Assembly (NCBI RefSeq): GCF_002843305.1
Contig: NZ_PGSG01000119.1
Span: forward strand, 124,001 to 188,000
Length of the DNA stretch: 64,000 nt
Source: Streptomyces barkulensis
GTDB taxonomy: Bacteria > Actinomycetota > Actinomycetes > Streptomycetales > Streptomycetaceae
Reading direction: 5' to 3'
A program made the position numbers and the translations under genes. Below, piece by piece: positions 1 through 64,000 of the stretch. Each line of letters begins with the position of its first letter. The first letter of the stretch is position 1. The notes under the pieces were generated by a model, which saw nothing but the letters and a program-made list of their open reading frames with translations, had not been told where the DNA came from and ran no database searches.

Positions 1-33
1 CCGACGAATCGATGCTCGCAAGGAGATTGTGTT

Positions 34-1011
34 GTGACCGGGATCAAGACGACCGGCCAGAAGAAGATGATGTTCTTCTCGGGCCGCGCCCACCCCAGTC
101 TGGCGGAGGAGGTCGCGGGGCAGCTCGGTGTCGGCGTGGTCCCGACGAAGGCGTTCGACTTCGCCAACGGCGAGATCTACGTGCGCTTCCAGGAGTCCGC
201 CCGTGGCGCCGACTGCTTCCTGATGCAGAGCCACACCGCTCCGATCAACAAGTGGATCATGGAGCAGCTGATCATGGTGGACGCGCTCAAGCGGGCCTCG
301 GCCCGGAGCATCACCGTGATCGTGCCGTTCTACGGCTACGCGCGGCAGGACAAGAAGCACCGCGGCCGTGAGCCGATCTCGGCGCGGCTGATCGCCGATC
401 TGCTCAAGACGGCCGGCGCCGACCGGATCCTCACCATCGATCTGCACACCGACCAGATCCAGGGCTTCTTCGACGGCCCCGTCGACCACCTGTTCGCGCT
501 GCCGGTGCTGACGGACTACGTGGGCGGCAAGGTGGACCGTTCCAAGCTGACGGTGGTCTCGCCGGACGCGGGCCGGGTGCGGGTCGCCGACCGCTGGTGC
601 GACCGGCTGGGCGCGCCGCTGGCGATCGTGCACAAGCGCCGTGACCCGGACGTGGCGAACCAGGTGACCGTCCACGAGGTCGTCGGCGATGTGCGGGGCC
701 GGGTGTGTGTGCTGGTGGACGACATGGTCGACACCGGCGGCACGATCTGTGCGGCGGCCGACGCGCTGTTCGCCAACGGCGCCGAGGACGTGATCGTGGC
801 GGCCACGCACGGTGTGCTGTCCGGCCCGGCGGCGGACCGGCTGAAGAACTCCAACGTGAGCGAGTTCATCTTCACCAACACCCTGCCGACGCCGAGCGAG
901 GTGGACGTCGACAAGATCACGGTGCTGTCGATGGCGCCGACGATCGCCCGCGCGGTGCGCGAGGTGTTCGAGGACGGCTCGGTGACGAGCCTCTTCGACG
1001 AGCAGGCGTAA
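34..1011 (+). CDS. prs: Ribose-phosphate pyrophosphokinase
   Basis: Makes PRPP from ribose 5-phosphate and ATP, feeding purine, pyrimidine, histidine and tryptophan synthesis in the cytosol. The 325-aa product is full length for the family. Visible motifs are the N-terminal FSGRAHPSLAEEV region, the flexible loop YARQDKKHRGREPISA, DLHTDQIQGFF, VSPDAGRVRVA and the PRPP loop VDDMVDTGGT near residue 228. The GTG start at 34 has AGGAG at 21-25, 8 nt upstream. It is followed by a 42-bp palindromic terminator and then rplY. In actinobacteria the usual upstream neighbour is glmU, which would lie left of the window. Confidence 0.97.
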   Translation: MTGIKTTGQKKMMFFSGRAHPSLAEEVAGQLGVGVVPTKAFDFANGEIYVRFQESARGADCFLMQSHTAPINKWIMEQLIMVDALKRASARSITVIVPFYGYARQDKKHRGREPISARLIADLLKTAGADRILTIDLHTDQIQGFFDGPVDHLFALPVLTDYVGGKVDRSKLTVVSPDAGRVRVADRWCDRLGAPLAIVHKRRDPDVANQVTVHEVVGDVRGRVCVLVDDMVDTGGTICAAADALFANGAEDVIVAATHGVLSGPAADRLKNSNVSEFIFTNTLPTPSEVDVDKITVLSMAPTIARAVREVFEDGSVTSLFDEQA

Positions 1012-1021
1012 CGGTTCGGCG

Positions 1022-1063
1022 GGGGGGCGCCGTACCGGGCACGTGCCCGGTACGGCGCCCCCC
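1022..1063. terminator. Perfect 42-bp palindrome after prs
   Basis: Bases 1022-1063 form a perfect inverted repeat centred between 1042 and 1043, very GC-rich, starting 10 nt after the prs stop. There is no T-tract, as is common for Streptomyces stem-loop terminators. Confidence 0.75.
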
Positions 1064-1238
1064 GCCGTGTCCGCTCCCGCTTTCCCGGGGCGGTAGACTC
1101 GTGGAGTTGCTCGGCGAGGGAGCCGTGCCCGCGGTGGCACGGTGATCCGTTATCGACGCGCTCTTCGCAGCAGGTCAGTCGTGGCCGAGTAGCTCTGGCA
1201 ACCGCCACAGAACCGACTTGAGAGACGAGGAGTGCGTC

Positions 1239-1829
1239 ATGGCTGACGTCAAGATCTCCGCCGAGGTCCGCAAGGAGTTCGGCAAGGGCGCGTCCCGCAG
1301 GCTCCGCCGCGAGGACAAGGTTCCCGGTGTCATCTACGGGCACGGCACCGAGCCGGTCCACGTGGCCCTTCCCGGCTACGACCTGATGATGGCCCTGAAG
1401 ACCTCGAACGTGCTGATCACGCTGGACATCGAGGGCCGCCAGGAGCTGGTGATCCCCAAGGCCGTGCAGCGCGAGGCGATCCGCGGCTTCCTGGTCCACA
1501 TCGACCTGCTGGTGGTCAAGCGCGGCGAGCAGGTCACCGTCGAGATCCCGGTGCACACCGAGGGCGAGCTGGCCCCGGGCCAGTTCCTGCTGGAGCACGT
1601 GCTGAACACGCTGCCGGTGGAGGCCGAGGCCACCCACATCCCGGAGTCCGTGACCGTCTCCGTCCAGGGTCTGGCCGCCGGCGACTCCGTCCTGGCCAAG
1701 GACATCCCGCTGCCCAAGGGCTCCTCGCTGGCCGTCGAGGAGGACACCGTCGTCCTCAACGTGCTGGCCGCGCAGGCCGCCGAGGCCGCTGAGGGCGAGG
1801 GCGGCGAGGGCGAGGGCGCCGCGGAGTGA
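1239..1829 (+). CDS. rplY: 50S ribosomal protein L25 (CTC family, long form)
   Basis: Binds 5S rRNA in the large ribosomal subunit. The 196-aa protein is the long L25/CTC form: an N-terminal L25 barrel (ADVKISAEVRKEFGKGASRRLR, then VPGVIYGHG), a C-terminal beta domain (PVHTEGELAPGQFL, then THIPESVTVSV) and an acidic Glu/Gly/Ala tail. I chose ATG 1239 because GAGGAG lies 7 nt upstream; an in-frame start at 1218 would add seven residues without a ribosome site. A TAGACT sequence at 1094-1099 could be a -10 box of its own promoter, but no good -35 is visible. The prs-rplY-pth order is typical of actinobacteria. Confidence 0.95.
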   Translation: MADVKISAEVRKEFGKGASRRLRREDKVPGVIYGHGTEPVHVALPGYDLMMALKTSNVLITLDIEGRQELVIPKAVQREAIRGFLVHIDLLVVKRGEQVTVEIPVHTEGELAPGQFLLEHVLNTLPVEAEATHIPESVTVSVQGLAAGDSVLAKDIPLPKGSSLAVEEDTVVLNVLAAQAAEAAEGEGGEGEGAAE

Positions 1830-1858
1830 TCCGCGGGGTTCGCCCCCCTCTTTTCTCC

Positions 1859-1895
1859 GGCCGCCGGCCCGCGCCGTGGGCGCGGGCCGGCGGCC
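1859..1895. terminator. 17-bp stem, 3-nt loop after rplY
   Basis: Arms 1859-1875 and 1879-1895 are perfectly complementary around a GTG loop, about 30 nt after the rplY stop. It should end the rplY transcript or attenuate read-through into pth. Confidence 0.8.
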
Positions 1896-1907
1896 GTGGT
1901 GCTTTCC

Positions 1908-1949
1908 CGTAGGTCCGCTTGTAGGTCTGCCGTAGGTCCGCTGTAGGAG
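1908..1949 (+). repeat. Short tandem repeats running into the pth ribosome site
   Basis: The unit GTAGGTCCGCT occurs at 1909, 1921 (one change) and 1932, and a fourth, truncated copy at 1943 becomes the GTAGGAG ribosome-binding sequence of pth. Spacing is 11-12 bp. Confidence 0.6.
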
Positions 1950-1959
1950 AGAGACGACG

Positions 1960-2550
1960 ATGAGCGACGCCGACGCCCCCTGGCTGGTGGTGGGCCTGGG
2001 CAATCCCGGTCCGGAGTACGCGGCGAACCGGCACAACGTGGGGTTCATGGTCGCCGATCTGCTGGCCGGGCGGATCGGGGGGAAGTTCAAGACGCACCGC
2101 TCCCGGGCGCAGGTGCTGGAGGGCCGGCTGGGCGCTCCGGGCGCCGGGAGCCGCCGGGTGGTGCTGGCCAAGCCGATGTCGTACATGAATCTCTCGGGCG
2201 GCCCGGTCACCGCGCTGCGCGACTTCTACAAGGTGCCGCTGGAGCATCTGGTCGTGGTCCACGACGAGCTGGACGTCGACTACGGGGTGCTGCGGCTGAA
2301 GAAGGGCGGTGGCGACAACGGCCACAACGGGCTGAAGTCGCTCACCAAGTCCCTCGGTCCCGGCTACCACCGGGTGCGTTTCGGCATCGGCCGCCCGCCG
2401 GGCCGGATGCCGGTGGCCGACTTCGTTCTGAAGGACTTCTCCTCCGCCGAACGCAAGGAGCTCGACTACTTCGTGGACCGGGCCGCGGACGCCGTGGAGT
2501 GCCTGCTGGTGGACGGTCTGGAGCGGGCGCAGGGCACGTACAACTCGTGA
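1960..2550 (+). CDS. pth: Peptidyl-tRNA hydrolase
   Basis: Cleaves the ester bond of peptidyl-tRNAs that drop off the ribosome, recycling tRNA. The 196-aa product carries the signature [18 protein letters not shown] near residues 12-28 with the catalytic His (about residue 25), then [22 protein letters not shown] with the conserved Asp, and [12 protein letters not shown]. Length and motif order match bacterial Pth. ATG 1960 follows AGGAGAG. A GC-rich inverted repeat after the stop (about 2567-2595) may end the transcript. Confidence 0.96.
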
Positions 2551-2681
2551 GCCGGGCCTGAGCCGTGCCCCGGCCCGGGCCCGGGCCGTGTCCGGGCCGT
2601 GTCCGGGCTGCGCGGGCCCTGGGCGTACGCCGGGGGCGCGCGGAGGTTGACCGTCCGCTTCCCGTGCCCCAGGATCCCGCC

Positions 2682-3236
2682 ATGCCTCCTGGGTTCCCGA
2701 GTACCTCCGCCGGACGCGGCCCCGCGCGCCGGGCCGGTGAGAGCGCGTACGGCCTGCTGCTGCTGGCACGGGCGGCGCTGATGGGTGTGGTCGCGGCGGT
2801 GCTGGTGATGGCCGGTGTGTGGGTCTCCCTCGACGGGACGCGGCAGGCGGTGGCCGAACGTGGCGCGGTGCGGGGGACGATGACCGTCGCCGAGTGCGAC
2901 GGGTGGAGGTGCACGGGGCCGTTCGCGCCGGAGGGCGGCGGCGAGGGCGCGCGGGCGGAGGTCGCCGTCGAGGCGCCGGTGTCGTACGAGGCCGGTGAGC
3001 GGCTCCCGGTGGCGCTGTGGCCCGGCCGGGAGGGCTCGGACGGGTCGGACGGGTCGGACGGAGCCGAGGCGGTGCGCACCGGTACCGCCGGTGTGTTCTA
3101 CGCGTGGCTGCCGCTGGCGGGCGCGCTGGTGCTGGCCTCGCCGGTGATCGGGGGCGGCCTGGGCATGCGGCGCACCGCGTGGGGGGCCGGGCTGCTGGGG
3201 GTCGCGCTGATGGGGGCGGCGTTCGCGCTGCTGTGA
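2682..3236 (+). CDS. Small multi-pass membrane protein, unknown function
   Basis: The 184-aa product is not recognised as a named family. One hydrophobic segment lies at about residues 24-50 and two more in the last 50 residues, separated by an extracytoplasmic-looking loop. The loop carries a CDGWRC cysteine pair and a Gly-Ser-Asp repeat coded by three 9-bp tandem units near 3036-3062. The topology resembles DUF3592-type proteins. I chose ATG 2682; upstream in-frame codons read as low-quality Pro/Arg sequence. It sits between pth and a cell-wall protein gene. Confidence 0.7.
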   Translation: MPPGFPSTSAGRGPARRAGESAYGLLLLARAALMGVVAAVLVMAGVWVSLDGTRQAVAERGAVRGTMTVAECDGWRCTGPFAPEGGGEGARAEVAVEAPVSYEAGERLPVALWPGREGSDGSDGSDGAEAVRTGTAGVFYAWLPLAGALVLASPVIGGGLGMRRTAWGAGLLGVALMGAAFALL

Positions 3237-3313
3237 GTCGCGTTTTCCGGCGGGCTGCCCACCTCTAAGCATTTCGATCTTGATATTGATCTGATTGTTA
3301 TACGACACCCTCC

Positions 3314-3347
3314 GGGGCAGAGGTGACACAGGGGGGCAGATGTGACG
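3314..3347. repeat. 15-bp direct repeat upstream of the LAETG gene
   Basis: GGGGCAGAGGTGACA at 3314-3328 recurs as GGGGCAGATGTGACG at 3333-3347, period 19 bp, with two mismatches. It lies just upstream of a possible promoter (TTGACC at 3356, then a weak AGCTAC at 3381), so it may be an activator or repressor site. The stretch before it (3267-3303) is unusually AT-rich for this genome. Confidence 0.45.
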
Positions 3348-3446
3348 TATCGCGCTTGACCGGTTCCGTGTGGCGGGAAAAGCTACGCCCACCCCCCTCA
3401 TTCCCCACACGTCCCAGATGTCCCCCGCCACCAAAGGTGGTAGTTC

Positions 3447-4238
3447 ATGCGCATTCCCACTTCCACGCGTGCGGCAGCGGTGGCCGCGGCGGCCTGCATG
3501 GCGCTGGCCCCGGCCGCCCCCGCTTTCGCGACGGGATCCTCCTCCCCCGAGCTGCGTCAGCCGCTGCCCATCACCGCGGCCGAGTTCGAGAGGGGCGAGT
3601 GCCCGACCGTTCCGGAGGACAAGGACGGCTGGCACTTCGTCCTGCCGGCCGGCGGCAAGGAGAAGCCCGAGTTCGTCAAGCTCACGGTCACCTTCGAGCC
3701 CGGCGGCACCCAGACGATCACCGAGTTCGGCCCGCCGTCCGACAAGCACGCCTACGTGGCCTCCGAGCCCGGGGCGAAGCTCGTCGCCGCCGAGGCCGAG
3801 ATCAAGGGTGGTGACCTCGACAAGTTCAACCTGTCCCACACCTGCCCCGCCACCGACACCACCGGCGGTTCCACGGGCGAGACCACCGGTGAGACCACCG
3901 AGGGCACCACCACCGGCGGCGGTGAGGAGACCGCCGGCGGCAGCACGGAGGGCACCTCCGAGGGCACCGCGGGCGAGACCACCGAGGGCACCACCGGTGA
4001 GACCACCGAGGGCGCCGCGGGCGGCGAGGAGACCACCGGCGGCACCGAGGGCTCCACCGGCGAGGCCACCGAGGGCGTCGCCGGCGGCGAGGAGCCGGGC
4101 GAGTCGACGGGCGAGGGCGGCAACCTGGCCGAGACCGGCGCCGAGGCCCCCGTCGCCGCGCTCGCGGCGGCCGCCGCGGCGCTGCTGGGCGCGGGCGCTT
4201 ACCTGGTGATGCGCCGTCGCAAGGTCGCCCAGGACTGA
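3447..4238 (+). CDS. LAETG-anchored cell-wall surface protein
   Basis: The 263-aa product has a signal peptide (residues 1-29, ending PAFA), a globular region of about 100 residues with two cysteines (GECPTVP and SHTCPA), then a long Thr/Gly/Glu/Ser low-complexity stalk. The C-terminus is a sorting signal: LAETG, a hydrophobic helix, and MRRRK. LAXTG is the motif used by class E sortases of Streptomyces, so the protein should be attached to peptidoglycan. The ATG at 3447 follows AAAGGTGG. No sortase gene is in the window. Function of the globular part is unknown. Confidence 0.85.
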   Translation: MRIPTSTRAAAVAAAACMALAPAAPAFATGSSSPELRQPLPITAAEFERGECPTVPEDKDGWHFVLPAGGKEKPEFVKLTVTFEPGGTQTITEFGPPSDKHAYVASEPGAKLVAAEAEIKGGDLDKFNLSHTCPATDTTGGSTGETTGETTEGTTTGGGEETAGGSTEGTSEGTAGETTEGTTGETTEGAAGGEETTGGTEGSTGEATEGVAGGEEPGESTGEGGNLAETGAEAPVAALAAAAAALLGAGAYLVMRRRKVAQD

Positions 4239-4280
4239 TCCCGGGCCCCTGACGCGAGGCGCACGGCCGCAGGCTGGACC

Positions 4281-4314
4281 AAGGGCCCCTCTCCCGCCCG
4301 GGAGAGGGGCCCTT
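4281..4314. terminator. Bidirectional terminator between the LAETG gene and ppc
   Basis: Perfect 15-bp arms (4281-4295 and 4300-4314) with a GCCC loop, A-rich on the left and T-rich on the right ends, between two convergent genes. It suits termination of both strands. Confidence 0.85.
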
Positions 4315-4404
4315 CGCCGTTCACACGCTCGTCCGCGCCCCGTCCGCACCCTGTCCGCGCCCCCAGGACGCGGGACGCGGGCAGGGTGCGGGGCGCGGCG
4401 CGCC

Positions 4405-7260
<2,856 letters not shown>

Positions 7261-7400
7261 AGGTGCGGCTCCTTGCGGCGATGCTTCTGGCAGGTCACGG
7301 ACCGCGTTGTCCGACGGCTCCCAGGATAGGCCGCCGCCGGAGTGCGTGGATCATCCAGTCCACCATGCGGCCCTCTTGCCCTCGTGCTCATGGCTGCCAT

Positions 7401-7433
7401 ACTTACGATTGCGTAGGTTACGGGACCGTAAGT
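7401..7433. promoter_or_regulatory. Palindromic operator before the desaturase gene
   Basis: Two overlapping dyads lie 40-70 bp before the desaturase start: an imperfect TTACG/CGTAG pair (7403-7415) and a perfect TTACGG-GA-CCGTAA (7418-7431). Together they are bounded by ACTTACG (7401) and CGTAAGT (7427-7433). It is most easily explained as the binding site of the TetR regulator encoded just downstream. Confidence 0.6.
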
Positions 7434-7473
7434 AACGCACCCCCCGTCCCCCAGCTTCAAACGAGAGCGATCT

Positions 7474-8484
7474 ATGACGATCAGTCCCGACGTGCTTCGC
7501 ACGAACTCCCAGGACACAGCGGGCACGGCGAAATCCGCCGCGGCGTCCGGGGAACCGCTCCCCTCGGCCACGCTCGGCGGCGAGCAGCGCCGTTCCGTGG
7601 AGCAGATCACCCTTCTGCTGTTCATCACCGTCCCCTTCGTCGCCCTGGTGGCCGCGGTTCCGCTCGCCTGGGGCTGGGGGGTGAGCTGGCTGGACCTCGG
7701 GCTGCTGGTCGGCATGTACTTCCTGGGCTGCCACGGCATCACCATCGGTTTCCACCGCTACTTCACCCACGGCGCGTTCAAGGCGAAGAAGCCGCTGCGC
7801 GTCGCGCTGGCGATCGCCGGGTCGATGGCCGTGGAGGGTCCGCTGGTGCGGTGGGTCGCCGACCACCGCAAGCACCACAGGTACTCCGACGCCGAGGGCG
7901 ACCCGCACTCCCCCTGGCGCTACGGCGAGACCGTCCCCGCCCTGCTCAAGGGCCTGTGGTGGGCCCATGTGGGCTGGATGTTCGACGAGGAGCAGACGCC
8001 GCAGCACAAGTACGCCCCGGATCTGATCAAGGACCCGGTCATCCGCCGCGTCTCCCGCCAGTTCGTGCTGTGGACGGCCGTGTCGCTGGCCGTCCCGCCG
8101 GTGGTCGGCGGACTGGTCACGATGAGCTGGCAGGGCGCGCTGACCGCGTTCTTCTGGGGCTCGCTGGTGCGGGTGGCGCTGCTGCACCACGTCACCTGGT
8201 CGATCAACTCCATCTGCCACGCGGTGGGCAAGCGCCCGTTCAAGTCGCGTGACCGCTCGGGCAACGTGTGGTGGCTGGCGGTGCTCTCCTGCGGGGAGTC
8301 CTGGCACAACCTGCACCACGCGGACCCGACCTGCGCCCGGCACGGTGTGCTGAAGGGCCAGATCGACTCCAGCGCCCGGCTGATCCGCTGGTTCGAGAAG
8401 GCCGGCTGGGCGTACGACGTGCGCTGGCCGTCGCGGAAGCGGATCGACTCCCGCCGCCGGGAGGAGGCCGCAGAAGCGGCATGA
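7474..8484 (+). CDS. Membrane fatty-acid (acyl-CoA) delta-9-type desaturase
   Basis: Di-iron desaturase that inserts a cis double bond into saturated acyl chains. The 336-aa protein has the three diagnostic histidine boxes: HRYFTH (about residue 94), HRKHH (about 131) and HNLHH (about 278). Hydrophobic pairs at about 45-90 and 190-235 fit a four-helix membrane protein. The ATG 7474 has a GAGAG-type ribosome site. It is followed after 7 bp by a TetR gene and preceded by a palindromic operator, so membrane-lipid-responsive repression is likely. Confidence 0.92.
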   Translation: MTISPDVLRTNSQDTAGTAKSAAASGEPLPSATLGGEQRRSVEQITLLLFITVPFVALVAAVPLAWGWGVSWLDLGLLVGMYFLGCHGITIGFHRYFTHGAFKAKKPLRVALAIAGSMAVEGPLVRWVADHRKHHRYSDAEGDPHSPWRYGETVPALLKGLWWAHVGWMFDEEQTPQHKYAPDLIKDPVIRRVSRQFVLWTAVSLAVPPVVGGLVTMSWQGALTAFFWGSLVRVALLHHVTWSINSICHAVGKRPFKSRDRSGNVWWLAVLSCGESWHNLHHADPTCARHGVLKGQIDSSARLIRWFEKAGWAYDVRWPSRKRIDSRRREEAAEAA

Positions 8485-8491
8485 TGGAGGA

Positions 8492-9160
8492 GTGGCGACC
8501 GACGACAGCAGTACCAAGGGCAGGCCCTCAGGAACCACCCGGCGGACCCGCCGCCGGATGACGGGGAAGGAGCGCCGCGAACAACTGCTGGACATCGGTC
8601 GCGCGCTCTTCGCCGAACGCGGCTTCGAGGGCACGTCGGTGGAGGAGATCGCGGCCAAGGCCGGGGTCTCCAAGCCGGTGGTCTACGAGCACTTCGGCGG
8701 CAAGGAGGGGCTGTACGCGGTCGTGGTCGACCGGGAGATGCGGCGGCTGCTGGACATGGTGACGGGGGCACTGACCGGCGGTCATCCGCGTGAGCTGCTG
8801 GAGCAGGCGGCGTTCGCGCTGCTGGACTACATCGAGCAGTACACCGACGGGTTCCGCATCCTGGTGCGGGACTCGCCGGTGGCCCAGTCGACGGGCACCT
8901 TCGCCTCGCTGATCAGCGACATCGCCACCCAGGTGGAGGACATTCTGGGCCTGGAGTTCAAGGCGCGCGGCTTCGACCCGAAGCTGGCGCCGCTGTACGC
9001 GCAGGCCCTGGTGGGCATGGTGGCCCTGACGGGCCAGTGGTGGCTGAACGCCCGCAGGCCCGACAAGCCCGAGGTGGCCGCCCATCTGGTGAACCTCGCC
9101 TGGCACGGGCTGGACGGCCTGGAGCCCAAGCCGCGCCTGATAGGCCACCGCCGCAGCTGA
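8492..9160 (+). CDS. TetR-family transcriptional regulator
   Basis: The 222-aa protein has an N-terminal TetR helix-turn-helix (GTSVEEIAAKAGVSKPVVYE, then HFGGKEGLYAVVV, about residues 48-80) preceded by a basic stretch. A C-terminal ligand-binding domain follows. GTG 8492 has GGAGG at 8486-8490. It starts 7 bp after the desaturase stop, so the two are cotranscribed. It probably represses the pair through the operator at 7401-7433, sensing an acyl-CoA or fatty acid; the ligand is inferred, not seen. Confidence 0.9.
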   Translation: MATDDSSTKGRPSGTTRRTRRRMTGKERREQLLDIGRALFAERGFEGTSVEEIAAKAGVSKPVVYEHFGGKEGLYAVVVDREMRRLLDMVTGALTGGHPRELLEQAAFALLDYIEQYTDGFRILVRDSPVAQSTGTFASLISDIATQVEDILGLEFKARGFDPKLAPLYAQALVGMVALTGQWWLNARRPDKPEVAAHLVNLAWHGLDGLEPKPRLIGHRRS

Positions 9161-9192
9161 GGCCCGGCGGCCGGGCTCCCCTCGCGCGCCCG

Positions 9193-9564
9193 TCACCCGG
9201 CCGGCTGAAGGAACTCCAGCCGGTTGCCGACGGGGTCGGCGCTGTGGAAGCGGCGCACGCCGGGGACGGAGTCGTCCCAGGTGACCGGGTGCCCGGCGTC
9301 CGCCAGGCGGGTGGCCAGGGTGTCCAGGGTTTCGGCGTCCCTCACCCGCAGGCCGGGGTGGGCCTTGAGCGCGGGCCGGAAATCCTCCTCGATCCCGAGG
9401 TGGAGCCGGACGGAGCCGGCTTCGAACCAGCAGCCGCCGCGGGCCGCGAGGGCGGGCGGCTTGGGGGTCTCCGCCATACCGAGCAGTCCGGTGTAGAAGG
9501 CGCGCAGGATCTCCTCGGATCCGCGCGGGGCGGCGAGCTGTACGTGGTCGAGCGCCTCGATCAC
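9193..9564 (-). CDS. VOC-family (glyoxalase/dioxygenase fold) protein
   Basis: The 123-aa protein has the vicinal-oxygen-chelate layout: an N-terminal LDHVQLAAPRGSEEILRAFY strand-helix, a central HLGIEEDFRPALKAHPGL, and a C-terminal FHSADPVGNRLEFLQP. Metal-ligand candidates are His7, His55 and the C-terminal Glu. The substrate cannot be told. The ribosome site is AAGGAG upstream of the start on the minus strand. It ends close to the convergent TetR gene. Confidence 0.85.
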   Translation of the reverse strand: MIEALDHVQLAAPRGSEEILRAFYTGLLGMAETPKPPALAARGGCWFEAGSVRLHLGIEEDFRPALKAHPGLRVRDAETLDTLATRLADAGHPVTWDDSVPGVRRFHSADPVGNRLEFLQPAG

Positions 9565-9600
9565 GGTGTCTCCTTCCGGAAGTCCGCCCGGCGGGCGCCC

Positions 9601-9628
9601 GGGCGTGGGTTCGTGGGCGTGGGTTCGT
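9601..9628. repeat. Tandem duplication of a 14-bp unit
   Basis: GGGCGTGGGTTCGT occurs twice head to tail (9601-9614 and 9615-9628) between the VOC and methyltransferase genes. Confidence 0.8.
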
Positions 9629-9638
9629 GGGCGCTCGC

Positions 9639-9660
9639 GCCGTCAGGTACACCTGACGGC
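9639..9660. terminator. 10-bp hairpin overlapping the methyltransferase stop
   Basis: GCCGTCAGGT (9639-9648) pairs with ACCTGACGGC (9651-9660) around a 2-nt loop and overlaps the stop codon of the leftward methyltransferase gene. Confidence 0.5.
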
Positions 9661-10476
9661 GACGGCGAAGATCCGGCGGAACGGGAAGAGGGTGCCGTGG
9701 GGGCCCGGCGGGTAGGCCTCGCGCAGCAGGTCGCGGTACTCGGCCAGGAACGCCTCGCGTGCGGCCGCGTCGGGGTCGAGTGCGGTGAGGACGGGACGCA
9801 GGGCGGTGCCCTTCATCCACTCCAGCACCGGGTCCCGGCCGGTGAGGACGTGCACGTACGTCGTCTCCCACACGTCCGTTTCGCAGCCGAGCGCCGCCAG
9901 CGCCTGGGCGTATTCGGCGGGTTCGGCCACAGGGGTGCGGCGGGTTCCGGCTCCGAGGCGGTCGCGCCAGCGCGGTGAGGTGCACAGGTCCGTGAGCAGG
10001 GTGTGCCCGGGGGCGGCGAAGTTGCCGGGGACCTGGAAGGCCAGGACGCCTGTGGGGCGCAGCGCCGCGATCCAGTCGGGGAAACGGGTGATGTGTCCGG
10101 GGCACCAGTGCAGCGCCGCGTTGGAGACGATCAGGTCGTGCGGCTCCTTGGGGTGCCAGGCGGCAAGGTCGGCGCGGGCGAAGTCCACGGCTCCGCCCCC
10201 GGAGGTGGGTCCGGCGTGCGCACGGGCCTCGGCGAGCATCGCCTCGGACAGGTCGTAGCCGGTGATCCGGGCCGCGGGCCAGTGTTCGGCCAGCAGAGCG
10301 GTCGGCTCGCCGGGGCCGCAGCCCAGGTCGGCGATGCGGGGCCGGGGCGAGGGCAGAGGGGGGACGCGGGCCAGCAGGTCGTGGAGCGGGCGCAGGCGGT
10401 GGCCGGCATGGCTGCGGTACTGCGCGGGGTCCCACACCGGGACGCCGGTGCGCCGGAGCGGGTCGGCTGGTTCCAT
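9643..10476 (-). CDS. SAM methyltransferase, trans-aconitate 2-methyltransferase-like
   Basis: Class I SAM-dependent methyltransferase. From the ATG at 10476 the 277-aa protein opens with WDPAQYRSHAGHRLRPLHDL, followed by the SAM motif IADLGCGPGEPTALL, YDLSEAMLAEA, and WCPGHITRFPDW, the pattern of Tam enzymes that methylate trans-aconitate. A longer in-frame GTG start at 10521 would run through the MarR-type palindrome, so I prefer 10476. It is divergent from the MarR gene and probably under its control. Confidence 0.82.
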   Translation of the reverse strand: MEPADPLRRTGVPVWDPAQYRSHAGHRLRPLHDLLARVPPLPSPRPRIADLGCGPGEPTALLAEHWPAARITGYDLSEAMLAEARAHAGPTSGGGAVDFARADLAAWHPKEPHDLIVSNAALHWCPGHITRFPDWIAALRPTGVLAFQVPGNFAAPGHTLLTDLCTSPRWRDRLGAGTRRTPVAEPAEYAQALAALGCETDVWETTYVHVLTGRDPVLEWMKGTALRPVLTALDPDAAAREAFLAEYRDLLREAYPPGPHGTLFPFRRIFAVAVRCT

Positions 10477-10499
10477 GGCAGTAGGGTCCGCCGGAGTTA

Positions 10500-10513
10500 T
10501 CTCGATGTCAAGA
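10500..10513. promoter_or_regulatory. MarR-type operator between methyltransferase and MarR genes
   Basis: TCTCGA-TG-TCAAGA is a 6-2-6 inverted repeat with one mismatch (perfect would be TCTTGA/TCAAGA). It sits between the divergent starts at 10476 and 10548, as expected for an autoregulatory MarR site. Confidence 0.6.
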
Positions 10514-10547
10514 GACTTCACGTCGACAGAACTACTACACTGTCCTC

Positions 10548-11042
10548 ATGGAGGACGAGGTCGACCGACTGGTGGCAGCGTGGCGCCGCGAGCGCCCCGA
10601 TCTCGATGTGGAGCCCCTGGAGGTGCTCAGCCGGGTCAGCAGGCTCGCCCGCCACCTCGACCGGGCCCGCCGCATCGCCTTCGCCGAACACGGGCTGGAG
10701 CCCTGGGAGTTCGACGTGCTGACCGCGCTGCGCCGGGCCGGCGCCCCCTACCAGCTCTCCCCCGGCCAGCTGCTGACGCAGACCCTGGTCACCTCCGGGA
10801 CCATGACCAACCGCATCGACCGGCTGGCGAAGAAGGGACTGGTGGAGCGGCTGCCCGACCCCAGCGACCGGCGCGGCGTACTGGTCCGGCTGACGGAGGC
10901 CGGACGCGACCGCGCCGACCGGGCCCTGGCCGGACTGCTGGAACAGGAGCGGGCCATCCTCGCCGAGCTGCCGTCCAGCCGGCGGGCGGAGCTGGCCGGG
11001 CTGCTGCGGCAGCTCACCGCGCCGTTCGACAACGTCCCCTGA
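10548..11042 (+). CDS. MarR-family transcriptional regulator
   Basis: The 164-aa protein has the MarR winged helix: LTALRRAGAPYQLSPGQLL, then VTSGTMTNRIDRLAKKGLVE with the wing DPSDRRGVLVRLTEAG, flanked by dimerisation helices. The ATG lies 72 bp from the divergent methyltransferase start with a palindrome between them, so it most likely represses both. No sensing cysteine of the OhrR type is apparent; the ligand is unknown. Confidence 0.9.
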   Translation: MEDEVDRLVAAWRRERPDLDVEPLEVLSRVSRLARHLDRARRIAFAEHGLEPWEFDVLTALRRAGAPYQLSPGQLLTQTLVTSGTMTNRIDRLAKKGLVERLPDPSDRRGVLVRLTEAGRDRADRALAGLLEQERAILAELPSSRRAELAGLLRQLTAPFDNVP

Positions 11043-11086
11043 CGGGGCCGTGACACGGGCCCGTCGCGGTCGGGGCGGGGTGGGAC

Positions 11087-11836
11087 TTACGTCGTCACAT
11101 GCTCCAGGTCCGCCGGGCCGACGCCCGCCTTGCGGGCCAGCGCCACCGCGGCCAGGGTGGAGTGCACCCCCAGCTTGCCCAGCACGTTCTGCATATGGGT
11201 GCGGACGGTGTGCGGGGAGAGGTACAGCCGCTCGGCGACCGCCTTGCGGCCCAGCCCGGCCACCATGCAGCGCAGCACCTCGTGCTCGCGCGGGGTCAGC
11301 GACTCCACCAGCCGCTCGCTCTCGGTGCGGTGCCTGCGCGTCGCGGTCAGCTCGCGCAGCACCCCGGTCAGCAGGGCGGGCGGCAGATGTGTCTCGCCGC
11401 GCAGCACCCCACGGACCACATGGAGCAGCCGGGACAGCGAGCTCTCCTTGGCGACCCAGCCCGACGCCCCCGCCTGGAGCGCGGCGGCCGCGCGGCGCGG
11501 GTCGTCGCGCTCGGCGAGCACCACGGTGCGGACCTCGGGGTGGTCGCTGCGGACCCGTGAGACCAGGGCGATGCCGCCGGCCGCGGCAGGCGCTTCGGCG
11601 GTGGCCGGGTCCGGTGGCGACGCGGCGGCCGCCGGCACGGCGGCCCCCAGATCGGCGTCGATCAGCAGGACGTCGAAGCGGCGGCCGTCGGCCGCCGCCC
11701 GTTCCAGGGTGCGCAGCGCGGCGGGGCCGCTGCCGGCCGCGGCCACCTCCACGTCCTGCTCCACCGCGAGTGCCGCGGCGAGGGACTCGGCGAATATGCG
11801 ATGGTCGTCCACCACGAGAACCCGGATACGTTGCAC
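11087..11836 (-). CDS. LuxR/NarL-type response regulator, orphan
   Basis: The 249-aa protein has an N-terminal receiver (VLVVDDHR acidic pair, phospho-acceptor Asp in LLIDADLG, Lys in WVAKESS) and a C-terminal LuxR helix-turn-helix (LTPREHEVLRCMVAGL through SPHTVRTHMQNVLGKLGVHS). A Pro/Ala-rich insertion after the phospho-Asp strand is unusual. I placed the start at GTG 11836, where the receiver fold begins, with an AGGGGG-type site upstream. A GTG two codons earlier is possible. No sensor kinase gene is adjacent. It resembles the regulator at 18058 on the other side of the gal genes. Confidence 0.85.
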   Translation of the reverse strand: MQRIRVLVVDDHRIFAESLAAALAVEQDVEVAAAGSGPAALRTLERAAADGRRFDVLLIDADLGAAVPAAAASPPDPATAEAPAAAGGIALVSRVRSDHPEVRTVVLAERDDPRRAAAALQAGASGWVAKESSLSRLLHVVRGVLRGETHLPPALLTGVLRELTATRRHRTESERLVESLTPREHEVLRCMVAGLGRKAVAERLYLSPHTVRTHMQNVLGKLGVHSTLAAVALARKAGVGPADLEHVTT

Positions 11837-12266
11837 GCACACCCCCTGCCGCCGAAAGGCCCACCCGCGCTCGGGCGCGGCGCCCGGTGCGGGGCCGGAC
11901 GGGCCGCACGTACACCGCCGTGCCCTGCTCGTACCCGGCCACCGCGCGCCGCATCCGGCGTGTGCCGCCCCCTGATGCGCACCGGCCCCCGGCGGCCGGT
12001 GCCGTCCATCAGCGTAGGGCCGGGACGCGGCCGAAGAGACCGGTTGGCGAAAACCGACCGTCCGCACGGTCCGCGGCGACCGGACGTGCACGGCCGGTGG
12101 TGTCCGGTGCGGCGCGGTCCGACCGCTTCCGACGCATTGTGATCACCGCACCGGCCGCCGCACGGCACGCCCCGCCGCGCACACCCCGCCGCGCACACCC
12201 GGCCCCGGACCCGGCCCCGGGCTCGGGCTCGGGCTCGGCGTCTCACCCGTCCAGCGATCCGGCGCC
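11837..12266. other. 430-bp intergenic stretch
   Basis: No coding sequence with convincing features is seen. It should hold the promoter of the leftward response-regulator gene. The right end is repetitive: short GGCTCG-type units (about 12220-12238) and a copy of CTCACCCGTCCAGC (12242-12255) that recurs at 12266-12279 across the galK stop codon. Confidence 0.6.

Positions 12267-12279
<13 letters not shown>
12242..12279. repeat. 14-bp direct repeat at the galK 3' end
   Basis: CTCACCCGTCCAGC occurs at 12242-12255 and 12266-12279, period 24 bp. The second copy contains the galK stop, so the first is a partial duplication of the gene's end. Confidence 0.75.
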
Positions 12280-13480
<1,201 letters not shown>

Positions 13481-13484
<4 letters not shown>

Positions 13485-14530
13485 GTTCCGCTCCCCTCTC
13501 CGCCGTCACCGCCGTAGCCGTCGCCGCCGGCGCCGCCGTAGCCGTCGCCGCCGGCGTCCGGCGCCCTGCCCCGGGCGAAGGCCCAGGCGTCGGCGACGAT
13601 GTCCTTCAGGTCGGTGCGCGAGGGCCGCCAACCCAGCCGCCGCCTGGCCCGCTCCGCCGAGGCGACCAGGAACGCCGGGTCGCCGCCGCGGCGCGGCGCC
13701 GTCTTCTCGGGCACGGGGTGGCCGGTGACCTCGCGGACGGTGCGGATCACCTCGCGGACGGAGAAGCCGCTGCCGTTGCCCAGGTTGCACACCAGGTGCT
13801 CCCCCGGCGCCGCGGCCTCCAGCGCCAGCAGATGGGCCTCGGCCAGATCGGCGACGTGGATGTAGTCGCGTACGCAGGTGCCGTCGGGGGTGGGGTAGTC
13901 GTCGCCGTAGACCGAGATCGCCTCCCGCTGCCCGAGCGCGACCTGCAGCACCAGCGGGATGAGGTGCGACTCGGGGTCGTGCCGCTCGCCGAGGGTGCCG
14001 TGCGCGCCGCGGTAGGCGCCGGCCACGTTGAAGTAGCGCAGCGAGACGGCGGCCAGGCCGTGGGCGGCGCACTCGCCGGCGATCATGTGGTCGACGGCGA
14101 GCTTGGAGGCGCCGTAGGGGTTGGTGGGGGCGGTGGGCGCGTCCTCGCGGATGGGGGTCTCCTCGGGTTCGCCGTAGGTGGCGGCGGTGGAGGAGAAGAC
14201 CAGGGTGCGCACACCGGCCCCGCGCATCGCGTCCAGCAGCGCCATGGTGCCGCCGACGTTGTTGTGCCAGTACTTCTCGGGGTGGAGGACGGACTCGCCG
14301 ACCTGGGAGCTGGCCGCGAAGTGCAGCACCGCGTCACAGGAAGGATCCAGCCAGTCGGCGGCGTCCTGGACGCGCGCCCGGACGAAGTCCGCGCCCGCCG
14401 GCACGGCCGCGCGGAAGCCGGTGGACAGGTCGTCCACCACCGTCACCCGGTGTCCGGCCTCCAGCAGGTGCGCCGCGACGACGCTTCCGACGTAGCCGGC
14501 CCCGCCGGTCACCAGATACGTGCCGCTCAC
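13481..14530 (-). CDS. galE: UDP-glucose 4-epimerase with Gly/Asp-rich tail
   Basis: Interconverts UDP-galactose and UDP-glucose. The 349-aa extended SDR has the NAD motif [10 protein letters not shown], the catalytic Ser-Tyr-Lys (SSTAATYGE and NPYGASKLA) and [10 protein letters not shown]. The GTG start at 14530 overlaps the galT stop (GTGA, 14527-14530). The last 25 or so residues are a Gly/Asp/Tyr repeat ([15 protein letters not shown]) coded by an imperfect tandem repeat at about 13503-13558. This tail is absent from ordinary GalE and is probably a disordered add-on. Confidence 0.95.
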
Positions 14531-15651
14531 CGGCTCGCCACCTCCCGCAGTCGCCGCGCCGCGGTCTCGGGCGGCACGTCGTTGATGAAGACCCCCATGC
14601 CCGACTCCGAGCCCGCCAGGTACTTCAGCTTCCCGGACGTGCGGCGGATCGTGAAGAGTTCCAGGTGGAGGGCGAAGTCCGCCCGTCCGGCCCAGTCCTT
14701 CTCCCCCTCCGGGCCCAGCGGCGCCTGGTGCCAGCCGGAGATGTAGGGCGTGGGCGGCTCGCCGGGGCCGAAGATCCGGTCGAAGCGCCGCAGCAGCTCC
14801 AGGTAGACGCCGGGGAAGTCGGCGCGGGCGTCCTCGCCGAGTTCCGTCAGGTCCGCCGCCCGCCGCCGGGGGTACAGGTGCACCTCGTAGGGCCAGCGCG
14901 CGGCGTGCGGCACGAAGGCGGTCCAGTGGCCGGTCTCCAGCACCACGCGCCGTCCGTCGGCGCGCTCGGCGGCCACGACGTCGTCGAAGAGGTTGCCGCC
15001 GGTGCGTTCCCGGTGGGCGGCGGCCGAGCGCAGGGTGCGCCCGGTGTGCGGGGTGACGAAGGGATAGGCGTAGATCTGGCCGTGGGGGTGGCCGAGGGTG
15101 ACGCCGATCTCCCGGCCCCGGTTCTCGAAGCAGAACACCTGGCGCACGCCCGGCAGCGCCGACAGCTCGGCGGTGCGGTCGGTCCAGGCGTCCAGGACCA
15201 GGGCGGCCCGTTCCTCGGTGAGGTCGGCGAAGGAGGCGTCGTGGTCGGAGGTGAAGCACACCACCTCGCAGCGTCCGGCGCCCGGGGCCCGGAGGAACAG
15301 GCCGCTTCCGTCCTCGGCCTCCGCCGGCCCCGGGGGGCCGGCCAGGGAGGGGAAGCGGTTCTCGAAGACGGCCACCTCGTAGTCCTCCGCCGGGATCTCC
15401 GTCAGCCGGCCCTCACGGGAGGGGCACAGGGGGCATTCGTCGGCCGGCGGGTGGTAGGTGCGGGCCTGGCGGTGCGCCGTGACCGCGACCCATTCGCCGA
15501 GCAGGGGGTCGTGGCGGATCTCCGAGGCGGTGGCGACGGCGTCCAGGGGGCGCCGGTCCACGGCGTCGCGTCCCAGGGCGCCGTGGCCGCCGCGAACGTC
15601 GTAGTACACGAGTTCGCGGCCGTCGGCGAGGCGGGTCGGGGTCTTTTTCAC
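14527..15651 (-). CDS. galT: Galactose-1-phosphate uridylyltransferase
   Basis: Transfers UMP from UDP-glucose to galactose 1-phosphate. The 374-aa protein contains the zinc-site pair [34 protein letters not shown] with the nucleophilic His of the HPH triad, and a C-terminal [11 protein letters not shown] chose GTG 15651 (AGGGAGA upstream); the longer reading has no ribosome site and crosses the promoter region. It is the first gene of galT-galE-galK, divergent from a symporter. Confidence 0.95.
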
Positions 15652-15663
15652 GTGGGGTCTCCC

Positions 15664-15713
15664 TATACTGCGACCCAAACATAATCGAACATAAAAAACC
15701 ATGAGTGAACATT
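15664..15713. promoter_or_regulatory. gal control region with phased AACATA repeats
   Basis: Between galT and the symporter lies an AT-rich block unlike the surroundings. AACATA occurs at 15678 and 15688, and AACATT at 15708, so the copies are 10 and 20 bp apart on one face of the helix. A TATA-containing sequence (15664-15667) is close to the galT start. The arrangement suggests an operator for a regulator controlling both directions. Confidence 0.5.
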
Positions 15714-15770
15714 GACGTCAAGGGGCCTCCCCCCACAGCGGCCCCGTCACGCCACGGAGGCGACCTGCTC

Positions 15771-17444
15771 ATGCCGTCGTACCAGTTGGCCCAGGATCTT
15801 CGGCTCCCCACGAACGCCCTGGACTACACGATCCTGGCCATCTACTTCCTCGTCGTCCTCGGAGTCGGGTTCGCCGCCCGGCGCAGCATCAAGACCAGCC
15901 TGGACTTCTTCCTCTCCGGCCGCTCGCTGCCCGCCTGGGTCACCGGCCTCGCCTTCATCGCGGCGAACCTCGGCGCGCTGGAGATCCTGGGCATGGCGGC
16001 CAACGGCGCGCAGTACGGCGTCTACACCGTGCACTGGTACTGGGTTGGCGCCATCCCGGCGATGGTCTTCCTCGGCCTGGTGATGATGCCCTTCTACTAC
16101 GGGTCCCGGGTGCGCTCGGTCCCCGAGTTCCTGCTGCACCGCTTCGGGCCCTCGTCCCACCTGCTCAGCGGCGTCCTCTTCTCGGCCGCCTCGGTGCTGA
16201 TCGCGGGCGTCAACCTCTACGCGCTGGCCATCGTGCTGGAGGCGCTGCTGGGCTGGCCGCAGTGGGTGTCCATCGTGGTCTCGGGCCTGTTCGTGCTGCT
16301 CTACATCACCCTGGGCGGTCTGTCCTCGGCCATCTACAACGAGGTCGTGCAGTTCTTCGTGATCCTGGCCGGGCTGATCCCGCTGACCGTCCTGGCCCTG
16401 GTCCGCGTGGGCGGCTGGAGCGGTCTGCGCGACTCGCTCACCGCCTCGCAGGGCGACAACTTCGTCTCGGCCTGGGGCGGGACCGGCATCGGTTCGGACA
16501 ACCCGCTGGGCGCCAACTGGCTCACCATCGTGCTCGGCCTCGGCTTCGCCCTGAGCTTCGGCTACTGGACGACGAACTTCGCCGAGGTCCAGCGCGCCCT
16601 GTCGGCCAAGAACCTCTCAGCCGCCCAGCGCACCCCGCTGATCGCCGCCTTCCCCAAGATCTTCATTCCGGCGATCGTCGTCATCCCCGGCCTGGTGGCG
16701 CTGGTGGTGGCGCCGGACATCGGGCAGGGCAGCGGCCTGGAGTACAACGAGGCGGTCCCCCTGCTGATGCGCGACCTGCTGCCCAACGGCGTGCTGGGCA
16801 TCGCGGTGACCGGTCTGCTCGCCGCCTTCATGGCCGGCATGGCCGCCAACGTCTCCGCCTTCAACACCGTCTTCACCAACGACATCTGGCGGCCCTACCT
16901 GGTCAAGGACCGCCCGGACTCGTACTACGTGGTCACCGCGCGCGTGGTCACCGCGGTCGGTGTGCTGCTGGGCATGGGGACGGCGTTCATCGCGGCGACG
17001 TTCAGCAACATCATGAACTACCTCCAGACGCTGTTCTCCTTCTTCAACGTGCCGCTGTTCACCGTCTTCATCATCGGCATGTTCTGGAAGCGGATGACGG
17101 CCGCGGCCGGTTTCTGGGGGCTGCTGGCAGGCACGGTCTCGGCGATGGTCAACTACTTCTGGTTCTACCGGGGCGGACTGATCGACATTCCCACCGACCA
17201 GGGTGCCAACTTCGTCTCCGCCATCGTCGCCTTCGTCACGGGCACACTCGTCGTCGTGGTCCTCACCCCCCTCACCAGGCCCAAGCCCGTCGAGCGGCTG
17301 GCCGGCCTGGTGTACGGCACCCGGGCCCCCGGTGTGGCCGAGCCCCCGGCCGCGGGCGACGAGGCCTGGTACCGCAGGCCCGCGCTGCTGGGCTGGGGCG
17401 CGATCATCCTCGCCGCCCTCTGCTACCTCCCCTTCTCCTTCTGA
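15771..17444 (+). CDS. Sodium:solute symporter, probable galactose/sugar permease
   Basis: The 557-aa protein has about 14 hydrophobic segments of the SSS fold. It shows SLDFFLSGRSLPAWVTGLAF, AANLGALEILGMAANGAQYG, a central LSFGYWTTNFAEVQRALSAK and AFMAGMAANVSAFNTVF, all typical SSS signatures. ATG 15771 follows CGGAGG at 15755-15760; an upstream in-frame ATG at 15705 lies inside the gal promoter block. Divergence from galT makes galactose import the most likely role. Confidence 0.88.
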   Translation: MPSYQLAQDLRLPTNALDYTILAIYFLVVLGVGFAARRSIKTSLDFFLSGRSLPAWVTGLAFIAANLGALEILGMAANGAQYGVYTVHWYWVGAIPAMVFLGLVMMPFYYGSRVRSVPEFLLHRFGPSSHLLSGVLFSAASVLIAGVNLYALAIVLEALLGWPQWVSIVVSGLFVLLYITLGGLSSAIYNEVVQFFVILAGLIPLTVLALVRVGGWSGLRDSLTASQGDNFVSAWGGTGIGSDNPLGANWLTIVLGLGFALSFGYWTTNFAEVQRALSAKNLSAAQRTPLIAAFPKIFIPAIVVIPGLVALVVAPDIGQGSGLEYNEAVPLLMRDLLPNGVLGIAVTGLLAAFMAGMAANVSAFNTVFTNDIWRPYLVKDRPDSYYVVTARVVTAVGVLLGMGTAFIAATFSNIMNYLQTLFSFFNVPLFTVFIIGMFWKRMTAAAGFWGLLAGTVSAMVNYFWFYRGGLIDIPTDQGANFVSAIVAFVTGTLVVVVLTPLTRPKPVERLAGLVYGTRAPGVAEPPAAGDEAWYRRPALLGWGAIILAALCYLPFSF

Positions 17445-17482
17445 GCGCCCCGCGCACCGCACAGCGAAGGATGTGATCCACC

Positions 17483-17995
17483 GTGACGAACGACGGCAAC
17501 GACGGCAACGACGGCAACGACGGCAACGGCAGCAACGAGGGCAACGGCGGCGGTGCGGGCGGTCCGCACGGCGCCCACGAGTACCGCGGCCCCTCCGACT
17601 CCCGCACCCCCTCCGGTCCTTCCGACCCCGCCGACCCCGCCGACCCCGGTGTCCCCGGCGCCGGCAAGGGCGATCCGGAGCCGGACTGGCGGGAGGAGGA
17701 GCGCGACCTGGAGGAGCGGTCGGCCAGCGCCGCCCGGCTGTTCGACATCCGCCGTGTCATCGGCGTGCTGTTCGTGGTCTACGGCCTCCTGGTCACCATC
17801 GCGGGCTTCTTCGTCTCCGACGCCGACCTGGCCAAGGCCCAGGACGTCAACATCAACCTCTGGGCCGGGCTGTCGATGCTGGTGCTGGGACTGCTGTTCC
17901 TGCTCTGGCTGCGGCTGAGCCCGACGGTTCCGCCGCCGTCCCGGCGGGAGACCGAAGGCGGCGGCCCCGGTGGCACGCCGCCCGCCGGGGAGTGA
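17483..17995 (+). CDS. Small two-helix membrane protein
   Basis: The 170-aa protein begins with a disordered Asn/Asp/Gly repeat (NDGNDGNDGNDGNGSN) and Pro-rich stretch to about residue 85. Two transmembrane segments follow (IGVLFVVYGLLVTIAGFFV and LSMLVLGLLFLLWLRL), then a short tail. GTG 17483 follows AAGGA. It starts 38 bp after the symporter stop and is probably cotranscribed with it, so an accessory role in transport is possible but unproven. Confidence 0.75.
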   Translation: MTNDGNDGNDGNDGNGSNEGNGGGAGGPHGAHEYRGPSDSRTPSGPSDPADPADPGVPGAGKGDPEPDWREEERDLEERSASAARLFDIRRVIGVLFVVYGLLVTIAGFFVSDADLAKAQDVNINLWAGLSMLVLGLLFLLWLRLSPTVPPPSRRETEGGGPGGTPPAGE

Positions 17996-18057
17996 CCCGC
18001 GCGTCCGCCGCCGTACGGGCCGGGGCTCAGCGGCGGTACGGGTGCGGGGCCGGGACG

Positions 18058-18783
18058 TCAGCCCGGCCCCGCACCCCGGCCCGCACCCTGGCCCGCGCCC
18101 CGGTCCGCACCACCGTGCCCGCCGGCCACCCGGTCCAGCAGCCCGGTGCGGGCCGCCAGCGCCGCCGCCTCCAGCCGCGATCCGACCCCGAGCTTCATCA
18201 GCACCCGCTGCACATGGGTGCGGGCCGTGCTGGGCGCGACCCCCATACCCACCGCGATCGCCCGGGTGTCCTCCCCCTCCGCCACCCGCACCAGCACCTC
18301 GGCCTCGCGCGGGGTGAGCATCCGCAGCAGCCTGACGCCCTCGTCGTCCGGCTCGGCCCTCGGATTGAGCAGCTCCGCGAAGGCGCTCCGCAGCAGTTGC
18401 GGCGCCACCGCCGCCTCCCCGGCCCGCGCCCTGGCCATGCCGCGCTCGACACCCTCGATCCGCTCGTCGTGCCGTATGTAGCCCGACGCCCCCGCCGCGA
18501 ACGCCGCCGCTATCCCCCGCGGACTGGGCACCGGACCCAGTACCACCACGGCGGTTTGCGGCCGCTCCCGCCTGATCCTGGCCACGGGGTCGAACGCCCC
18601 GGGCTCGGCGGGCGACGCCGTGCCCCACAGACACACCTCGGGGGCCCTGCTGACCACCAGTTCCGCCGCCCCCGCGGCCGGCGCGGCGGCGGCGAGCACC
18701 CGGTGCCCGCGCAACCTCAGCGCCGAGGCGAGCGCCTCGGCGTGCAGACGGTGGTCGTCGACCACCATGAGCCGCACGGTCAT
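18058..18783 (-). CDS. LuxR-type regulator with degenerate receiver
   Basis: The 241-aa protein looks like a NarL-type response regulator: MVVDDHRLHAEALASALRL at the N-terminus and a C-terminal LuxR helix-turn-helix (LTPREAEVLVRVAEGEDTRA through STARTHVQRVLMKLGVGS). The strand that should carry the phospho-acceptor Asp reads PEVCLWGTASP, with no Asp, and the conserved Lys is replaced (GYIRHDE). It should therefore act without phosphorylation. The last residues are a Gly/Ala/Arg tail. I chose ATG 18783 with AGGGG 5 nt upstream. No sensor kinase is nearby. Confidence 0.85.
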   Translation of the reverse strand: MTVRLMVVDDHRLHAEALASALRLRGHRVLAAAAPAAGAAELVVSRAPEVCLWGTASPAEPGAFDPVARIRRERPQTAVVVLGPVPSPRGIAAAFAAGASGYIRHDERIEGVERGMARARAGEAAVAPQLLRSAFAELLNPRAEPDDEGVRLLRMLTPREAEVLVRVAEGEDTRAIAVGMGVAPSTARTHVQRVLMKLGVGSRLEAAALAARTGLLDRVAGGHGGADRGAGQGAGRGAGPG

Positions 18784-18950
18784 CCGCACCCCTGTCGTTC
18801 CGCCGGCCCCGGTCTTCCGGGGCCGGGCCGTGCCCCGTACGGCCCTTCGAGCCGCCCGGCTCCGTCTTGCCCCCGGAAGCTACACGCTCCCCCGGCATCC
18901 CGCGCCCCTTCCGGCAAGAACCGGCGGGACCTCCCGCGGACCCACGCGAG

Positions 18951-18988
18951 CGGCCCCGCGCCCCTCCACGGGAAGGGGCGCGGGGCCG
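18951..18988. terminator. 14-bp stem-loop after the PQQ-propeller gene
   Basis: Perfect arms 18951-18964 and 18975-18988 around a 10-nt loop, about 50 bp after the leftward stop at 19036. Confidence 0.7.
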
Positions 18989-19035
18989 TCGGTGGCGGCG
19001 GGCCGCCGCGAGGGGCCGGATACGGCCGCGGGACC

Positions 19036-20994
19036 TCAGTTGTAGGCGGCTATCGCCAGGTCGCTCAGCCCGGCGGAGGCGTAGAACCTGTGGTTCACCA
19101 GGAAGAAGTGGCCGTCCTTCCAGAACGGGTGCACATCGGAGCCGCTGGCCATGTCGTACTCCTTCTTCGCGCTGTCGGCCGGGAGCTTCATCCGCGGGGA
19201 CGGCTTGCCGCTGCCCGGGTCGAGCGTGACGACCTGCCCCGGCTTGTCGTAGCCGGGGAGTTCGTAGGCGAGCAGCGCGCCGTCCTCCACGGTGACCGGG
19301 ACGATCCGGCCGCCCGAGGTCGGCTCCCCCAGCCACTTCGACTTACCCGTGGTGAGGTCGAAGGCGATGATCTCGCTGGTCTGCCCGTACCCGCCGCCCT
19401 GGTGCGGCTTCGAGGAGATGTACATGGTCTCGCCGTCCACCACCGTGCCGGGGCAGTTGCTGAGCGTGATGCCCCGGCAGCCCAGCTCGTGGCGCTCCTT
19501 CTTGATGGTGATCTTCTCCTTGAGCTTGCCGCTGTCCGAGAGGACCATCACGTCGGTGATGTCGATGCTGGACTCGCCCCCGGCGTTGACCCCGAGGACC
19601 AGCGGGTCGGTGGAGAGGACCTTGCGGACGTCGATGCCGTCGGGGACCTCCCACTCCCACTTCTTCTTGCCGCCCGGGCCCACTCCCTGGACCTTCTGCG
19701 AGCCGCCGAAGCCGCACTCCAGCTTGGCGACGAGCTGGCCGCCGCCGGAGTAGCCGCGGTCCTTGCAGTCGGAGCCCTCCTCCTGCTGCCACAGCTCCTT
19801 GCCGGTCGACAGGTCGTAACCGACCGCGTTGCCGATCCAGGACGCCGCGGCGATGTCGCCGCTGACCGCCATCTCCGTGTAGCTGAACTCCGAGGAGCTG
19901 TCGCGCTTGGACGGCAGTTCCTTGTTCCACAGCTTCTTGCCCGCGGCCAGGTCGATGCCCATGACGAACTCGCAGCGCCGGCCGTACTGGACCACGGTCC
20001 TGTTCTCGGACATCTCGAAGGCGGCGGTGCAGTCCTTCGGGCGGGGCATGTCGATGGACCACGCCACCTTGCCGGTCTTCATGTCGTAGGCCGTGGTGGA
20101 ACTCGTCGTGGCCTTGACGAGGTTGTCACCCACGAACCATGTGCCGGGCGTTTCCGCGATGATGTCCTGCTTGTCCACCTTGGGCGGGTCGACCGTCCAG
20201 GCGAGCTCGGCGTCGATCAGGCCCTTCTCGCCGCCGGAGCCGCCGGAGTCACCGGAACCCCCGGAGTCGCCCGAGCCTCCGTCGGCGCCCTGGGTGGTGC
20301 CCTTGTCTCCCTTCTTGGCCTCGGCGCCGCCGTCGTCCTTGGTCAGGAGCCAGACACCGCCGCCCGCCACGAGCAGGACCGCGACGACCGCGGCGACGAC
20401 GGCCAGGACCTTGGCGTTCCCGCTGCCGCCGCCGGGCGGCTGCACGCCGCCGCCGTACATGGGCTGCGTCGGGTACTGGCCGTATCCGGGCTGCTGTCCG
20501 TACGCCGGAGGCTGCCCGTATCCGGGCTGCTGTCCGTACGCGGAGGGCTGCCCGTACGCGGGGGCCTGGCCGTACGGCGCCTGGGGCATCTGTCCCGGCT
20601 GCTGCGGATAGCCGTACGGCGGTGGCTGGTTGGGCGGGAACTGCGGTGCCTGGCCGAACTGACCGGGCTGACCGGGCTGACCGGGCTGCTGCGGGTAGCC
20701 GTACGAGGGCGGGCCCGGAGGCGGCGTCTGCGGCGGCTGCGGCGGCTGGTCCTGCTGGTCCTGCTGGTCCTGCTGGTCCGGCTGGTCCGCCGAAGGCTGT
20801 GGCGACTTGGACAGCGGAACCTGCGGAGTCTCCTTCCGCTCCGCACTCTCCGGCTGGCCCGACTGCTCCGGCTTCTCCTGCTGCTCCGGCTGTTCCCGCT
20901 GCTCCGCCCCCTCCGGTCGGTCGTCCGGCTGCTCCGGAGGGGGGCCGAAGCCGCCGGACGGCGGCTGATTTGGTGGCGGAGGCGGCTGCGACAT
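19036..20994 (-). CDS. Membrane-anchored PQQ-type beta-propeller protein
   Basis: The 652-aa protein has a cytosolic N-terminal half of about 190 residues rich in Pro, Gln, Gly and Tyr (repeats such as AYGQQPGYGQPP). One transmembrane helix follows at about 195-217, then an extracellular domain with repeated AYDMKTGKVAWSID and GYDLSTGKELWQQ units typical of PQQ/WD-like propeller blades. The tail resembles receptor or adaptor proteins of Streptomyces that pair such propellers with kinase-like scaffolds; here no kinase domain is present. ATG 20994 follows a GAGGA site. Ligand and partner are unknown. Confidence 0.8.
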   Translation of the reverse strand: MSQPPPPPNQPPSGGFGPPPEQPDDRPEGAEQREQPEQQEKPEQSGQPESAERKETPQVPLSKSPQPSADQPDQQDQQDQQDQPPQPPQTPPPGPPSYGYPQQPGQPGQPGQFGQAPQFPPNQPPPYGYPQQPGQMPQAPYGQAPAYGQPSAYGQQPGYGQPPAYGQQPGYGQYPTQPMYGGGVQPPGGGSGNAKVLAVVAAVVAVLLVAGGGVWLLTKDDGGAEAKKGDKGTTQGADGGSGDSGGSGDSGGSGGEKGLIDAELAWTVDPPKVDKQDIIAETPGTWFVGDNLVKATTSSTTAYDMKTGKVAWSIDMPRPKDCTAAFEMSENRTVVQYGRRCEFVMGIDLAAGKKLWNKELPSKRDSSSEFSYTEMAVSGDIAAASWIGNAVGYDLSTGKELWQQEEGSDCKDRGYSGGGQLVAKLECGFGGSQKVQGVGPGGKKKWEWEVPDGIDVRKVLSTDPLVLGVNAGGESSIDITDVMVLSDSGKLKEKITIKKERHELGCRGITLSNCPGTVVDGETMYISSKPHQGGGYGQTSEIIAFDLTTGKSKWLGEPTSGGRIVPVTVEDGALLAYELPGYDKPGQVVTLDPGSGKPSPRMKLPADSAKKEYDMASGSDVHPFWKDGHFFLVNHRFYASAGLSDLAIAAYN

Positions 20995-21237
20995 GGGTTT
21001 CCTCATTCACGCGCGGACCGGCTGCCCAGCCCCTCGCCCCCCGTGGGGCAGAGCGAATCGGACACGGCCCGCCACTTCTCGGCTGTTGCCGGCTCTTGGC
21101 GCCGACGGTCGGAAGGAAATTCTTTCTATCACCGGACACCCGGAAAGCCGCCTCCGGTTCCCGCTCCGGGCCATCAGGTGAGACCGGCCCGCGACCTGGC
21201 CGTTACCGTCCGCCGGGGCCGGCTCCGCCGCCGCCGG

Positions 21238-23061
21238 TCAGCCCTCCTCGGCCAGTTCCAGCCAGCGCGTCTCCAAGTCGTCCCGCTCATCGGTGAGTTC
21301 GCGCAGCTCGGCGTCGAGGCCGGCGACCTTCTCGAAGTCGGTGGCGTGCTCGGCCATCTCGGCGTGCAGCACCGCCTGGCGCTCCTCGATCCGCTCCAGC
21401 CTGCGCTCGATGCGCTGCAACTCCTTCTGCGCCGCACGCGAGAGGGCCGCGGGCTTGGCGGAGGGCTTGGCCGCCGCTTGCCCCGCCGGAGCCGCGGCCG
21501 GGGCGCCGGGCGCGGTGGTCGCCCGCCGCAGCCGCTCGCGGCGCTCCAGGTACTCGTCCAGCCCGCGCGGCAGCATCCGCAGCGTGCCGTCGCCCAGCAG
21601 CGCGTGCACCCGGTCCGTGGTCCGCTCGACGAAGTAGCGGTCGTGGGAGATGACGACCAGTGAGCCGGGCCAGCCGTCGAGCAGATCCTCGAGCTGGGTC
21701 AGGGTCTCGATGTCCAGGTCGTTGGTCGGCTCGTCCATGAACAGCACGTTCGGCTCGTCCATCAGCAGCCGCAGGATCTGGAGCCTGCGGCGCTCGCCGC
21801 CGGAGAGGTCCCCGACGGGCGTCCACTGCTTGTCCTTGCCGAAGCCGAACCGCTCGCACAGCTGGGAGGCGCTCATCTCGCGCCCCTTGCCCAGGTCGAC
21901 GCGCGAGCGCACCCGCTCCACGGCCTCCAGCACGCGCCAGGCGGGGTCGAGTTCGGCGACCTCCTGGGAGAGGTACGCCAGCCGCACCGTCCTGCCGACC
22001 TTGATCCGGCCGGCCGCCGGCTGCTTCTCGCCGCCGCTGTACGCCGCGTCCGCCAGCGCCCGCAGCAGCGAGGTCTTGCCGGCCCCGTTGACGCCGACCA
22101 GGCCGATCCGGTCGCCGGGGCCGAGCTGCCAGGTCAGGTGCTTGAGCAGCACCTTGGGCCCGGCCTGGACCGTCACGTCCTCCAGGTCGAAGACGGTCTT
22201 GCCCAGCCGGGAGTTCGCGAACTTCATCAGCTCGGCGCTGTCGCGCGGCGGCGGCACGTCGGCGATCAGTTCGTTGGCGGCCTCGACGCGGAAGCGGGGC
22301 TTGCTGGTGCGGGCGGGGGCGCCGCGCCGCAGCCAGGCCAGCTCCTTGCGGACCAGGTTCTGCCGCTTGGCCTCCTCGGTGGCCGCGATGCGCTCGCGCT
22401 CGGCGCGGGCGAAGACGTAGTCGCTGTAGCCGCCCTCGTACTCGTGGACGGTGCCGCGCTGCACGTCCCACATGCGCGTGCACACCTGGTCCAGGAACCA
22501 GCGGTCGTGGGTGACGCAGACCAGCGCCGAGCGCCGGGCGCGCAGGTGCCCGGCGAGCCAGGCGATGCCCTCGACGTCGAGGTGGTTGGTGGGCTCGTCC
22601 AGCACGATCAGGTCCTGCTCGGCGATGAGCAGCTTCGCCAGTGCGATGCGCCGCCGCTCGCCGCCGGACAGCGGGCCGATGACGGTGTCCAGGCCCTGCG
22701 GGAAGCCGGGCATGTCCAGTCCGCCGAAGAGGCCGGTGAGGATGTCGCGGACGCGGGCGTTCCCGGCCCACTCGTGGTCGGCCATGTCGCCGATGACCTC
22801 GTGCCGGACGGTGGCGGCCGGGTCGAGCGAGTCGTGCTGGGTGAGCACGCCCAGCCGCAGCCCGCCGGCGTGGGTGACCCGGCCGTCGTCGGCGGGCTCC
22901 AGCTTCGCCAGGATGCGCACGAGGGTGGTCTTGCCGTCGCCGTTGCGCCCGACGACGCCGATCCGGTCTCCCTCGCTGACGCCGAGGGAGACGCCGTCGA
23001 GCAGCGCACGGGTGCCGTACACCTTGCCGACGGCTTCCAGATTGACGAGGTTCGTGGCCAT
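21238..23061 (-). CDS. ABC-F family ATPase (ribosome-associated type)
   Basis: The 607-aa protein has two ABC cassettes and no membrane segments. Cassette one has Walker A GRNGDGKT, signature LSGGERRRIALAKLL and Walker B LIVLDEPTNHLD. Cassette two has GVNGAGKT, LSGGERRRLQILRLL and VLFMDEPTNDLD. A linker of charged helix separates them, and an Ala/Pro-rich segment leads to a C-terminal coiled coil (RIERRLERIEERQAVLHAEM), as in Uup-type proteins. Such proteins act on stalled ribosomes or DNA; an antibiotic-protection role cannot be excluded. Confidence 0.92.
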   Translation of the reverse strand: MATNLVNLEAVGKVYGTRALLDGVSLGVSEGDRIGVVGRNGDGKTTLVRILAKLEPADDGRVTHAGGLRLGVLTQHDSLDPAATVRHEVIGDMADHEWAGNARVRDILTGLFGGLDMPGFPQGLDTVIGPLSGGERRRIALAKLLIAEQDLIVLDEPTNHLDVEGIAWLAGHLRARRSALVCVTHDRWFLDQVCTRMWDVQRGTVHEYEGGYSDYVFARAERERIAATEEAKRQNLVRKELAWLRRGAPARTSKPRFRVEAANELIADVPPPRDSAELMKFANSRLGKTVFDLEDVTVQAGPKVLLKHLTWQLGPGDRIGLVGVNGAGKTSLLRALADAAYSGGEKQPAAGRIKVGRTVRLAYLSQEVAELDPAWRVLEAVERVRSRVDLGKGREMSASQLCERFGFGKDKQWTPVGDLSGGERRRLQILRLLMDEPNVLFMDEPTNDLDIETLTQLEDLLDGWPGSLVVISHDRYFVERTTDRVHALLGDGTLRMLPRGLDEYLERRERLRRATTAPGAPAAAPAGQAAAKPSAKPAALSRAAQKELQRIERRLERIEERQAVLHAEMAEHATDFEKVAGLDAELRELTDERDDLETRWLELAEEG

Positions 23062-23196
23062 GGGGCTCCCGTTGCCCGGCGCGCCGGGCTGGTGTGGTCT
23101 TCGGGTGGGCTGGTCAGCCTCTCAGCCTAGTCGCCGCCCGAGTACGCACGCTCATGCCCGCCCTGCGGGCGGCCGCCCCGCACGCCGGAGCGCCGC

Positions 23197-23244
23197 ACGG
23201 GCCCCGCACACCACCGCGGAACGGGCCCCGCACACCACCGCGGA
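23197..23244. repeat. Perfect tandem duplication of 24 bp
   Basis: A 24-bp unit beginning ACGGGCCCCGCACACC is present twice head to tail (23197-23220, 23221-23244) in the spacer between the ABC-F gene and the next leftward gene. Confidence 0.9.
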
Positions 23245-23266
23245 CGCCCCCGCGAAGGCCGCCGGC

Positions 23267-23917
23267 TCAGTACGACGGGCTGTGCTGGGCCGGGGCCGAG
23301 CGCGGGGTCGGCCGGTTGAGGCCGAACAGCGAGCCGGTGGCGACCGCCAGCTCGGCGGCGCAGTCCGCCGCCGGCTGTTCCGGGACGCCCATCCGGCGCA
23401 GCGCCCCGGAGAACGCGTCCTCCAGCAGGGCCAGCCGCCAGCTCAGCTCCGCGGGCCCGACCTGGCGGCCGTCGCCCGGCCGGCTCGACAGGACGGTCAG
23501 CACGTCCTGGGCGTTGCTCTGCAGATCGGCCAGGGACTGCCAGCCGTTCGGCAGCCGCGCCGGGCTCCGCTCCGACGGCTCCGAGTCGGACGCGCCCAGC
23601 GTCACGGGGAGTCGCGCGGGGATCGAGGAGTACCAGTCGACCAGCGCACCGCTCAGGTCCGCTCGCAGGCCGTCGAGGAAGCTGAGCAGGACCGCGGCGC
23701 CCATGGGGGCGCCGACGGGCTCGACGCGCGGCGCGGAGTCCTCCGGCGCGGGCGGCCTGCCGCCCGCGCCGGGGCCCATGAACGACCGGATGACGACCGA
23801 GACCTCCTCCTGCTGCGCCGGAGCGGATCGCTGGGCGGGCAGCAGAAGCGCCCGTACGGGCGCGATGCCGCGGGCGGCCTGCTCGGCCGCCGCCTGGCAC
23901 GCGTAGTCAGTGGGCAC
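23267..23917 (-). CDS. Hypothetical soluble protein
   Basis: The 216-aa protein is not recognised. It has no signal peptide or membrane helix, an Ala/Pro-rich first third, then helical segments (VLLSFLDGLRADLSGALVDW and SWRLALLEDAFSGALRRMG). GTG 23917 has a strong AAGGGGGG site. Codon third positions favour this frame over the overlapping frame at 23127-23900. It sits between a penicillin-binding protein and an ABC-F ATPase, both leftward. Confidence 0.65.
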   Translation of the reverse strand: MPTDYACQAAAEQAARGIAPVRALLLPAQRSAPAQQEEVSVVIRSFMGPGAGGRPPAPEDSAPRVEPVGAPMGAAVLLSFLDGLRADLSGALVDWYSSIPARLPVTLGASDSEPSERSPARLPNGWQSLADLQSNAQDVLTVLSSRPGDGRQVGPAELSWRLALLEDAFSGALRRMGVPEQPAADCAAELAVATGSLFGLNRPTPRSAPAQHSPSY

Positions 23918-24076
23918 GGGTCCCCCCTTCTTCCGAAGCCGCCTTCTCGCGCGGCGCCGGTCTTGCGTTTCGGGGCCGTACCGTATCGCTCCGCAACGGC
24001 TTCGGGGAGATGTCCGTCACACAGAGTTCACGCGGGGCCCCGCCCGGAGTTCCGCCCGGCCTCCCGCCCGCGGCGG

Positions 24077-24113
24077 GTACGGCCCGCGCGATGCCGCCTC
24101 GCGCGGGCCGTAC
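24077..24113. terminator. 14-bp stem-loop after the penicillin-binding protein gene
   Basis: Arms 24077-24090 and 24100-24113 are perfectly complementary around a 9-nt loop, 20 bp beyond the leftward stop at 24133. Confidence 0.75.
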
Positions 24114-24132
24114 GGAGTGCCGGAGGGCGGGG

Positions 24133-25788
24133 TCAGCCGACGGAGTTGAGCACCTGGCGGACGACCGGGCCCGCGTTCGTGCCGCCGTGGCCGGAGGCGG
24201 GGACGACCGCCGCGGCGGCCATGTCGCCCCGGTAGGCGGTGAACCAGGCGTTGGGCTTCTCCTGGCCGTCCACCTCGGCCGAGCCGGTCTTCGCGCCGAA
24301 GTCGCCGCTGGTGCCGGCCATGGCCTCGGCCGCCGAACCGCTGGTGGCCGTCAGCCGCATCAGCGAGCGCAGCTCCTGGGAGACGGCCGGGGAGAGGGTG
24401 CGCGGGGCCTTGGCCAGGCCGCGGCCGTCCACCTCGGGCGAGACGATGTAGGGCTGGCGGAAGACGCCGCTCTTCACCGTCGCCGACACCGAGGCCATGA
24501 TCAGCGGGTTCGCCCTGACGCCGCCCTGCCCGATCAGCGAGGCGGCCATCTGCGCGTCGGACTGCACGGGGACCGAGCCGTCGAAGGTGGCGGTGCCGAC
24601 CTGCCAGGTCAGCCCGATGCCGAAGACGTCGCGGGCCTGCTTGGTGAGGTCGTCGTCCGACAGCTCGCCGGCCTGGCTGATGAAGGCGGTGTTGCAGGAG
24701 GCGGCGAAGGACTGCGCGAAGGTGCCGCCGTTGATCTCGAACTTGTCGAGGTTCTGGAACCTCCAGCCGCCGTGGGTGAAGTACTTGGGGCAGGGGTGCT
24801 GCTTCGCGCTGGAGGCCAGGCCCTTCTCGATGAGCATCGACGCGGTGACGATCTTCATCGTGGAGCCGGGGGCGAGGGAACCCTTGAAGGCGGTGTTGAA
24901 GCCCTTCGCCGGGGTGTTGGCGACCGCCAGGATCTCGCCGGTGCTGGCCTTCAGCGCGACGACCGACGCCTTGGGCTTGCCCGCGATGGCCTGGACGGCG
25001 GCCTTCTGCACCTTGGCGTCCAGCGTGGTCCTCAGCTCGCCCGGGGTGCCCTTGCTGAGCCGTTTGAGCGTCTTGACCTCCTTGCCGGCTGCGTCGGTGA
25101 TCCGGGTCTCGAAGCCCGGCTTCCCGTCCGTCCTGTCGCCGAAGCGCTTGCGCAGGTCGGCCAGGGTCGCGGCCAGCTCGGGGTACTCCTCGGCCGTCAG
25201 CTCGGCGCCGTTTCGGTCCAGGGCCTTGATGGGCGGGGCCCCGGCCTCGGCGGTCTCCAGCTTCTGGCCGCTTTCGAGCTCGGGATGGAGGACGGACGCC
25301 TCCCAGTCGACGACGGGCTCGCCGCTGTCGTCGTCCCGTACGACCGTCAGCTCCGACTCGTACGTCCAGGCGGCGGGCTTCTCCTCCTCGCCGTACTCCA
25401 CCTCGGCCGTCACGGTGAACGGGACGTCGGCTCCCGCGGCGGTGCCCGGCTCCAGGCGCACGCCCGACACCCGGGCGTCCTTCCGGAAACCGGTCAGGGC
25501 TCTGGCGGCGGCGGCCTCGTCGTCGGTCAGCGCGGCGGCCTCGCCGGCCTTCCCCTCCTGCCAGGCCTTCAGGAACCTCACGGCGGTCTCGCGGACCTCC
25601 TTCGGCGAGGGCGGGCCCGTCTCGGCCGCCGGTTCACCGGTCCGGCCGTCGGAGGAGGCCACGTCCTGCCGGCTCTGGCCGCCGGCCGCGCCGCTGTCGC
25701 CGATCAGGGTGTACGCCCCGAACCCGGCGGCTCCGACCACGGCGGTGAAGACCGCTCCGATCACCGCCACCTTCCGACCGTCACGCAT
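24133..25788 (-). CDS. Class B penicillin-binding protein (transpeptidase)
   Basis: Cross-links peptidoglycan on the outer face of the membrane. The 551-aa protein has an N-terminal anchor (KVAVIGAVFTAVVGAAGFGA), an NTF2-like MecA_N-type domain, a dimerisation region, and a transpeptidase domain. The active-site motifs are STMK (Ser near residue 309), SCN (near 363) and KTG (near 499). ATG 25788 has GGGAG upstream; a longer reading frame to 25941 is Pro/Arg-rich and unlikely. S. coelicolor carries such genes in the same chromosomal neighbourhood near pmt and ssgE. Confidence 0.93.
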   Translation of the reverse strand: MRDGRKVAVIGAVFTAVVGAAGFGAYTLIGDSGAAGGQSRQDVASSDGRTGEPAAETGPPSPKEVRETAVRFLKAWQEGKAGEAAALTDDEAAAARALTGFRKDARVSGVRLEPGTAAGADVPFTVTAEVEYGEEEKPAAWTYESELTVVRDDDSGEPVVDWEASVLHPELESGQKLETAEAGAPPIKALDRNGAELTAEEYPELAATLADLRKRFGDRTDGKPGFETRITDAAGKEVKTLKRLSKGTPGELRTTLDAKVQKAAVQAIAGKPKASVVALKASTGEILAVANTPAKGFNTAFKGSLAPGSTMKIVTASMLIEKGLASSAKQHPCPKYFTHGGWRFQNLDKFEINGGTFAQSFAASCNTAFISQAGELSDDDLTKQARDVFGIGLTWQVGTATFDGSVPVQSDAQMAASLIGQGGVRANPLIMASVSATVKSGVFRQPYIVSPEVDGRGLAKAPRTLSPAVSQELRSLMRLTATSGSAAEAMAGTSGDFGAKTGSAEVDGQEKPNAWFTAYRGDMAAAAVVPASGHGGTNAGPVVRQVLNSVG

Positions 25789-26275
25789 GAGTCTCCCGAA
25801 TCTCCGCCCCTGCCCCGGACCGGCACCGCCGGGGCCCGTGCGAAGAACCCTAGAGCACGTGGGCGACACGGACCGGGGCCAGGCGTGCGGACCGGCGCCC
25901 GGTGGGGATCCGCGAAACGATCGCGGGACTTTCCCGTCCACCGCCGAGAATGATTAGTGTGCTTTTCCGAAGATGAACAGCGAGAAAAGCGTTCCGATTG
26001 CCCGTCGACGCACCCGGCATCGCCCTGTTCACCCTTTCGGAAGCACAACCCCCACCCCTCACCGTCGTTGTCACTGCGAAGCAGAAGGCCGATCCTCCTT
26101 CCGGCAATTAACGTCACGGGCCCACGCCGCAGCCGGCGGCGCGGGCCCGTGACACGTATGGAGCAGAAAATATCAGCGCGGCGCGCGGCGGGGCTTACCG
26201 TGTACTCGGCTCGCCAGTTCCTAGCATTACGCACGCAAGCCCGTGAAGCGGCTTCGTACATTGGAGGTACATGCC
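25789..26275. other. 487-bp spacer with lower GC, hairpin and candidate promoters
   Basis: No convincing gene was found; short frames on both strands lack ribosome sites. The part 25940-26110 is distinctly less GC-rich than its surroundings. A strong hairpin at 26113-26153 looks like a terminator. A TAGCAT sequence (26222-26227) may be the -10 box for the small secreted protein gene at 26276. The left end should hold the promoter of the penicillin-binding protein gene. Confidence 0.5.
26113..26153. terminator. Strong hairpin upstream of the first small secreted protein gene
   Basis: GTCACGGGCCC (26113-26123) pairs with GGGCCCGTGAC (26143-26153), with an inner CGCCGC/GCGGCG stem. No gene is seen to its left on the plus strand, so what it terminates is unclear; it may insulate the next promoter. 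Confidence 0.6.
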
Positions 26276-26515
26276 ATGAAGATGAAGCGGACCGCCACCG
26301 TCGCGCTTTCCGCCGCCGCCCTGGTGATCGGCGGAGCCGGCGTCTCCCAGGCCAACGACGGCCCGAAGTTCCAGAACAACGCGCAGATCCTTCCCTGCGT
26401 CAACCTGGAACTGCTGAACGTCCCGATCGCGTCGGCGGACATCAACAACCTCGACTGCTCCGTCACCCACGTGGAGTCGAAGAAGGTCTCCTCCTACGAG
26501 TCCTTCAGGGACTGA
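26276..26515 (+). CDS. Small secreted two-cysteine protein, paralogue 1
   Basis: The 79-aa protein has a signal peptide ending VSQA at about residue 26 and a mature part of about 53 residues. Cysteines at 41 and 61 flank a hydrophobic segment (LPCVNLELLNVPIASADINN). ATG 26276 has GGAGG at 26263-26267. It shares the block NNAQILPC-x19-C with the protein at 26887, so the two arose by duplication. The PC-VPI-DIN-C pattern recalls the C-terminal part of rodlins, but this match is from memory and weak. It likely works outside the cell, possibly with a disulfide bond. Confidence 0.75.
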   Translation: MKMKRTATVALSAAALVIGGAGVSQANDGPKFQNNAQILPCVNLELLNVPIASADINNLDCSVTHVESKKVSSYESFRD

Positions 26516-26886
26516 GGAGTCGACCGGACCACCGGCACACCACTGTCGAAAGGCCGCCCCGGCACACCGGGGCGGCCTTTCCCCTTTCCATGACACGCTC
26601 GCGGGATATAGCCGGAAACAACACCCGCTTGGCGCAGTGGCAACGCATAAGCCCAGGTAGTGCGCCCATCGACGATGCCCCGGCCCCGCTTTCCGCAGGA
26701 CACGCAGAAACATGGAAGCGCGCAATCGGGGATTCGGTGGGTTAATGTCGCCGACGTGGGGGCAACTCCCGCCTTTCCGGTGAGCCGGCCGAACTGCGGC
26801 CGCAATCCGGAAACCGGTTATCCGGCCGCTCGGCGGCGGCCGGGGACATCGGAACCTTCCTTCTCTCGTCAAGGAGACAAGACAGC
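26516..26886. other. 371-bp spacer between the two small secreted protein genes
   Basis: It holds a good terminator (26549-26580) and the upstream region of the second gene, including a possible -10 GGTTAT near 26815 and the ribosome site AAGGAG (26870-26875). No coding sequence was found. A stretch at 26632-26650 resembles a tRNA D-arm by chance. Confidence 0.55.
26549..26580 (+). terminator. Rho-independent-type terminator after small secreted gene 1
   Basis: Perfect 14-bp stem (26549-26562, 26567-26580) with a CACA loop, beginning with AAA and ending with TTT. Confidence 0.88.
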
Positions 26887-27264
26887 ATGATGCTGAAGAA
26901 GACGCTCGTCGTTTCTTTCGCCGCCGCCATGGCCCTCGCGGGTGGGGCCGCCAGCGCCCACGCCGGTGAGGCCAAGTTCGAGAACAACGCGCAGATCCTG
27001 CCCTGCCCGAACCTGGAGGTCGTCAACCTCCCGATCCTGTCGAGCGACATCAACAACCTCGACTGCTCTCGGAACTCCAAGGAGGAGGTCCAGATCAAGA
27101 AGGTCGTGAAGGTCGAGAAGGAGTCCGACATCCACGTCGCTCCGAAGCAGGAGCAGGCCCAGGGTCAGGGCCAGGGCCAGGGCCAGGAGGCCGAGCAGGG
27201 CCAGGGCCAGAAGCAGGAGGGCGAGAACGAGAACGAGAACAAGAACGCCGTCAAGAAGCACTGA
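26887..27264 (+). CDS. Small secreted two-cysteine protein, paralogue 2, with Gln/Gly tail
   Basis: The 125-aa protein has a signal peptide ending AHA (about residue 26) and the same core as the protein at 26276: FENNAQILPC, 19 residues, then C at 60, including SSDINNLDC. A Lys/Val/Glu linker and a low-complexity tail (GQGQGQGQ, then ENENENKN) replace the short end of paralogue 1. ATG 26887 follows AAGGAG; the adjacent ATG 26890 is an alternative. The secreted core with two different tails suggests a structural or surface role. Function unknown. Confidence 0.75.
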   Translation: MMLKKTLVVSFAAAMALAGGAASAHAGEAKFENNAQILPCPNLEVVNLPILSSDINNLDCSRNSKEEVQIKKVVKVEKESDIHVAPKQEQAQGQGQGQGQEAEQGQGQKQEGENENENKNAVKKH

Positions 27265-27298
27265 AGCGACTGACGCCTCGCGTCGGACCGCCTCGGAA

Positions 27299-27329
27299 CG
27301 CCGCCCGCCGGTCTCACCGGCGGGCGGCG
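27299..27329 (+). terminator. 13-bp stem-loop with TTTT after small secreted gene 2
   Basis: Arms 27299-27311 and 27317-27329 with loop TCTCA, followed shortly by CTTTTC. It also lies downstream of the convergent pmt stop at 27430. Confidence 0.85.
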
Positions 27330-27429
27330 CCGCCTTTTCACCGAAGCCGCGCTCTCCGCCGGCTCCCCGGGGCAGCGGGCCCCGCCGGCTCCCGCAGTCC
27401 CCGCGGGCTCCCGCGGCCCCGGGACGAAG

Positions 27430-29202
27430 TCAGATCCAGGTGTCCAGCCACATACGGGACTGCCAGGCGTCCTTGGGGATCTGCACCCCGGTGTAGAGCG
27501 GGTGGAAGTAGACGAAGTTCCACACGATCAGCAGCACGAGCACGCCCGCGCCCACCGCGCCCACCGCCCGCCGCCGCTCGGTGCGGCCGGGCGGCCCGAG
27601 GATCGCCCCGGTCATCATCGCCAGCGCCAGGCACAGGAACGGCACGAAGACGACCGCGTAGAAGTAGAAGATCGTGCGCTCCTGGTACAGGAACCACGGC
27701 AGCCAGCCCGCCGCCACCCCGCACAGGATCGCGCCCGCGCGCCAGTCGCGCCGCAGCGCCCAGCGGTACAGGCAGTACAGCAGCGCGAAGCAGGCCGCCC
27801 ACCACAGCAGCGGGGTGCCCAGGGCGAGCACCTCGCGGGCGCAGCCGCCCTCCGCCGTGCAGCCGTTCTCGCCCCGGTCGGAGGACTCGTAGAAGTACGA
27901 CACCGGGCGGGCGGTCACCAGCCAGCTCCAGGGGTGGGACTGGTAGGTGTGCTCGGAGGTCAGCCCCACGTGGAAGCTGTAGACCTCGCTCTCGTAGTGC
28001 CACAGGCTGCGCAGCGGGGCCGGCACCCAGGTCATGTCGAACTGGGGCAGGGGCAGCTTCAGACCGGTGAAGGGGACGGGCAGCGACTCCGGCGACAGTC
28101 CCCGGCGCCCCTCCGCCCAGGTGCGGAAGTAGCCGTCCCGGCCGGCGAACCAGCCCGCCCAGGAGGCCACGTAGACGGCGACGGCGACCGGCACCAGGGA
28201 GAGGAAGGCGGGGGCGGCGTCCCGGCGCAGCATCGACAGGTGGGGGTGCCGCGCTCCGGCGGTGCGCCGGGAGGCGGCGTCCCACAGGACCGTCAGGATC
28301 CCGAAGGCGATCAGGACGTACAGGCCGCTCCACTTGGTGGCGCAGGCCAGTCCCAGGCAGAGACCGGCCGCGAGCCGCCAGGGGCGCGCGCCCAGGCCCA
28401 GCCGGTCGCCGGCGTCCGCGTCGGGCCGCCCGTCCGGCGGCAGGGCCGCGGCGAGCCGGGCGCGGGCCCGGTCGCGGTCGATCAGCAGGCAGCCGAAGGC
28501 CGCCAGCACGAAGAACATCAGCACCAGGTCGAGCAGCGCGGTGCGGCTCATCACCAGGTGCAGGCCGTCCACGGCCAGCAGGAGCCCCGCCAGGCAGCCC
28601 AGGGCGGTGGAGCGCAGCAGCCGGCGCCCGATGCGGCAGACCATCAGCACCGACAGCGTGCCGAGCACCGCCATCATGAAGCGCCAGCCGAACGGCGTCA
28701 GGCCGAACGCCGCCTCGCCCATGGCGATGATCCACTTGCCCACGGGCGGGTGCACCACGTACGAGGCGGCCTCGCTCAGCGGGGCCGCCGCGGGGTTGTC
28801 GAGGATGGTGTCGTTGGCGCCGTCGGGCCAGGTGCCCTCGTAGCCGAGCCGGTACAGCGCCCAGGCGTCCTTGGCGTAGTAGGTCTCGTCGAATATCACC
28901 GCGTGCGGCGAGCCGAGGTTCCAGAAGCGCAGGAGGCCGGCGAGGAGCGCCACGAGGACCGGGCCGCCCCACGCCGCCCGGCGGCCCAGCAGCCGCGCGT
29001 CGTCCCCGTCCAGTCCGAACAGTCCCCACACCCGGCCGCGGCCGGGCTCCGGGTACGGCGGCACCAGCCGCTCCCGTGCGCCCGCCCGGGGCGGCGGGGC
29101 GTATCCGTAGCGCCGCAGCCGCCCGCGCCACGTCGGGGTCCGCTCCCCGACGGGCTCCCCGGGCCGGGCCTGAGTCGCGGTGTCACTGGTCACGCGGGCC
29201 AT
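27430..29202 (-). CDS. pmt: Protein O-mannosyltransferase
   Basis: GT39 enzyme that transfers mannose from polyprenyl-phosphate mannose to Ser/Thr of exported proteins at the membrane. The 590-aa protein has about ten or eleven hydrophobic helices and the catalytic loop VIFDETYYAKDAW with the conserved Asp-Glu. HPPVGKW and a large extracellular loop rich in Trp/Tyr are also present. ATG 29202 has GGAGGG 12 nt upstream; GTG 29193 is an alternative. It is divergent from rsmI across 95 bp. In S. coelicolor, pmt is needed for glycoproteins and phage phiC31 infection. Confidence 0.93.
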   Translation of the reverse strand: MARVTSDTATQARPGEPVGERTPTWRGRLRRYGYAPPPRAGARERLVPPYPEPGRGRVWGLFGLDGDDARLLGRRAAWGGPVLVALLAGLLRFWNLGSPHAVIFDETYYAKDAWALYRLGYEGTWPDGANDTILDNPAAAPLSEAASYVVHPPVGKWIIAMGEAAFGLTPFGWRFMMAVLGTLSVLMVCRIGRRLLRSTALGCLAGLLLAVDGLHLVMSRTALLDLVLMFFVLAAFGCLLIDRDRARARLAAALPPDGRPDADAGDRLGLGARPWRLAAGLCLGLACATKWSGLYVLIAFGILTVLWDAASRRTAGARHPHLSMLRRDAAPAFLSLVPVAVAVYVASWAGWFAGRDGYFRTWAEGRRGLSPESLPVPFTGLKLPLPQFDMTWVPAPLRSLWHYESEVYSFHVGLTSEHTYQSHPWSWLVTARPVSYFYESSDRGENGCTAEGGCAREVLALGTPLLWWAACFALLYCLYRWALRRDWRAGAILCGVAAGWLPWFLYQERTIFYFYAVVFVPFLCLALAMMTGAILGPPGRTERRRAVGAVGAGVLVLLIVWNFVYFHPLYTGVQIPKDAWQSRMWLDTWI

Positions 29203-29297
29203 CGTAGGGAACGGCCCTCCCGCGCGGTGCCGCGCACCGGTGGGCGGGAGGCGCCGCACCGGCCCCCGGCCCCCGTCGGAGCTGCGAGGATGGCGGG

Positions 29298-30149
29298 GTG
29301 AGCGGAACACTCGTACTGGCAGGCACACCCATCGGCGACACCGCCGACGCACCACCCCGGCTCGCGGCCGAGCTGGAGGGGGCCGACATCGTCGCCGCCG
29401 AGGACACCCGGCGGCTGCGGCGGCTCACCCAGGCGCTGGGGGTGCGGACCTCCGGCCGGGTGGTGTCGTACTTCGAGGGCAACGAGGCCGCGCGGACCCC
29501 GGAGCTGGCCGACGCGCTGTCGGAGGGCTCCCGGGTGCTGCTGGTCACGGACGCGGGGATGCCGTCGGTGTCCGACCCCGGCTACCGGCTGGTGGCCGCC
29601 GCCGTCGAGCGCGGGATCAGGGTCACGGCCGTGCCCGGGCCGTCCGCCGTGCTGACCGCGCTGGCGCTGTCGGGGCTGCCGGTGGACCGGTTCTGCTTCG
29701 AGGGCTTCCTGCCGCGCAAGACGGGCGAGCGGCTGGGGCGGCTGCGCGAGGCCGCCGGGGAGCGCCGCACGCTGGTCTACTTCGAGGCTCCGCACCGGCT
29801 GGCCGCCTCGCTGGCCGCCATGGCCGAGGCCTTCGGCGCCGACCGCCGGGCCGCGGTGTGCCGGGAGCTGACCAAGACCTACGAGGAGGTGCGGCGCGGC
29901 ACGCTGGGCGAGCTGACCGCCTGGGCGGAGGAGGGCGTGCGGGGCGAGATCACCGTCGTGGTCGAGGGCGCGCCCGCCGAGGCGCCCGGCGCGGTGGACG
30001 CGGCCGAGCTGGTGCGCCGGGTGGCGGTGCGCGAGGCCGCCGGGGAGCGCCGCAAGGAGGCCATCGCGGAGGTGGCGCGCGAGGCGGGGCTGCCCAAGCG
30101 GGAGGTCTTCGACGCGGTGGTCGCGGCGAAGAACGCGGGAACGGCCTGA
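29298..30149 (+). CDS. rsmI: 16S rRNA (cytidine-1402-2'-O)-methyltransferase
   Basis: Methylates the ribose of C1402 in the 16S decoding centre. The 283-aa protein belongs to the tetrapyrrole-methylase-like (class III SAM) fold. It shows LAGTPIGDTADAPPR, AEDTRRLRRLTQALG, VTDAGMPSVSDPGYRLV, GPSAVLTALALSGLP and FEGFLPRK, all standard for RsmI. GTG 29298 is the natural start. Confidence 0.95.
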   Translation: MSGTLVLAGTPIGDTADAPPRLAAELEGADIVAAEDTRRLRRLTQALGVRTSGRVVSYFEGNEAARTPELADALSEGSRVLLVTDAGMPSVSDPGYRLVAAAVERGIRVTAVPGPSAVLTALALSGLPVDRFCFEGFLPRKTGERLGRLREAAGERRTLVYFEAPHRLAASLAAMAEAFGADRRAAVCRELTKTYEEVRRGTLGELTAWAEEGVRGEITVVVEGAPAEAPGAVDAAELVRRVAVREAAGERRKEAIAEVAREAGLPKREVFDAVVAAKNAGTA

Positions 30150-30200
30150 ACGGTCCGGACGGTCTGAACGGTCCGGACGGTCCGGACGGTCCGGACGGCG
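30150..30200. repeat. 9-bp tandem repeats after rsmI
   Basis: GGTCCGGAC-type 9-bp units repeat about five times between 30152 and 30198, one interrupted by GGTCTGAAC, immediately after the rsmI stop. Confidence 0.8.
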
Positions 30201-30310
30201 GGCGGGAGCCCGGGCCGGAAGGGGGCGGACCGGAAAGGGGTGGACAGACCCGTGCATTTCCGGCCGGGAAGGAGTCCACTGGTAGGAAGGAGAGCCAGGA
30301 GGAGGTTCCC

Positions 30311-30574
30311 ATGGACCCCAGGGAGACGACCACCCACGAGGAGTACTCCTTCGCCTGCCTGCGCTGCGGCCACGGCTGGGAGCGGTCGTACGGGATACGG
30401 CACCACACCGACCGGGACGGACGCCCCTTCGTCACCTACCACGACCCGGCGGACGGCGGGCGGGTGCCGTCGCCGCTGACGCGCCCGGTCTGCCCGAACT
30501 GCGACTCGCACGTGGTGCGGATCATGCGCGCGGGGCGGGTGTACGAGGCGGAGCAGGCCCTGCCGTGGAGGTGA
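30311..30574 (+). CDS. Small zinc-ribbon protein
   Basis: The 87-aa protein has two cysteine pairs, FACLRCGHGW near residue 15 and VCPNCDSH near residue 63, which should bind one zinc ion. Between them is HHTDRDGRPF. ATG 30311 follows AGGAGGAGG. The family is widespread and uncharacterised in Streptomyces as far as I know. It sits between rsmI and tatD on the same strand. Confidence 0.82.
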   Translation: MDPRETTTHEEYSFACLRCGHGWERSYGIRHHTDRDGRPFVTYHDPADGGRVPSPLTRPVCPNCDSHVVRIMRAGRVYEAEQALPWR

Positions 30575-30623
30575 CGCCGGGCGGGCGGCGGGCGGCCCGC
30601 CCGGGCGTCCTAGGATCGCGCCC

Positions 30624-31454
30624 ATGGAGAAGTCCGCGCAGCCCGCGCCGCCGCCCGTACCGCTGAACGTGCCGGTCGCCGACTCGCACACCCATATCGA
30701 CATGCAGGACGCCACGGTCGCCCGGACCGTCGCCGCGGCCGCCGCGGTGGGCGTGACGACCCTGGTGCAGGTCGGCTGCGACCTGGAACGGTCCCGCTGG
30801 TCGGCGCGGGTGGCCGCCGAGCACGACGCGGTGTGGGCCGCCGTCGCCCTGCACCCCAACGAGGCGCCGCGGCTGGAGCGGGACGGGGGGCGGAAGGCGC
30901 TGGACGCCGCCCTGGAGGAGATCGCCGAGCTGGCCGCCCGGCCGGAGGTGCTGGCCGTCGGCGAGAGCGGCCTGGACCACTTCCGGACGGGCGAGGAGGG
31001 GCGGGAGGCCCAGCGGTACTCCTTCCGCCGCCACATCGAGACCGCCAAGCGGCTGGGCAAGGCCCTGGTGATCCACGACCGGGACGCCCACGAGGACGTG
31101 CTGCGCGTCCTCCGGGAGGAGGGCGCGCCCGAGCGGACGGTCTTCCACTGCTTCTCCGGCGACGCCGAGATGGCCCGGGTGTGCGCCGCGAACGGCTGGT
31201 TCATGTCCTTCGCCGGCAACGTCACCTTCAAGAACGCGCGGCCGCTGCGCGAGGCGCTGGACGCCGCCCCGCCGGAACTGCTGCTGGTGGAGACCGACGC
31301 GCCGTTCCTGACCCCGGCCCCGTACCGCGGGCGCCCCAACGCGCCGTACATGATCCCGTACACGCTGCGTGCGATGGCCGAGGTCAAGGGGCTGGACGAG
31401 GACGCGCTCGCGGAGCACGTCGCGGCCAACACGGCCCGCGCGTTCGGCTACTGA
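30624..31454 (+). CDS. tatD: TatD-family metal-dependent DNase
   Basis: The 276-aa TIM-barrel hydrolase shows SHTHIDM (first metal pair), GESGLDHFRT (Glu ligand), VIHDRDAHEDVL, HCFSGDAEMA and LLVETDAPFLTPAP (last Asp ligand). These are the complete TatD metal-site set. It should be a 3'-5' exonuclease of DNA or RNA. It precedes the Rpf gene and ksgA, an order also found in mycobacteria. Confidence 0.93.
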   Translation: MEKSAQPAPPPVPLNVPVADSHTHIDMQDATVARTVAAAAAVGVTTLVQVGCDLERSRWSARVAAEHDAVWAAVALHPNEAPRLERDGGRKALDAALEEIAELAARPEVLAVGESGLDHFRTGEEGREAQRYSFRRHIETAKRLGKALVIHDRDAHEDVLRVLREEGAPERTVFHCFSGDAEMARVCAANGWFMSFAGNVTFKNARPLREALDAAPPELLLVETDAPFLTPAPYRGRPNAPYMIPYTLRAMAEVKGLDEDALAEHVAANTARAFGY

Positions 31455-31522
31455 CGGGCGCGCGGCGGCGGGTGCGCGCGGCGCGGTGGCCCGCTTTTCG
31501 CAACGTTGGGTAGTCGTACGAC

Positions 31523-31552
31523 TTGGGATAGTGACGAATGCTCCGCTAGGGT
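31523..31552 (+). promoter_or_regulatory. Candidate promoter of the Rpf gene
   Basis: TTGGGA at 31523-31528, an 18-bp spacer, and TAGGGT at 31547-31552 fit a housekeeping-type Streptomyces promoter, giving a short leader before GTG 31588. No c-di-AMP riboswitch was recognised in the leader. Confidence 0.5.
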
Positions 31553-31587
31553 CCCGGCCCGCCACCAGGACCGCTTGGGAGTACGTC

Positions 31588-33183
31588 GTGAGCCATCCGC
31601 AGGGGATCCAGCAGTACGAGTACGCGTACCCCTCCGCGCCGCCGCCGCACCGGCCGCATCAGCCGTGGGACTCGTGGGAGTACGGCGGCCGGGGGTACGG
31701 CGGCGGGCCGGAGTACGAGCGGGACCCGTACGACACCTACCGGCCCTCGTACGAGTTCCACGGCGCGCCGTACGGCGTGTACGGGGATCTCGGCGCGTAC
31801 GGACCGCCCGAGGCGCCCCCGCGCCCGGAGCCCCCGGCTCACCACCCGGAGCCCCCCGGCCACCCCGGCCACCCCGGCCACCCCGGCCGCCCCGGCCATC
31901 CCGGAGCCTTCGGTCCCGCCCTGTGGCTGCCCCGGCAGCCCACCGGCGGCCCCGCGGACATCTCCCCGGACGTCTCCGCGGAGGTCCCCCCGCAGGCGCA
32001 CGGCCCCGCACACGGCACGGCGCCCGGCACGGCCGGCGGCCGGGCCGCCGCCCGCCGGGCCGCGCGGGAGCGGAAGGCCGCCCAACGCCCCGAGGTCCTG
32101 CGCCGCCTGCTGCCGCAGGCACTCGTCGTCGCCTTCCTGGCGGGCGGCACCTGCGCCTTCGTCGTGGACGACAAGGCCGTCAGCCTGTCGGTGGAGGGCG
32201 AGGACGGGCCGCGCACCCTCCACACCTTCGCCGACGACGTCTCCGAGCTCCTGGCCGACGAGGAGGTGTCCGTCGGCGCGCACGACGCCGTCTCCCCCGC
32301 CCCCGGCGAGCCCCTCTCCCACGGCGACAGCGTCACCGTCCGCTACGGCCGCCCGCTGACCCTCACCCTCGACGGCCGCCCCCGGCGGGTGTGGACCACC
32401 GCCGCCACCGTGGAGGCGGCGCTGCGCGGGATCGGGGTGCGTCCGGAGGGGGCGCGCATGTCGGTGCCCCGCGACCGGCGCATCGGGCGCGACGGCCTGG
32501 CGCTGACCGTGTGGACCGAGCGGAGCGTGACCGTCCTGGCCGACGGCCGCGAGCACACCGTCCGCACCAACGCCGCGACCGTGCGCGGGGCGCTGGCCGA
32601 CGCGGGCGTCGAGCTGCGCGGCGCGGACCGCGCCTCGGTGGACCCGGACTCCTTCCCCCGCGACGGCCAGACCGTCACCGTGCTGCGCATCACCGAGACC
32701 GAGCGGGTGCGCGACGAGCCCGTCCCGTACACCACCGAGCGGCGTGAGGACCCGGCGCTGCCGCGCGGCACCGAGGTGGTGGAGCAGGCGGGCGCGCCGG
32801 GGCTGCGCCGGCTCACCTACGAGGTGCGCACGGTCAACGGGGTGCGGCGGCGGCCCCGCCTCACCGAGGCGGTGGTGGTGCGCGCGCCCAGGCCGCAGGT
32901 CGTGCGCGTGGGCACCGCCGAGCCGCCCTCCTCGGTGCGGGGCGCCGATGGCCTGAACTGGGAGGCACTGGCCCGCTGCGAGTCCGGCGGCCGCCCGGAC
33001 GCGGTGGGCCCCGGCGGCCACGGCGGGCTCTACCAGTTCGACACCCGCACCTGGCGCTCCCTGGGCGGGAAGGGCCGCCCGCAGGACGCTCCGCCGGCCG
33101 AGCAGACCTACCGGGCGAAGAAGCTGTACGTGCAGAAGGGCGCGAGTCCCTGGCCGGTGTGCGGCCGTAAACTGCACCGGTGA
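31588..33183 (+). CDS. rpfB: Resuscitation-promoting factor, RpfB type
   Basis: Secreted or membrane-tethered lytic transglycosylase that cuts peptidoglycan during spore or cell awakening. The 531-aa protein has a cytosolic Tyr/Pro/His-rich N-terminus with PGHPGHPG repeats and a membrane helix at about 173-193. Three DUF348 domains follow (for example [19 protein letters not shown]), then a G5 domain. The C-terminal Rpf domain from about residue 457 starts [18 protein letters not shown] with the catalytic Glu. The GTG start at 31588 has a GGGAG site. Its stop overlaps the ksgA start (GTGA). Confidence 0.93.
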
Positions 33184-34112
33184 GCTCAGCCCCCTCCCCC
33201 TCCCCCTCCCCCGACGCCGACGCCGACGCCGATGCCGGTACCGATGCCGCTCCCGGCGCCGACGCCCTCCTCGGCCCCGCCGACGTCCGCGAGCTGGCCG
33301 CCGCGCTGGGTGTGCGCCCCACCAAGCAGCGCGGCCAGAACTTCGTCATCGACGCCAACACCGTCCGCCGGATCGTGCGGACCGCGCGGGTGACGCCCGA
33401 GGACGTGGTGGTCGAGGTCGGTCCGGGGCTGGGGTCGCTGACGCTGGGACTGCTCCAGGAGGCCGCCCGGGTGACGGCGGTGGAGATCGACGACGTGCTG
33501 GCGGCGGCGCTGCCCGCGACCGTCTCCGCCCGGCTGCCCGGCCGCGCCGACCGCTTCGCGCTCGTCCACCACGACGCGATGCGCGTCACCGAGCTGCCCG
33601 GCCCCGAGCCCACCGCACTGGTCGCCAACCTCCCCTACAACGTCGCCGTGCCCGTCCTGCTGCACATGCTGGCGACGTTCCCGTCCATCGAGCACGGCCT
33701 GGTGATGGTCCAGGCCGAGGTCGCCGACCGGCTCGCGGCCGAACCGGGCTCCAAGGTCTACGGGGTGCCGTCGGTGAAGGCCGCCTGGTACGCCCAGGTG
33801 CGGCGGGCCGGGGCCATCGGGCGCAACGTCTTCTGGCCCGCGCCCAACGTGGACTCCGGACTGGTGTCGCTGACCCGGCGCGAGCCGCCGCGCACCAGCG
33901 CCGGCCGGCGAGAGGTCTTCGCCGTGGTGGACGCCGCCTTCGCCCAGCGGCGCAAGACGCTGCGCGCGGCGCTGGCGGGCTGGGCGGGCTCGGCCGCGGC
34001 GGCCGAGGCGGCGCTGACGGCCGCGGGGATCGACCCCCGCGCCCGGGGGGAGTCACTGACGATCGAGGACTTCGCGGCCATCGCGGAGCGGAAGGGCACC
34101 ACCAGCGCATGA
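33180..34112 (+). CDS. ksgA: 16S rRNA (adenine-1518/1519-N6) dimethyltransferase
   Basis: Dimethylates A1518 and A1519 of 16S rRNA late in small-subunit assembly. The 310-aa protein shows [18 protein letters not shown], the SAM motif [16 protein letters not shown] and the catalytic [17 protein letters not shown]. The first 40 residues are a Ser/Pro then Asp/Ala repeat ([15 protein letters not shown]), a non-conserved extension. The start overlaps the rpfB stop by 4 bp and the stop overlaps the ispE start by 4 bp. Confidence 0.95.
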
Positions 34113-35089
34113 GCACCGCACAGACGGCCGGCACCGGCGCCGCACGTACCGCCGCGCCGGTCACCGTACGCGTACCCGCCAAGGTCAACGTGCAGCTCGC
34201 GGTGGGCGGGCTGCGGCCGGACGGCTTCCACGACCTGGCCAACGTCTTCCTGGCCGTCGGCCTGTACGACGAGATCACCGCCACCGCCACGGCCCCCGGC
34301 GAGGGCCCGCGCGTGACCTGCTCCGGGCCGGACACCGACCAGGTGCCGCTGGACCGCACCAATCTGGCCGTCCGCGCCGCCGACGCGCTCGCCGTACGGT
34401 ACGGCCTCGTGCCGGACGTCCATCTGCACATCAACAAGGAGATCCCCGTGGCCGGCGGCATGGCCGGCGGCAGCGCGGACGCGGCGGGCGCGCTGCTGGC
34501 CTGCGACGCGCTGTGGGGCACAGGCGCCTCGCGCGACGAACTGCTTCGGATCTGCGCCGAGTTGGGCTCGGACGTGCCCTTCTCCCTGGTCGGCGGCGCG
34601 GCGCTGGGCCGGGGCCGGGGCGAGCTGCTGACACCGCTGGAGGTGGGCGGCGTCTTCCACTGGGTGTTCGCCGTGGCCGCCGGCGGGCTGTCCACCCCGG
34701 CCGTCTACCGCGAGTGCGACCGGCTGCGCGAGGCGCGCGGCGGCGGCGCGGGCGCCGACGCCGTACCCGCGCCCGAGGCCTCCCCCGCGCTGCTGGCCGC
34801 GCTGCGCGCCGGGGACGCCGCCGCGCTGGCCGGGCACCTGTCCAACGACCTCCAGCCCGCCGCCGTCTCCCTGCTGCCCTCCCTGGACGACACCCTGGCG
34901 GTGGGCACTGACGCGGGCGCACTGGCCGCCCTGGTCTCCGGCTCCGGCCCGACCTGCGCCTTCCTGGCCGAGGACGCGGCGGCGGCCTCGGACATCGCCT
35001 TCGCCCTGCGCGCCTCGGGCGTCTGCCGCAACGCCCACACCGCCACGAGCCCGGCGCCGGGCGCCACAGTGGTCCGTCCGGCGGGCTGA
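34109..35089 (+). CDS. ispE: 4-diphosphocytidyl-2-C-methyl-D-erythritol kinase
   Basis: ATP-dependent kinase of the non-mevalonate isoprenoid pathway. The 326-aa GHMP kinase shows [20 protein letters not shown], the ATP motif [19 protein letters not shown] and the C-terminal [15 protein letters not shown]. Its ATG overlaps the ksgA stop (ATGA, 34109-34112). It is the last gene of the tatD-rpfB-ksgA-ispE set. Confidence 0.95.
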
Positions 35090-35115
35090 GTACCGCGACG
35101 CATGCCCCCGGCAGG

Positions 35116-35428
35116 GTGTTCGAGTACCTCCGCCCTGCCGGGCGGGCGGCGTGGCGCGCCAGGCCGCCCGCACGCGGACCACAGCGACCCCCGGGGCCCC
35201 GGACGCCTGCGCACCGGCCCACTGGTTCCCGTATCGCCGCCTCCGCAGCCGCGTTCGGCGCCGTGCTATGCCTGCTGGGCGTGCTGGGCCTGTCCTTGAC
35301 CGGCTTCGGCGGCCTGCTGGAGGGCCGCTTCCGCACCGCTGATCGCCGTCCCCGTCACCGCCCCGGCGGCCGTGGCCATGACGGCCGCGGGCCTGCTGCC
35401 GGTGGAACGCGCGGGGCGCCGGGAATAG
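35116..35428 (+). pseudogene. Possible frameshifted remnant of a small membrane protein gene
   Basis: Between ispE and the NUDIX gene (372 bp) one frame starting at 35116 gives a basic N-terminus and a clear transmembrane segment (FGAVLCLLGVLGLSLTGFGG). The next hydrophobic segment (PLIAVPVTAPAAVAMTAAGL) continues in a different frame from about 35336 to a TAG at 35426-35428. One indel near 35330 would join them. This could be a decayed gene or two coincidental frames; I have no family match. Confidence 0.3.
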
Positions 35429-35461
35429 GGCGAGCCGGTGCCTGAGAGATCGCAGGTCTTG

Positions 35462-35938
35462 TCAGCGCACGGGCTGAGAGCCATGTTCCAGGTAGACGGT
35501 TCCTCCGTCCGCTCGGGCTTGAACACCGGCGGCGATGCGCCGCGCAAGGCGTGGGATGGTCAACTCGGGGACCTGCTCCGCACGGTAGAAGCCGTAGTCG
35601 CGCAGCTCTTCCGCCTGCAATTCGATCCGCTCGCGGTCTTCGGCGCTCAGGACCCCGCCATCGAAGAGGTAGAGAACTTTGTCTCCCTCTCCGGGGCCCG
35701 GTGCCCAGTCCACGACCAGCAGCCGCCCGGTGGGAGGTGTGATGCCCAGTTCCTCGTGGACCTCGCGTACGCAGGCCCGCAGCGGCGACTCGCCTCGTTC
35801 GACGTAGCCGCCGGGGATGTCGAGGTAGTCCTTGTATGTCGGTTCGACCAGCAGGACCCGGTCGGTGTCGTCGAAGAAGAGCGCTCCCGCAGCCATGCGT
35901 GGACGCGCCATCTTGGCCTCGTGCTCGTTGTCGCTCAC
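35462..35938 (-). CDS. NUDIX hydrolase
   Basis: Hydrolyses a nucleoside diphosphate linked to another group; the substrate is unknown. The 158-aa protein has a full Nudix box, GGYVERGESPLRACVREVHEELG, matching GX5EX7REUXEEXGU, at about residues 40-62. I prefer GTG 35938, which has AGGG 6 nt upstream; a GTG at 35956 overlapping the XRE stop is the alternative. A TAGGGT just upstream could instead be a -10 box giving a nearly leaderless message. It follows the XRE-TPR regulator on the same strand. Confidence 0.88.
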   Translation of the reverse strand: MSDNEHEAKMARPRMAAGALFFDDTDRVLLVEPTYKDYLDIPGGYVERGESPLRACVREVHEELGITPPTGRLLVVDWAPGPGEGDKVLYLFDGGVLSAEDRERIELQAEELRDYGFYRAEQVPELTIPRLARRIAAGVQARADGGTVYLEHGSQPVR

Positions 35939-35957
35939 ACCGTGGACCCTAGCCACT

Positions 35958-37181
35958 TCAGACGATGCGAAGCCTCCGGGCCAGATCGGCCACGGGCTGG
36001 GACGGCCGTCCCCGGATGCCGCGTACCCAGCCGATGACCAGTTCGCGGCTCATGTAGTGGTGGCGGACCTGCTCGGGGGCGTCCTGTTCGGCTTCCAGCA
36101 GTTTGGCCAAAGCTTCGTCGGTGCGGTTCCACGCACTCAGCGCGCGGGCGACTTCGAGACTGTGCCGTACCCGCCGCTCGACCGGCATCCTGCGCGTGTC
36201 GATCCGCTGCCCGAGATCGGCGGCGACCTGTACGTCACCGAGTTCCCCGGCCGTGGCCACGCGGTGGATGGCCACATTGGTCGGTCCGAAGGCGGTCCAC
36301 ATGTGGTTGGCGTCCGTCCCGAGCCTTCGTGCGGCCTCGTCCGCCTCCTGGAGGAAGGCCCGTGTCGTCGCCCGGTCCTCCGCCCGTGCCGCGGCCATGG
36401 CGCCGGCGAGGAAGAGTGTGCCGTACACCGACAGATAGTCGGGGGGTGCGCCGCCCAGCTCCGGTTGCATGACGCCCGCCGCGTCGTTCACCAGTTGCAC
36501 CGCTGCGGTGAAGCGCCCGGTGGAGAGCAGGCAGTGCGTCACCGACCGGAAGAGCGAGCCCGTGACCACACCCCGTCCGCTCTGTTGCGCCGCCGCCAGT
36601 CCGCGGTCGGCCGCGATCCAGGCCAGCTCCACCTCTCCGACCTTCCCCAGCACCATGGCCGCGCCCTGGTAGGCCAGAGCGAGCAGGGCGTGGGCCTCCT
36701 CCCGCTGGTCTCCCGAGTACGCGCGGGCCGCGAACAGCGCGTCGGCCAGGAGAAGGGGAAGGCGTCGCGTCGCGAAGCCGTAGCGTGACGACTGGTAGGC
36801 GTCGAGGACCTCCGTGACGTTCGCCCGCAGTTCCGGCAGCGCGGGCGGCTCTCCCTCGGGCGGGGCCCCGAGGAGAGGTGTGAGCTGCCTGTAGTCCATG
36901 AGTGCCTCACGCAGCGCGGGGACCGTGTGGTGGCCGCTGTCGCTCGACCACTCCATGAGGGTCGGCTCGGCGAGCAGGTCGCCGAGGGACACGTCGAGGG
37001 CGTCGGCCAGCGCCGTGATCACGGAGAGACGGTCGAGTTCGATCCGGTTGTTCTCCGCCTTGCTCAGCCAGTCGGTGGTGCGCCCGACGAGGCCGGCCAG
37101 TACCTCCTGAGAGAGCCCGCGTCGGCGCCGGTACCAGGCGACGCGTTCGCCGATGGTCAGGTTCTCCGTCATCCCTCGCAT
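35958..37181 (-). CDS. XRE-family regulator with C-terminal helical repeats
   Basis: The 407-aa protein has an N-terminal helix-turn-helix (IGERVAWYRRRRGLSQEVLA, then TTDWLSKAENNRIELDRLSV, about residues 10-55). A long all-helical, TPR-like C-terminal domain follows (for example ELAWIAADRGLAAAQQSGRG and REEAHALLALAYQGAAMVLG). This is the architecture of Streptomyces pleiotropic regulators such as NsdA. ATG 37181 is chosen; an ATG three codons later is also possible. It is divergent from two small genes and the nucleotide-enzyme set at 38105-42802, and probably controls them. Confidence 0.85.
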   Translation of the reverse strand: MRGMTENLTIGERVAWYRRRRGLSQEVLAGLVGRTTDWLSKAENNRIELDRLSVITALADALDVSLGDLLAEPTLMEWSSDSGHHTVPALREALMDYRQLTPLLGAPPEGEPPALPELRANVTEVLDAYQSSRYGFATRRLPLLLADALFAARAYSGDQREEAHALLALAYQGAAMVLGKVGEVELAWIAADRGLAAAQQSGRGVVTGSLFRSVTHCLLSTGRFTAAVQLVNDAAGVMQPELGGAPPDYLSVYGTLFLAGAMAAARAEDRATTRAFLQEADEAARRLGTDANHMWTAFGPTNVAIHRVATAGELGDVQVAADLGQRIDTRRMPVERRVRHSLEVARALSAWNRTDEALAKLLEAEQDAPEQVRHHYMSRELVIGWVRGIRGRPSQPVADLARRLRIV

Positions 37182-37211
37182 GCTTCGAGCATCACCTCGT
37201 GGTCCGAAAGG

Positions 37212-37234
37212 ACCCCGGAAGGTTTTTCCGGGGT
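37212..37234. promoter_or_regulatory. Palindrome upstream of the XRE-TPR regulator
   Basis: ACCCCGGAA (37212-37220) and TTCCGGGGT (37226-37234) are perfect 9-bp arms around GGTTT, 30 bp before the regulator start. It is a good candidate autoregulatory operator, or a stem-loop. Confidence 0.5.
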
Positions 37235-37322
37235 GCCGCGGAGAGTCCCGCCTACTGTCGCATCACACCGAGAACGCCGCCCGGGGCGATGTCCATGACT
37301 CCCCTCGCCGCCGGGCGGTCCA

Positions 37323-37360
37323 GGTGGCCCGTCCCTCTCCCACGCGCGGGGCGGGCCACC
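37323..37360 (+). promoter_or_regulatory. Stem-loop in the leader of the small gene at 37390
   Basis: A 13-bp stem (37323-37335 with 37348-37360, one G-T pair) and a 12-nt loop lies 20 bp before the ribosome site at 37381. It could be a terminator for an upstream transcript or a translation-control hairpin. Confidence 0.45.
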
Positions 37361-37389
37361 ACCTACGGCCGAGGATCGCTGGAGGTCCG

Positions 37390-37674
37390 ATGACGAACAG
37401 CGCCATGCACCCTCACCGGGTGCCCACCGCACCGGCCGCCGGGCCACGCGGCACGGGAGCCGACGCGTCTACTCCCCCGTCGGCCCCTGACTGGCTGGCC
37501 GCCGGGGCGCTCGTCCTGGACACCCGCACCGGGCGGAGGGGCGAGGTGCAGGACTGGCCCTACCCCGCCTCGGCGGCGCCCACCCGGGCGTGGCTGCGTC
37601 CTGTGGGCGGTGGCCGGGAGTGGACGCCGCACATCGCCGACCTCCGTCCCGTCAAGGTCGGGGAGCGGCCGTGA
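37390..37674 (+). CDS. Small hypothetical protein
   Basis: The 94-aa protein has a disordered Pro/Ala-rich first 30 residues, then a compact domain: WLAAGALVLDTRTGRRGEVQ and AWLRPVGGGREWTPHIADLR. The pattern (a small beta-barrel-like region often seen next to XRE regulators in Streptomyces) is not assigned a function. ATG 37390 has GGAGG at 37381-37385. Its stop overlaps the next gene's GTG (37671-37674). Confidence 0.75.
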   Translation: MTNSAMHPHRVPTAPAAGPRGTGADASTPPSAPDWLAAGALVLDTRTGRRGEVQDWPYPASAAPTRAWLRPVGGGREWTPHIADLRPVKVGERP

Positions 37675-38003
37675 AGCCGGTCGCGCTGTGGGAGCGGTTC
37701 GCGTGGGCGGTGGGGACGTGCTTTCGTTGCGACCGCACCGGCACGGAGGTCGCACCGATCGGCACGATCAGCGCGCACGGCATCGACGTCGAGGTCCGGG
37801 CATGCCGGGCGTGCGTGTTCCACCTGGAGCAGCTGCACTGGTGCCTGGTGATGCGACAACAAGGCGGTGGGCAGCCCGCCGGCATGCCGCGTGCGGGGCC
37901 TCGCCACCCCCACGACCGCGGTCCGGCGCCTCCCGTTCCACAGCGGGTGCTGTGGTGGCCGGGCACCGGTCACCGGACCGTGGGGCGACATCGGCGGGCG
38001 TAG
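37671..38003 (+). CDS. Small four-cysteine protein
   Basis: The 110-aa protein has cysteine pairs CFRC (near residue 20) and CRAC (near residue 45), likely a zinc ribbon, then ends with a Pro/Gly/His/Arg-rich tail. GTG 37671 overlaps the previous stop, so the two are translationally coupled. Function unknown; the pairing with a divergent XRE-TPR regulator suggests a role in its circuit. Confidence 0.7.
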   Translation: MKPVALWERFAWAVGTCFRCDRTGTEVAPIGTISAHGIDVEVRACRACVFHLEQLHWCLVMRQQGGGQPAGMPRAGPRHPHDRGPAPPVPQRVLWWPGTGHRTVGRHRRA

Positions 38004-38104
38004 CGGCCACCGGGAAACGGAACGCCCTTTCGGCGCGGGTAATCTCGGGCGGGACGTGCTGATTACTCGTCATAACCCATGACCGGCAAGCTGAAAGGGA
38101 GCCG

Positions 38105-38614
38105 ATGGCCCAGGAACAGGACCCCACCGTGGAGCGCACGCTCGTACTGCTCAAGCCGGACGCGGTGGTACGCGGCTTCACCGGGAAGATCATCTCTCGC
38201 TTCGAGGACGCGGCGCTGAAGATCGTCGGCGTGAAGATGAAGTGGATGGACGAGGAGTTCACCCGGCGCCACTACTTCGACCTCGAGGAACGGCTGGGCG
38301 CGCAGGTCTACAACCTCACCGCCGCCTTCATGCAGCAGGGCCCGGTGATCGCTCTGGTGCTGGAGGGCTACGACGCGGTCGCCACCGTCCGCAAGATTGT
38401 CGGCAGCACCTACCCGAACGAGGCGCCCGCCGGCACGATCCGCGGGGACTTCTCCCACTACGGCAAGACCGCCAGCAAGGCGTCGGGCAAGGCCGTGGCC
38501 AATCTGGTCCACGCCTCCGGCAACAAGGAGGAGGCCGAGCAGGAAGTGGCCCTGTGGTTCGACAAGGGCGAGCTGTACGACTACCGCACGCTCGCCGAGA
38601 TCTTCACCTACTGA
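38105..38614 (+). CDS. Nucleoside-diphosphate-kinase-like protein, long form
   Basis: NDP kinases move the gamma phosphate of NTPs to NDPs through a phospho-histidine. The 169-aa protein keeps the core: TLVLLKPDAVVRG with the ATP-site Lys17, and ANLVHASGNKEEAEQEVALW with catalytic His136. It is about 30 residues longer than the usual 137-aa actinobacterial Ndk, with an extended C-terminus (FDKGELYDYRTLAEIFTY), and resembles the longer clade seen in archaea. It is therefore probably a second, specialised copy. ATG 38105 follows GGGAG. It opens the accessory gene set. Confidence 0.85.
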   Translation: MAQEQDPTVERTLVLLKPDAVVRGFTGKIISRFEDAALKIVGVKMKWMDEEFTRRHYFDLEERLGAQVYNLTAAFMQQGPVIALVLEGYDAVATVRKIVGSTYPNEAPAGTIRGDFSHYGKTASKASGKAVANLVHASGNKEEAEQEVALWFDKGELYDYRTLAEIFTY

Positions 38615-38688
38615 GCGGAGCTGACGTCACCCATGCGACGTCGACGCGTTGATCACCACTGGGGTACCACGACCTTAGAGAGGGCAGC

Positions 38689-38988
38689 ATGACCAATCCG
38701 ACCCGCGTCGCCTCCGCCGAGGAGCTGGAGTCCGTCTTCCAGCAGGAGCTGGCCACCAACCGCTGGGCGGCCGCCGAGAGCGCCTACGCGCTGGCGGTGC
38801 TGCACCGTGACGGCGGTGACTGGGAGAAGTCCCGCGAGTGGGCCCGGCAGTGCCTGCGGCTGCTGGAGGGCTTTCCGAGCGACACCGAGGAGCAGGTGGC
38901 CACCACCCGTACCTCGGTCGGCGGCGTGGCCCTGCCGAACTACCTGCACGAGGGCGTCGTACGCGACCGTTTCGGCGAGAACCTCTGA
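38689..38988 (+). CDS. Small helical protein, unknown
   Basis: The 99-aa protein is mostly alpha-helical: SAEELESVFQQELATNRWAA and AYALAVLHRDGGDWEKSREW, resembling one or two TPR units. It ends in VALPNYLHEGVVRDRFGENL. ATG 38689 follows GAGAGGG. It may be an adaptor for its enzymatic neighbours; no function is known to me. Confidence 0.75.
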   Translation: MTNPTRVASAEELESVFQQELATNRWAAAESAYALAVLHRDGGDWEKSREWARQCLRLLEGFPSDTEEQVATTRTSVGGVALPNYLHEGVVRDRFGENL

Positions 38989-39017
38989 CACCCGCCGCAC
39001 ACAACGGGACATAGCAG

Positions 39018-39122
39018 GGGCGGTGCGGTCCCGCACCGGCGATCTCACGGCCGCACCGCCCGGCCCCGACAACAGCACACAGCCACCCGACACCAGCCGG
39101 GCCCCACATCCACGGGGCCCGG
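39018..39122 (+). promoter_or_regulatory. Two stem-loops inside the accessory gene set
   Basis: The 170-bp gap before the CYTH gene holds an 11-bp stem (39018-39028 with 39051-39061) and a 9-bp stem (39097-39105 with 39114-39122). They could terminate or attenuate transcription, so the genes from 39159 may form a separately expressed unit. Confidence 0.5.
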
Positions 39123-39158
39123 GCGGATCACCCATGCCTTTTGAAGGAGGAGAAGACC

Positions 39159-39743
39159 GTGGCCACGGAGATCGAGATGCGTGCCCGCTTCGACCGGAAC
39201 ACCCACGACCGGCTCGTCGAGCGTCTGCAGCGGGACGGCGAGGACCTCGGGCGCGACGACAAGCACATCCACTTCTACGTGCTGCCCGACAAGCTGCTGA
39301 AGGTCACTGACAACACAGCCGCCGGGACGGCGAAGATCTCCCTCAAGGCCGGCAGGATCGGCCAGGGTGCCGCCTTCCCGGAGACGGAGATCGCGATCGC
39401 CCGGGAGGACGTCCCGGCCGCCGTACGCGTCTTCAACGCCCTCGGCTTGGAGGAGCGGATGCACCAGGCGTTCAACCGCCGCCACAACTTCCGCTTCCGG
39501 GGCGTCGAGATCGCCGTGAAGTGGAGCGAGGCGTGGGGCCACCACGCCGAGTTCGAGGTGCTGCTCGACGACGCCGCCGGCGAAGCGGCGCAGGAGGAGG
39601 CCACGGCCCGCATCCGGGCCGTCGCCGCCGAGCTGGGGGTCGACCTGATGAGCGAGCGGGAACTCGCCGAGTTCACGGCCGCCTTCGAGGCCGCCGAGCA
39701 GGAACGCAAAGCCGGTGCGGCGGACGCCGCGCCCACCGCCTGA
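39159..39743 (+). CDS. CYTH-domain protein (class IV adenylate cyclase-like)
   Basis: CYTH proteins bind triphosphates and act as adenylate cyclases or triphosphatases. The 194-aa protein begins ATEIEMRARF, a variant of the ExExK signature with Arg for Lys. It continues with FYVLPDKLLKVTD, KISLKAGR, ETEIAIARED and AEFEVLL, following the CyaB strand order. The usual Asp before the last EFE strand is not evident (VEIAVKWSEAWG), so activity may differ. GTG 39159 has AAGGAGGAG; a TTG at 39141 is unlikely. Confidence 0.8.
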   Translation: MATEIEMRARFDRNTHDRLVERLQRDGEDLGRDDKHIHFYVLPDKLLKVTDNTAAGTAKISLKAGRIGQGAAFPETEIAIAREDVPAAVRVFNALGLEERMHQAFNRRHNFRFRGVEIAVKWSEAWGHHAEFEVLLDDAAGEAAQEEATARIRAVAAELGVDLMSERELAEFTAAFEAAEQERKAGAADAAPTA

Positions 39744-39777
39744 GCCACTCGTCGTACGCCACCGAGGGGGAGGCCCG

Positions 39778-40551
39778 ATGAGCACGAACCCGCCGACCGA
39801 CAGCCTGGTCGAGCTGGCCGCACGCAAGCGGCTCCCGCGCCACCAGTACACCGACCACACCACCGTGGAGTGGATCAAGGCCAACCGGCCGGACCACCTC
39901 CCGGACGTCCCGCCGCCTCGGCTCCGCCCCGCGCCCCAGCGTTTACTCACCCGCACCGCCATCCCCGGTGCCTGGCTGGCCGAGCCCAGACTCCTGAACT
40001 CGCTGCACGGAGTCCGGCACGCGATGCGCACCGCGGCCTTGGCGGCGCTGCTGGCCGAGATCACCGGTCTGGACGAGGACGACACGGCCACGCTGATCCT
40101 GGCGGCCTCCGTGCACGACTGCCGCCGCCTGCACGACAAGGACGACCCCGGACACGGCCCCCGCGCCGCCACCTGGCTCGTCGAGAACGCCGAAGCAGTC
40201 TGGGACCACTTCCACCTCTGCACCACCCCACAGGCTGTGGAGCGGGCGGCGATCGCGGTACGGCTCCACGAGAGGCCGTACGTCGCCTTCACCACCGATG
40301 ACCGGACCGATCACGCCCGCGCGGAACACGTCAGCGACCTGCTGAAAGCCGCCGACGCCCTCGACCGCTACCGGCTGCCGAAGCTGAGCTGGTGGCCGGA
40401 CGCCGCTCACATCCGCGTACCCGCCGCCTTCGACGCACTGCGGGCCACCGCATTCGACCTCGTCGTACACAGCGAGGCCGCCCACCTGACGGGCGCCGGC
40501 AGCGCCGACGCCGTCCTGGAGGCGCTGGAAGCCCACGGGGTGGTGCGCTGA
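39778..40551 (+). CDS. HD-domain phosphohydrolase with a TTA codon
   Basis: The 257-aa protein has the full HD ligand series: His81 (HGVRHAM), His113-Asp114 (SVHDCRR), His164 (VRLHERP) and Asp193/196 (KAADALDRYR). HD enzymes remove phosphates from nucleotides, including signalling ones. Codon 56 (39943-39945) is TTA, the rare leucine codon read by the bldA tRNA, so translation should depend on bldA. ATG 39778 has GAGGGGG. Its stop overlaps the next start (TGATG, 40549-40553). Confidence 0.85.
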   Translation: MSTNPPTDSLVELAARKRLPRHQYTDHTTVEWIKANRPDHLPDVPPPRLRPAPQRLLTRTAIPGAWLAEPRLLNSLHGVRHAMRTAALAALLAEITGLDEDDTATLILAASVHDCRRLHDKDDPGHGPRAATWLVENAEAVWDHFHLCTTPQAVERAAIAVRLHERPYVAFTTDDRTDHARAEHVSDLLKAADALDRYRLPKLSWWPDAAHIRVPAAFDALRATAFDLVVHSEAAHLTGAGSADAVLEALEAHGVVR

Positions 40552-41942
40552 TGGACTTCCTCGACACCTATCACCTGTGGGCCGACGCCCACGCCTTCTA
40601 CGATTCCACGCCGGTCCCCGGCCCCGACCGGCACCGCGACCCCCTGGCCGCACGGGAAGCGGCCTGGCAGACCCGCCTGCTGGAGGAGACACCCAACGGA
40701 TGGCTCCTGCGCGGCAACGCGCTCTTCGACGCGCTCGGCGGCGACGGAACGCTGCACCTGCTGCACGTCACCCACGCCCTGGAGCAGATCAGCGAGCAGG
40801 GCGTCCTCTACCCCTCCGGGGGCTGCCTGGTCGGCAGCATCTACTGCGCGCCCCTCACTCCGAGCGGCGGCGGCCTGCGGATGCACAACCTCGCCTCCTA
40901 CGTCCTCCAAAAGGAGGCCCCGGCCTTCGTCGCCAGACTCGGAGAGCGGGGCCGGGCCCCCACACCGCTGATCTTCGAGATCACCGTCCCCCGGCACGCC
41001 TACCGCGGCCTGGCCGGCATCGACTACCTGCGCCTGGGCACGATCCACCTCCAGATCTACACCCACCTGGAGTACCTGCTCTCCAAGGCGGAGCGGCACC
41101 AGCTACGCGAAGCGGTCGTCAGCCGGGTCAAGAATTCCACCGCCTTCCTCGCCCTCGCCGCGGCCATCACCTACCACGGAGCGCCCGTGGCGGCCGACCC
41201 GTTCCTACGACTGCTGGACGAGACGATCCCCCGCCTGCCCATCCTCGGATACATCTACTTCGAGGCCCTGGCGGAGTACCTGATGCTGCACTCCACCAGC
41301 GACCGGACCAGGCGGCTGGCCGAGCTGGGCGAGTTCGACAACTGGCTGTACAAGGAGATGCTCTTCGCATCCTTCCCCCAGATGGCCGGCAGGTTCGACC
41401 TCGCCAGATTCCGCCCCTCACCGGGCGAGCTGGACGAGCTCCTCGCACGCGTCGACCCCACCGTCGACGCGGCCCACGCCCGCCCCTACCTCGCGGAGCG
41501 GATCAGCCACCTCGTCGCGGCCCGCCTGTTCACACCCGGTCAGGCCCCGGAAGCCTGGCACCGCACCCGCTGGGAGTTCGACAACCTCGCCACCCGGCTG
41601 GGCCCGCTCCTGGGCCACCTCATCCACCGCGAGCTGCGGACCTTCGGCCGTTACCCCGACTTCTACTTCTACTTCGACCAGCACAAGGCGCTCCAGGCGT
41701 GGAACTACTGGAACCACATGGACATCGCCACGCCGTTCAACGGGACCTTCCCCAAGGGCGAGATCGGCATCAACCCCGCCTACCCCGATCTCGACTACCG
41801 CGTCTGGCGGGCCGAACCCGACGGCGACGGCCTCCTCCACCCGGCCGAGCAACTGGACCTCACCATCGCCCCGCGTCTGGTGGACATCAAGTACACCCTG
41901 ATGCGCAACAACCAGTGGGCACAGCCCACCGCCACCGCCTGA
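40551..41942 (+). CDS. Unrecognised 463-aa protein
   Basis: I do not recognise the family. It has no signal peptide or membrane helix. Residues 67-99 read LHLLHVTHALEQISEQGVLY then GGCLVGSIYC, which resembles the entry strand of ADP-ribosyltransferase folds (His-x-Thr, then Ile-x3-Gly-x-Leu), but the match is loose. The rest is mainly helical, with Tyr/Phe-rich stretches (RYPDFYFYFDQHKALQAWNY) and an acidic C-terminal half. It overlaps the HD gene by 1 nt, so it is translated with it and presumably shares its pathway. Confidence 0.75.
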   Translation: MDFLDTYHLWADAHAFYDSTPVPGPDRHRDPLAAREAAWQTRLLEETPNGWLLRGNALFDALGGDGTLHLLHVTHALEQISEQGVLYPSGGCLVGSIYCAPLTPSGGGLRMHNLASYVLQKEAPAFVARLGERGRAPTPLIFEITVPRHAYRGLAGIDYLRLGTIHLQIYTHLEYLLSKAERHQLREAVVSRVKNSTAFLALAAAITYHGAPVAADPFLRLLDETIPRLPILGYIYFEALAEYLMLHSTSDRTRRLAELGEFDNWLYKEMLFASFPQMAGRFDLARFRPSPGELDELLARVDPTVDAAHARPYLAERISHLVAARLFTPGQAPEAWHRTRWEFDNLATRLGPLLGHLIHRELRTFGRYPDFYFYFDQHKALQAWNYWNHMDIATPFNGTFPKGEIGINPAYPDLDYRVWRAEPDGDGLLHPAEQLDLTIAPRLVDIKYTLMRNNQWAQPTATA

Positions 41943-42061
41943 GTAACACCCCCCGCACCTCAGTAGGCCGTGCCCTGCTCGGTCCTGCCTTCGCCCAGGC
42001 ACCCAGGCCAAGCGCGACGGCAGACCGCCCCTTCCTTCACCACCGTGAGGAGCCCACACCT

Positions 42062-42802
42062 ATGCCCCCGCACCGCATGCCTCCCTCGCCCGACGGCCTC
42101 GCCGCGCAGATCGAAGCCCTCCTCGACGAGCCGACGACCACCCACGGGCTCGGCCGGGCCCTGCGCGCCGCCGCCAAGGAGATCGAGCTGTACCGGTACC
42201 ACCGCGCCGGCTCCAGGGCGTGGCCCGACGGACGGATCGACGCCGTCCCCTCCAAGATCCAGATCGGCGGCGGAGCCCACCGCATCGACGGCTTCCTCAA
42301 CATCGACGCCGTACCACCGGCCGATCTGCTGTGGGATGTCCGCGAAGGCATCCCCCTCCACGACGACACCGTGCGGGTGCTGTTCTCCGAGCACTTCCTG
42401 GAGCACATCGACTACCCCCGCTCGGCCAAGCACTACGCACGCGAGGCCCACCGCGTACTGGCACCCGGAGGGCAGGTCGTCACCGGTGTCCCCGACGCGG
42501 CGTTCGTACTGAACCAGTACCCGGCCGACCCCGGCCAGGCGGACGAGATGATCGAGCGCTGGTACGCCAAGCGCGACTGCCTCGGCGACATCAACACCTA
42601 TCTGGACCTGATCAACTACGTCTTCCGCGACCAGGACGACGACCCCGCCTACACCCCTCACCTCTGGGCCTACGACCACGAGAAGCTGGTCCAGCTGTTC
42701 GGTGAGGCCGGGTTCCGGTCCGTCGAACCCTGGCCGTTCGACCCGGCCATCGCCAACCCCAAGCGGCAGTGGGGCAGCGTCTACGTCATCGCCGTCAAGT
42801 GA
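42062..42802 (+). CDS. SAM-dependent methyltransferase
   Basis: The 246-aa protein has a class I methyltransferase fold with a variant SAM motif, KIQIGGGAHRIDGFLNID (about residues 65-82). DDTVRVLFSEHFLEHID and REAHRVLAPGGQVVTGVPD follow, the pattern of Methyltransf_11 proteins often tied to glycan or nucleotide-sugar clusters. The C-terminal YDHEKLVQLFGEAGFRSVEP is the usual final strand pair. ATG 42062 has GAGGAG upstream. It is the last gene of the accessory set. Confidence 0.85.
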   Translation: MPPHRMPPSPDGLAAQIEALLDEPTTTHGLGRALRAAAKEIELYRYHRAGSRAWPDGRIDAVPSKIQIGGGAHRIDGFLNIDAVPPADLLWDVREGIPLHDDTVRVLFSEHFLEHIDYPRSAKHYAREAHRVLAPGGQVVTGVPDAAFVLNQYPADPGQADEMIERWYAKRDCLGDINTYLDLINYVFRDQDDDPAYTPHLWAYDHEKLVQLFGEAGFRSVEPWPFDPAIANPKRQWGSVYVIAVK

Positions 42803-42860
42803 CATGCCCCCACACGCCCCCGGCCCGGCGGACGCGGGTGCGGCCGCTGCGACCGGGGCG

Positions 42861-42882
42861 CGGAACGGGAAACTCCGTTCCG
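42861..42882. terminator. 8-bp stem-loop between convergent genes
   Basis: CGGAACGG (42861-42868) pairs with CCGTTCCG (42875-42882) around a 6-nt loop, between the methyltransferase and the leftward SDR. Confidence 0.5.
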
Positions 42883-42919
42883 TCGACGCGGCCGGGGCAC
42901 CACGGGCCCCCGCGGCCCC

Positions 42920-43729
42920 TCAGCCGGGCGGCTCCTCCCCGCCGAGCGCACGGCGCAGCGCGAGGTTGGAGACCAGCAGCCCGCCGTCGACGGGGAGGGT
43001 CAGGCCGGTGATCCAGGACGCGTCGGCCGAGGCGAGGAAGGCGACGGCCGCGGCGATGTCCTCGGGGCGGCCCACCCGGCCCAGCGGGTACTCCCGGGCC
43101 GCGCGCTCCAGCACCTCGTCGCGACCCTCCCACGCCCGGGTGGCGACCGTTCCCGGCGCGACCAGGTTGACCCGTACGCCGCGCGGGGCGGCGTGCCCGG
43201 CCAGGGTGCGGGTCAGCGAGGCCAGTCCCGCCTTGGCGGCGCTGTAGGCGTGTCCGCCGAAGTCGCGCTCACCGTTGACGGAGCCGACGCTGACGACGGC
43301 CCCGCGCCGGCCGGGGGCGGCGGCCAGGTGGGGCAGGGCAGCGCGGACGCAGCGGAACGCGCCGGTGAGGGTGAGGTCCAGGCCGCGCTGCCACTCCTCC
43401 TCCGCCAGGTCCTCGAAGAGCGGGGGCTCCGGCTGGAAGCCGTAGGCGTTGTTGACCAGGACGTCCAGGCCGCCGAACCGCTCCACCGCGTGAGCGACGG
43501 CCGCCCGCACCGAGGCGTCGTCGCCCACGTCGCAGACGGTGTGGGCGGCCTGTCCGCCCACACCGGTCACCTCCCGGGCCGTGCGTTCGGCGCTCTCGCC
43601 GTCGACGTCGGTGGCCAGCACCCGGGCGCCCTCGGCGGCCAGCCGCCGGCAGACCGCCGCGCCGATGCCCCGCCCGGCGCCCGTGACCAGCACCGCGTAG
43701 CCCCTCAGGCGTTCCTCGAACCGCTGCAT
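42920..43729 (-). CDS. SDR-family oxidoreductase
   Basis: The 269-aa classical short-chain dehydrogenase has the NAD(P) motif VTGAGRGIGAAV, the acidic residue ATDVDG suggesting NAD preference, VLVNNAYG, catalytic Ser in VSVGSVNG and Tyr-Lys in YSAAKAG. PEDIAAAVAFLASADASWIT and LPVDGG close it. The substrate is unknown. It is 25 bp from a serine hydrolase gene on the same strand and likely cotranscribed. Confidence 0.9.
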   Translation of the reverse strand: MQRFEERLRGYAVLVTGAGRGIGAAVCRRLAAEGARVLATDVDGESAERTAREVTGVGGQAAHTVCDVGDDASVRAAVAHAVERFGGLDVLVNNAYGFQPEPPLFEDLAEEEWQRGLDLTLTGAFRCVRAALPHLAAAPGRRGAVVSVGSVNGERDFGGHAYSAAKAGLASLTRTLAGHAAPRGVRVNLVAPGTVATRAWEGRDEVLERAAREYPLGRVGRPEDIAAAVAFLASADASWITGLTLPVDGGLLVSNLALRRALGGEEPPG

Positions 43730-43754
43730 CGGGCCAGCGTAGGCGCCGGGCCGG

Positions 43755-44939
43755 TCAACCGCCCCCGTGCGCCGCCGACTTCCGCAGCGCGCGCACCAGG
43801 GCCTGGGCGCGCGGGTCGGAGGTGACCGACTTCTGGAGGGAGTTGGTGACGTAGGCGAAGGCCAGGCCCGTCTCGGGGTCGGCGAAGGCCAGCGAGCCGC
43901 CGCGGCCGGGGTGGCCGAAGGAGCCGGGGCCCAGCATCGGCGAGGACGGCCCGTGGAGCATGTAGCCCAGACCGAAGCGGGTGGCGACCAGCAGGACGCG
44001 GTCGGGGCCGGCCGACTCCTCGGTACGCGCCTGGGTGAGGGTGGCGGGGGCGTACAGCCGGCGGGTGCCGTCGCCGAGATCGCCGATGAGCGCCGCGTAG
44101 AAGCGGGCCAGGGAGCGGGCGGTGGCCACGCCGGAGGAGGCGGCGAGCTCGGCGGCCCGGTAGGCGGGGTCGTTCTCGTCGGGCTGCGGGTCGATGGCCC
44201 CGAAGGCGCGGCGGGTGAGGGAGTGCGGATCGCGCCAGGCGTCGGCTACCTCGCGCTTGGGGCGCACCCGCAGCCCGGCGGAGGCGGGCGCGGGCGGGGC
44301 CTCCACCTCGGCGATCCGGCCCACCCGGTGCGTCTGGTCGGCGGGCAGTCCGATCCACAGGTCGAGGCCGAGCGGTGCGGCCACCTCCTCGGCGAACCAG
44401 CGGCCCAGGCTCCGCCCGGTGACCCGCCGCACCAGCTCGCCCAGCAGCCAGCTGTAGGTCTGCGCGTGGTAGCCGTGGGCGGTGCCCGGCTCCCAGGCGG
44501 GCTCCTGGGCGGCGACGGCACGCGGTCCGAGGACGCCGTCGAGCGCCTGCTCCGGGGTGAGGGGGGTGTCCAGGGCGGGCAGCCCGGCGCGGTGGGTGAG
44601 CAGGTGGCGCACCGGTACGCGCTCCTTGCCCGCCGCCTTGAACTCCGGCCAGTAGGTGCCCACCGGCGCGTCCAGGTCCAGGCGTCCGCGCTGGTGCAGC
44701 AGGTGGAGGACGGCGGCGGCCGGGCCCTTGGTGACCGAGCGGACGACCTGGGCGGTGTCCTCGGTCCAGGGCTCCTGCCCGCGGGGGTCGGCCAGGCCGC
44801 CCCACAGGTCGGCGACCTTGTGCCCGTCCCGGTAGACGGCCACGGCCGCGCCCCGGTCGCCGCGCTCGGTCAGGTTGGCGCGGAAGGCGTCACGGAGCGG
44901 CTCGTAGCCGTCCGCCACCGTGCCCTGGACGTCCACCAC
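43755..44939 (-). CDS. Beta-lactamase-fold serine hydrolase/esterase
   Basis: The 394-aa protein has the class C/EstB layout: nucleophile motif SVTKG (S-x-x-K, near residue 68), the second motif YHAQTYSWLLGELV with its Tyr, and a C-terminal FGHPGRGGS (H-x-G). There is no signal peptide, so it acts in the cytosol, probably as an esterase or transesterase. I chose GTG 44939, with GGAG 10 nt upstream; a longer frame to 45011 begins with a His/Thr-rich stretch. Confidence 0.88.
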   Translation of the reverse strand: MVDVQGTVADGYEPLRDAFRANLTERGDRGAAVAVYRDGHKVADLWGGLADPRGQEPWTEDTAQVVRSVTKGPAAAVLHLLHQRGRLDLDAPVGTYWPEFKAAGKERVPVRHLLTHRAGLPALDTPLTPEQALDGVLGPRAVAAQEPAWEPGTAHGYHAQTYSWLLGELVRRVTGRSLGRWFAEEVAAPLGLDLWIGLPADQTHRVGRIAEVEAPPAPASAGLRVRPKREVADAWRDPHSLTRRAFGAIDPQPDENDPAYRAAELAASSGVATARSLARFYAALIGDLGDGTRRLYAPATLTQARTEESAGPDRVLLVATRFGLGYMLHGPSSPMLGPGSFGHPGRGGSLAFADPETGLAFAYVTNSLQKSVTSDPRAQALVRALRKSAAHGGG

Positions 44940-45015
44940 TGTCTTCGTGCTCCTGCCGGTCAAAAGGTGATGCGTGTGCCGATGTGTGCACCGATGTGTG
45001 CCGTCGTACATGGTG

Positions 45016-45882
45016 CTACGCGCGCGGCGGCGACACCGACCGGGGGTCGAATCCGAAGGGCAGCTCCAGGCGGTGGGCGCGCATCAGCGCCTCGTCGCAC
45101 AGCAGGTCCCGGGTGGGGCCGTCGGCGGCGATGACGCCCTCGCTGAGGACGACCGAGCGGGGGCACAGCTCCAGGGCGTAGGGCAGGTCGTGGGTGACCA
45201 TGAGAACGGTGACGTCCAGCGACCGCAGGATGTCGGCCAGTTCGCGGCGGGAAGCGGGGTCGAGGTTGGAGGAGGGCTCGTCCAGGACGAGGATCTCCGG
45301 CCGCATGGCCAGCACGGTGGCCACCGCCACCCGGCGCCGCTGGCCGAAGGAGAGGTGGTGCGGGGGCCGGTCGGCGTACTCCTCCATTCCGACCAGGGCC
45401 AGTGCCTCGTGCACCCGGGCCTCCAGTTCGGCGCCGCGCAGGCCGGTGTTGGCGGGGCCGAAGGCGACGTCCTCGCGGACGGTGGGCATGAAGAGCTGGT
45501 CGTCGGGGTCCTGGAAGACGATGCCGACGCGGCGGCGGACCTCGGCCAGGGCGGCCCGGTCCGAGGGGTCCACCCGCAGTCCGGCCACGGTGACGCCTCC
45601 CGCGCCGCCGGTGAGGATGCCGTTGAGGTGGAGCACGAGGGTGGTCTTGCCGGCGCCGTTGGGCCCGAGCAGCGCGACGCGCTCGCCACGGGCCACCGTG
45701 AGGTCGACGCCGAAGAGGGCCTGGTGGCCGTCGGGGTAGGCGTAGGCGAGGCCGGAGACCTCCAGGGAGGGGGGCGGTACGGGGGCGTTTCCCGGCTCGT
45801 CCCGCGGTTCGGTTCGCGGTTCGGTTCGCGGTTCGGTTCGCGGCTTGTTCAGTGGTTCGTCTCGCGGATCGGCTGCTGTCAC
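45016..45882 (-). CDS. cbiO: Ni/Co ECF transporter ATP-binding protein
   Basis: ATPase of the energy-coupling-factor importer for nickel or cobalt. The 288-aa protein has Walker A GPNGAGKTT, Q-loop FQDPDDQLFMPTV, signature LSFGQRRRVAVATVL and Walker B ILVLDEPSSNLDP, then the H-loop VTHDL. The N-terminus carries a PRTEPRTEPRTEPRDEP repeat coded by 12-bp tandem units near 45800-45842. GTG 45882 overlaps the cbiQ stop (GTGA); ATG 45894 is an alternative. Confidence 0.93.
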   Translation of the reverse strand: MTAADPRDEPLNKPRTEPRTEPRTEPRDEPGNAPVPPPSLEVSGLAYAYPDGHQALFGVDLTVARGERVALLGPNGAGKTTLVLHLNGILTGGAGGVTVAGLRVDPSDRAALAEVRRRVGIVFQDPDDQLFMPTVREDVAFGPANTGLRGAELEARVHEALALVGMEEYADRPPHHLSFGQRRRVAVATVLAMRPEILVLDEPSSNLDPASRRELADILRSLDVTVLMVTHDLPYALELCPRSVVLSEGVIAADGPTRDLLCDEALMRAHRLELPFGFDPRSVSPPRA

Positions 45883-46643
45883 AGGGTCCACCATCCCATC
45901 AGGCAGACCGCGAGCGCGGCGAGCGGGAGGGCGGCGGCAGAGGACCACTGGGCGCGGGTGGCGGCCGTCTCGTCGGCGGTGGGCATGGTGCCGGTGTAAC
46001 CGCGGCTGACCATGGCCAGGTGGACGCGCTCGCCCCGCTCGTAGGCGCGGATGAACAGCGCCCCGGCGGTCTTGGCGAGCACGCCCCACTGCCGCACGCC
46101 GCGGGCGGTGAAGCCGCGCGAGACGCGGGCCAGGCGCATCCGGCGCATCTCGTCGGCGATCACGTCGCCGTAGCGGATCATGAAGGAGGCGATCTGCACC
46201 AGCAGCGGCGGCATGCGCAGCCGCTGGAGGCCGAGCAGGATCTCGCGCAGCTCGGTGGTGGAGGCCAGCAGGACGGAGGCGGCGACGCCGAGGGTGCCCT
46301 TGGCCAGGACATTCCAGGCGCCCCACAGGCCGGACTCGCTCAGCGACATGCCCAGCGCCTCCACGTACGGCCCCTCCGCGACGAAGGGCATCAGCACCGC
46401 GAAGGCGACGAAGGGCACCTCGATCAGCATGCGCTTCAGCAGGTGGCGGGCGGGGACGCGGGAGAGCGCGGCGACGGCGGCCAGCAGCAGCGCGTAGGCG
46501 CCGAAGGCCCACATCGCCTCGCGCGGGGTGGCGACGACGGTGAGGACGAAGGCGAGGACGGCCGCGATCTTGGTGTGGGCGGGGAGGCGGTGCACGGGCG
46601 AGTGCCCGTGGCGGTAGAGCCGGTGGGCGTGTCCGGCGCCCAT
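45879..46643 (-). CDS. cbiQ: Ni/Co ECF transporter transmembrane protein
   Basis: T-component of the importer. The 254-aa protein has about five hydrophobic helices and the two coupling motifs with the family's A-R-G pattern: RLARVSRGFTARG and HLAMVSRGYTGTM. Its ATG is 1 nt from the cbiM stop region, and its stop overlaps cbiO, so the three genes are one operon. Confidence 0.92.
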   Translation of the reverse strand: MGAGHAHRLYRHGHSPVHRLPAHTKIAAVLAFVLTVVATPREAMWAFGAYALLLAAVAALSRVPARHLLKRMLIEVPFVAFAVLMPFVAEGPYVEALGMSLSESGLWGAWNVLAKGTLGVAASVLLASTTELREILLGLQRLRMPPLLVQIASFMIRYGDVIADEMRRMRLARVSRGFTARGVRQWGVLAKTAGALFIRAYERGERVHLAMVSRGYTGTMPTADETAATRAQWSSAAALPLAALAVCLMGWWTL

Positions 46644-46644
46644 C

Positions 46645-47820
46645 TCAGGCGTTCCCGGCGGGGGTGCGGCCGGTGTCGCTCTCCGCTCGGCCGGCGCCGC
46701 CGTCCGCGGACGGTACGGCGGCTGCGGCGACGGCCCTGGCGTTCCTGCGGCGGGTCACGACGACGAGGATCCCGGTGCCGGCGGCCAGCGTCGTGCCGGC
46801 GCCGATGACGCCGGCGAGTCCGCCGGAGAGGCGCTCGTCGGCGATGGTCGAGATGCCGTAGTCGGCGAGCGGGGAGCCGGCCAGGCCGTGCTCCTCCTCC
46901 TGGGAGGAGATGCCGTACTCGCCGGCGACCCTCTCCAGTCCGTCGGGGGCGCCGGAGGCGTAGAAGCTGACGACGCCGGCGCACAGGAGGGTGGCGGCCA
47001 GTCCGCCCGCCCAGACCTTCCGGGCGGAGGCGGGGCCGGTGGCGGGCGCGGAGGTGCCGGATGTGGTGGTGGTGGAGGAGGTGGCGGCCTGCGGGGCGGG
47101 GCCCGAGCCGGGGGTGGCGACCGGGCCGCTGCGCAGGACGAGGGGGCGGGTCAGCCCGCGGGCGGCGTGGACCAGGTCCGGGCGGACGGCCAGGACGGCG
47201 CCGACGGTGGCGGTGGTGATCAGCGCCTCGCCGACGCCGATCAGGGTGTGGACGCCGAGCATCGCGGTGAGGACCCTGCCCAGGGGGACCTCGGCGGTGC
47301 CGCCGAGCGCGTACAGGCCGGTGAAGACGGCGGCTGCGGCCGGTACGGAGATCAGCGCGGAGACGAAGGCGGCGGCGGTGACCGAGCCGCGGCGGCGCGG
47401 CAGGACCCGTACCAGGGCGCGGAAGACGGCGTAGGAGGCGACGACGGTGACGACGCCGATCAGGGTGATGTTGGTGCCCAGCGCGGTGAGTCCGCCGTCG
47501 GCGAAGAGCAGGGCCTGCATCAGCAGGACGACGGAGAGGGCGAGCACCCCGGTGTAGGGGCCGACGAGTATCGCCGCCAGCGCCCCGCCCATCAGATGGC
47601 CGCTGGTGCCCGCGCCCACGGGGAAGTTGAGCATCTGCACGGCGAAGACGAAGGCCGCCACGAGACCGGCCAGCGGCGCGGTGCGCTCCGCTCCGTGGTG
47701 GGCGGCGGCGCCCGCCAGTTCGCGGCGGGCGCCGCGCAGGCTGACCGCGACGGCGGCCGCGGCGACGGCGCCGGTGGCCACCGAGACCGGGGCGTTGAGA
47801 AATCCGTCGGGCACGTGCAT
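46645..47820 (-). CDS. cbiM: Ni/Co ECF transporter substrate-binding protein, CbiM-CbiN fusion
   Basis: S-component that binds the metal at its N-terminus, MHVPDGFL, where the Met-His start coordinates Ni2+ or Co2+. The 391-aa protein has seven or so helices of CbiM (QMLNFPVGAGTSGHLMGG is the family signature). A linker rich in Ser/Thr leads to a C-terminal CbiN/NikN-like part with two helices and the loop VAGEYGISSQEEEHGLAGSP. ATG 47820 has GGAG 7 nt upstream. A Nur-type box upstream favours nickel as substrate. Confidence 0.9.
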   Translation of the reverse strand: MHVPDGFLNAPVSVATGAVAAAAVAVSLRGARRELAGAAAHHGAERTAPLAGLVAAFVFAVQMLNFPVGAGTSGHLMGGALAAILVGPYTGVLALSVVLLMQALLFADGGLTALGTNITLIGVVTVVASYAVFRALVRVLPRRRGSVTAAAFVSALISVPAAAAVFTGLYALGGTAEVPLGRVLTAMLGVHTLIGVGEALITTATVGAVLAVRPDLVHAARGLTRPLVLRSGPVATPGSGPAPQAATSSTTTTSGTSAPATGPASARKVWAGGLAATLLCAGVVSFYASGAPDGLERVAGEYGISSQEEEHGLAGSPLADYGISTIADERLSGGLAGVIGAGTTLAAGTGILVVVTRRRNARAVAAAAVPSADGGAGRAESDTGRTPAGNA

Positions 47821-48214
47821 GGCAGGACTCCGCTTCTCGGGCTTCCACGGCCGGGCTTCCACGGCCGCCGCGGCCCCGTGACTGGAGGGATACGGAGAGC
47901 CGGGGCGGCTCCACACCTCGATGGTAAGGAGTAGTTGCAACCTCTTCGCAAGAGCGCCCTTGTCGCCGGTGAACGGGCGCGAAGGGGTACGGCGGACGGG
48001 TGTGACGCAGGGCGACAGGCGGGGGGACCCAGCGTTTCCACCCCGCCCGGTTGCCGGTGGATCGGGATACTTGCCCGGTCCGGGGGAAGACGACATCAAT
48101 GTCGGATCTTCACCGAACTGTTGCGGAACTCACATCGATTACCTGCGGTATGCCGTCATGAAAACGCTCTGACGGGGTCGTAGGAGAAAAGGCCCCCGGA
48201 AAAGGAGCAACCCC
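47821..48214. other. 394-bp divergent control region, cbiM and ssgE
   Basis: No gene is seen. It holds the nickel-regulator-type palindrome and promoter for the leftward cbi operon at 47921-47951, and the upstream region of ssgE, with a less GC-rich part at 48088-48170 and ribosome site AAGGAG before 48215. No cobalamin riboswitch core was recognised. Confidence 0.6.
47921..47951 (-). promoter_or_regulatory. Nur-type nickel box overlapping the cbi promoter
   Basis: TTGCAA-N5-TCGCAA at 47935-47951 matches the published Streptomyces Nur box (tTGCaa-N5-ttGCAA) with one deviation. On the minus strand the site contains a -35 (TTGCGA, 47951-47946), followed after 19 bp by TACCAT, so nickel-bound Nur would block the operon promoter. 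Confidence 0.7.
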
Positions 48215-48631
48215 ATGCGCGCAGTCGTCGACCACAGCGTCCAGGCACGTCTGATCACCGTCCCCTCGGTCACCCGCGAGGTGACCGTCGGGCTGCGCTA
48301 CGACCGCCACGATCCCTTCGCCGTCAGTCTGGTCTTCCCACCCGACGTCTCCCTGGACGGCCAGGAGGTCGTCTGGGTGTTCTCCCGCGAACTGCTGGAG
48401 GACGGGCTGCGGGCCGCGGTGGGTCTCGGTGACGTGCACATCCGGCCGTCCGGCCCCGAGCGGCCCGAGCAGACGGTCATCGAACTGCGCGCTCCCGAGG
48501 GGGTCGCGGTGATCGAGTTCGACAGCACCGGTCTGCTGCGCTTCCTGCACGGCACGTACGGTGTGGTGCCGGGCGGCTCCGAGCACCTGGAGCTGGACCT
48601 GGACCGCGGGCTGACCTCCCTGCTGGGCTGA
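48215..48631 (+). CDS. ssgE: SsgA-like sporulation and cell-division regulator
   Basis: SALP proteins steer septum formation and spore-wall assembly in sporulating actinomycetes. The 138-aa protein has the family features: VTVGLRYDRHDPFAVSLVFP, VVWVFSRELLEDGLRAAVGL with GDVHIRP, and VIEFDSTGLLRFLHGTYGVV, then HLELDLDRGLTSLL. ATG 48215 follows AAAAGGAGC. The name ssgE is from synteny with S. coelicolor SCO3158 next to the cbi genes, not from alignment. Confidence 0.88.
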   Translation: MRAVVDHSVQARLITVPSVTREVTVGLRYDRHDPFAVSLVFPPDVSLDGQEVVWVFSRELLEDGLRAAVGLGDVHIRPSGPERPEQTVIELRAPEGVAVIEFDSTGLLRFLHGTYGVVPGGSEHLELDLDRGLTSLLG

Positions 48632-49022
48632 GGCGGCGGCCGCACGTCCGGCGCTTCGGCAAGCAGGCGCCGGGAGACGGCCGGAACGAACACCGACAGG
48701 ACCCCCGCGGGAACAGCACGCCCCACGCGGGAACAGCACGAACAGCACGAACAGCACGGCCCCGCGCAGGACCGCACAGAGCCGGGCAGTGGCCGCCCGG
48801 GCACCGGAAGGCCCCAAAGACCCCGGAAGCCCCCTCCGGACCGGAAGCCCCCTCCGGGGAAGACCGGAAGATCCCCGCGGACGCGACAGGCCCCAAGCCG
48901 CCCGCCCGCTCACACGCCCGCCGCCCGGCAGCCCCCTCCCCCGCCGGTGAGACCCGGATCGCCGACCGCCGCGCCGCCCCCAGGAGTTGCCGCCCGCCGC
49001 CCGGCTGCCGACCATGGGAGGG
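48632..49022. other. 391-bp repetitive spacer between ssgE and the peptidase gene
   Basis: No gene is seen. It contains GAACAGCAC 9-bp units at 48711, 48731, 48740 and 48749, and an 18-bp tandem duplication (CCGGAAGCCCCCTCCGGA at 48823-48840, nearly repeated at 48841-48857). The right end should carry the peptidase promoter. Confidence 0.65.
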
Positions 49023-52000
49023 ATGACCGCGACCTCCGGATCCCCAGGCACTCCCGTTCCCCCCTCCCCGGACCCCTCCGGGGCGTACCTCAGGTTTCCG
49101 CACCTCCACGGCGAACTGCTCTGCTTCACCGCCGAGGACGACCTGTGGATCGCCCCGCTCGCGCCCGGGGCCGACCGGCCGCCGCGCGCCTGGCGCCTGA
49201 CGGTGGACCGCACCCGCCTCGGGCACCCGCGCTTCTCCCCCGACGGCCGCCACATCGCGTACACGAACTGGCGCAGCCTGGACCCCGAGGTGCACCTGAC
49301 GCCGGTCGACGGCGGGCCGTCGCGGCAGCTGACGTACTGGGGCGCGGTGGACACCCAGGTCCGCGGCTGGACGCCCGAGGGGGACATCCTGGCCGTGGCC
49401 TCGCACGGCCAGCCGTTCTCGCACTTCGCCTGGGCCCACCGGCTGCCGACCGGCGGCGGTCCGGGCGAGAAGCTGCCCTGGGGCCCGGTGTCGGACCTCG
49501 CCGTCGCCGACCTGGACGGAAAGCGGCGCACCCTGCTGCTGACCGGCACCCCGCCGCACGAGCCGGCCTCCTGGAAGCGCTACCGCGGCGGCGCGATGGG
49601 ACGGCTGTGGCTGGAGGGCGAGCGCCTGGTGCCGGAGCTGTACGGGCATCTGGACTGCCCGATGATCGTCGGCGGCCGGATCGCGTTCCTCTCCGACCAC
49701 GAGGGGGTGGGCAACCTCTACTCCTGCCTGCCCGACGGCACCGGTCTGCGCCGCCACACCGACCACGCCGACTTCTACGCACGCCACGCCTCCACCGACG
49801 GCGAGCGCGTGGTGTACCAGTGCGCGGGCGAGCTGTGGCTGGTGGACGACTTCTCGCCGCACGCGAAGCCGCGCCGGCTGCCGGTGCGGCTGGCGGGGCC
49901 GCGCGCAGGGCGCCGCGTCTACCAGGTGTCGGCCGCGGGCCATGTGAACTCCCTGGCCGTGGACACCACCGGGCGCGCCAGCGCGGTGGGGGTGCGCGGC
50001 AGCCTGTACTGGCTCACCCACCGCGACGGCCCGGCGCGGGTGATCGCCGACACCCCGGGGGTGCGGGTGCGGCTGCCGGAGATGCTCGGCTCCACCGGCC
50101 GGATCGCCTACGTCACCGACGCCGAGGGCGAGGACGCGGTGGAGATCGCCGACCTGCCGCGGGCCACCGGCGCCCGCGAGCCGGTGCGGCTGGCCGCGGG
50201 GCGGCTGGGGCGGGTGCACGAGCTGATCGCCTCCCCGGACGGCGCCACCCTGGCCGTCGCATCGCACGACGGGCGGCTGCTGCTGGTGGACGCCGGGGAC
50301 GGAAGCGGGGACGGAAGCGGGGACGGAGGCGGGGGTGGTGGAGCCGCCGAAGCGACCGAGGCCGCCGGAGCCGGAGCGACCGGGACCGAAGCCGCCGGGA
50401 CCACCGAAGCCCCGGAAGCCGCCGGTGTCGCCGAACTGGTCCGCTCCGTCAACGGCCCCGTCCGCCACCTCGCCTTCTCCCCCGACTCCCAGTGGCTGGC
50501 CTGGGCCCACCCCGGCACCGACGGCGCGCTCACCCGCATCCGGATCGCCCGGCTGTCCGACCGCACCGTCCTGGACGTCACCGAGGGCCGCTTCGAGGAC
50601 GAGCAGCCCGTCTTCACCCGGGACGGCCGCTATCTCGCCTTCCTGTCCTGGCGCGGCTTCGACCCGGTGTACGACGTGCACACCGGCGACCTGTCCTTCC
50701 CGCTGGGCTGCCGCCCGTACCTGGTGCCGCTGTCCTCGGCCACGCCCTCGCCGTTCGCCCTCTCCCCCGAGGGCCGCCCGGCGGCCGGCGGCCTGGACCC
50801 GGACGCCCTCGGCGAGGCGGCCGGGGAGGAGGGGACGGTGCTGGTGGAGGCCGAGGGGCTGGCCAGCCGCGTCACGCCCTTCCCCGTGGCGGCCTCGAAG
50901 TACTCCTCGCTCCATCCGGTCGGCGGCGGCGGGCTGGTCTGGCTGCGCTGGCCGATCTCCGGGGCGCTGGGCGAGACCTTCGCCAACCCGGCCGACACCT
51001 CCGGCCGCCCCACCCTGGAGCACTTCGATCTGGTCAAGGCCAAGCGCACCGAGCTGACCGGCGACATCGACTGGTTCGCGGTCAGCGGCGACGGCACCCG
51101 CCTGGTGGTCAACGACGACGGCGACCTGCGGGCCGTACCCGCCAACGAGCACGCCGACGCCGACTCCACCACCCACCTCGACCTGCGCCGCATCCTGCAC
51201 GACGCCGATCCGCGCGCCGAGTGGCGGCAGGCGTTCGACGAGGCGGGCCGGATCATGCGCTCGTACTTCTGGGACCCGGGCATGTCCGGCGTGGACTGGG
51301 ACGCGATCCTGGACCAGTACCGCCCGCTGGTCGAACGGGTCGCCTCGCCGGACGAGTTCGCCGACCTGCTGCGCGAGACGGTGGGCGAGCTGGGCACCTC
51401 GCACGCCTACGTCTCGCCGGCCCGGCGCAACGAGGGGCCGGCCCACTACCAGCGGCCGATCGGGCTGCTGGGCGCCGACTTCGCCCGCGACGGGGAGGGC
51501 CGCTGGCGGGTGGAGCGCATCCTGCCGGGCGACTCCTCCGACTCCCGGGCCCGCTCCCCGCTGGCCGGCTCCGGCGTCCGCGAGGGGGCGGTGCTCACCC
51601 ATGTCGACGGACGCCCGGTGGACCCGGACGCCGGCCCGTTCCCGCTGCTGGCCGCGGCCGGCGGCACCACCGTCGAGCTGGCCTTCCTCACTCCCGACCC
51701 CGGCGACGGCCCGGACGCCGCACCGCGGCGCCCCCGCCGCGTCGCCGTCGTCCCCCTCATCGACGAGCGCCCGCTGCGCTACCAGGACTGGGTGAGCCGG
51801 CGGCGCGCGGTGGTGCGCGGGCTCAGCGGCGGCCGGTGCGGCTATCTGCACATCCCGGACATGGGCGGCTCCGGCTGGGCGCAGTTCAACCGCGACCTGC
51901 GCATGGAGGTCTCCCGGCCCGCGCTGATCGTGGACGTGCGCGGCAACGCGGGCGGCCACATCAGCGAACTGGTCGTCGAGGCGCTGACCCGCACCATCCT

Positions 52001-52460
52001 CGGCTGGGACCTGGTGCGCCACTCCCAGCCGGTCAGCTACGCCTCCAACGCCCCGCGCGGCCCGATAGTGGCCCTGGCCGACGAGGCCACCTCCTCCGAC
52101 GGCGACATGATCACCGCCGCGTTCCGGCTGCTGGGCATCGGCCCGGTGGTCGGCGCCCGCACCTGGGGCGGGGTGGTCGGCATGACCGGGCGCCACCGGC
52201 TCGGCGACGGCACGGTCATCACCGTGCCGATGAACGCGGCGTGGTTCGACGAGTACAAGTGGTCGGTGGAGAACCACGGCGTGGAGCCCGACATCGAGGT
52301 GCTGCGCACCCCGACGGACTGGGCCGAGGACCACCACCCGATGCTGGAGACGGCCGTGCGCACCGCGCTGAACCTGCTGGAACGCCATCCGGCCGCCGCC
52401 CCGCCCGGCTACGACGACGTCCCCGACCGCAGCCGCCCCCCGCTGCCGCCGCGGCCCTGA
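49023..52460 (+). CDS. Tricorn-type S41 serine peptidase
   Basis: Large cytosolic oligopeptide-degrading protease working after the proteasome. The 1145-aa protein has N-terminal beta-propeller repeats (AYLRFPHLHGELLCFTAEDD then RFSPDGRHIAYTNW), a Ser/Gly/Ala/Glu-rich insertion near residues 425-465 and a second propeller. A PDZ domain follows, then the S41 core with VDVRGNAGGHISELVVEALT and ALADEATSSDGDMITAAFR, which holds the nucleophilic Ser. WSVENHGVEPDIEV is the closing motif. The start is uncertain: ATG 49014 or 49023, neither with an ideal ribosome site. Confidence 0.9.
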   Translation: MTATSGSPGTPVPPSPDPSGAYLRFPHLHGELLCFTAEDDLWIAPLAPGADRPPRAWRLTVDRTRLGHPRFSPDGRHIAYTNWRSLDPEVHLTPVDGGPSRQLTYWGAVDTQVRGWTPEGDILAVASHGQPFSHFAWAHRLPTGGGPGEKLPWGPVSDLAVADLDGKRRTLLLTGTPPHEPASWKRYRGGAMGRLWLEGERLVPELYGHLDCPMIVGGRIAFLSDHEGVGNLYSCLPDGTGLRRHTDHADFYARHASTDGERVVYQCAGELWLVDDFSPHAKPRRLPVRLAGPRAGRRVYQVSAAGHVNSLAVDTTGRASAVGVRGSLYWLTHRDGPARVIADTPGVRVRLPEMLGSTGRIAYVTDAEGEDAVEIADLPRATGAREPVRLAAGRLGRVHELIASPDGATLAVASHDGRLLLVDAGDGSGDGSGDGGGGGGAAEATEAAGAGATGTEAAGTTEAPEAAGVAELVRSVNGPVRHLAFSPDSQWLAWAHPGTDGALTRIRIARLSDRTVLDVTEGRFEDEQPVFTRDGRYLAFLSWRGFDPVYDVHTGDLSFPLGCRPYLVPLSSATPSPFALSPEGRPAAGGLDPDALGEAAGEEGTVLVEAEGLASRVTPFPVAASKYSSLHPVGGGGLVWLRWPISGALGETFANPADTSGRPTLEHFDLVKAKRTELTGDIDWFAVSGDGTRLVVNDDGDLRAVPANEHADADSTTHLDLRRILHDADPRAEWRQAFDEAGRIMRSYFWDPGMSGVDWDAILDQYRPLVERVASPDEFADLLRETVGELGTSHAYVSPARRNEGPAHYQRPIGLLGADFARDGEGRWRVERILPGDSSDSRARSPLAGSGVREGAVLTHVDGRPVDPDAGPFPLLAAAGGTTVELAFLTPDPGDGPDAAPRRPRRVAVVPLIDERPLRYQDWVSRRRAVVRGLSGGRCGYLHIPDMGGSGWAQFNRDLRMEVSRPALIVDVRGNAGGHISELVVEALTRTILGWDLVRHSQPVSYASNAPRGPIVALADEATSSDGDMITAAFRLLGIGPVVGARTWGGVVGMTGRHRLGDGTVITVPMNAAWFDEYKWSVENHGVEPDIEVLRTPTDWAEDHHPMLETAVRTALNLLERHPAAAPPGYDDVPDRSRPPLPPRP

Positions 52461-52506
52461 CGGCCGGGGACGGACCGACCGTTCCGACGACTTTCCGGGA
52501 GGAACC

Positions 52507-52725
52507 GTGAACGAGCCGGACAAGCACCCGGACGACTCCGGGAGGACCAAGAGGACCGGGGAGCCCCGGAAGCGCGGGGGCGGGCGCCGTACCGCACGGG
52601 GCGCCTCCCGCGAGGGCGGCGCCCCTCCCCCGTGGCGTACGGGCCGCGACCGCGAACAGGACGCCTGGCAGCCGGCTCCGGACAGCCGTGCGGAGCGCGG
52701 CGGGGAGGACGATCCGGGCGCGTAG
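52507..52725 (+). CDS. Small charged disordered protein
   Basis: The 72-aa reading frame starts with GTG 52507 behind GGGAGG and codes an Arg/Gly/Pro/Asp/Glu-rich peptide without hydrophobic segments. It lies 46 bp after the peptidase stop. Its good ribosome site favours a real gene, but composition alone gives no function. Confidence 0.5.
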   Translation: MNEPDKHPDDSGRTKRTGEPRKRGGGRRTARGASREGGAPPPWRTGRDREQDAWQPAPDSRAERGGEDDPGA

Positions 52726-52770
52726 CGCCACCGCGCGCGCGGTCTTCCGGGCGCGCGGTCTTCCGGGCGC

Positions 52771-53565
52771 TCAGCCGCGCGGACGGACGTGCAGGTCCAG
52801 GCCGCTCGTCCCCGGCGCCTCCACGCCCGGCAGCAGCCGCATGCCGCGGTCGTAGTCGCCGTCGGTGAGCGACCGGTACGGAACCGGCTCGTCCGTGAAG
52901 AGCCGGTCGAGCCGCCGCCCGTACTCCCGCTTCGCCGCCTCGAACCGCTCCCGGGACAGGACGTTCGCGTCGTACACCGCGAACGGTTCGAGCGGCGCGA
53001 TGCCGGTGAACCAGAACAGGCCGTGCTGGAACGGGTGGAGAAGGTCCGCCAGCCGCCCGTGCACGCCCCGGTCGGAGAAGGAGGACTCCGGGGCGCCGGC
53101 CGTCACCGACATCAGCGCCCGCCGCCCCGCCAGGACGCCCTCGCTGTAGGGCGGGGGGAGTCCGGGGCCGTGGGCGAATCCGCGGGCGAACACCCGGTCC
53201 ATCCAGCCCTTCAGGATCGCGGGCACCGAGAACCACCACAGCGGGAACTGCAGGACCACCGCGTCCGACCAGCGCACCTTCCCCTGCTCGGCGGCGATGT
53301 CCGGTGCCGGCCGTCCCGTCCGGACGGCCTCCTCCGCGGCGGCCAGCAGGTCCAGCCGCCGGTCGGCGGGGTGGTCGGGGAAGTCGTCGGCGTCCACCGC
53401 CGCCCTCCACTTCATCGCGTAGAGGTCGGAGACCCGCACCTCGTGCCCCGCCCCGCGCAGGTGCCCGGCCGCGAAGGCGGTCAGGGAGGCGGTGAGCGAG
53501 CGGGGTTCGGGGTGGGCGCCGACGATAAGGATCTTCTTGCGCTGCTGCGGTAGGGCTTCGGTCAT
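52771..53565 (-). CDS. NAD(P)H:quinone oxidoreductase-like flavodoxin-fold protein
   Basis: The 264-aa protein is a flavodoxin_2-type FMN/FAD enzyme: ILIVGAHPEPRSLTASLTAF is the phosphate-binding start, with SDLYAMKWRA, LQFPLWWFSVPAILKGWMDR and the loop FSDRGVHGRLADLLHPFQHG. Such enzymes reduce quinones by two electrons. ATG 53565 has GGGGAG 9 nt upstream. It is divergent from an XRE regulator 97 bp away, which probably controls it. Confidence 0.9.
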   Translation of the reverse strand: MTEALPQQRKKILIVGAHPEPRSLTASLTAFAAGHLRGAGHEVRVSDLYAMKWRAAVDADDFPDHPADRRLDLLAAAEEAVRTGRPAPDIAAEQGKVRWSDAVVLQFPLWWFSVPAILKGWMDRVFARGFAHGPGLPPPYSEGVLAGRRALMSVTAGAPESSFSDRGVHGRLADLLHPFQHGLFWFTGIAPLEPFAVYDANVLSRERFEAAKREYGRRLDRLFTDEPVPYRSLTDGDYDRGMRLLPGVEAPGTSGLDLHVRPRG

Positions 53566-53662
53566 GCCGCCACACTCCCCCGGGCGCGTCCGGGCAGCCA
53601 GTACCCGCTTCGGCCGGTGGAACGGCGGTCCTGGTACCGCGAGGGCCACCCATACTGGGCGC

Positions 53663-54541
53663 ATGGACGGCGGGAACCTCATCGACGGGACCGGCGGAAC
53701 CGACCGGACCGGCAGAATCGACGGGATCGGTGACACCCGGCGGGCGCTCGGCGCCTTCCTGCGCGCCCGCCGGGGGCGCGTCACACCGGAGCAGGTCGGC
53801 CTCCCCGGCGGCCGCCGGCGGCGGGTGCGCGGGCTGCGCCGCGAGGAGCTGGCCCAGCTCGCCGGGATCAGCGTGGACTACTACGTACGCCTCGAACAGG
53901 GCCGGGCCACCCAGCCCTCCCCCGAGGTGCTCGACGCGCTCGCCGGGGCACTCGGCCTCGACGCGGCGGAGCGCGGGCACCTCGACACCCTGACCGCGGG
54001 CCGGCACGGGCCCGCGCCCCGCACCCGGGTCAGCCCCCTGCTTCGGCGGATCCTGGACTCCATGGCCCATCTGCCGGCCTTCGTGACCAACCACCGCACC
54101 GACGTGGTGGCCTGGAACGAGCTGGGCGCCGAACTGATCGGCGGCCTGGGCGGCCCCGGCCGCCGCGAGCGGAACCAGGCCCGGTACCTCTTCCTGGACC
54201 CCGCCTCCTCCCGGGCCGTCTTCCCCGACTGGGAGGACAGGGCGGTGGAGGCGGTGGGCCAGTTGCGGGTCGCCACGGGGCGCTATCCCGAGGATCGGGA
54301 ACTCGCCGCGCTGCTCGCCGAACTGTCCGCGCACAGCTGTGAGTTCCGGCGGATCTGGGCCACCGGGGAGATCGTGATGTGCACGGCGGGGCGCAAACGG
54401 CTGCGGCACCCGACGGCCGGGCTGCTGCTCACCCTGGACTACGAGACCCTGCACATACCGGCCGCCCCCGGCGAGACCGGTCTGGTGCTGCACGTGTTCG
54501 GCGCCGGGGAGGACGGCCGGGCGGGCGCGGACGGGGCATGA
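53663..54541 (+). CDS. XRE-family regulator with MmyB-like ligand domain
   Basis: The 292-aa protein has an N-terminal helix-turn-helix (RVRGLRREELAQLAGISVDY then YVRLEQGRATQPSPEVLDAL) and a C-terminal MmyB-like PAS domain (LPAFVTNHRTDVVAWNELGA, through TLDYETLHIPAAPGETGLVL). ATG 53663 lies 6 nt after CATACT, a possible -10 box, so the message may be leaderless. This regulator type commonly sits back to back with a reductase gene, as here. Confidence 0.9.
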   Translation: MDGGNLIDGTGGTDRTGRIDGIGDTRRALGAFLRARRGRVTPEQVGLPGGRRRRVRGLRREELAQLAGISVDYYVRLEQGRATQPSPEVLDALAGALGLDAAERGHLDTLTAGRHGPAPRTRVSPLLRRILDSMAHLPAFVTNHRTDVVAWNELGAELIGGLGGPGRRERNQARYLFLDPASSRAVFPDWEDRAVEAVGQLRVATGRYPEDRELAALLAELSAHSCEFRRIWATGEIVMCTAGRKRLRHPTAGLLLTLDYETLHIPAAPGETGLVLHVFGAGEDGRAGADGA

Positions 54542-54740
54542 CCGGCCCCCGTCCACCCACCGCGCGGGTTCACCCGCTTCCGGACGGAGGCCGCGCGACG
54601 CCTCTCCCCGGGTCCCCGGGGAGGCCGGGCTCCCCGCGCAACGGCACCGGGGGCGGTCAGACGCTGGACGGCAACGTCTCCACCCACCGGTGGGGCGACT
54701 GCTGCCGGGGCCCCGGCCGGCCGTGGCCCCGGGAGGGGCT

Positions 54741-54792
54741 GACACGGAAGCGGGCGCGGTCGCCGTACGGCGACCGCGCCCGCTTCCGTGTC
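54741..54792. terminator. Perfect 52-bp palindrome between convergent genes
   Basis: Bases 54741-54792 form an uninterrupted perfect inverted repeat centred between 54766 and 54767, between the XRE gene (plus) and the SDR gene (minus). It should be a very strong bidirectional terminator. Confidence 0.85.
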
Positions 54793-54810
54793 TGAGCGGC
54801 CTTCTGTGCC

Positions 54811-55698
54811 TCAGCCCTCCGTGCGCTCCTTCTCGTCCGCCGCGCCGCCCGCGCCGACCAGGCCGCGGGGACCGCCGCCGGAGGCGGCCAGGCGGGGCGC
54901 GAAGTGCTTCATCTCGCGCTGGCCGACCCGTCCGATGATCCCCGGCAGATAGCCGCGGATCGACTGCATGCCGCGCAGCCACCACTGCCCGTAGACGTGG
55001 AACGAGCGCCGCTCGATGCCCGCGACGATCCGGTCCACCGCCGGGCCCAGCGGGTAGGTCCTGCTGGTCGGCCAGGGCAGCCGGCCGCGCAGGTCGCGCA
55101 GCACCTCGTCCTGGTCGGCGCCGCGCACCATGTCGGTGTCGGTCCAGCTCAGGTAGCCGACGCCGACGCGCACGCCCTGGTAGCCGACCTCCGCGCGCAG
55201 GCTGTGGGCGAAGGCCTCCACGCCCGACTTGGAGGTGCAGTACGCCGTCATCATCGGGGCCGGGGTGAGCGCGGCGAGCGAGGCGATCTGGAGCAGGTAG
55301 CCGCGCGACTCGATCAGGGCGGGCAGGAAGGCGCGGGCGGTGGTGGCGCTGCCCAGCAGGTTGACCTCGATGACCCGGCGCCAGGCGGTCTCGTCGGAGT
55401 CGGTGAAGGGACCGCCGGTGGCCACGCCCGCGTTGGCGACGACGATGTCCACCGCGCCGAAGCGCTCGCGCACCTCGCGGGCCACCCGGGACATGGCCGC
55501 GTGGTCGGTGACGTCGGCGTGCCAGTGCGCGGAGTCCGTCGGCAGCGTCTCGCCGACCTTCCTCAGCTCGTCCGGCTCCAGCCCGACCAGCGCGAGCCTC
55601 GCGCCGCGCGCCGCCAGCTTGCGGGCGAGGAGTTCGCCCACGCCCCGGGCCGCGCCCGTCACCACCGCGACCTGGCCCTGGAGGTCCCTGCGTGCCAT
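54811..55698 (-). CDS. SDR-family oxidoreductase
   Basis: The 295-aa short-chain dehydrogenase has VVTGAARGVGELLARKLAARG, a hydrophobic-basic beta2 (ALVGLEPDEL), IVVANAGVATGG, and the catalytic Ser-Tyr-Lys in LLQIASLAALTPAPMMTAYC and TSKSGVEA. The C-terminal extension (VYGQWWLRGMQSIRGYLPGI) is basic and amphipathic, as in membrane-associated SDRs. Its ATG overlaps the previous stop (TAATG). It is third in the BVMO-hydrolase-SDR operon. Confidence 0.92.
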   Translation of the reverse strand: MARRDLQGQVAVVTGAARGVGELLARKLAARGARLALVGLEPDELRKVGETLPTDSAHWHADVTDHAAMSRVAREVRERFGAVDIVVANAGVATGGPFTDSDETAWRRVIEVNLLGSATTARAFLPALIESRGYLLQIASLAALTPAPMMTAYCTSKSGVEAFAHSLRAEVGYQGVRVGVGYLSWTDTDMVRGADQDEVLRDLRGRLPWPTSRTYPLGPAVDRIVAGIERRSFHVYGQWWLRGMQSIRGYLPGIIGRVGQREMKHFAPRLAASGGGPRGLVGAGGAADEKERTEG

Positions 55699-56672
55699 TA
55701 CGCGCTCTCCTTCCCGGCCGGCGTTCCGGCCGGCGGTGTGTTCCGCTGTTCGGCTTCCTGCCGTACGCCGTCCGCCAGGTGGTCGCGCACCAGCGCGGCC
55801 ACCGCGCCGGCGACGGCGCCGGGGTCCTCCAGGGGCGTCATGTGCCCCAGGCCGGGCAGTTCGGTCAGGCCGGTGCAGTTCGGCAGCGCCTCGGCGAGGC
55901 GGTGGGAGAGCACCGGCGGGGTGAGCCGGTCCTTCTCGCCGGCGATGACGCCGACGGGCAGGTCCAGGGAGGCGAGGTTGGCGTCCAGGTCCAGCACGGC
56001 CAGGACCCTCCGGGCCCAGAAGGCGCGTACGGTGCGCGGGCAGGCGTGGACGATGCGGGCGCACGCCCGCATCTGCTCCTTCGTCGCGCCGGGGCCCATG
56101 GTGGCGTACCGCAGGACGCGCATGCCCAGTGGCGTCACCGGCCCCAGCGGCAGGCTGGAGCCGAGGACGGCCTTCTGGATCCGGTAGCGCAGTCTCCCCG
56201 CTCTCAGCGGGGCGACGGTGGACTCGTCCAGCAGCCGGGAGCTGCCGGTGTTGCACAGCAGCGCGGCGGCGACGCGCTCGCGCATCTGCGGGCGCCCGGC
56301 GGCGGCCATGACCGTCATGCCGCCCATGGAGTGCCCGGCGACGACCGCCCGGGACCCGGCTACGTCCAGGACGGCGCACAGGTCGTCGGCGAGGGCGTCG
56401 GTGCTGTAGCCGTCGGGGCCGACGGCCGGGGAGCGGCCGTGGCCGCGCTGGTCGTAGACGAACACCCGGTGGTCCTCGGCCAGCCGCCGGACCACGGGGC
56501 CCCAGAAGGCGGTCGAGCAGGTCCAGCCGTGCACCAGGACGACGGTCGGCCCGTCCTCGCGCCCGTGCTCCTCGACGTGCAGCCGGGAGCCGTCGGCGGA
56601 GGTCACGGTCAGCTCGCGGCGGGGGGTGGGCGGGGCGTACGGCCCGCCGGTCGTTCGGGGTCCACGGCTCAT
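55698..56672 (-). CDS. Alpha/beta hydrolase
   Basis: The 324-aa hydrolase has the oxyanion motif VVLVHGWTCSTAFW, the strand-6 motif YDQRGHGRS and the nucleophile elbow VVAGHSMGGMT with Ser115, the acid in GEKDRLTPP and His in LPGLGHMTPLEDP. It could hydrolyse the ester or lactone made by the monooxygenase. It overlaps the monooxygenase stop by 4 bp (ATGA) and the SDR start by 1 bp. Confidence 0.92.
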   Translation of the reverse strand: MSRGPRTTGGPYAPPTPRRELTVTSADGSRLHVEEHGREDGPTVVLVHGWTCSTAFWGPVVRRLAEDHRVFVYDQRGHGRSPAVGPDGYSTDALADDLCAVLDVAGSRAVVAGHSMGGMTVMAAAGRPQMRERVAAALLCNTGSSRLLDESTVAPLRAGRLRYRIQKAVLGSSLPLGPVTPLGMRVLRYATMGPGATKEQMRACARIVHACPRTVRAFWARRVLAVLDLDANLASLDLPVGVIAGEKDRLTPPVLSHRLAEALPNCTGLTELPGLGHMTPLEDPGAVAGAVAALVRDHLADGVRQEAEQRNTPPAGTPAGKESA

Positions 56673-58189
56673 CGGTTCGCCTCCGCCTTCCGCTGTCCGG
56701 CGCGGGCCGGGGCCCGCAGCACCTCGTACTCGGCCAGGTCCACGTGCCTGGTCACCTTCCTGAACTCGCCGGTCGTGCCCGGCCACACGGTGGTGTTGCG
56801 GCCGTTGGCGTCCAGGTACCAGCTGTCGCAGCCGCCGGTGTTCCACACGGTGCGCGTCATCCGCCGCTGGACGTGGTCGGTCCACGAGCGCACCGCCTCG
56901 GGGCGGGCGTCGAGCGCGGCCCGGCCGCCCGGTCCGGAGGTGAGCGTCTCCAGCTGCCCGAGGTAGTCGATCATGTAGTTCAGCTGCGCCTCGATCATGA
57001 GGATCATCGAGCTGTTGCCGAGGCCGGTGTTGGGCCCGATGACGGTCATGAAGTTGGGGAAGCCCGTGGCCGTGGAGCCGCGCAGCGCCTCCATGCCGTC
57101 CTTCCAGGCCTCGGCCAGCGTGATGCCGTCCGCTCCGGTGATCCGCCGGGCGACCGGCATGTCGGTGACGTGGAAGCCGGTGCCGAAGATCACCGCGTCC
57201 ACCTCGGTCTCGGTGCCGTCGGCGGCCACCAGGGTGTTGCCGCGCACCTCCTTCAGACCGGAGGCGACCACGTCCACGTTGGGCTGGACCAGGGCCGGAT
57301 AGTAGGTGTTGGACAGCAGGATGCGCTTGCAGCCGATGCGGTAGTCGGGGGTCAGTTTGGCGCGCAGCACCGGGTCCTTGACGACCTTGGTCATGTGGTG
57401 TCCGGCGAGCTTCTCCACCAGGCCGAGCTGTGCGGGGTGCTTGGTGAAGGCGCCGACCTGGAACTCCCTGATCAGCCAGAGCATCTGGCGGCGCAGCGCG
57501 CGCGTGGGGGGCACCTTGGCGTGCAGCCAGCGCTCGGCTTGGGTGATCTTCCGGTCCATGCGCGGCATGACCCACGGCGGGGTGCGCTGGAAGAGGGTGA
57601 GTCTGTCCACCAGCGGCTGGATCGAGGGGACGATCTGGATGGCGGAGGCGCCGGTGCCGATCATGGCGACACGCTTGCCGCGCAGGTCGTAGTCGTGGTC
57701 CCACTGGGCCGAGTGGAAGACCTTGCCGGTGAAGCCGTCCAGGCCGGGGATGTCGGGGATCTTGGGGTCGGAGAGCGGTCCGGTGGCCGAGACGAGCATG
57801 TCGGCGGTCAGGGTGCCGCGGGCGGTCTCGATCTCCCAGTGCAGCGCTCCGGTGTCCCAGCGGGCGCTCAGCACCTCGGAGTTGAAGCGGATGTGGGGGC
57901 GCAGTCCGAAGGTGTCGGCGACCTTCTCCAGGTAGGCGCGGATGTGCTCCTGCCCGGAGAAGTTCCGCGGCCAGTCGGGGTTGGGCGCGAACGAGAACGA
58001 GTAGAGGTGGGAGGGCACGTCGCAGGCGCACCCGGGGTAGCTGTTGTCGCGCCAGGTGCCGCCCACGGAGTCGCGGCGCTCCAGTACGGCGAAGTCCGTG
58101 ATGCCCGCGCGGCGCAGTCGTACGGCGGCGCCCAGGCCGCCGAATCCCGACCCGATCACCGCCACCCGTACGTGTTCGTGTCCGGCCAT
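56669..58189 (-). CDS. Baeyer-Villiger-type flavin monooxygenase
   Basis: Uses FAD, NADPH and O2 to insert oxygen next to a carbonyl. The 506-aa protein has the FAD motif VIGSGFGGLGAAV (residues 11-23), the BVMO fingerprint FTGKVFHSAQWD (about 153-164) and the NADPH motif VAMIGTGASAIQI (about 174-186). ATG 58189 is the clear start. It heads an operon with a hydrolase and an SDR, reminiscent of the mycobacterial mymA operon (BVMO, LipR, SDR). Confidence 0.93.
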   Translation of the reverse strand: MAGHEHVRVAVIGSGFGGLGAAVRLRRAGITDFAVLERRDSVGGTWRDNSYPGCACDVPSHLYSFSFAPNPDWPRNFSGQEHIRAYLEKVADTFGLRPHIRFNSEVLSARWDTGALHWEIETARGTLTADMLVSATGPLSDPKIPDIPGLDGFTGKVFHSAQWDHDYDLRGKRVAMIGTGASAIQIVPSIQPLVDRLTLFQRTPPWVMPRMDRKITQAERWLHAKVPPTRALRRQMLWLIREFQVGAFTKHPAQLGLVEKLAGHHMTKVVKDPVLRAKLTPDYRIGCKRILLSNTYYPALVQPNVDVVASGLKEVRGNTLVAADGTETEVDAVIFGTGFHVTDMPVARRITGADGITLAEAWKDGMEALRGSTATGFPNFMTVIGPNTGLGNSSMILMIEAQLNYMIDYLGQLETLTSGPGGRAALDARPEAVRSWTDHVQRRMTRTVWNTGGCDSWYLDANGRNTTVWPGTTGEFRKVTRHVDLAEYEVLRAPARAGQRKAEANR

Positions 58190-58262
58190 GCCGCCTCCCG
58201 ACTCCGGTGTGTCCTGCTTGCTGTCCTGCGTGTTGCTGTCCTGCGTGGTCTCACCCGCGAAA

Positions 58263-58318
58263 CATGCCAGTAATCACTGGCATGGTTGGAGAGTAGAGTA
58301 GGAACGTACCCATGGGTA
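58263..58318. promoter_or_regulatory. Two palindromes between the BVMO operon and the MerR gene
   Basis: CATGCCAGT (58263-58271) and ACTGGCATG (58276-58284) are perfect 9-bp arms around AATC. TACCCATGGGTA (58307-58318) is a second, perfect 12-bp palindrome. Both lie between divergent starts at 58189 and 58400 and are good operator candidates. Confidence 0.65.
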
Positions 58319-58399
58319 GGGGTGCGGCGGGGGAAAGTTACCGCCGGTTGCACCCCTGGCCCGGGCGTCCGGCCGCCGACGCCGCATAGGCTCTCCGGT

Positions 58400-59281
58400 G
58401 TGGCGGACAGAACATCGGCGGACAGCGGACGGACGGACGGCGCGGCACACGCGCGGACCGGACCCGAGGAGGACGGCACGGCCCCGCCCGCCGAGTACCG
58501 CACGGCCGAACTCGCCAGGGCGGCCGGCATCACCGTGCGCACCCTGCGGTTCTACCGCGAGCGCAGACTCCTCCCGCCGCCGCGCCGCGAGGGCCGCATC
58601 GCCTGGTACAACGAGCACCACCTCAACCGGCTGCGGACGATCTCCGCACTGCTGGCCCGCGGCCACACCCTCGGCGGGATCGCCGACCTGATCGACGCCT
58701 TCGAGAAGGGCCGGGACGCGGGCGGCGCGGCCGAACTGCTCGGCCTGGAGAGCGCGCTGGTCTCCCCCTGGTCCGAGGAGACCCCCGTCCGCCTCACCCC
58801 CGAGGACCTGGCCGCGCACTTCCCCGACGAGGTCACCTCCGACAACCTCGCCGCCGCCCTGAACCTGGGCTACGTCGCCGTCGACGGCGACGAGGTCGTC
58901 CACGTCAGCCGCCGCCTGCTCGACGCCTCCACCGCCCTGGTGGGCGAGGGCATCCCGCTGGGGGCCGTGCTGGAGGCCGGGCGCGTGGTGCGCGAGCACG
59001 CCGACGCCGTCGCCGACCTGTTCACCAACCTCGTCCGCGCCCATCTGTTCACCGGTGTCCGCGAGCTCTCCCCCGACGACCTTCGCCGCCTGTCGGACGT
59101 GATGGACCGGCTGCGCCCGCTGGCCAAGCAGGTGGTCGACGTCGAACTGGCTCTGGCCATGGACCGCCGCGTCCGCGCGGAGCTGGAGAGCTGGTCGCGG
59201 CCGGGCGGGCAGAGCGGGCCGGGCGGGGAACCCGGAGGACCGGGACCAAGCGGGGAGCCGCGGAGCCCGTCCGGCGGCTGA
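58400..59281 (+). CDS. MerR-family transcriptional regulator
   Basis: The 293-aa protein has a MerR helix-turn-helix plus wing (RTAELARAAGITVRTLRFYR then RLLPPPRREGRIAWYNEHHL, about residues 32-75) and a dimerisation helix. A large C-terminal effector domain of about 180 residues ends in a Gly/Pro/Ser tail. GTG 58400 follows TAGGCT (58387-58392) by 7 nt, so transcription may be leaderless. No metal-binding cysteine pair is present; an organic ligand is likely. Divergent from the monooxygenase operon. Confidence 0.88.
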   Translation: MADRTSADSGRTDGAAHARTGPEEDGTAPPAEYRTAELARAAGITVRTLRFYRERRLLPPPRREGRIAWYNEHHLNRLRTISALLARGHTLGGIADLIDAFEKGRDAGGAAELLGLESALVSPWSEETPVRLTPEDLAAHFPDEVTSDNLAAALNLGYVAVDGDEVVHVSRRLLDASTALVGEGIPLGAVLEAGRVVREHADAVADLFTNLVRAHLFTGVRELSPDDLRRLSDVMDRLRPLAKQVVDVELALAMDRRVRAELESWSRPGGQSGPGGEPGGPGPSGEPRSPSGG

Positions 59282-59337
59282 CCGGCGGCTGACCGGAGCG
59301 CGACCCTTTCGCCGCGCCATGCCCGCGAAGTGCATGT

Positions 59338-60648
59338 ATGACCGCCGTCCGCGCGGCAACCCGTACCCCGATGGCGCACACACAGTCCGGGTCCACGACG
59401 CGCTCCGACCACCCCTCCCCCGCGACCCGCGCCCTGCGCGCGGTGCGTGCCGAGGCCGTCTGGGGCGGCCGCTCCCTGCACCGCGCCTGGCAGGGACCGG
59501 GCCGGGAGCGCGACGCCGTCGTCCAGTCCCTCAAGGCCGCGCTCGCCGCCGTCCTGGCCTGGCTGGCCGCCGCCTGGCTGCTGCCCGACGCCTTCGCCCT
59601 GATGGCGCCCTGGGTGGCGGTGGTCCTGGTGCAGGCCACCGTCTACCGCTCGGTGTGGCAGGGGCTCCAGCAGACGATGGCGATCACCGTCGGCACGGTG
59701 CTCGCCGCGGCCCTGGTCATCCCGCTGGGCCATCCGGTGCTGGTGATGATCCTCGTCCTGCCCGTCACCACCCTGCTGGGCAACTGGCCGCGCTTCGGCG
59801 CCCAGGGCATCTACGCCTCCACCGCCGCCCTGTTCACCCTCGTCCCCGGCCAGGCCACGCTCGACTCGGCCGTCTCCCGCACCCTGGCCGCCCTGCTGGG
59901 CACCGCCGTCGGCATCGGCGTCAACGCGCTGCTCCTGCCGCCCGTCCATCTGCGCAGCGCGCGCGAGGCGGTGGACTCCGCCGTCCGCGAGGCGCGGGAG
60001 ATCGTCACCGAGGTCGCGGACGGCCTGGACGAGCCCTGGGAGTACGACCGCGTCCGCGCCTGGTACGACCGGGCCTGCCGGCTGCCCCGGCTGATCCGCG
60101 GCGTGGAGTCCGCGGTCGGCTGGAGCCGCGAGAGCACGCGCCTCAACCCCGAGAGCCGCCGCCGCGCCGAGGCGGCACGGCTGACGGCGGCGTACGAGGA
60201 GACCCTGGCCACCCTGGAGGACGTCGCCGAACGCCTCACCGCCTTGACCCGGACCCTGCTGGAGGCCGCCGACGAGGGCGACGAAGTACCCCGTCCCGGC
60301 CACGAGGTCACCCGCCCGTACGCCGACTTCCTGCACCGGGTGGCCGCCGCCCTGGACGCCTACGGGCGCACGGTCACCGGCGACGCCCCCGAGACGGCCC
60401 GCCGCGAACTGCGCGAGGCCGTCGGGGAGATCCGCGTCGAGCAGGACCGGCTCCGCGCCGGGCTCCCCCGGCACGCGGCCGCCGTACCCGAAGGGCTGTC
60501 GGTGCTGGGCCCCCTGCTGGCGGAGTCCCGCCGGCTGGCCACGAGCCTCCTGCCGGGCGGGCGCGGCGAGGGCGGCGCGGGCAACGGCGGCGGGGACGGC
60601 GGCGGCGCGGGCGGCGGGGGCGGTGCCTCCGGCCGTCAGGGCGCGTAG
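59338..60648 (+). CDS. FUSC-family membrane protein / aromatic acid exporter-like
   Basis: The 436-aa protein has an N-terminal block of about six hydrophobic helices (ALAAVLAWLAAAWLLPDAFA, APWVAVVLVQATVYRSVWQG and others up to residue 200). This is the FUSC/ArAE half-module: AVVLVQATVYRSVWQGLQQT is a typical core. A long cytosolic coiled-coil region and a Gly-rich end follow. It may export aromatic or organic acids. ATG 59338 is taken; ATG 59371 is possible. Its 3' end overlaps the exonuclease gene by 13 bp. Confidence 0.85.
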   Translation: MTAVRAATRTPMAHTQSGSTTRSDHPSPATRALRAVRAEAVWGGRSLHRAWQGPGRERDAVVQSLKAALAAVLAWLAAAWLLPDAFALMAPWVAVVLVQATVYRSVWQGLQQTMAITVGTVLAAALVIPLGHPVLVMILVLPVTTLLGNWPRFGAQGIYASTAALFTLVPGQATLDSAVSRTLAALLGTAVGIGVNALLLPPVHLRSAREAVDSAVREAREIVTEVADGLDEPWEYDRVRAWYDRACRLPRLIRGVESAVGWSRESTRLNPESRRRAEAARLTAAYEETLATLEDVAERLTALTRTLLEAADEGDEVPRPGHEVTRPYADFLHRVAAALDAYGRTVTGDAPETARRELREAVGEIRVEQDRLRAGLPRHAAAVPEGLSVLGPLLAESRRLATSLLPGGRGEGGAGNGGGDGGGAGGGGGASGRQGA

Positions 60649-61433
60649 ACGGCCGTCACCGGCGCGTGGTCGCTCCACCGGCCCGCGTGGTCGGCCGCGC
60701 GCTCCACGTACGCCTTCACCGCCCGCCGCGCCAGCGGCTCGGTGGCCACGTGGAGGTCGATCCTCCACCCCGCGTCATTGTCAAAAGCCCGGCCCCGGTA
60801 GGACCACCACGAGTACGGCCCGTCCTGGTCCGGGTGGAGGCGGCGGACGACGTCGGCGTAGCCGGCCTCGCCGAAGACCCGGCCGAGCCAGGCGCGCTCC
60901 TCGGGCAGGAAGCCGGAGTTCTTCCGGTTGGCCTTCCAGTTCCTGATGTCGGCCTCCTGGTGGGCGATGTTCCAGTCGCCGCAGACCAGGACCTCGCGGC
61001 CGGCCGCGGCGGCGCGCTCGCGCAGCCCGGCCAGATAGGGCAGGAAGGCCGCCATGAAGCGCTCCTTCTCCTCCTGCCGCTCGGTGCCGACCTCACCCGA
61101 GGGCAGGTAGAGGCTGGCGACGGTCAGGCCCGGCAGGTCCACCTCCAGATAGCGGCCGGAGTCCGTGAACTCGCTCACCCCGAACCCCACCCGCACCTCC
61201 TCGGGCGCACGCCGGGTGAGCACCGCCACGCCCGCGCGCCCCTTGGCGGCGGCCGGGGCGTACACCGCGTGCCAGCCCTCCGGATCGCGTACCTCGCCGG
61301 GGAGTTGGTCCGGCTCGGCGCGCACCTCCTGCAGGCACACCACATCCGCCTCGGTGGCGGCCAGCCACTGGGTGTAGCCCTTCTTCGCGGCGGCGCGCAG
61401 CCCGTTCACATTGACCGTCGAAATCGTCAGCAC
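60636..61433 (-). CDS. xth: Exodeoxyribonuclease III
   Basis: AP endonuclease and 3'-5' exonuclease of base-excision repair. The 265-aa protein has TISTVNVNGLRAAAKKG, the metal Glu in VCLQEVRAEP, the catalytic VCGDWNIAH, and the C-terminal HVATEPLARR and WSDHAPVTAVY with the Asp-His pair. ATG 61433 lies 22 bp from the divergent GNAT start. Confidence 0.95.
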   Translation of the reverse strand: MLTISTVNVNGLRAAAKKGYTQWLAATEADVVCLQEVRAEPDQLPGEVRDPEGWHAVYAPAAAKGRAGVAVLTRRAPEEVRVGFGVSEFTDSGRYLEVDLPGLTVASLYLPSGEVGTERQEEKERFMAAFLPYLAGLRERAAAAGREVLVCGDWNIAHQEADIRNWKANRKNSGFLPEERAWLGRVFGEAGYADVVRRLHPDQDGPYSWWSYRGRAFDNDAGWRIDLHVATEPLARRAVKAYVERAADHAGRWSDHAPVTAVYAP

Positions 61434-61455
61434 CCCGGCACCTTACGATGCGGAC

Positions 61456-61935
61456 ATGCGCATCACGCCCGTCGCCTACGACCACCCCGACGCCGCGAAG
61501 CTCACCGATCTGGTGCAGCTGGAGTACGCCGAGCGCTACGGCGGCGAGGGCGACGTCACACCGCTGGACCCCGGGATGTTCTCGCCGCCCGGCGGCCTGT
61601 TCCTGATCGCGTACGACGAGCGGGACCGGCCCGTGGCCACCGGCGGCTGGCGGGCGATGGACGAGAACGGGGAGAACTACCGCGACGGCGACGCCGAGCT
61701 CAAGCGGATGTTCGTGATCCGCGAGGCGCGGCGCCGGGGGCTGTCCCGCCGCATCCTGGCCCTGCTGGAGGAGGACGCGCGGGAGGCGGGGCGGCTGCGG
61801 ATGGTGCTGGAGACCGGCACCAAGCAGCCGGAGGCGATGGCGCTGTACGAGTCGAGCGGCTACACGCCCACCGAGAAGTTCGGGGTCTACCGCCACGAGC
61901 CCGACAGCCGCTGCTACGCCAAGCCCCTGCGCTGA
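61456..61935 (+). CDS. GNAT-family N-acetyltransferase
   Basis: The 159-aa protein has the GNAT core: LIAYDERDRPVATGGWRAM, then ELKRMFVIREARRRGLSRRI with the acetyl-CoA loop R-R-x-G-L-S, and MVLETGTKQPEAMALYESSG. ATG 61456 lies 6 nt after TACGAT, so a leaderless message is possible. The substrate is unknown. Confidence 0.9.
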   Translation: MRITPVAYDHPDAAKLTDLVQLEYAERYGGEGDVTPLDPGMFSPPGGLFLIAYDERDRPVATGGWRAMDENGENYRDGDAELKRMFVIREARRRGLSRRILALLEEDAREAGRLRMVLETGTKQPEAMALYESSGYTPTEKFGVYRHEPDSRCYAKPLR

Positions 61936-61987
61936 GCCCCCGCGCCGGGGCTCCTCGCTGGGTCCCCGCGACGGACCGGCCCACTCC

Positions 61988-62018
61988 TTGACCTCAAGCC
62001 CGCTTGAGGTCATACGTT
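61988..62018 (+). promoter_or_regulatory. SoxR-type box and promoter before nat
   Basis: TTGACC (61988-61993), a 19-bp spacer and TACGTT (62013-62018) make a promoter with the long spacing typical of MerR-family targets. Inside it TGACCTCAAGC-CC-GCTTGAGGTCA (61989-62012) is a perfect 11-bp-armed palindrome containing CCTCAAG-N4-CTTGAGG, the SoxR-box arms. Confidence 0.72.
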
Positions 62019-62081
62019 CGTTCGCGCAGGCCGGCGCCCGCCGACCCGCGCGGGCGCACACGACGGGGAGGGCGTACGGCC

Positions 62082-63050
62082 ATGACGGACGCGGAGAGCA
62101 CGGACACGGAGAACACGGACGCGGAGAACACCGGCGAGGGCGGCGCGGACCGGCGCTGGGACGGCGCGGAGCTGGACCTGGACGCCTATCTGGCCCGGAT
62201 CGGCCACACCGGGGACCGCTCCCCCACCGAGGCGAACCTGCGCGCCCTGCACCGCGCGCACGTGCTGGGCATCCCCTTCGAGAACCTGGAGATCGTCCTG
62301 GGCCGGCCGGTCCCGCTCGGCCTGCCCGCCCTCCAGGACAAGATCGTGCGCCGGGCGCGCGGCGGTTACTGCTTCGAGCACGCCCGGCTCTTCGCCGCCG
62401 CCCTGGAGCGGCTGGGTTTCGGCGTCGGCGGCCTGACCTCGCGGGTGGGCATGGGCTCGGGCCGCGTACGTCCCGCCACGCACGCCGTCCTGCGCGTGGA
62501 GACGGCCGAGACGGCGGACACCGGGCGGGTGTGGATCTGCGACGTCGGCTTCGGAGGCAGTCCGCTGGAGCCGGTCGAGCTGGCCGACGGCGCGCGGACC
62601 TCCGGCAGCGGATGGGAGTTCCGGCTGGAGCGCCGCACCGCGCCCCAGGGTGCGACGGCGTCGGTCGGCGAGTGGGTGCTGCACGAGCGGCGCGGGGCCG
62701 GGGAGGACTGGTGCGATCTGCACACCTTCACCCTGGACCCGCGGTACGCGATCGACTGGGAGGTGGGCAGCCACTACGTCTCCACCCATCCGCGCTCGCC
62801 GTTCGTCCGGCGTCCGATCGTCCAGCGCACCGGCCCGGACGTCCGCCAGGCGCTGTACGGCGCGAGCTGGGTGACCACCGCCCGCGCGGACGGCTCGCGC
62901 CGGGTGCGGGAGCTGAGGCCGCGCGAGGTGCCCGAGATCCTGGGGGACGTCTTCGGCATCGAGCTGGACGCGGCCGACGCCGAGGCGCTCGCCGGCGCCG
63001 TGGAGCGCCTTCCCGCCGACGGCGGTCCGATCGGCGTACCGGCCGGCTGA
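62082..63050 (+). CDS. nat: Arylamine N-acetyltransferase
   Basis: Acetylates arylamines and hydrazines from acetyl-CoA. The 322-aa protein has the Cys-His-Asp triad: RGGYCFEHA (Cys97), PATHAVLRV (His134) and CDVGFGGS (Asp154), with the N-terminal LRALHRAHVLGIPFENLEIV. The first 25 residues are an acidic TDAENT-type repeat outside the conserved fold. ATG 62082 is preceded by GGGGAGGG. The SoxR-type promoter upstream suggests induction by redox-cycling compounds. Confidence 0.94.
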   Translation: MTDAESTDTENTDAENTGEGGADRRWDGAELDLDAYLARIGHTGDRSPTEANLRALHRAHVLGIPFENLEIVLGRPVPLGLPALQDKIVRRARGGYCFEHARLFAAALERLGFGVGGLTSRVGMGSGRVRPATHAVLRVETAETADTGRVWICDVGFGGSPLEPVELADGARTSGSGWEFRLERRTAPQGATASVGEWVLHERRGAGEDWCDLHTFTLDPRYAIDWEVGSHYVSTHPRSPFVRRPIVQRTGPDVRQALYGASWVTTARADGSRRVRELRPREVPEILGDVFGIELDAADAEALAGAVERLPADGGPIGVPAG

Positions 63051-63059
63051 GGGCATGCG

Positions 63060-63101
63060 CACGGGGGTGCGCCCGCCGGTTCCGGCGGGCGCACCCCCGT
63101 G
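63060..63101. terminator. 20-bp stem-loop between convergent genes
   Basis: Perfect arms 63060-63079 and 63082-63101 with a TT loop, between nat and the leftward surface-protein gene. Confidence 0.85.
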
Positions 63102-63138
63102 TGTTGCGGGAGCGCGGCCGTGTTGCGGGAGCGCGGTC
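63101..63138. repeat. 19-bp tandem duplication beside the terminator
   Basis: GTGTTGCGGGAGCGCGGCC (63101-63119) is followed by a copy with one mismatch (63120-63138), ending just before the surface-protein stop codon. Confidence 0.8.
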
Positions 63139-63140
63139 GG

Positions 63141-64000
63141 TCAGGCCGCCGCGCCGCCCGTACCGTCCGCGCCGGCGCCCGCCGCGCGGCGGCGGCGCAC
63201 GGTCACCACGGCCGCGCCGCCCGCGGCCAGCAGGAGCAGGGCGAGGCCGCCCGCCGTCAGCGCGGTCGTGCCGGTGGAGGCCAGGCTGCCGTCCGCGCTC
63301 TCGCCGCCGGAGGTGCCGCCGGAGGTCCCGGCGGAGCCGCCGTCGCCCTCGCCGTCCTCGCCGCCGTTCTTGCCGTCACCGTCGCCGCCGCCCTTGCCTT
63401 CGGAGCCGGAGCCGCCCGTGCCGCCGGTGGAGTCGCCGTCGCCGGGGGTCTCCTCGTCGCCGGTGCCGTTGAGCACGATCCAGCCGTCGTCGTTGGCGGG
63501 GTTCCCCTCCCAGGGGTTGTCCCACTCGGGCAGGTGGATCCGGCCCCTGGCGCCCTCGACGACCTTGTCGATCCGCAGCTCGAAGGCGAAGTCCTCCCGG
63601 CTGTCCTCCAGCATCGGGGTGTCGGCCCAGCACAGGTAGCTGTCGGGCTGCTCCACGCCCTCGATGTTGTGCGGGCCGCAGGCCCTGGGCGCCTTGGCCA
63701 CCGTCGCGCCCTCGGGGATGTCCACGGTGAAGCCGATGGGCTCGCCGCCCGCGCGCAGCGACCCGATCCAGCCCGGGCCGCGGTTGTGCATGGCGACGTC
63801 CACCGCCACCGTCTCGCCCTTCTTCCCCTTCACCCGGTCCCCGGTGAGGTCCAGGTCGTAGGTGTTCTTCCTCGGGAAGTCGAGCTCGGCGTACTGGACG
63901 TACTCGCCGTCGCCCTTGGCCTGCCTGAGCGTCAGTTCGGCGCCCTCGCCCTGGCGGTAGTCACCGCCCGCGCGCAGCCGGTCCGCCTCCTCGGGGGAGA
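63141..64000 (-). CDS. LASTG-anchored surface protein, 3' part (cut by window edge)
   Basis: The reading frame stays open to base 64000, so the 5' end lies outside the window. The visible 286 residues begin with an Ig-like or beta-rich region (GAELTLRQAKGDGEYVQYAE and VAVDVAMHNRGPGWIGSLRA) with two cysteines. A long Gly/Ser/Asp/Glu linker follows, then the sorting signal LASTG, a hydrophobic helix and RRRR. Like the protein at 3447 it should be attached by a class E sortase. The visible domain resembles secreted actinobacterial proteins of unknown role. Confidence 0.82.
   Translation of the reverse strand, partial: SPEEADRLRAGGDYRQGEGAELTLRQAKGDGEYVQYAELDFPRKNTYDLDLTGDRVKGKKGETVAVDVAMHNRGPGWIGSLRAGGEPIGFTVDIPEGATVAKAPRACGPHNIEGVEQPDSYLCWADTPMLEDSREDFAFELRIDKVVEGARGRIHLPEWDNPWEGNPANDDGWIVLNGTGDEETPGDGDSTGGTGGSGSEGKGGGDGDGKNGGEDGEGDGGSAGTSGGTSGGESADGSLASTGTTALTAGGLALLLLAAGGAAVVTVRRRRAAGAGADGTGGAAA

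Follow-up and report, generated by a model that had tools for sequence, protein, structure and literature searches.

SoxR is a sensor of redox-active antibiotics; to our knowledge, both its triggers in antibiotic producers and the targets of its protection there are still largely open. MerR-family activators operate on operators centred in over-long 19-bp spacers. The SoxR regulon of Streptomyces coelicolor comprises ecaA-ecaD, SCO2478, and SCO0320ext, and SoxR there activates an ABC transporter, oxidoreductases, and other genes; in S. avermitilis, a SoxR box lies before a transketolase gene (PMC4146615). More generally, MerR-family promoters hold their operator between the -35 and -10 elements, with a spacer of 19 to 20 bp (PMC5045206). 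On the enzyme side, the arylamine N-acetyltransferase (NAT) of Streptomyces griseus acetylates 3,4-AHBA and other 2-aminophenols (PMC11213898), and a NAT of phenazine-producing Pseudomonas converts 2-aminophenol to 2-acetamidophenol, as seen in strains without phzB (PMC7236291).

Judged from its sequence, the window analyzed here (the whole stretch, 64 kb of a Streptomyces genome) very probably contains a SoxR-activated promoter at 61988-62018, placed before a gene for an arylamine N-acetyltransferase (nat). The features of the locus are as follows.

61411..61935, + strand: GNAT-family acetyltransferase gene upstream of nat (open reading frame; Pfam Acetyltransf_1, 1.2e-11)
61988..61993, + strand: -35 hexamer TTGACC (from the sequence; TTGAC invariant in six Streptomyces)
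61992..62009, no strand: predicted SoxR box CCTCAAG-CCCG-CTTGAGG (from the sequence; dyad reaches 61989-62012)
62013..62018, + strand: -10 hexamer TACGTT (from the sequence; TAnnTT kept in 6/6 Streptomyces)
62029..62046, no strand: inverted repeat GGCCGGCG-CC-CGCCGACC in the nat leader (from the sequence; partly conserved)
62065..62072, + strand: ribosome-binding-site-like GGGGAGGG, 9 nt 5' of the ATG (from the sequence)
62082..63050, + strand: nat, arylamine N-acetyltransferase, 322 amino acids (open reading frame, Pfam, PDB match, motifs)
63060..63101, no strand: terminator-like perfect 20-bp inverted repeat with a 2-base centre (read directly from the sequence)

The + strand at 61988-62018 reads TTGACC-TCAAGCCCGCTTGAGGTCA-TACGTT, leaving a 19-bp spacer between -35 and -10 that is mostly occupied by the palindrome 61992-62009, and the dyad extends to perfect 10-bp arms (TGACCTCAAG/CTTGAGGTCA) at 61989-62012. 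Both features attributed to this site in the preliminary description hold: the arms are exact, with all 14 bases matching the SoxR consensus CCTCAAG-N4-CTTGAGG, and the promoter has the 19-bp spacing of the MerR type, which lies within the 19 to 20 bp of this family and is equal in five relatives. Within the window, the box is the sole match at ≤3 mismatches and itself has none; since shuffles of the window yield a mean of 2.38 matches at ≤3 mismatches, only this perfection is informative. By eye, the opposite strand has no -10 at a suitable distance from the box, which indicates that the promoter is directed at nat.

The gene at 62082-63050 encodes, by sequence, an intact arylamine N-acetyltransferase, confirming the earlier identification of the downstream gene. 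Its product matches Pfam Acetyltransf_2 over residues 52-298 (E 3.2e-57, 194.5 bits), its best PDB match is 3d9w (a putative acetyltransferase; E 5.2e-90), followed by arylamine N-acetyltransferases, and the motifs carrying Cys, His, and Asp are intact (GGYCFE, THA, and DVGFG). The protein is not closer to GdmF, of the RifF/GdmF type of ansamycin amide synthases, than to classical NATs: it scores 305 bits against 3d9w and 235 against 4guz versus 48 against GdmF. The next open reading frame (63141-63998) is convergent to nat, and the terminator-like repeat lies between the two, right after the nat stop, so that nat probably forms its own monocistronic transcription unit. The leader repeat at 62029-62046 is kept in outline in six Streptomyces and might act as a 5' hairpin or as a further operator. 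As a conserved RNA structure it was dropped: both sides are changed in 2 of 13 consensus pairs across these six genomes, and the covariation term is slightly unfavourable.

From base composition, 0.0001 perfect boxes are expected per window and 0.012 per 6,534,223-bp genome, whereas the genome holds three and, in addition, a box that departs from the consensus at one position; the nat box is not a chance occurrence. Besides the nat box, one perfect box precedes a quinone-oxidoreductase-like gene (ADH_N and ADH_zinc_N domains; TIGR02824 at 149.8 bits, below the model cut-off) and another an ABC exporter-type gene (best NCBIfam model MsbA, below cut-off). We refer to these genes as ecaD-like and ecaA-like, respectively, labels that rest on protein class and not on comparison with the S. 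coelicolor sequences. The single-mismatch box sits between the second of two soxR genes (soxR2) and a Transketolase_N gene, and it is perfect at the matching place in S. pini (L140) and S. verrucosisporus (L151). At ≤2 mismatches, the genome has 8 matches to the box versus 17 to a reversed control, so that only the perfect sites stand alone, and the two-mismatch sites (L013-L016) were set aside for this reason. At ≤1 mismatch, the five related Streptomyces have 23 box sites versus 9 for the reversed control. Ten genomes of other genera have 13 versus 8 at zero to one mismatch, a mild enrichment of the sites as a class; mismatched sites are, as a class, weakly supported.

The genes behind these 13 sites, assigned partly by eye with families from Pfam, are FMN reductases (L127, L132, and L133), quinone-oxidoreductase-like genes (L128 and L139), an MFS transporter (L131), soxR (L136), nat itself (L130), a pyridoxamine-oxidase-like gene (L134), and the gene of a 130-amino-acid protein with no Pfam match (L129); three further sites (L135, L137, and L138) complete the set. 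Many of the genes are of kinds that SoxR targets. The 130-amino-acid protein follows a one-mismatch box in Actinokineospora fastidiosa (L129, 1535-1924), and a protein of the same length without a Pfam match stands behind a SoxR-like box with two mismatches in the present genome (L013, 1095-1484); their N termini look alike by eye, and the protein may be a further SoxR target.

Among close relatives, the operator before nat is found within three mismatches in all five Streptomyces compared: S. pini, S. radiopugnans, and S. verrucosisporus carry a perfect copy, S. megasporus shows one mismatch, and Streptomyces sp. DH37 has a degenerate version with three. The 3' end of the GNAT gene also lies upstream of nat in the five (L047, L054, L048, L049, and L050), and boxes before the ecaD-like gene and soxR2 recur in them as well. 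In an alignment of the six species, which are not independent and of which the S. radiopugnans row stops inside the leader, the promoter has 22 invariant columns out of 31, versus 28 of 92 in the flanks (12/52 upstream and 16/40 in the leader; Fisher p = 1e-4). In S. verrucosisporus (L054, from 5001), the assembled nat frame stops about 110 codons past the start of the match, with box and promoter intact, which may reflect either a sequencing error or decay of the gene.

To describe the association beyond this lineage, we considered the best 80 of 149 nat relatives found in named genomes, searching 141 start positions upstream of each nat match. A box at ≤3 mismatches precedes nat in 17 of these 80 loci, five of them from the close Streptomyces, whereas 658,248 control positions from these 80 loci, mostly coding, give 2 matches. 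TTGAC abuts the box in 15 of the 17 (the exceptions being L068 and L116). A longer motif, TTGACCTCAAG-N4-CTTGAGGT, has its best site at ≤5 mismatches in 19 of the 80 loci and at 7 or more in the remaining 61; the 657,774 control positions contain two sites at ≤5. In Pseudonocardia eucalypti, the lone perfect box of the 9.6-Mb genome stands before nat, and weaker nat boxes occur in Actinomadura (three), Actinoalloteichus (two), Saccharopolyspora (two), Prauserella, and Actinokineospora. The nat-box link is lineage-limited: at ≤3 mismatches, no box was found in any of 29 further nat loci, 18 from elsewhere in the genus and 11 from elsewhere in the order (the best-scoring matches of 29 among the 46 other genomes that have a match), nor in the nat loci of Nocardia and Gordonia. 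In Gordonia araii (L079, 2834-4247), nat and a SoxR gene converge, the latter beginning or ending some 40 bp beyond the nat match, and nat has no box before it at ≤3 mismatches. On a nat tree built with a quick method, the box label needs 7 changes, compared with a mean of 14.3 for shuffled labels, and none of 500 shuffles was as low. This tree retains 104 of 110 rows, the short translations L054 (boxed), L019, L023, L027, L030, and L036 being left out, and L068 and L116 (no TTGAC) and L087 (four mismatches to the longer motif) are not labelled as boxed. Together with the absence from the 29 loci, the seven changes suggest either that the link is old and was often lost or that it was gained several times.

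An absence of SoxR genes from the genome, which the preliminary description had set against its own reading, is not what we found: two proteins score above the NCBIfam SoxR cut-off of 116.9 bits (207.1 and 195.2 bits), and both carry the CX2CXCX5C motif. The first soxR adjoins an FMN-reductase-like open reading frame (by eye) and has no box at ≤3 mismatches within the surrounding 3.4 kb. A box stands 9 bp 5' of the first ATG of the second gene, and residues 14-153 of the product, a stretch that takes in the cluster cysteines, align with E. coli SoxR (2zhg, E 7.7e-39). S. verrucosisporus, Streptomyces sp. DH37, and S. megasporus have a single SoxR above the cut-off, of the soxR2 type and beside a box and a transketolase-like open reading frame. 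That three of the five boxed relatives have no other type above the cut-off makes the second SoxR the likelier reader of the nat box. Co-occurrence of SoxR with the box was rejected as evidence, since SoxR is present in every genome checked, 15/15 boxed and 20/20 others (one of the latter, L055, carries a box, and two, L068 and L087, are borderline).

That nat is a SoxR target, as the preliminary description proposed, thus gains support from the SoxR genes, from a box kept in five related Streptomyces, and from the other perfect boxes before SoxR-type genes; SoxR binding, the induction of nat, and a redox-active amine as the substrate are the parts that we infer. Alternatively, the box might serve a MerR-family activator other than SoxR, one that recognises a similar half-site but answers to a different inducer, perhaps an aromatic amine, leaving SoxR a small role. 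Candidates for such a reader exist, as the genome encodes 14 further MerR-family matches below the SoxR cut-off, and a MerR-family gene of 35.7 bits, far below that cut-off, adjoins a one-mismatch box (L135) of Pseudonocardia eucalypti. The half-site is therefore not exclusive to SoxR, and other regulators may act at the weaker nat boxes: most boxes outside Streptomyces are degenerate, with one arm reading CCTCCAG instead of CCTCAAG in one Saccharopolyspora pair, Prauserella, and Actinokineospora, and another MerR-family protein could read them. However, the arms of the present box fit the SoxR consensus at 14 of 14 positions, the genome's other two perfect boxes precede SoxR-type targets, and none of six sub-cut-off MerR loci (L003-L008, of the 14) has a box at ≤3 mismatches. 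A non-SoxR MerR gene adjoining nat was also rejected as the reader, as the boxed loci, which span ≤5 kb on each side, have no MerR-family gene next to nat (phmmer, three queries, E ≤1e-3), and in the five related Streptomyces the nearest lies 3.7 to 3.9 kb away. We therefore consider a different MerR-family reader unlikely for this box.

Control by the MerR-family gene of the window itself (about 58286-59281, + strand, 3.8 kb upstream) is very improbable, even though the five related Streptomyces keep this gene close to nat, since the gap to its divergent neighbour has no SoxR-like box at ≤3 mismatches and carries a different repeat, CATGCCA-N8-TGGCATG, at 58263-58284. This repeat, which lies between the MerR-family gene and the divergent open reading frame 56669-58189 (- strand; resembling an FAD monooxygenase by eye), is possibly the operator of the adjacent regulator and is unlike the SoxR box. 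The least probable reading, to which we give hardly any credence, is that the palindrome arose by chance or survives as a relic and has no regulatory role. The three mismatches in DH37 do suggest relaxed constraint in that strain, but an expectation of 0.012 perfect sites per genome, a promoter more conserved than its flanks, and enrichment of the box before nat in other families all argue against it.

If SoxR control applies, resting SoxR would sit on the nat box without productive transcription, and redox-active metabolites would oxidise its [2Fe-2S] cluster. Following the established mechanism of the MerR family, activated SoxR would then distort the DNA so that -35 and -10 are aligned across the long spacer. 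Consequently, nat would be transcribed as a single gene, along with the ecaD-like and ecaA-like genes, and the enzyme would N-acetylate arylamines, probably of the 2-aminophenol type, so that less of them is oxidised to redox-cycling quinone-imines or phenoxazinones. This limitation of oxidation by acetylation is the final step of the explanation and its least supported one.

A possible source of substrate is a 3,4-AHBA-type (2-aminophenol) cassette in the same genome, which comprises DHQS II, an aldolase, and an AMP-ligase; the BagC/FevH and BagB/FevI models have strong matches in it, yet below their cut-offs. DHQS II is present in four of the six boxed Streptomyces and in none of three other genomes, against 27 of 121 genomes of a genus sample that includes the present genome and contains a match (G082) at the same position as that of S. 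megasporus. As a correlate of the nat box, the cassette is suggestive only, given that relatives are not independent. It lies on a different contig from nat, no box at ≤3 mismatches was found in the 19 kb around it, and two boxed Streptomyces lack DHQS II, which makes the substrate link hypothetical. Directly beside the cassette, which at this place shows DHQS II, a DhnA-type aldolase, an AMP-ligase, and an FAD monooxygenase, we observed a thiopeptide-type cluster (L157, G000:C23:44000-63000, 7477-18995) with a precursor at the Thiopep_pre cut-off and just above that of NF033400, and with a thiopeptide-type dehydratase C-terminal protein. A phenazine pathway was discarded as the source of the inducer, as PHZA_PHZB has matches in none of the six Streptomyces; in the three other genomes, it is over the cut-off in Pseudonocardia eucalypti, under it in Actinomadura oligospora, and lacks a match in the third. 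It is tempting to speculate that nat is a recurrent and hitherto unrecognised SoxR arm, acquired or retained in Streptomyces, Actinomadura, and Pseudonocardiaceae, and that in the present lineage an endogenous 3,4-AHBA pathway would give rise to redox-cycling phenoxazinones that activate SoxR, whereupon NAT would cap the amine and no chromophore would form. That phenoxazinones activate SoxR in this strain is an assumption, and we regard the scheme as a whole as tentative and rather doubtful.

The suggestion that nat is an unreported target is borne out as far as the titles and abstracts among the literature matches listed are concerned: none links SoxR to an arylamine N-acetyltransferase, a scope that covers neither subscription papers nor supplements such as the 55-genome table of PMC4146615. 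Apparently, nat is thus an unreported target of a known regulator and not a new kind of system, and the locus suggests that NAT may be a further part of the cell's response to redox-active antibiotics. If true, this would add to the responses known to be under SoxR control, as the transferase would remove the reactive amine itself, in contrast to exporting or reducing the compound, and a bacterial NAT would gain a defined physiological signal.

Compared with the S. coelicolor regulon, the arrangement is alike in that the operator lies within the promoter, small-molecule modifying enzymes and an ABC transporter are among the targets, and boxes precede ecaA-like and ecaD-like genes (by protein class) here too (PMC4146615). 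It differs in that none of the six S. coelicolor genes is an acetyltransferase, a word absent from the main text of PMC4146615, whereas the third perfect box here is that of nat. The NAT of S. griseus is alike at the level of the enzyme family, and the present genome also encodes a 3,4-AHBA cassette; SoxR control of that enzyme is not described in the main text of PMC11213898, from which "SoxR," "redox," and "promoter" are absent. With the soxS promoter of E. coli, the locus shares a SoxR box inside a MerR-type promoter (PMC4146615), and E. coli SoxR itself aligns with residues 14-153 of SoxR2. In contrast to E. coli, where SoxR acts on soxS, a gene confined to enteric bacteria (PMC4146615), the direct target here would be the gene of an enzyme.
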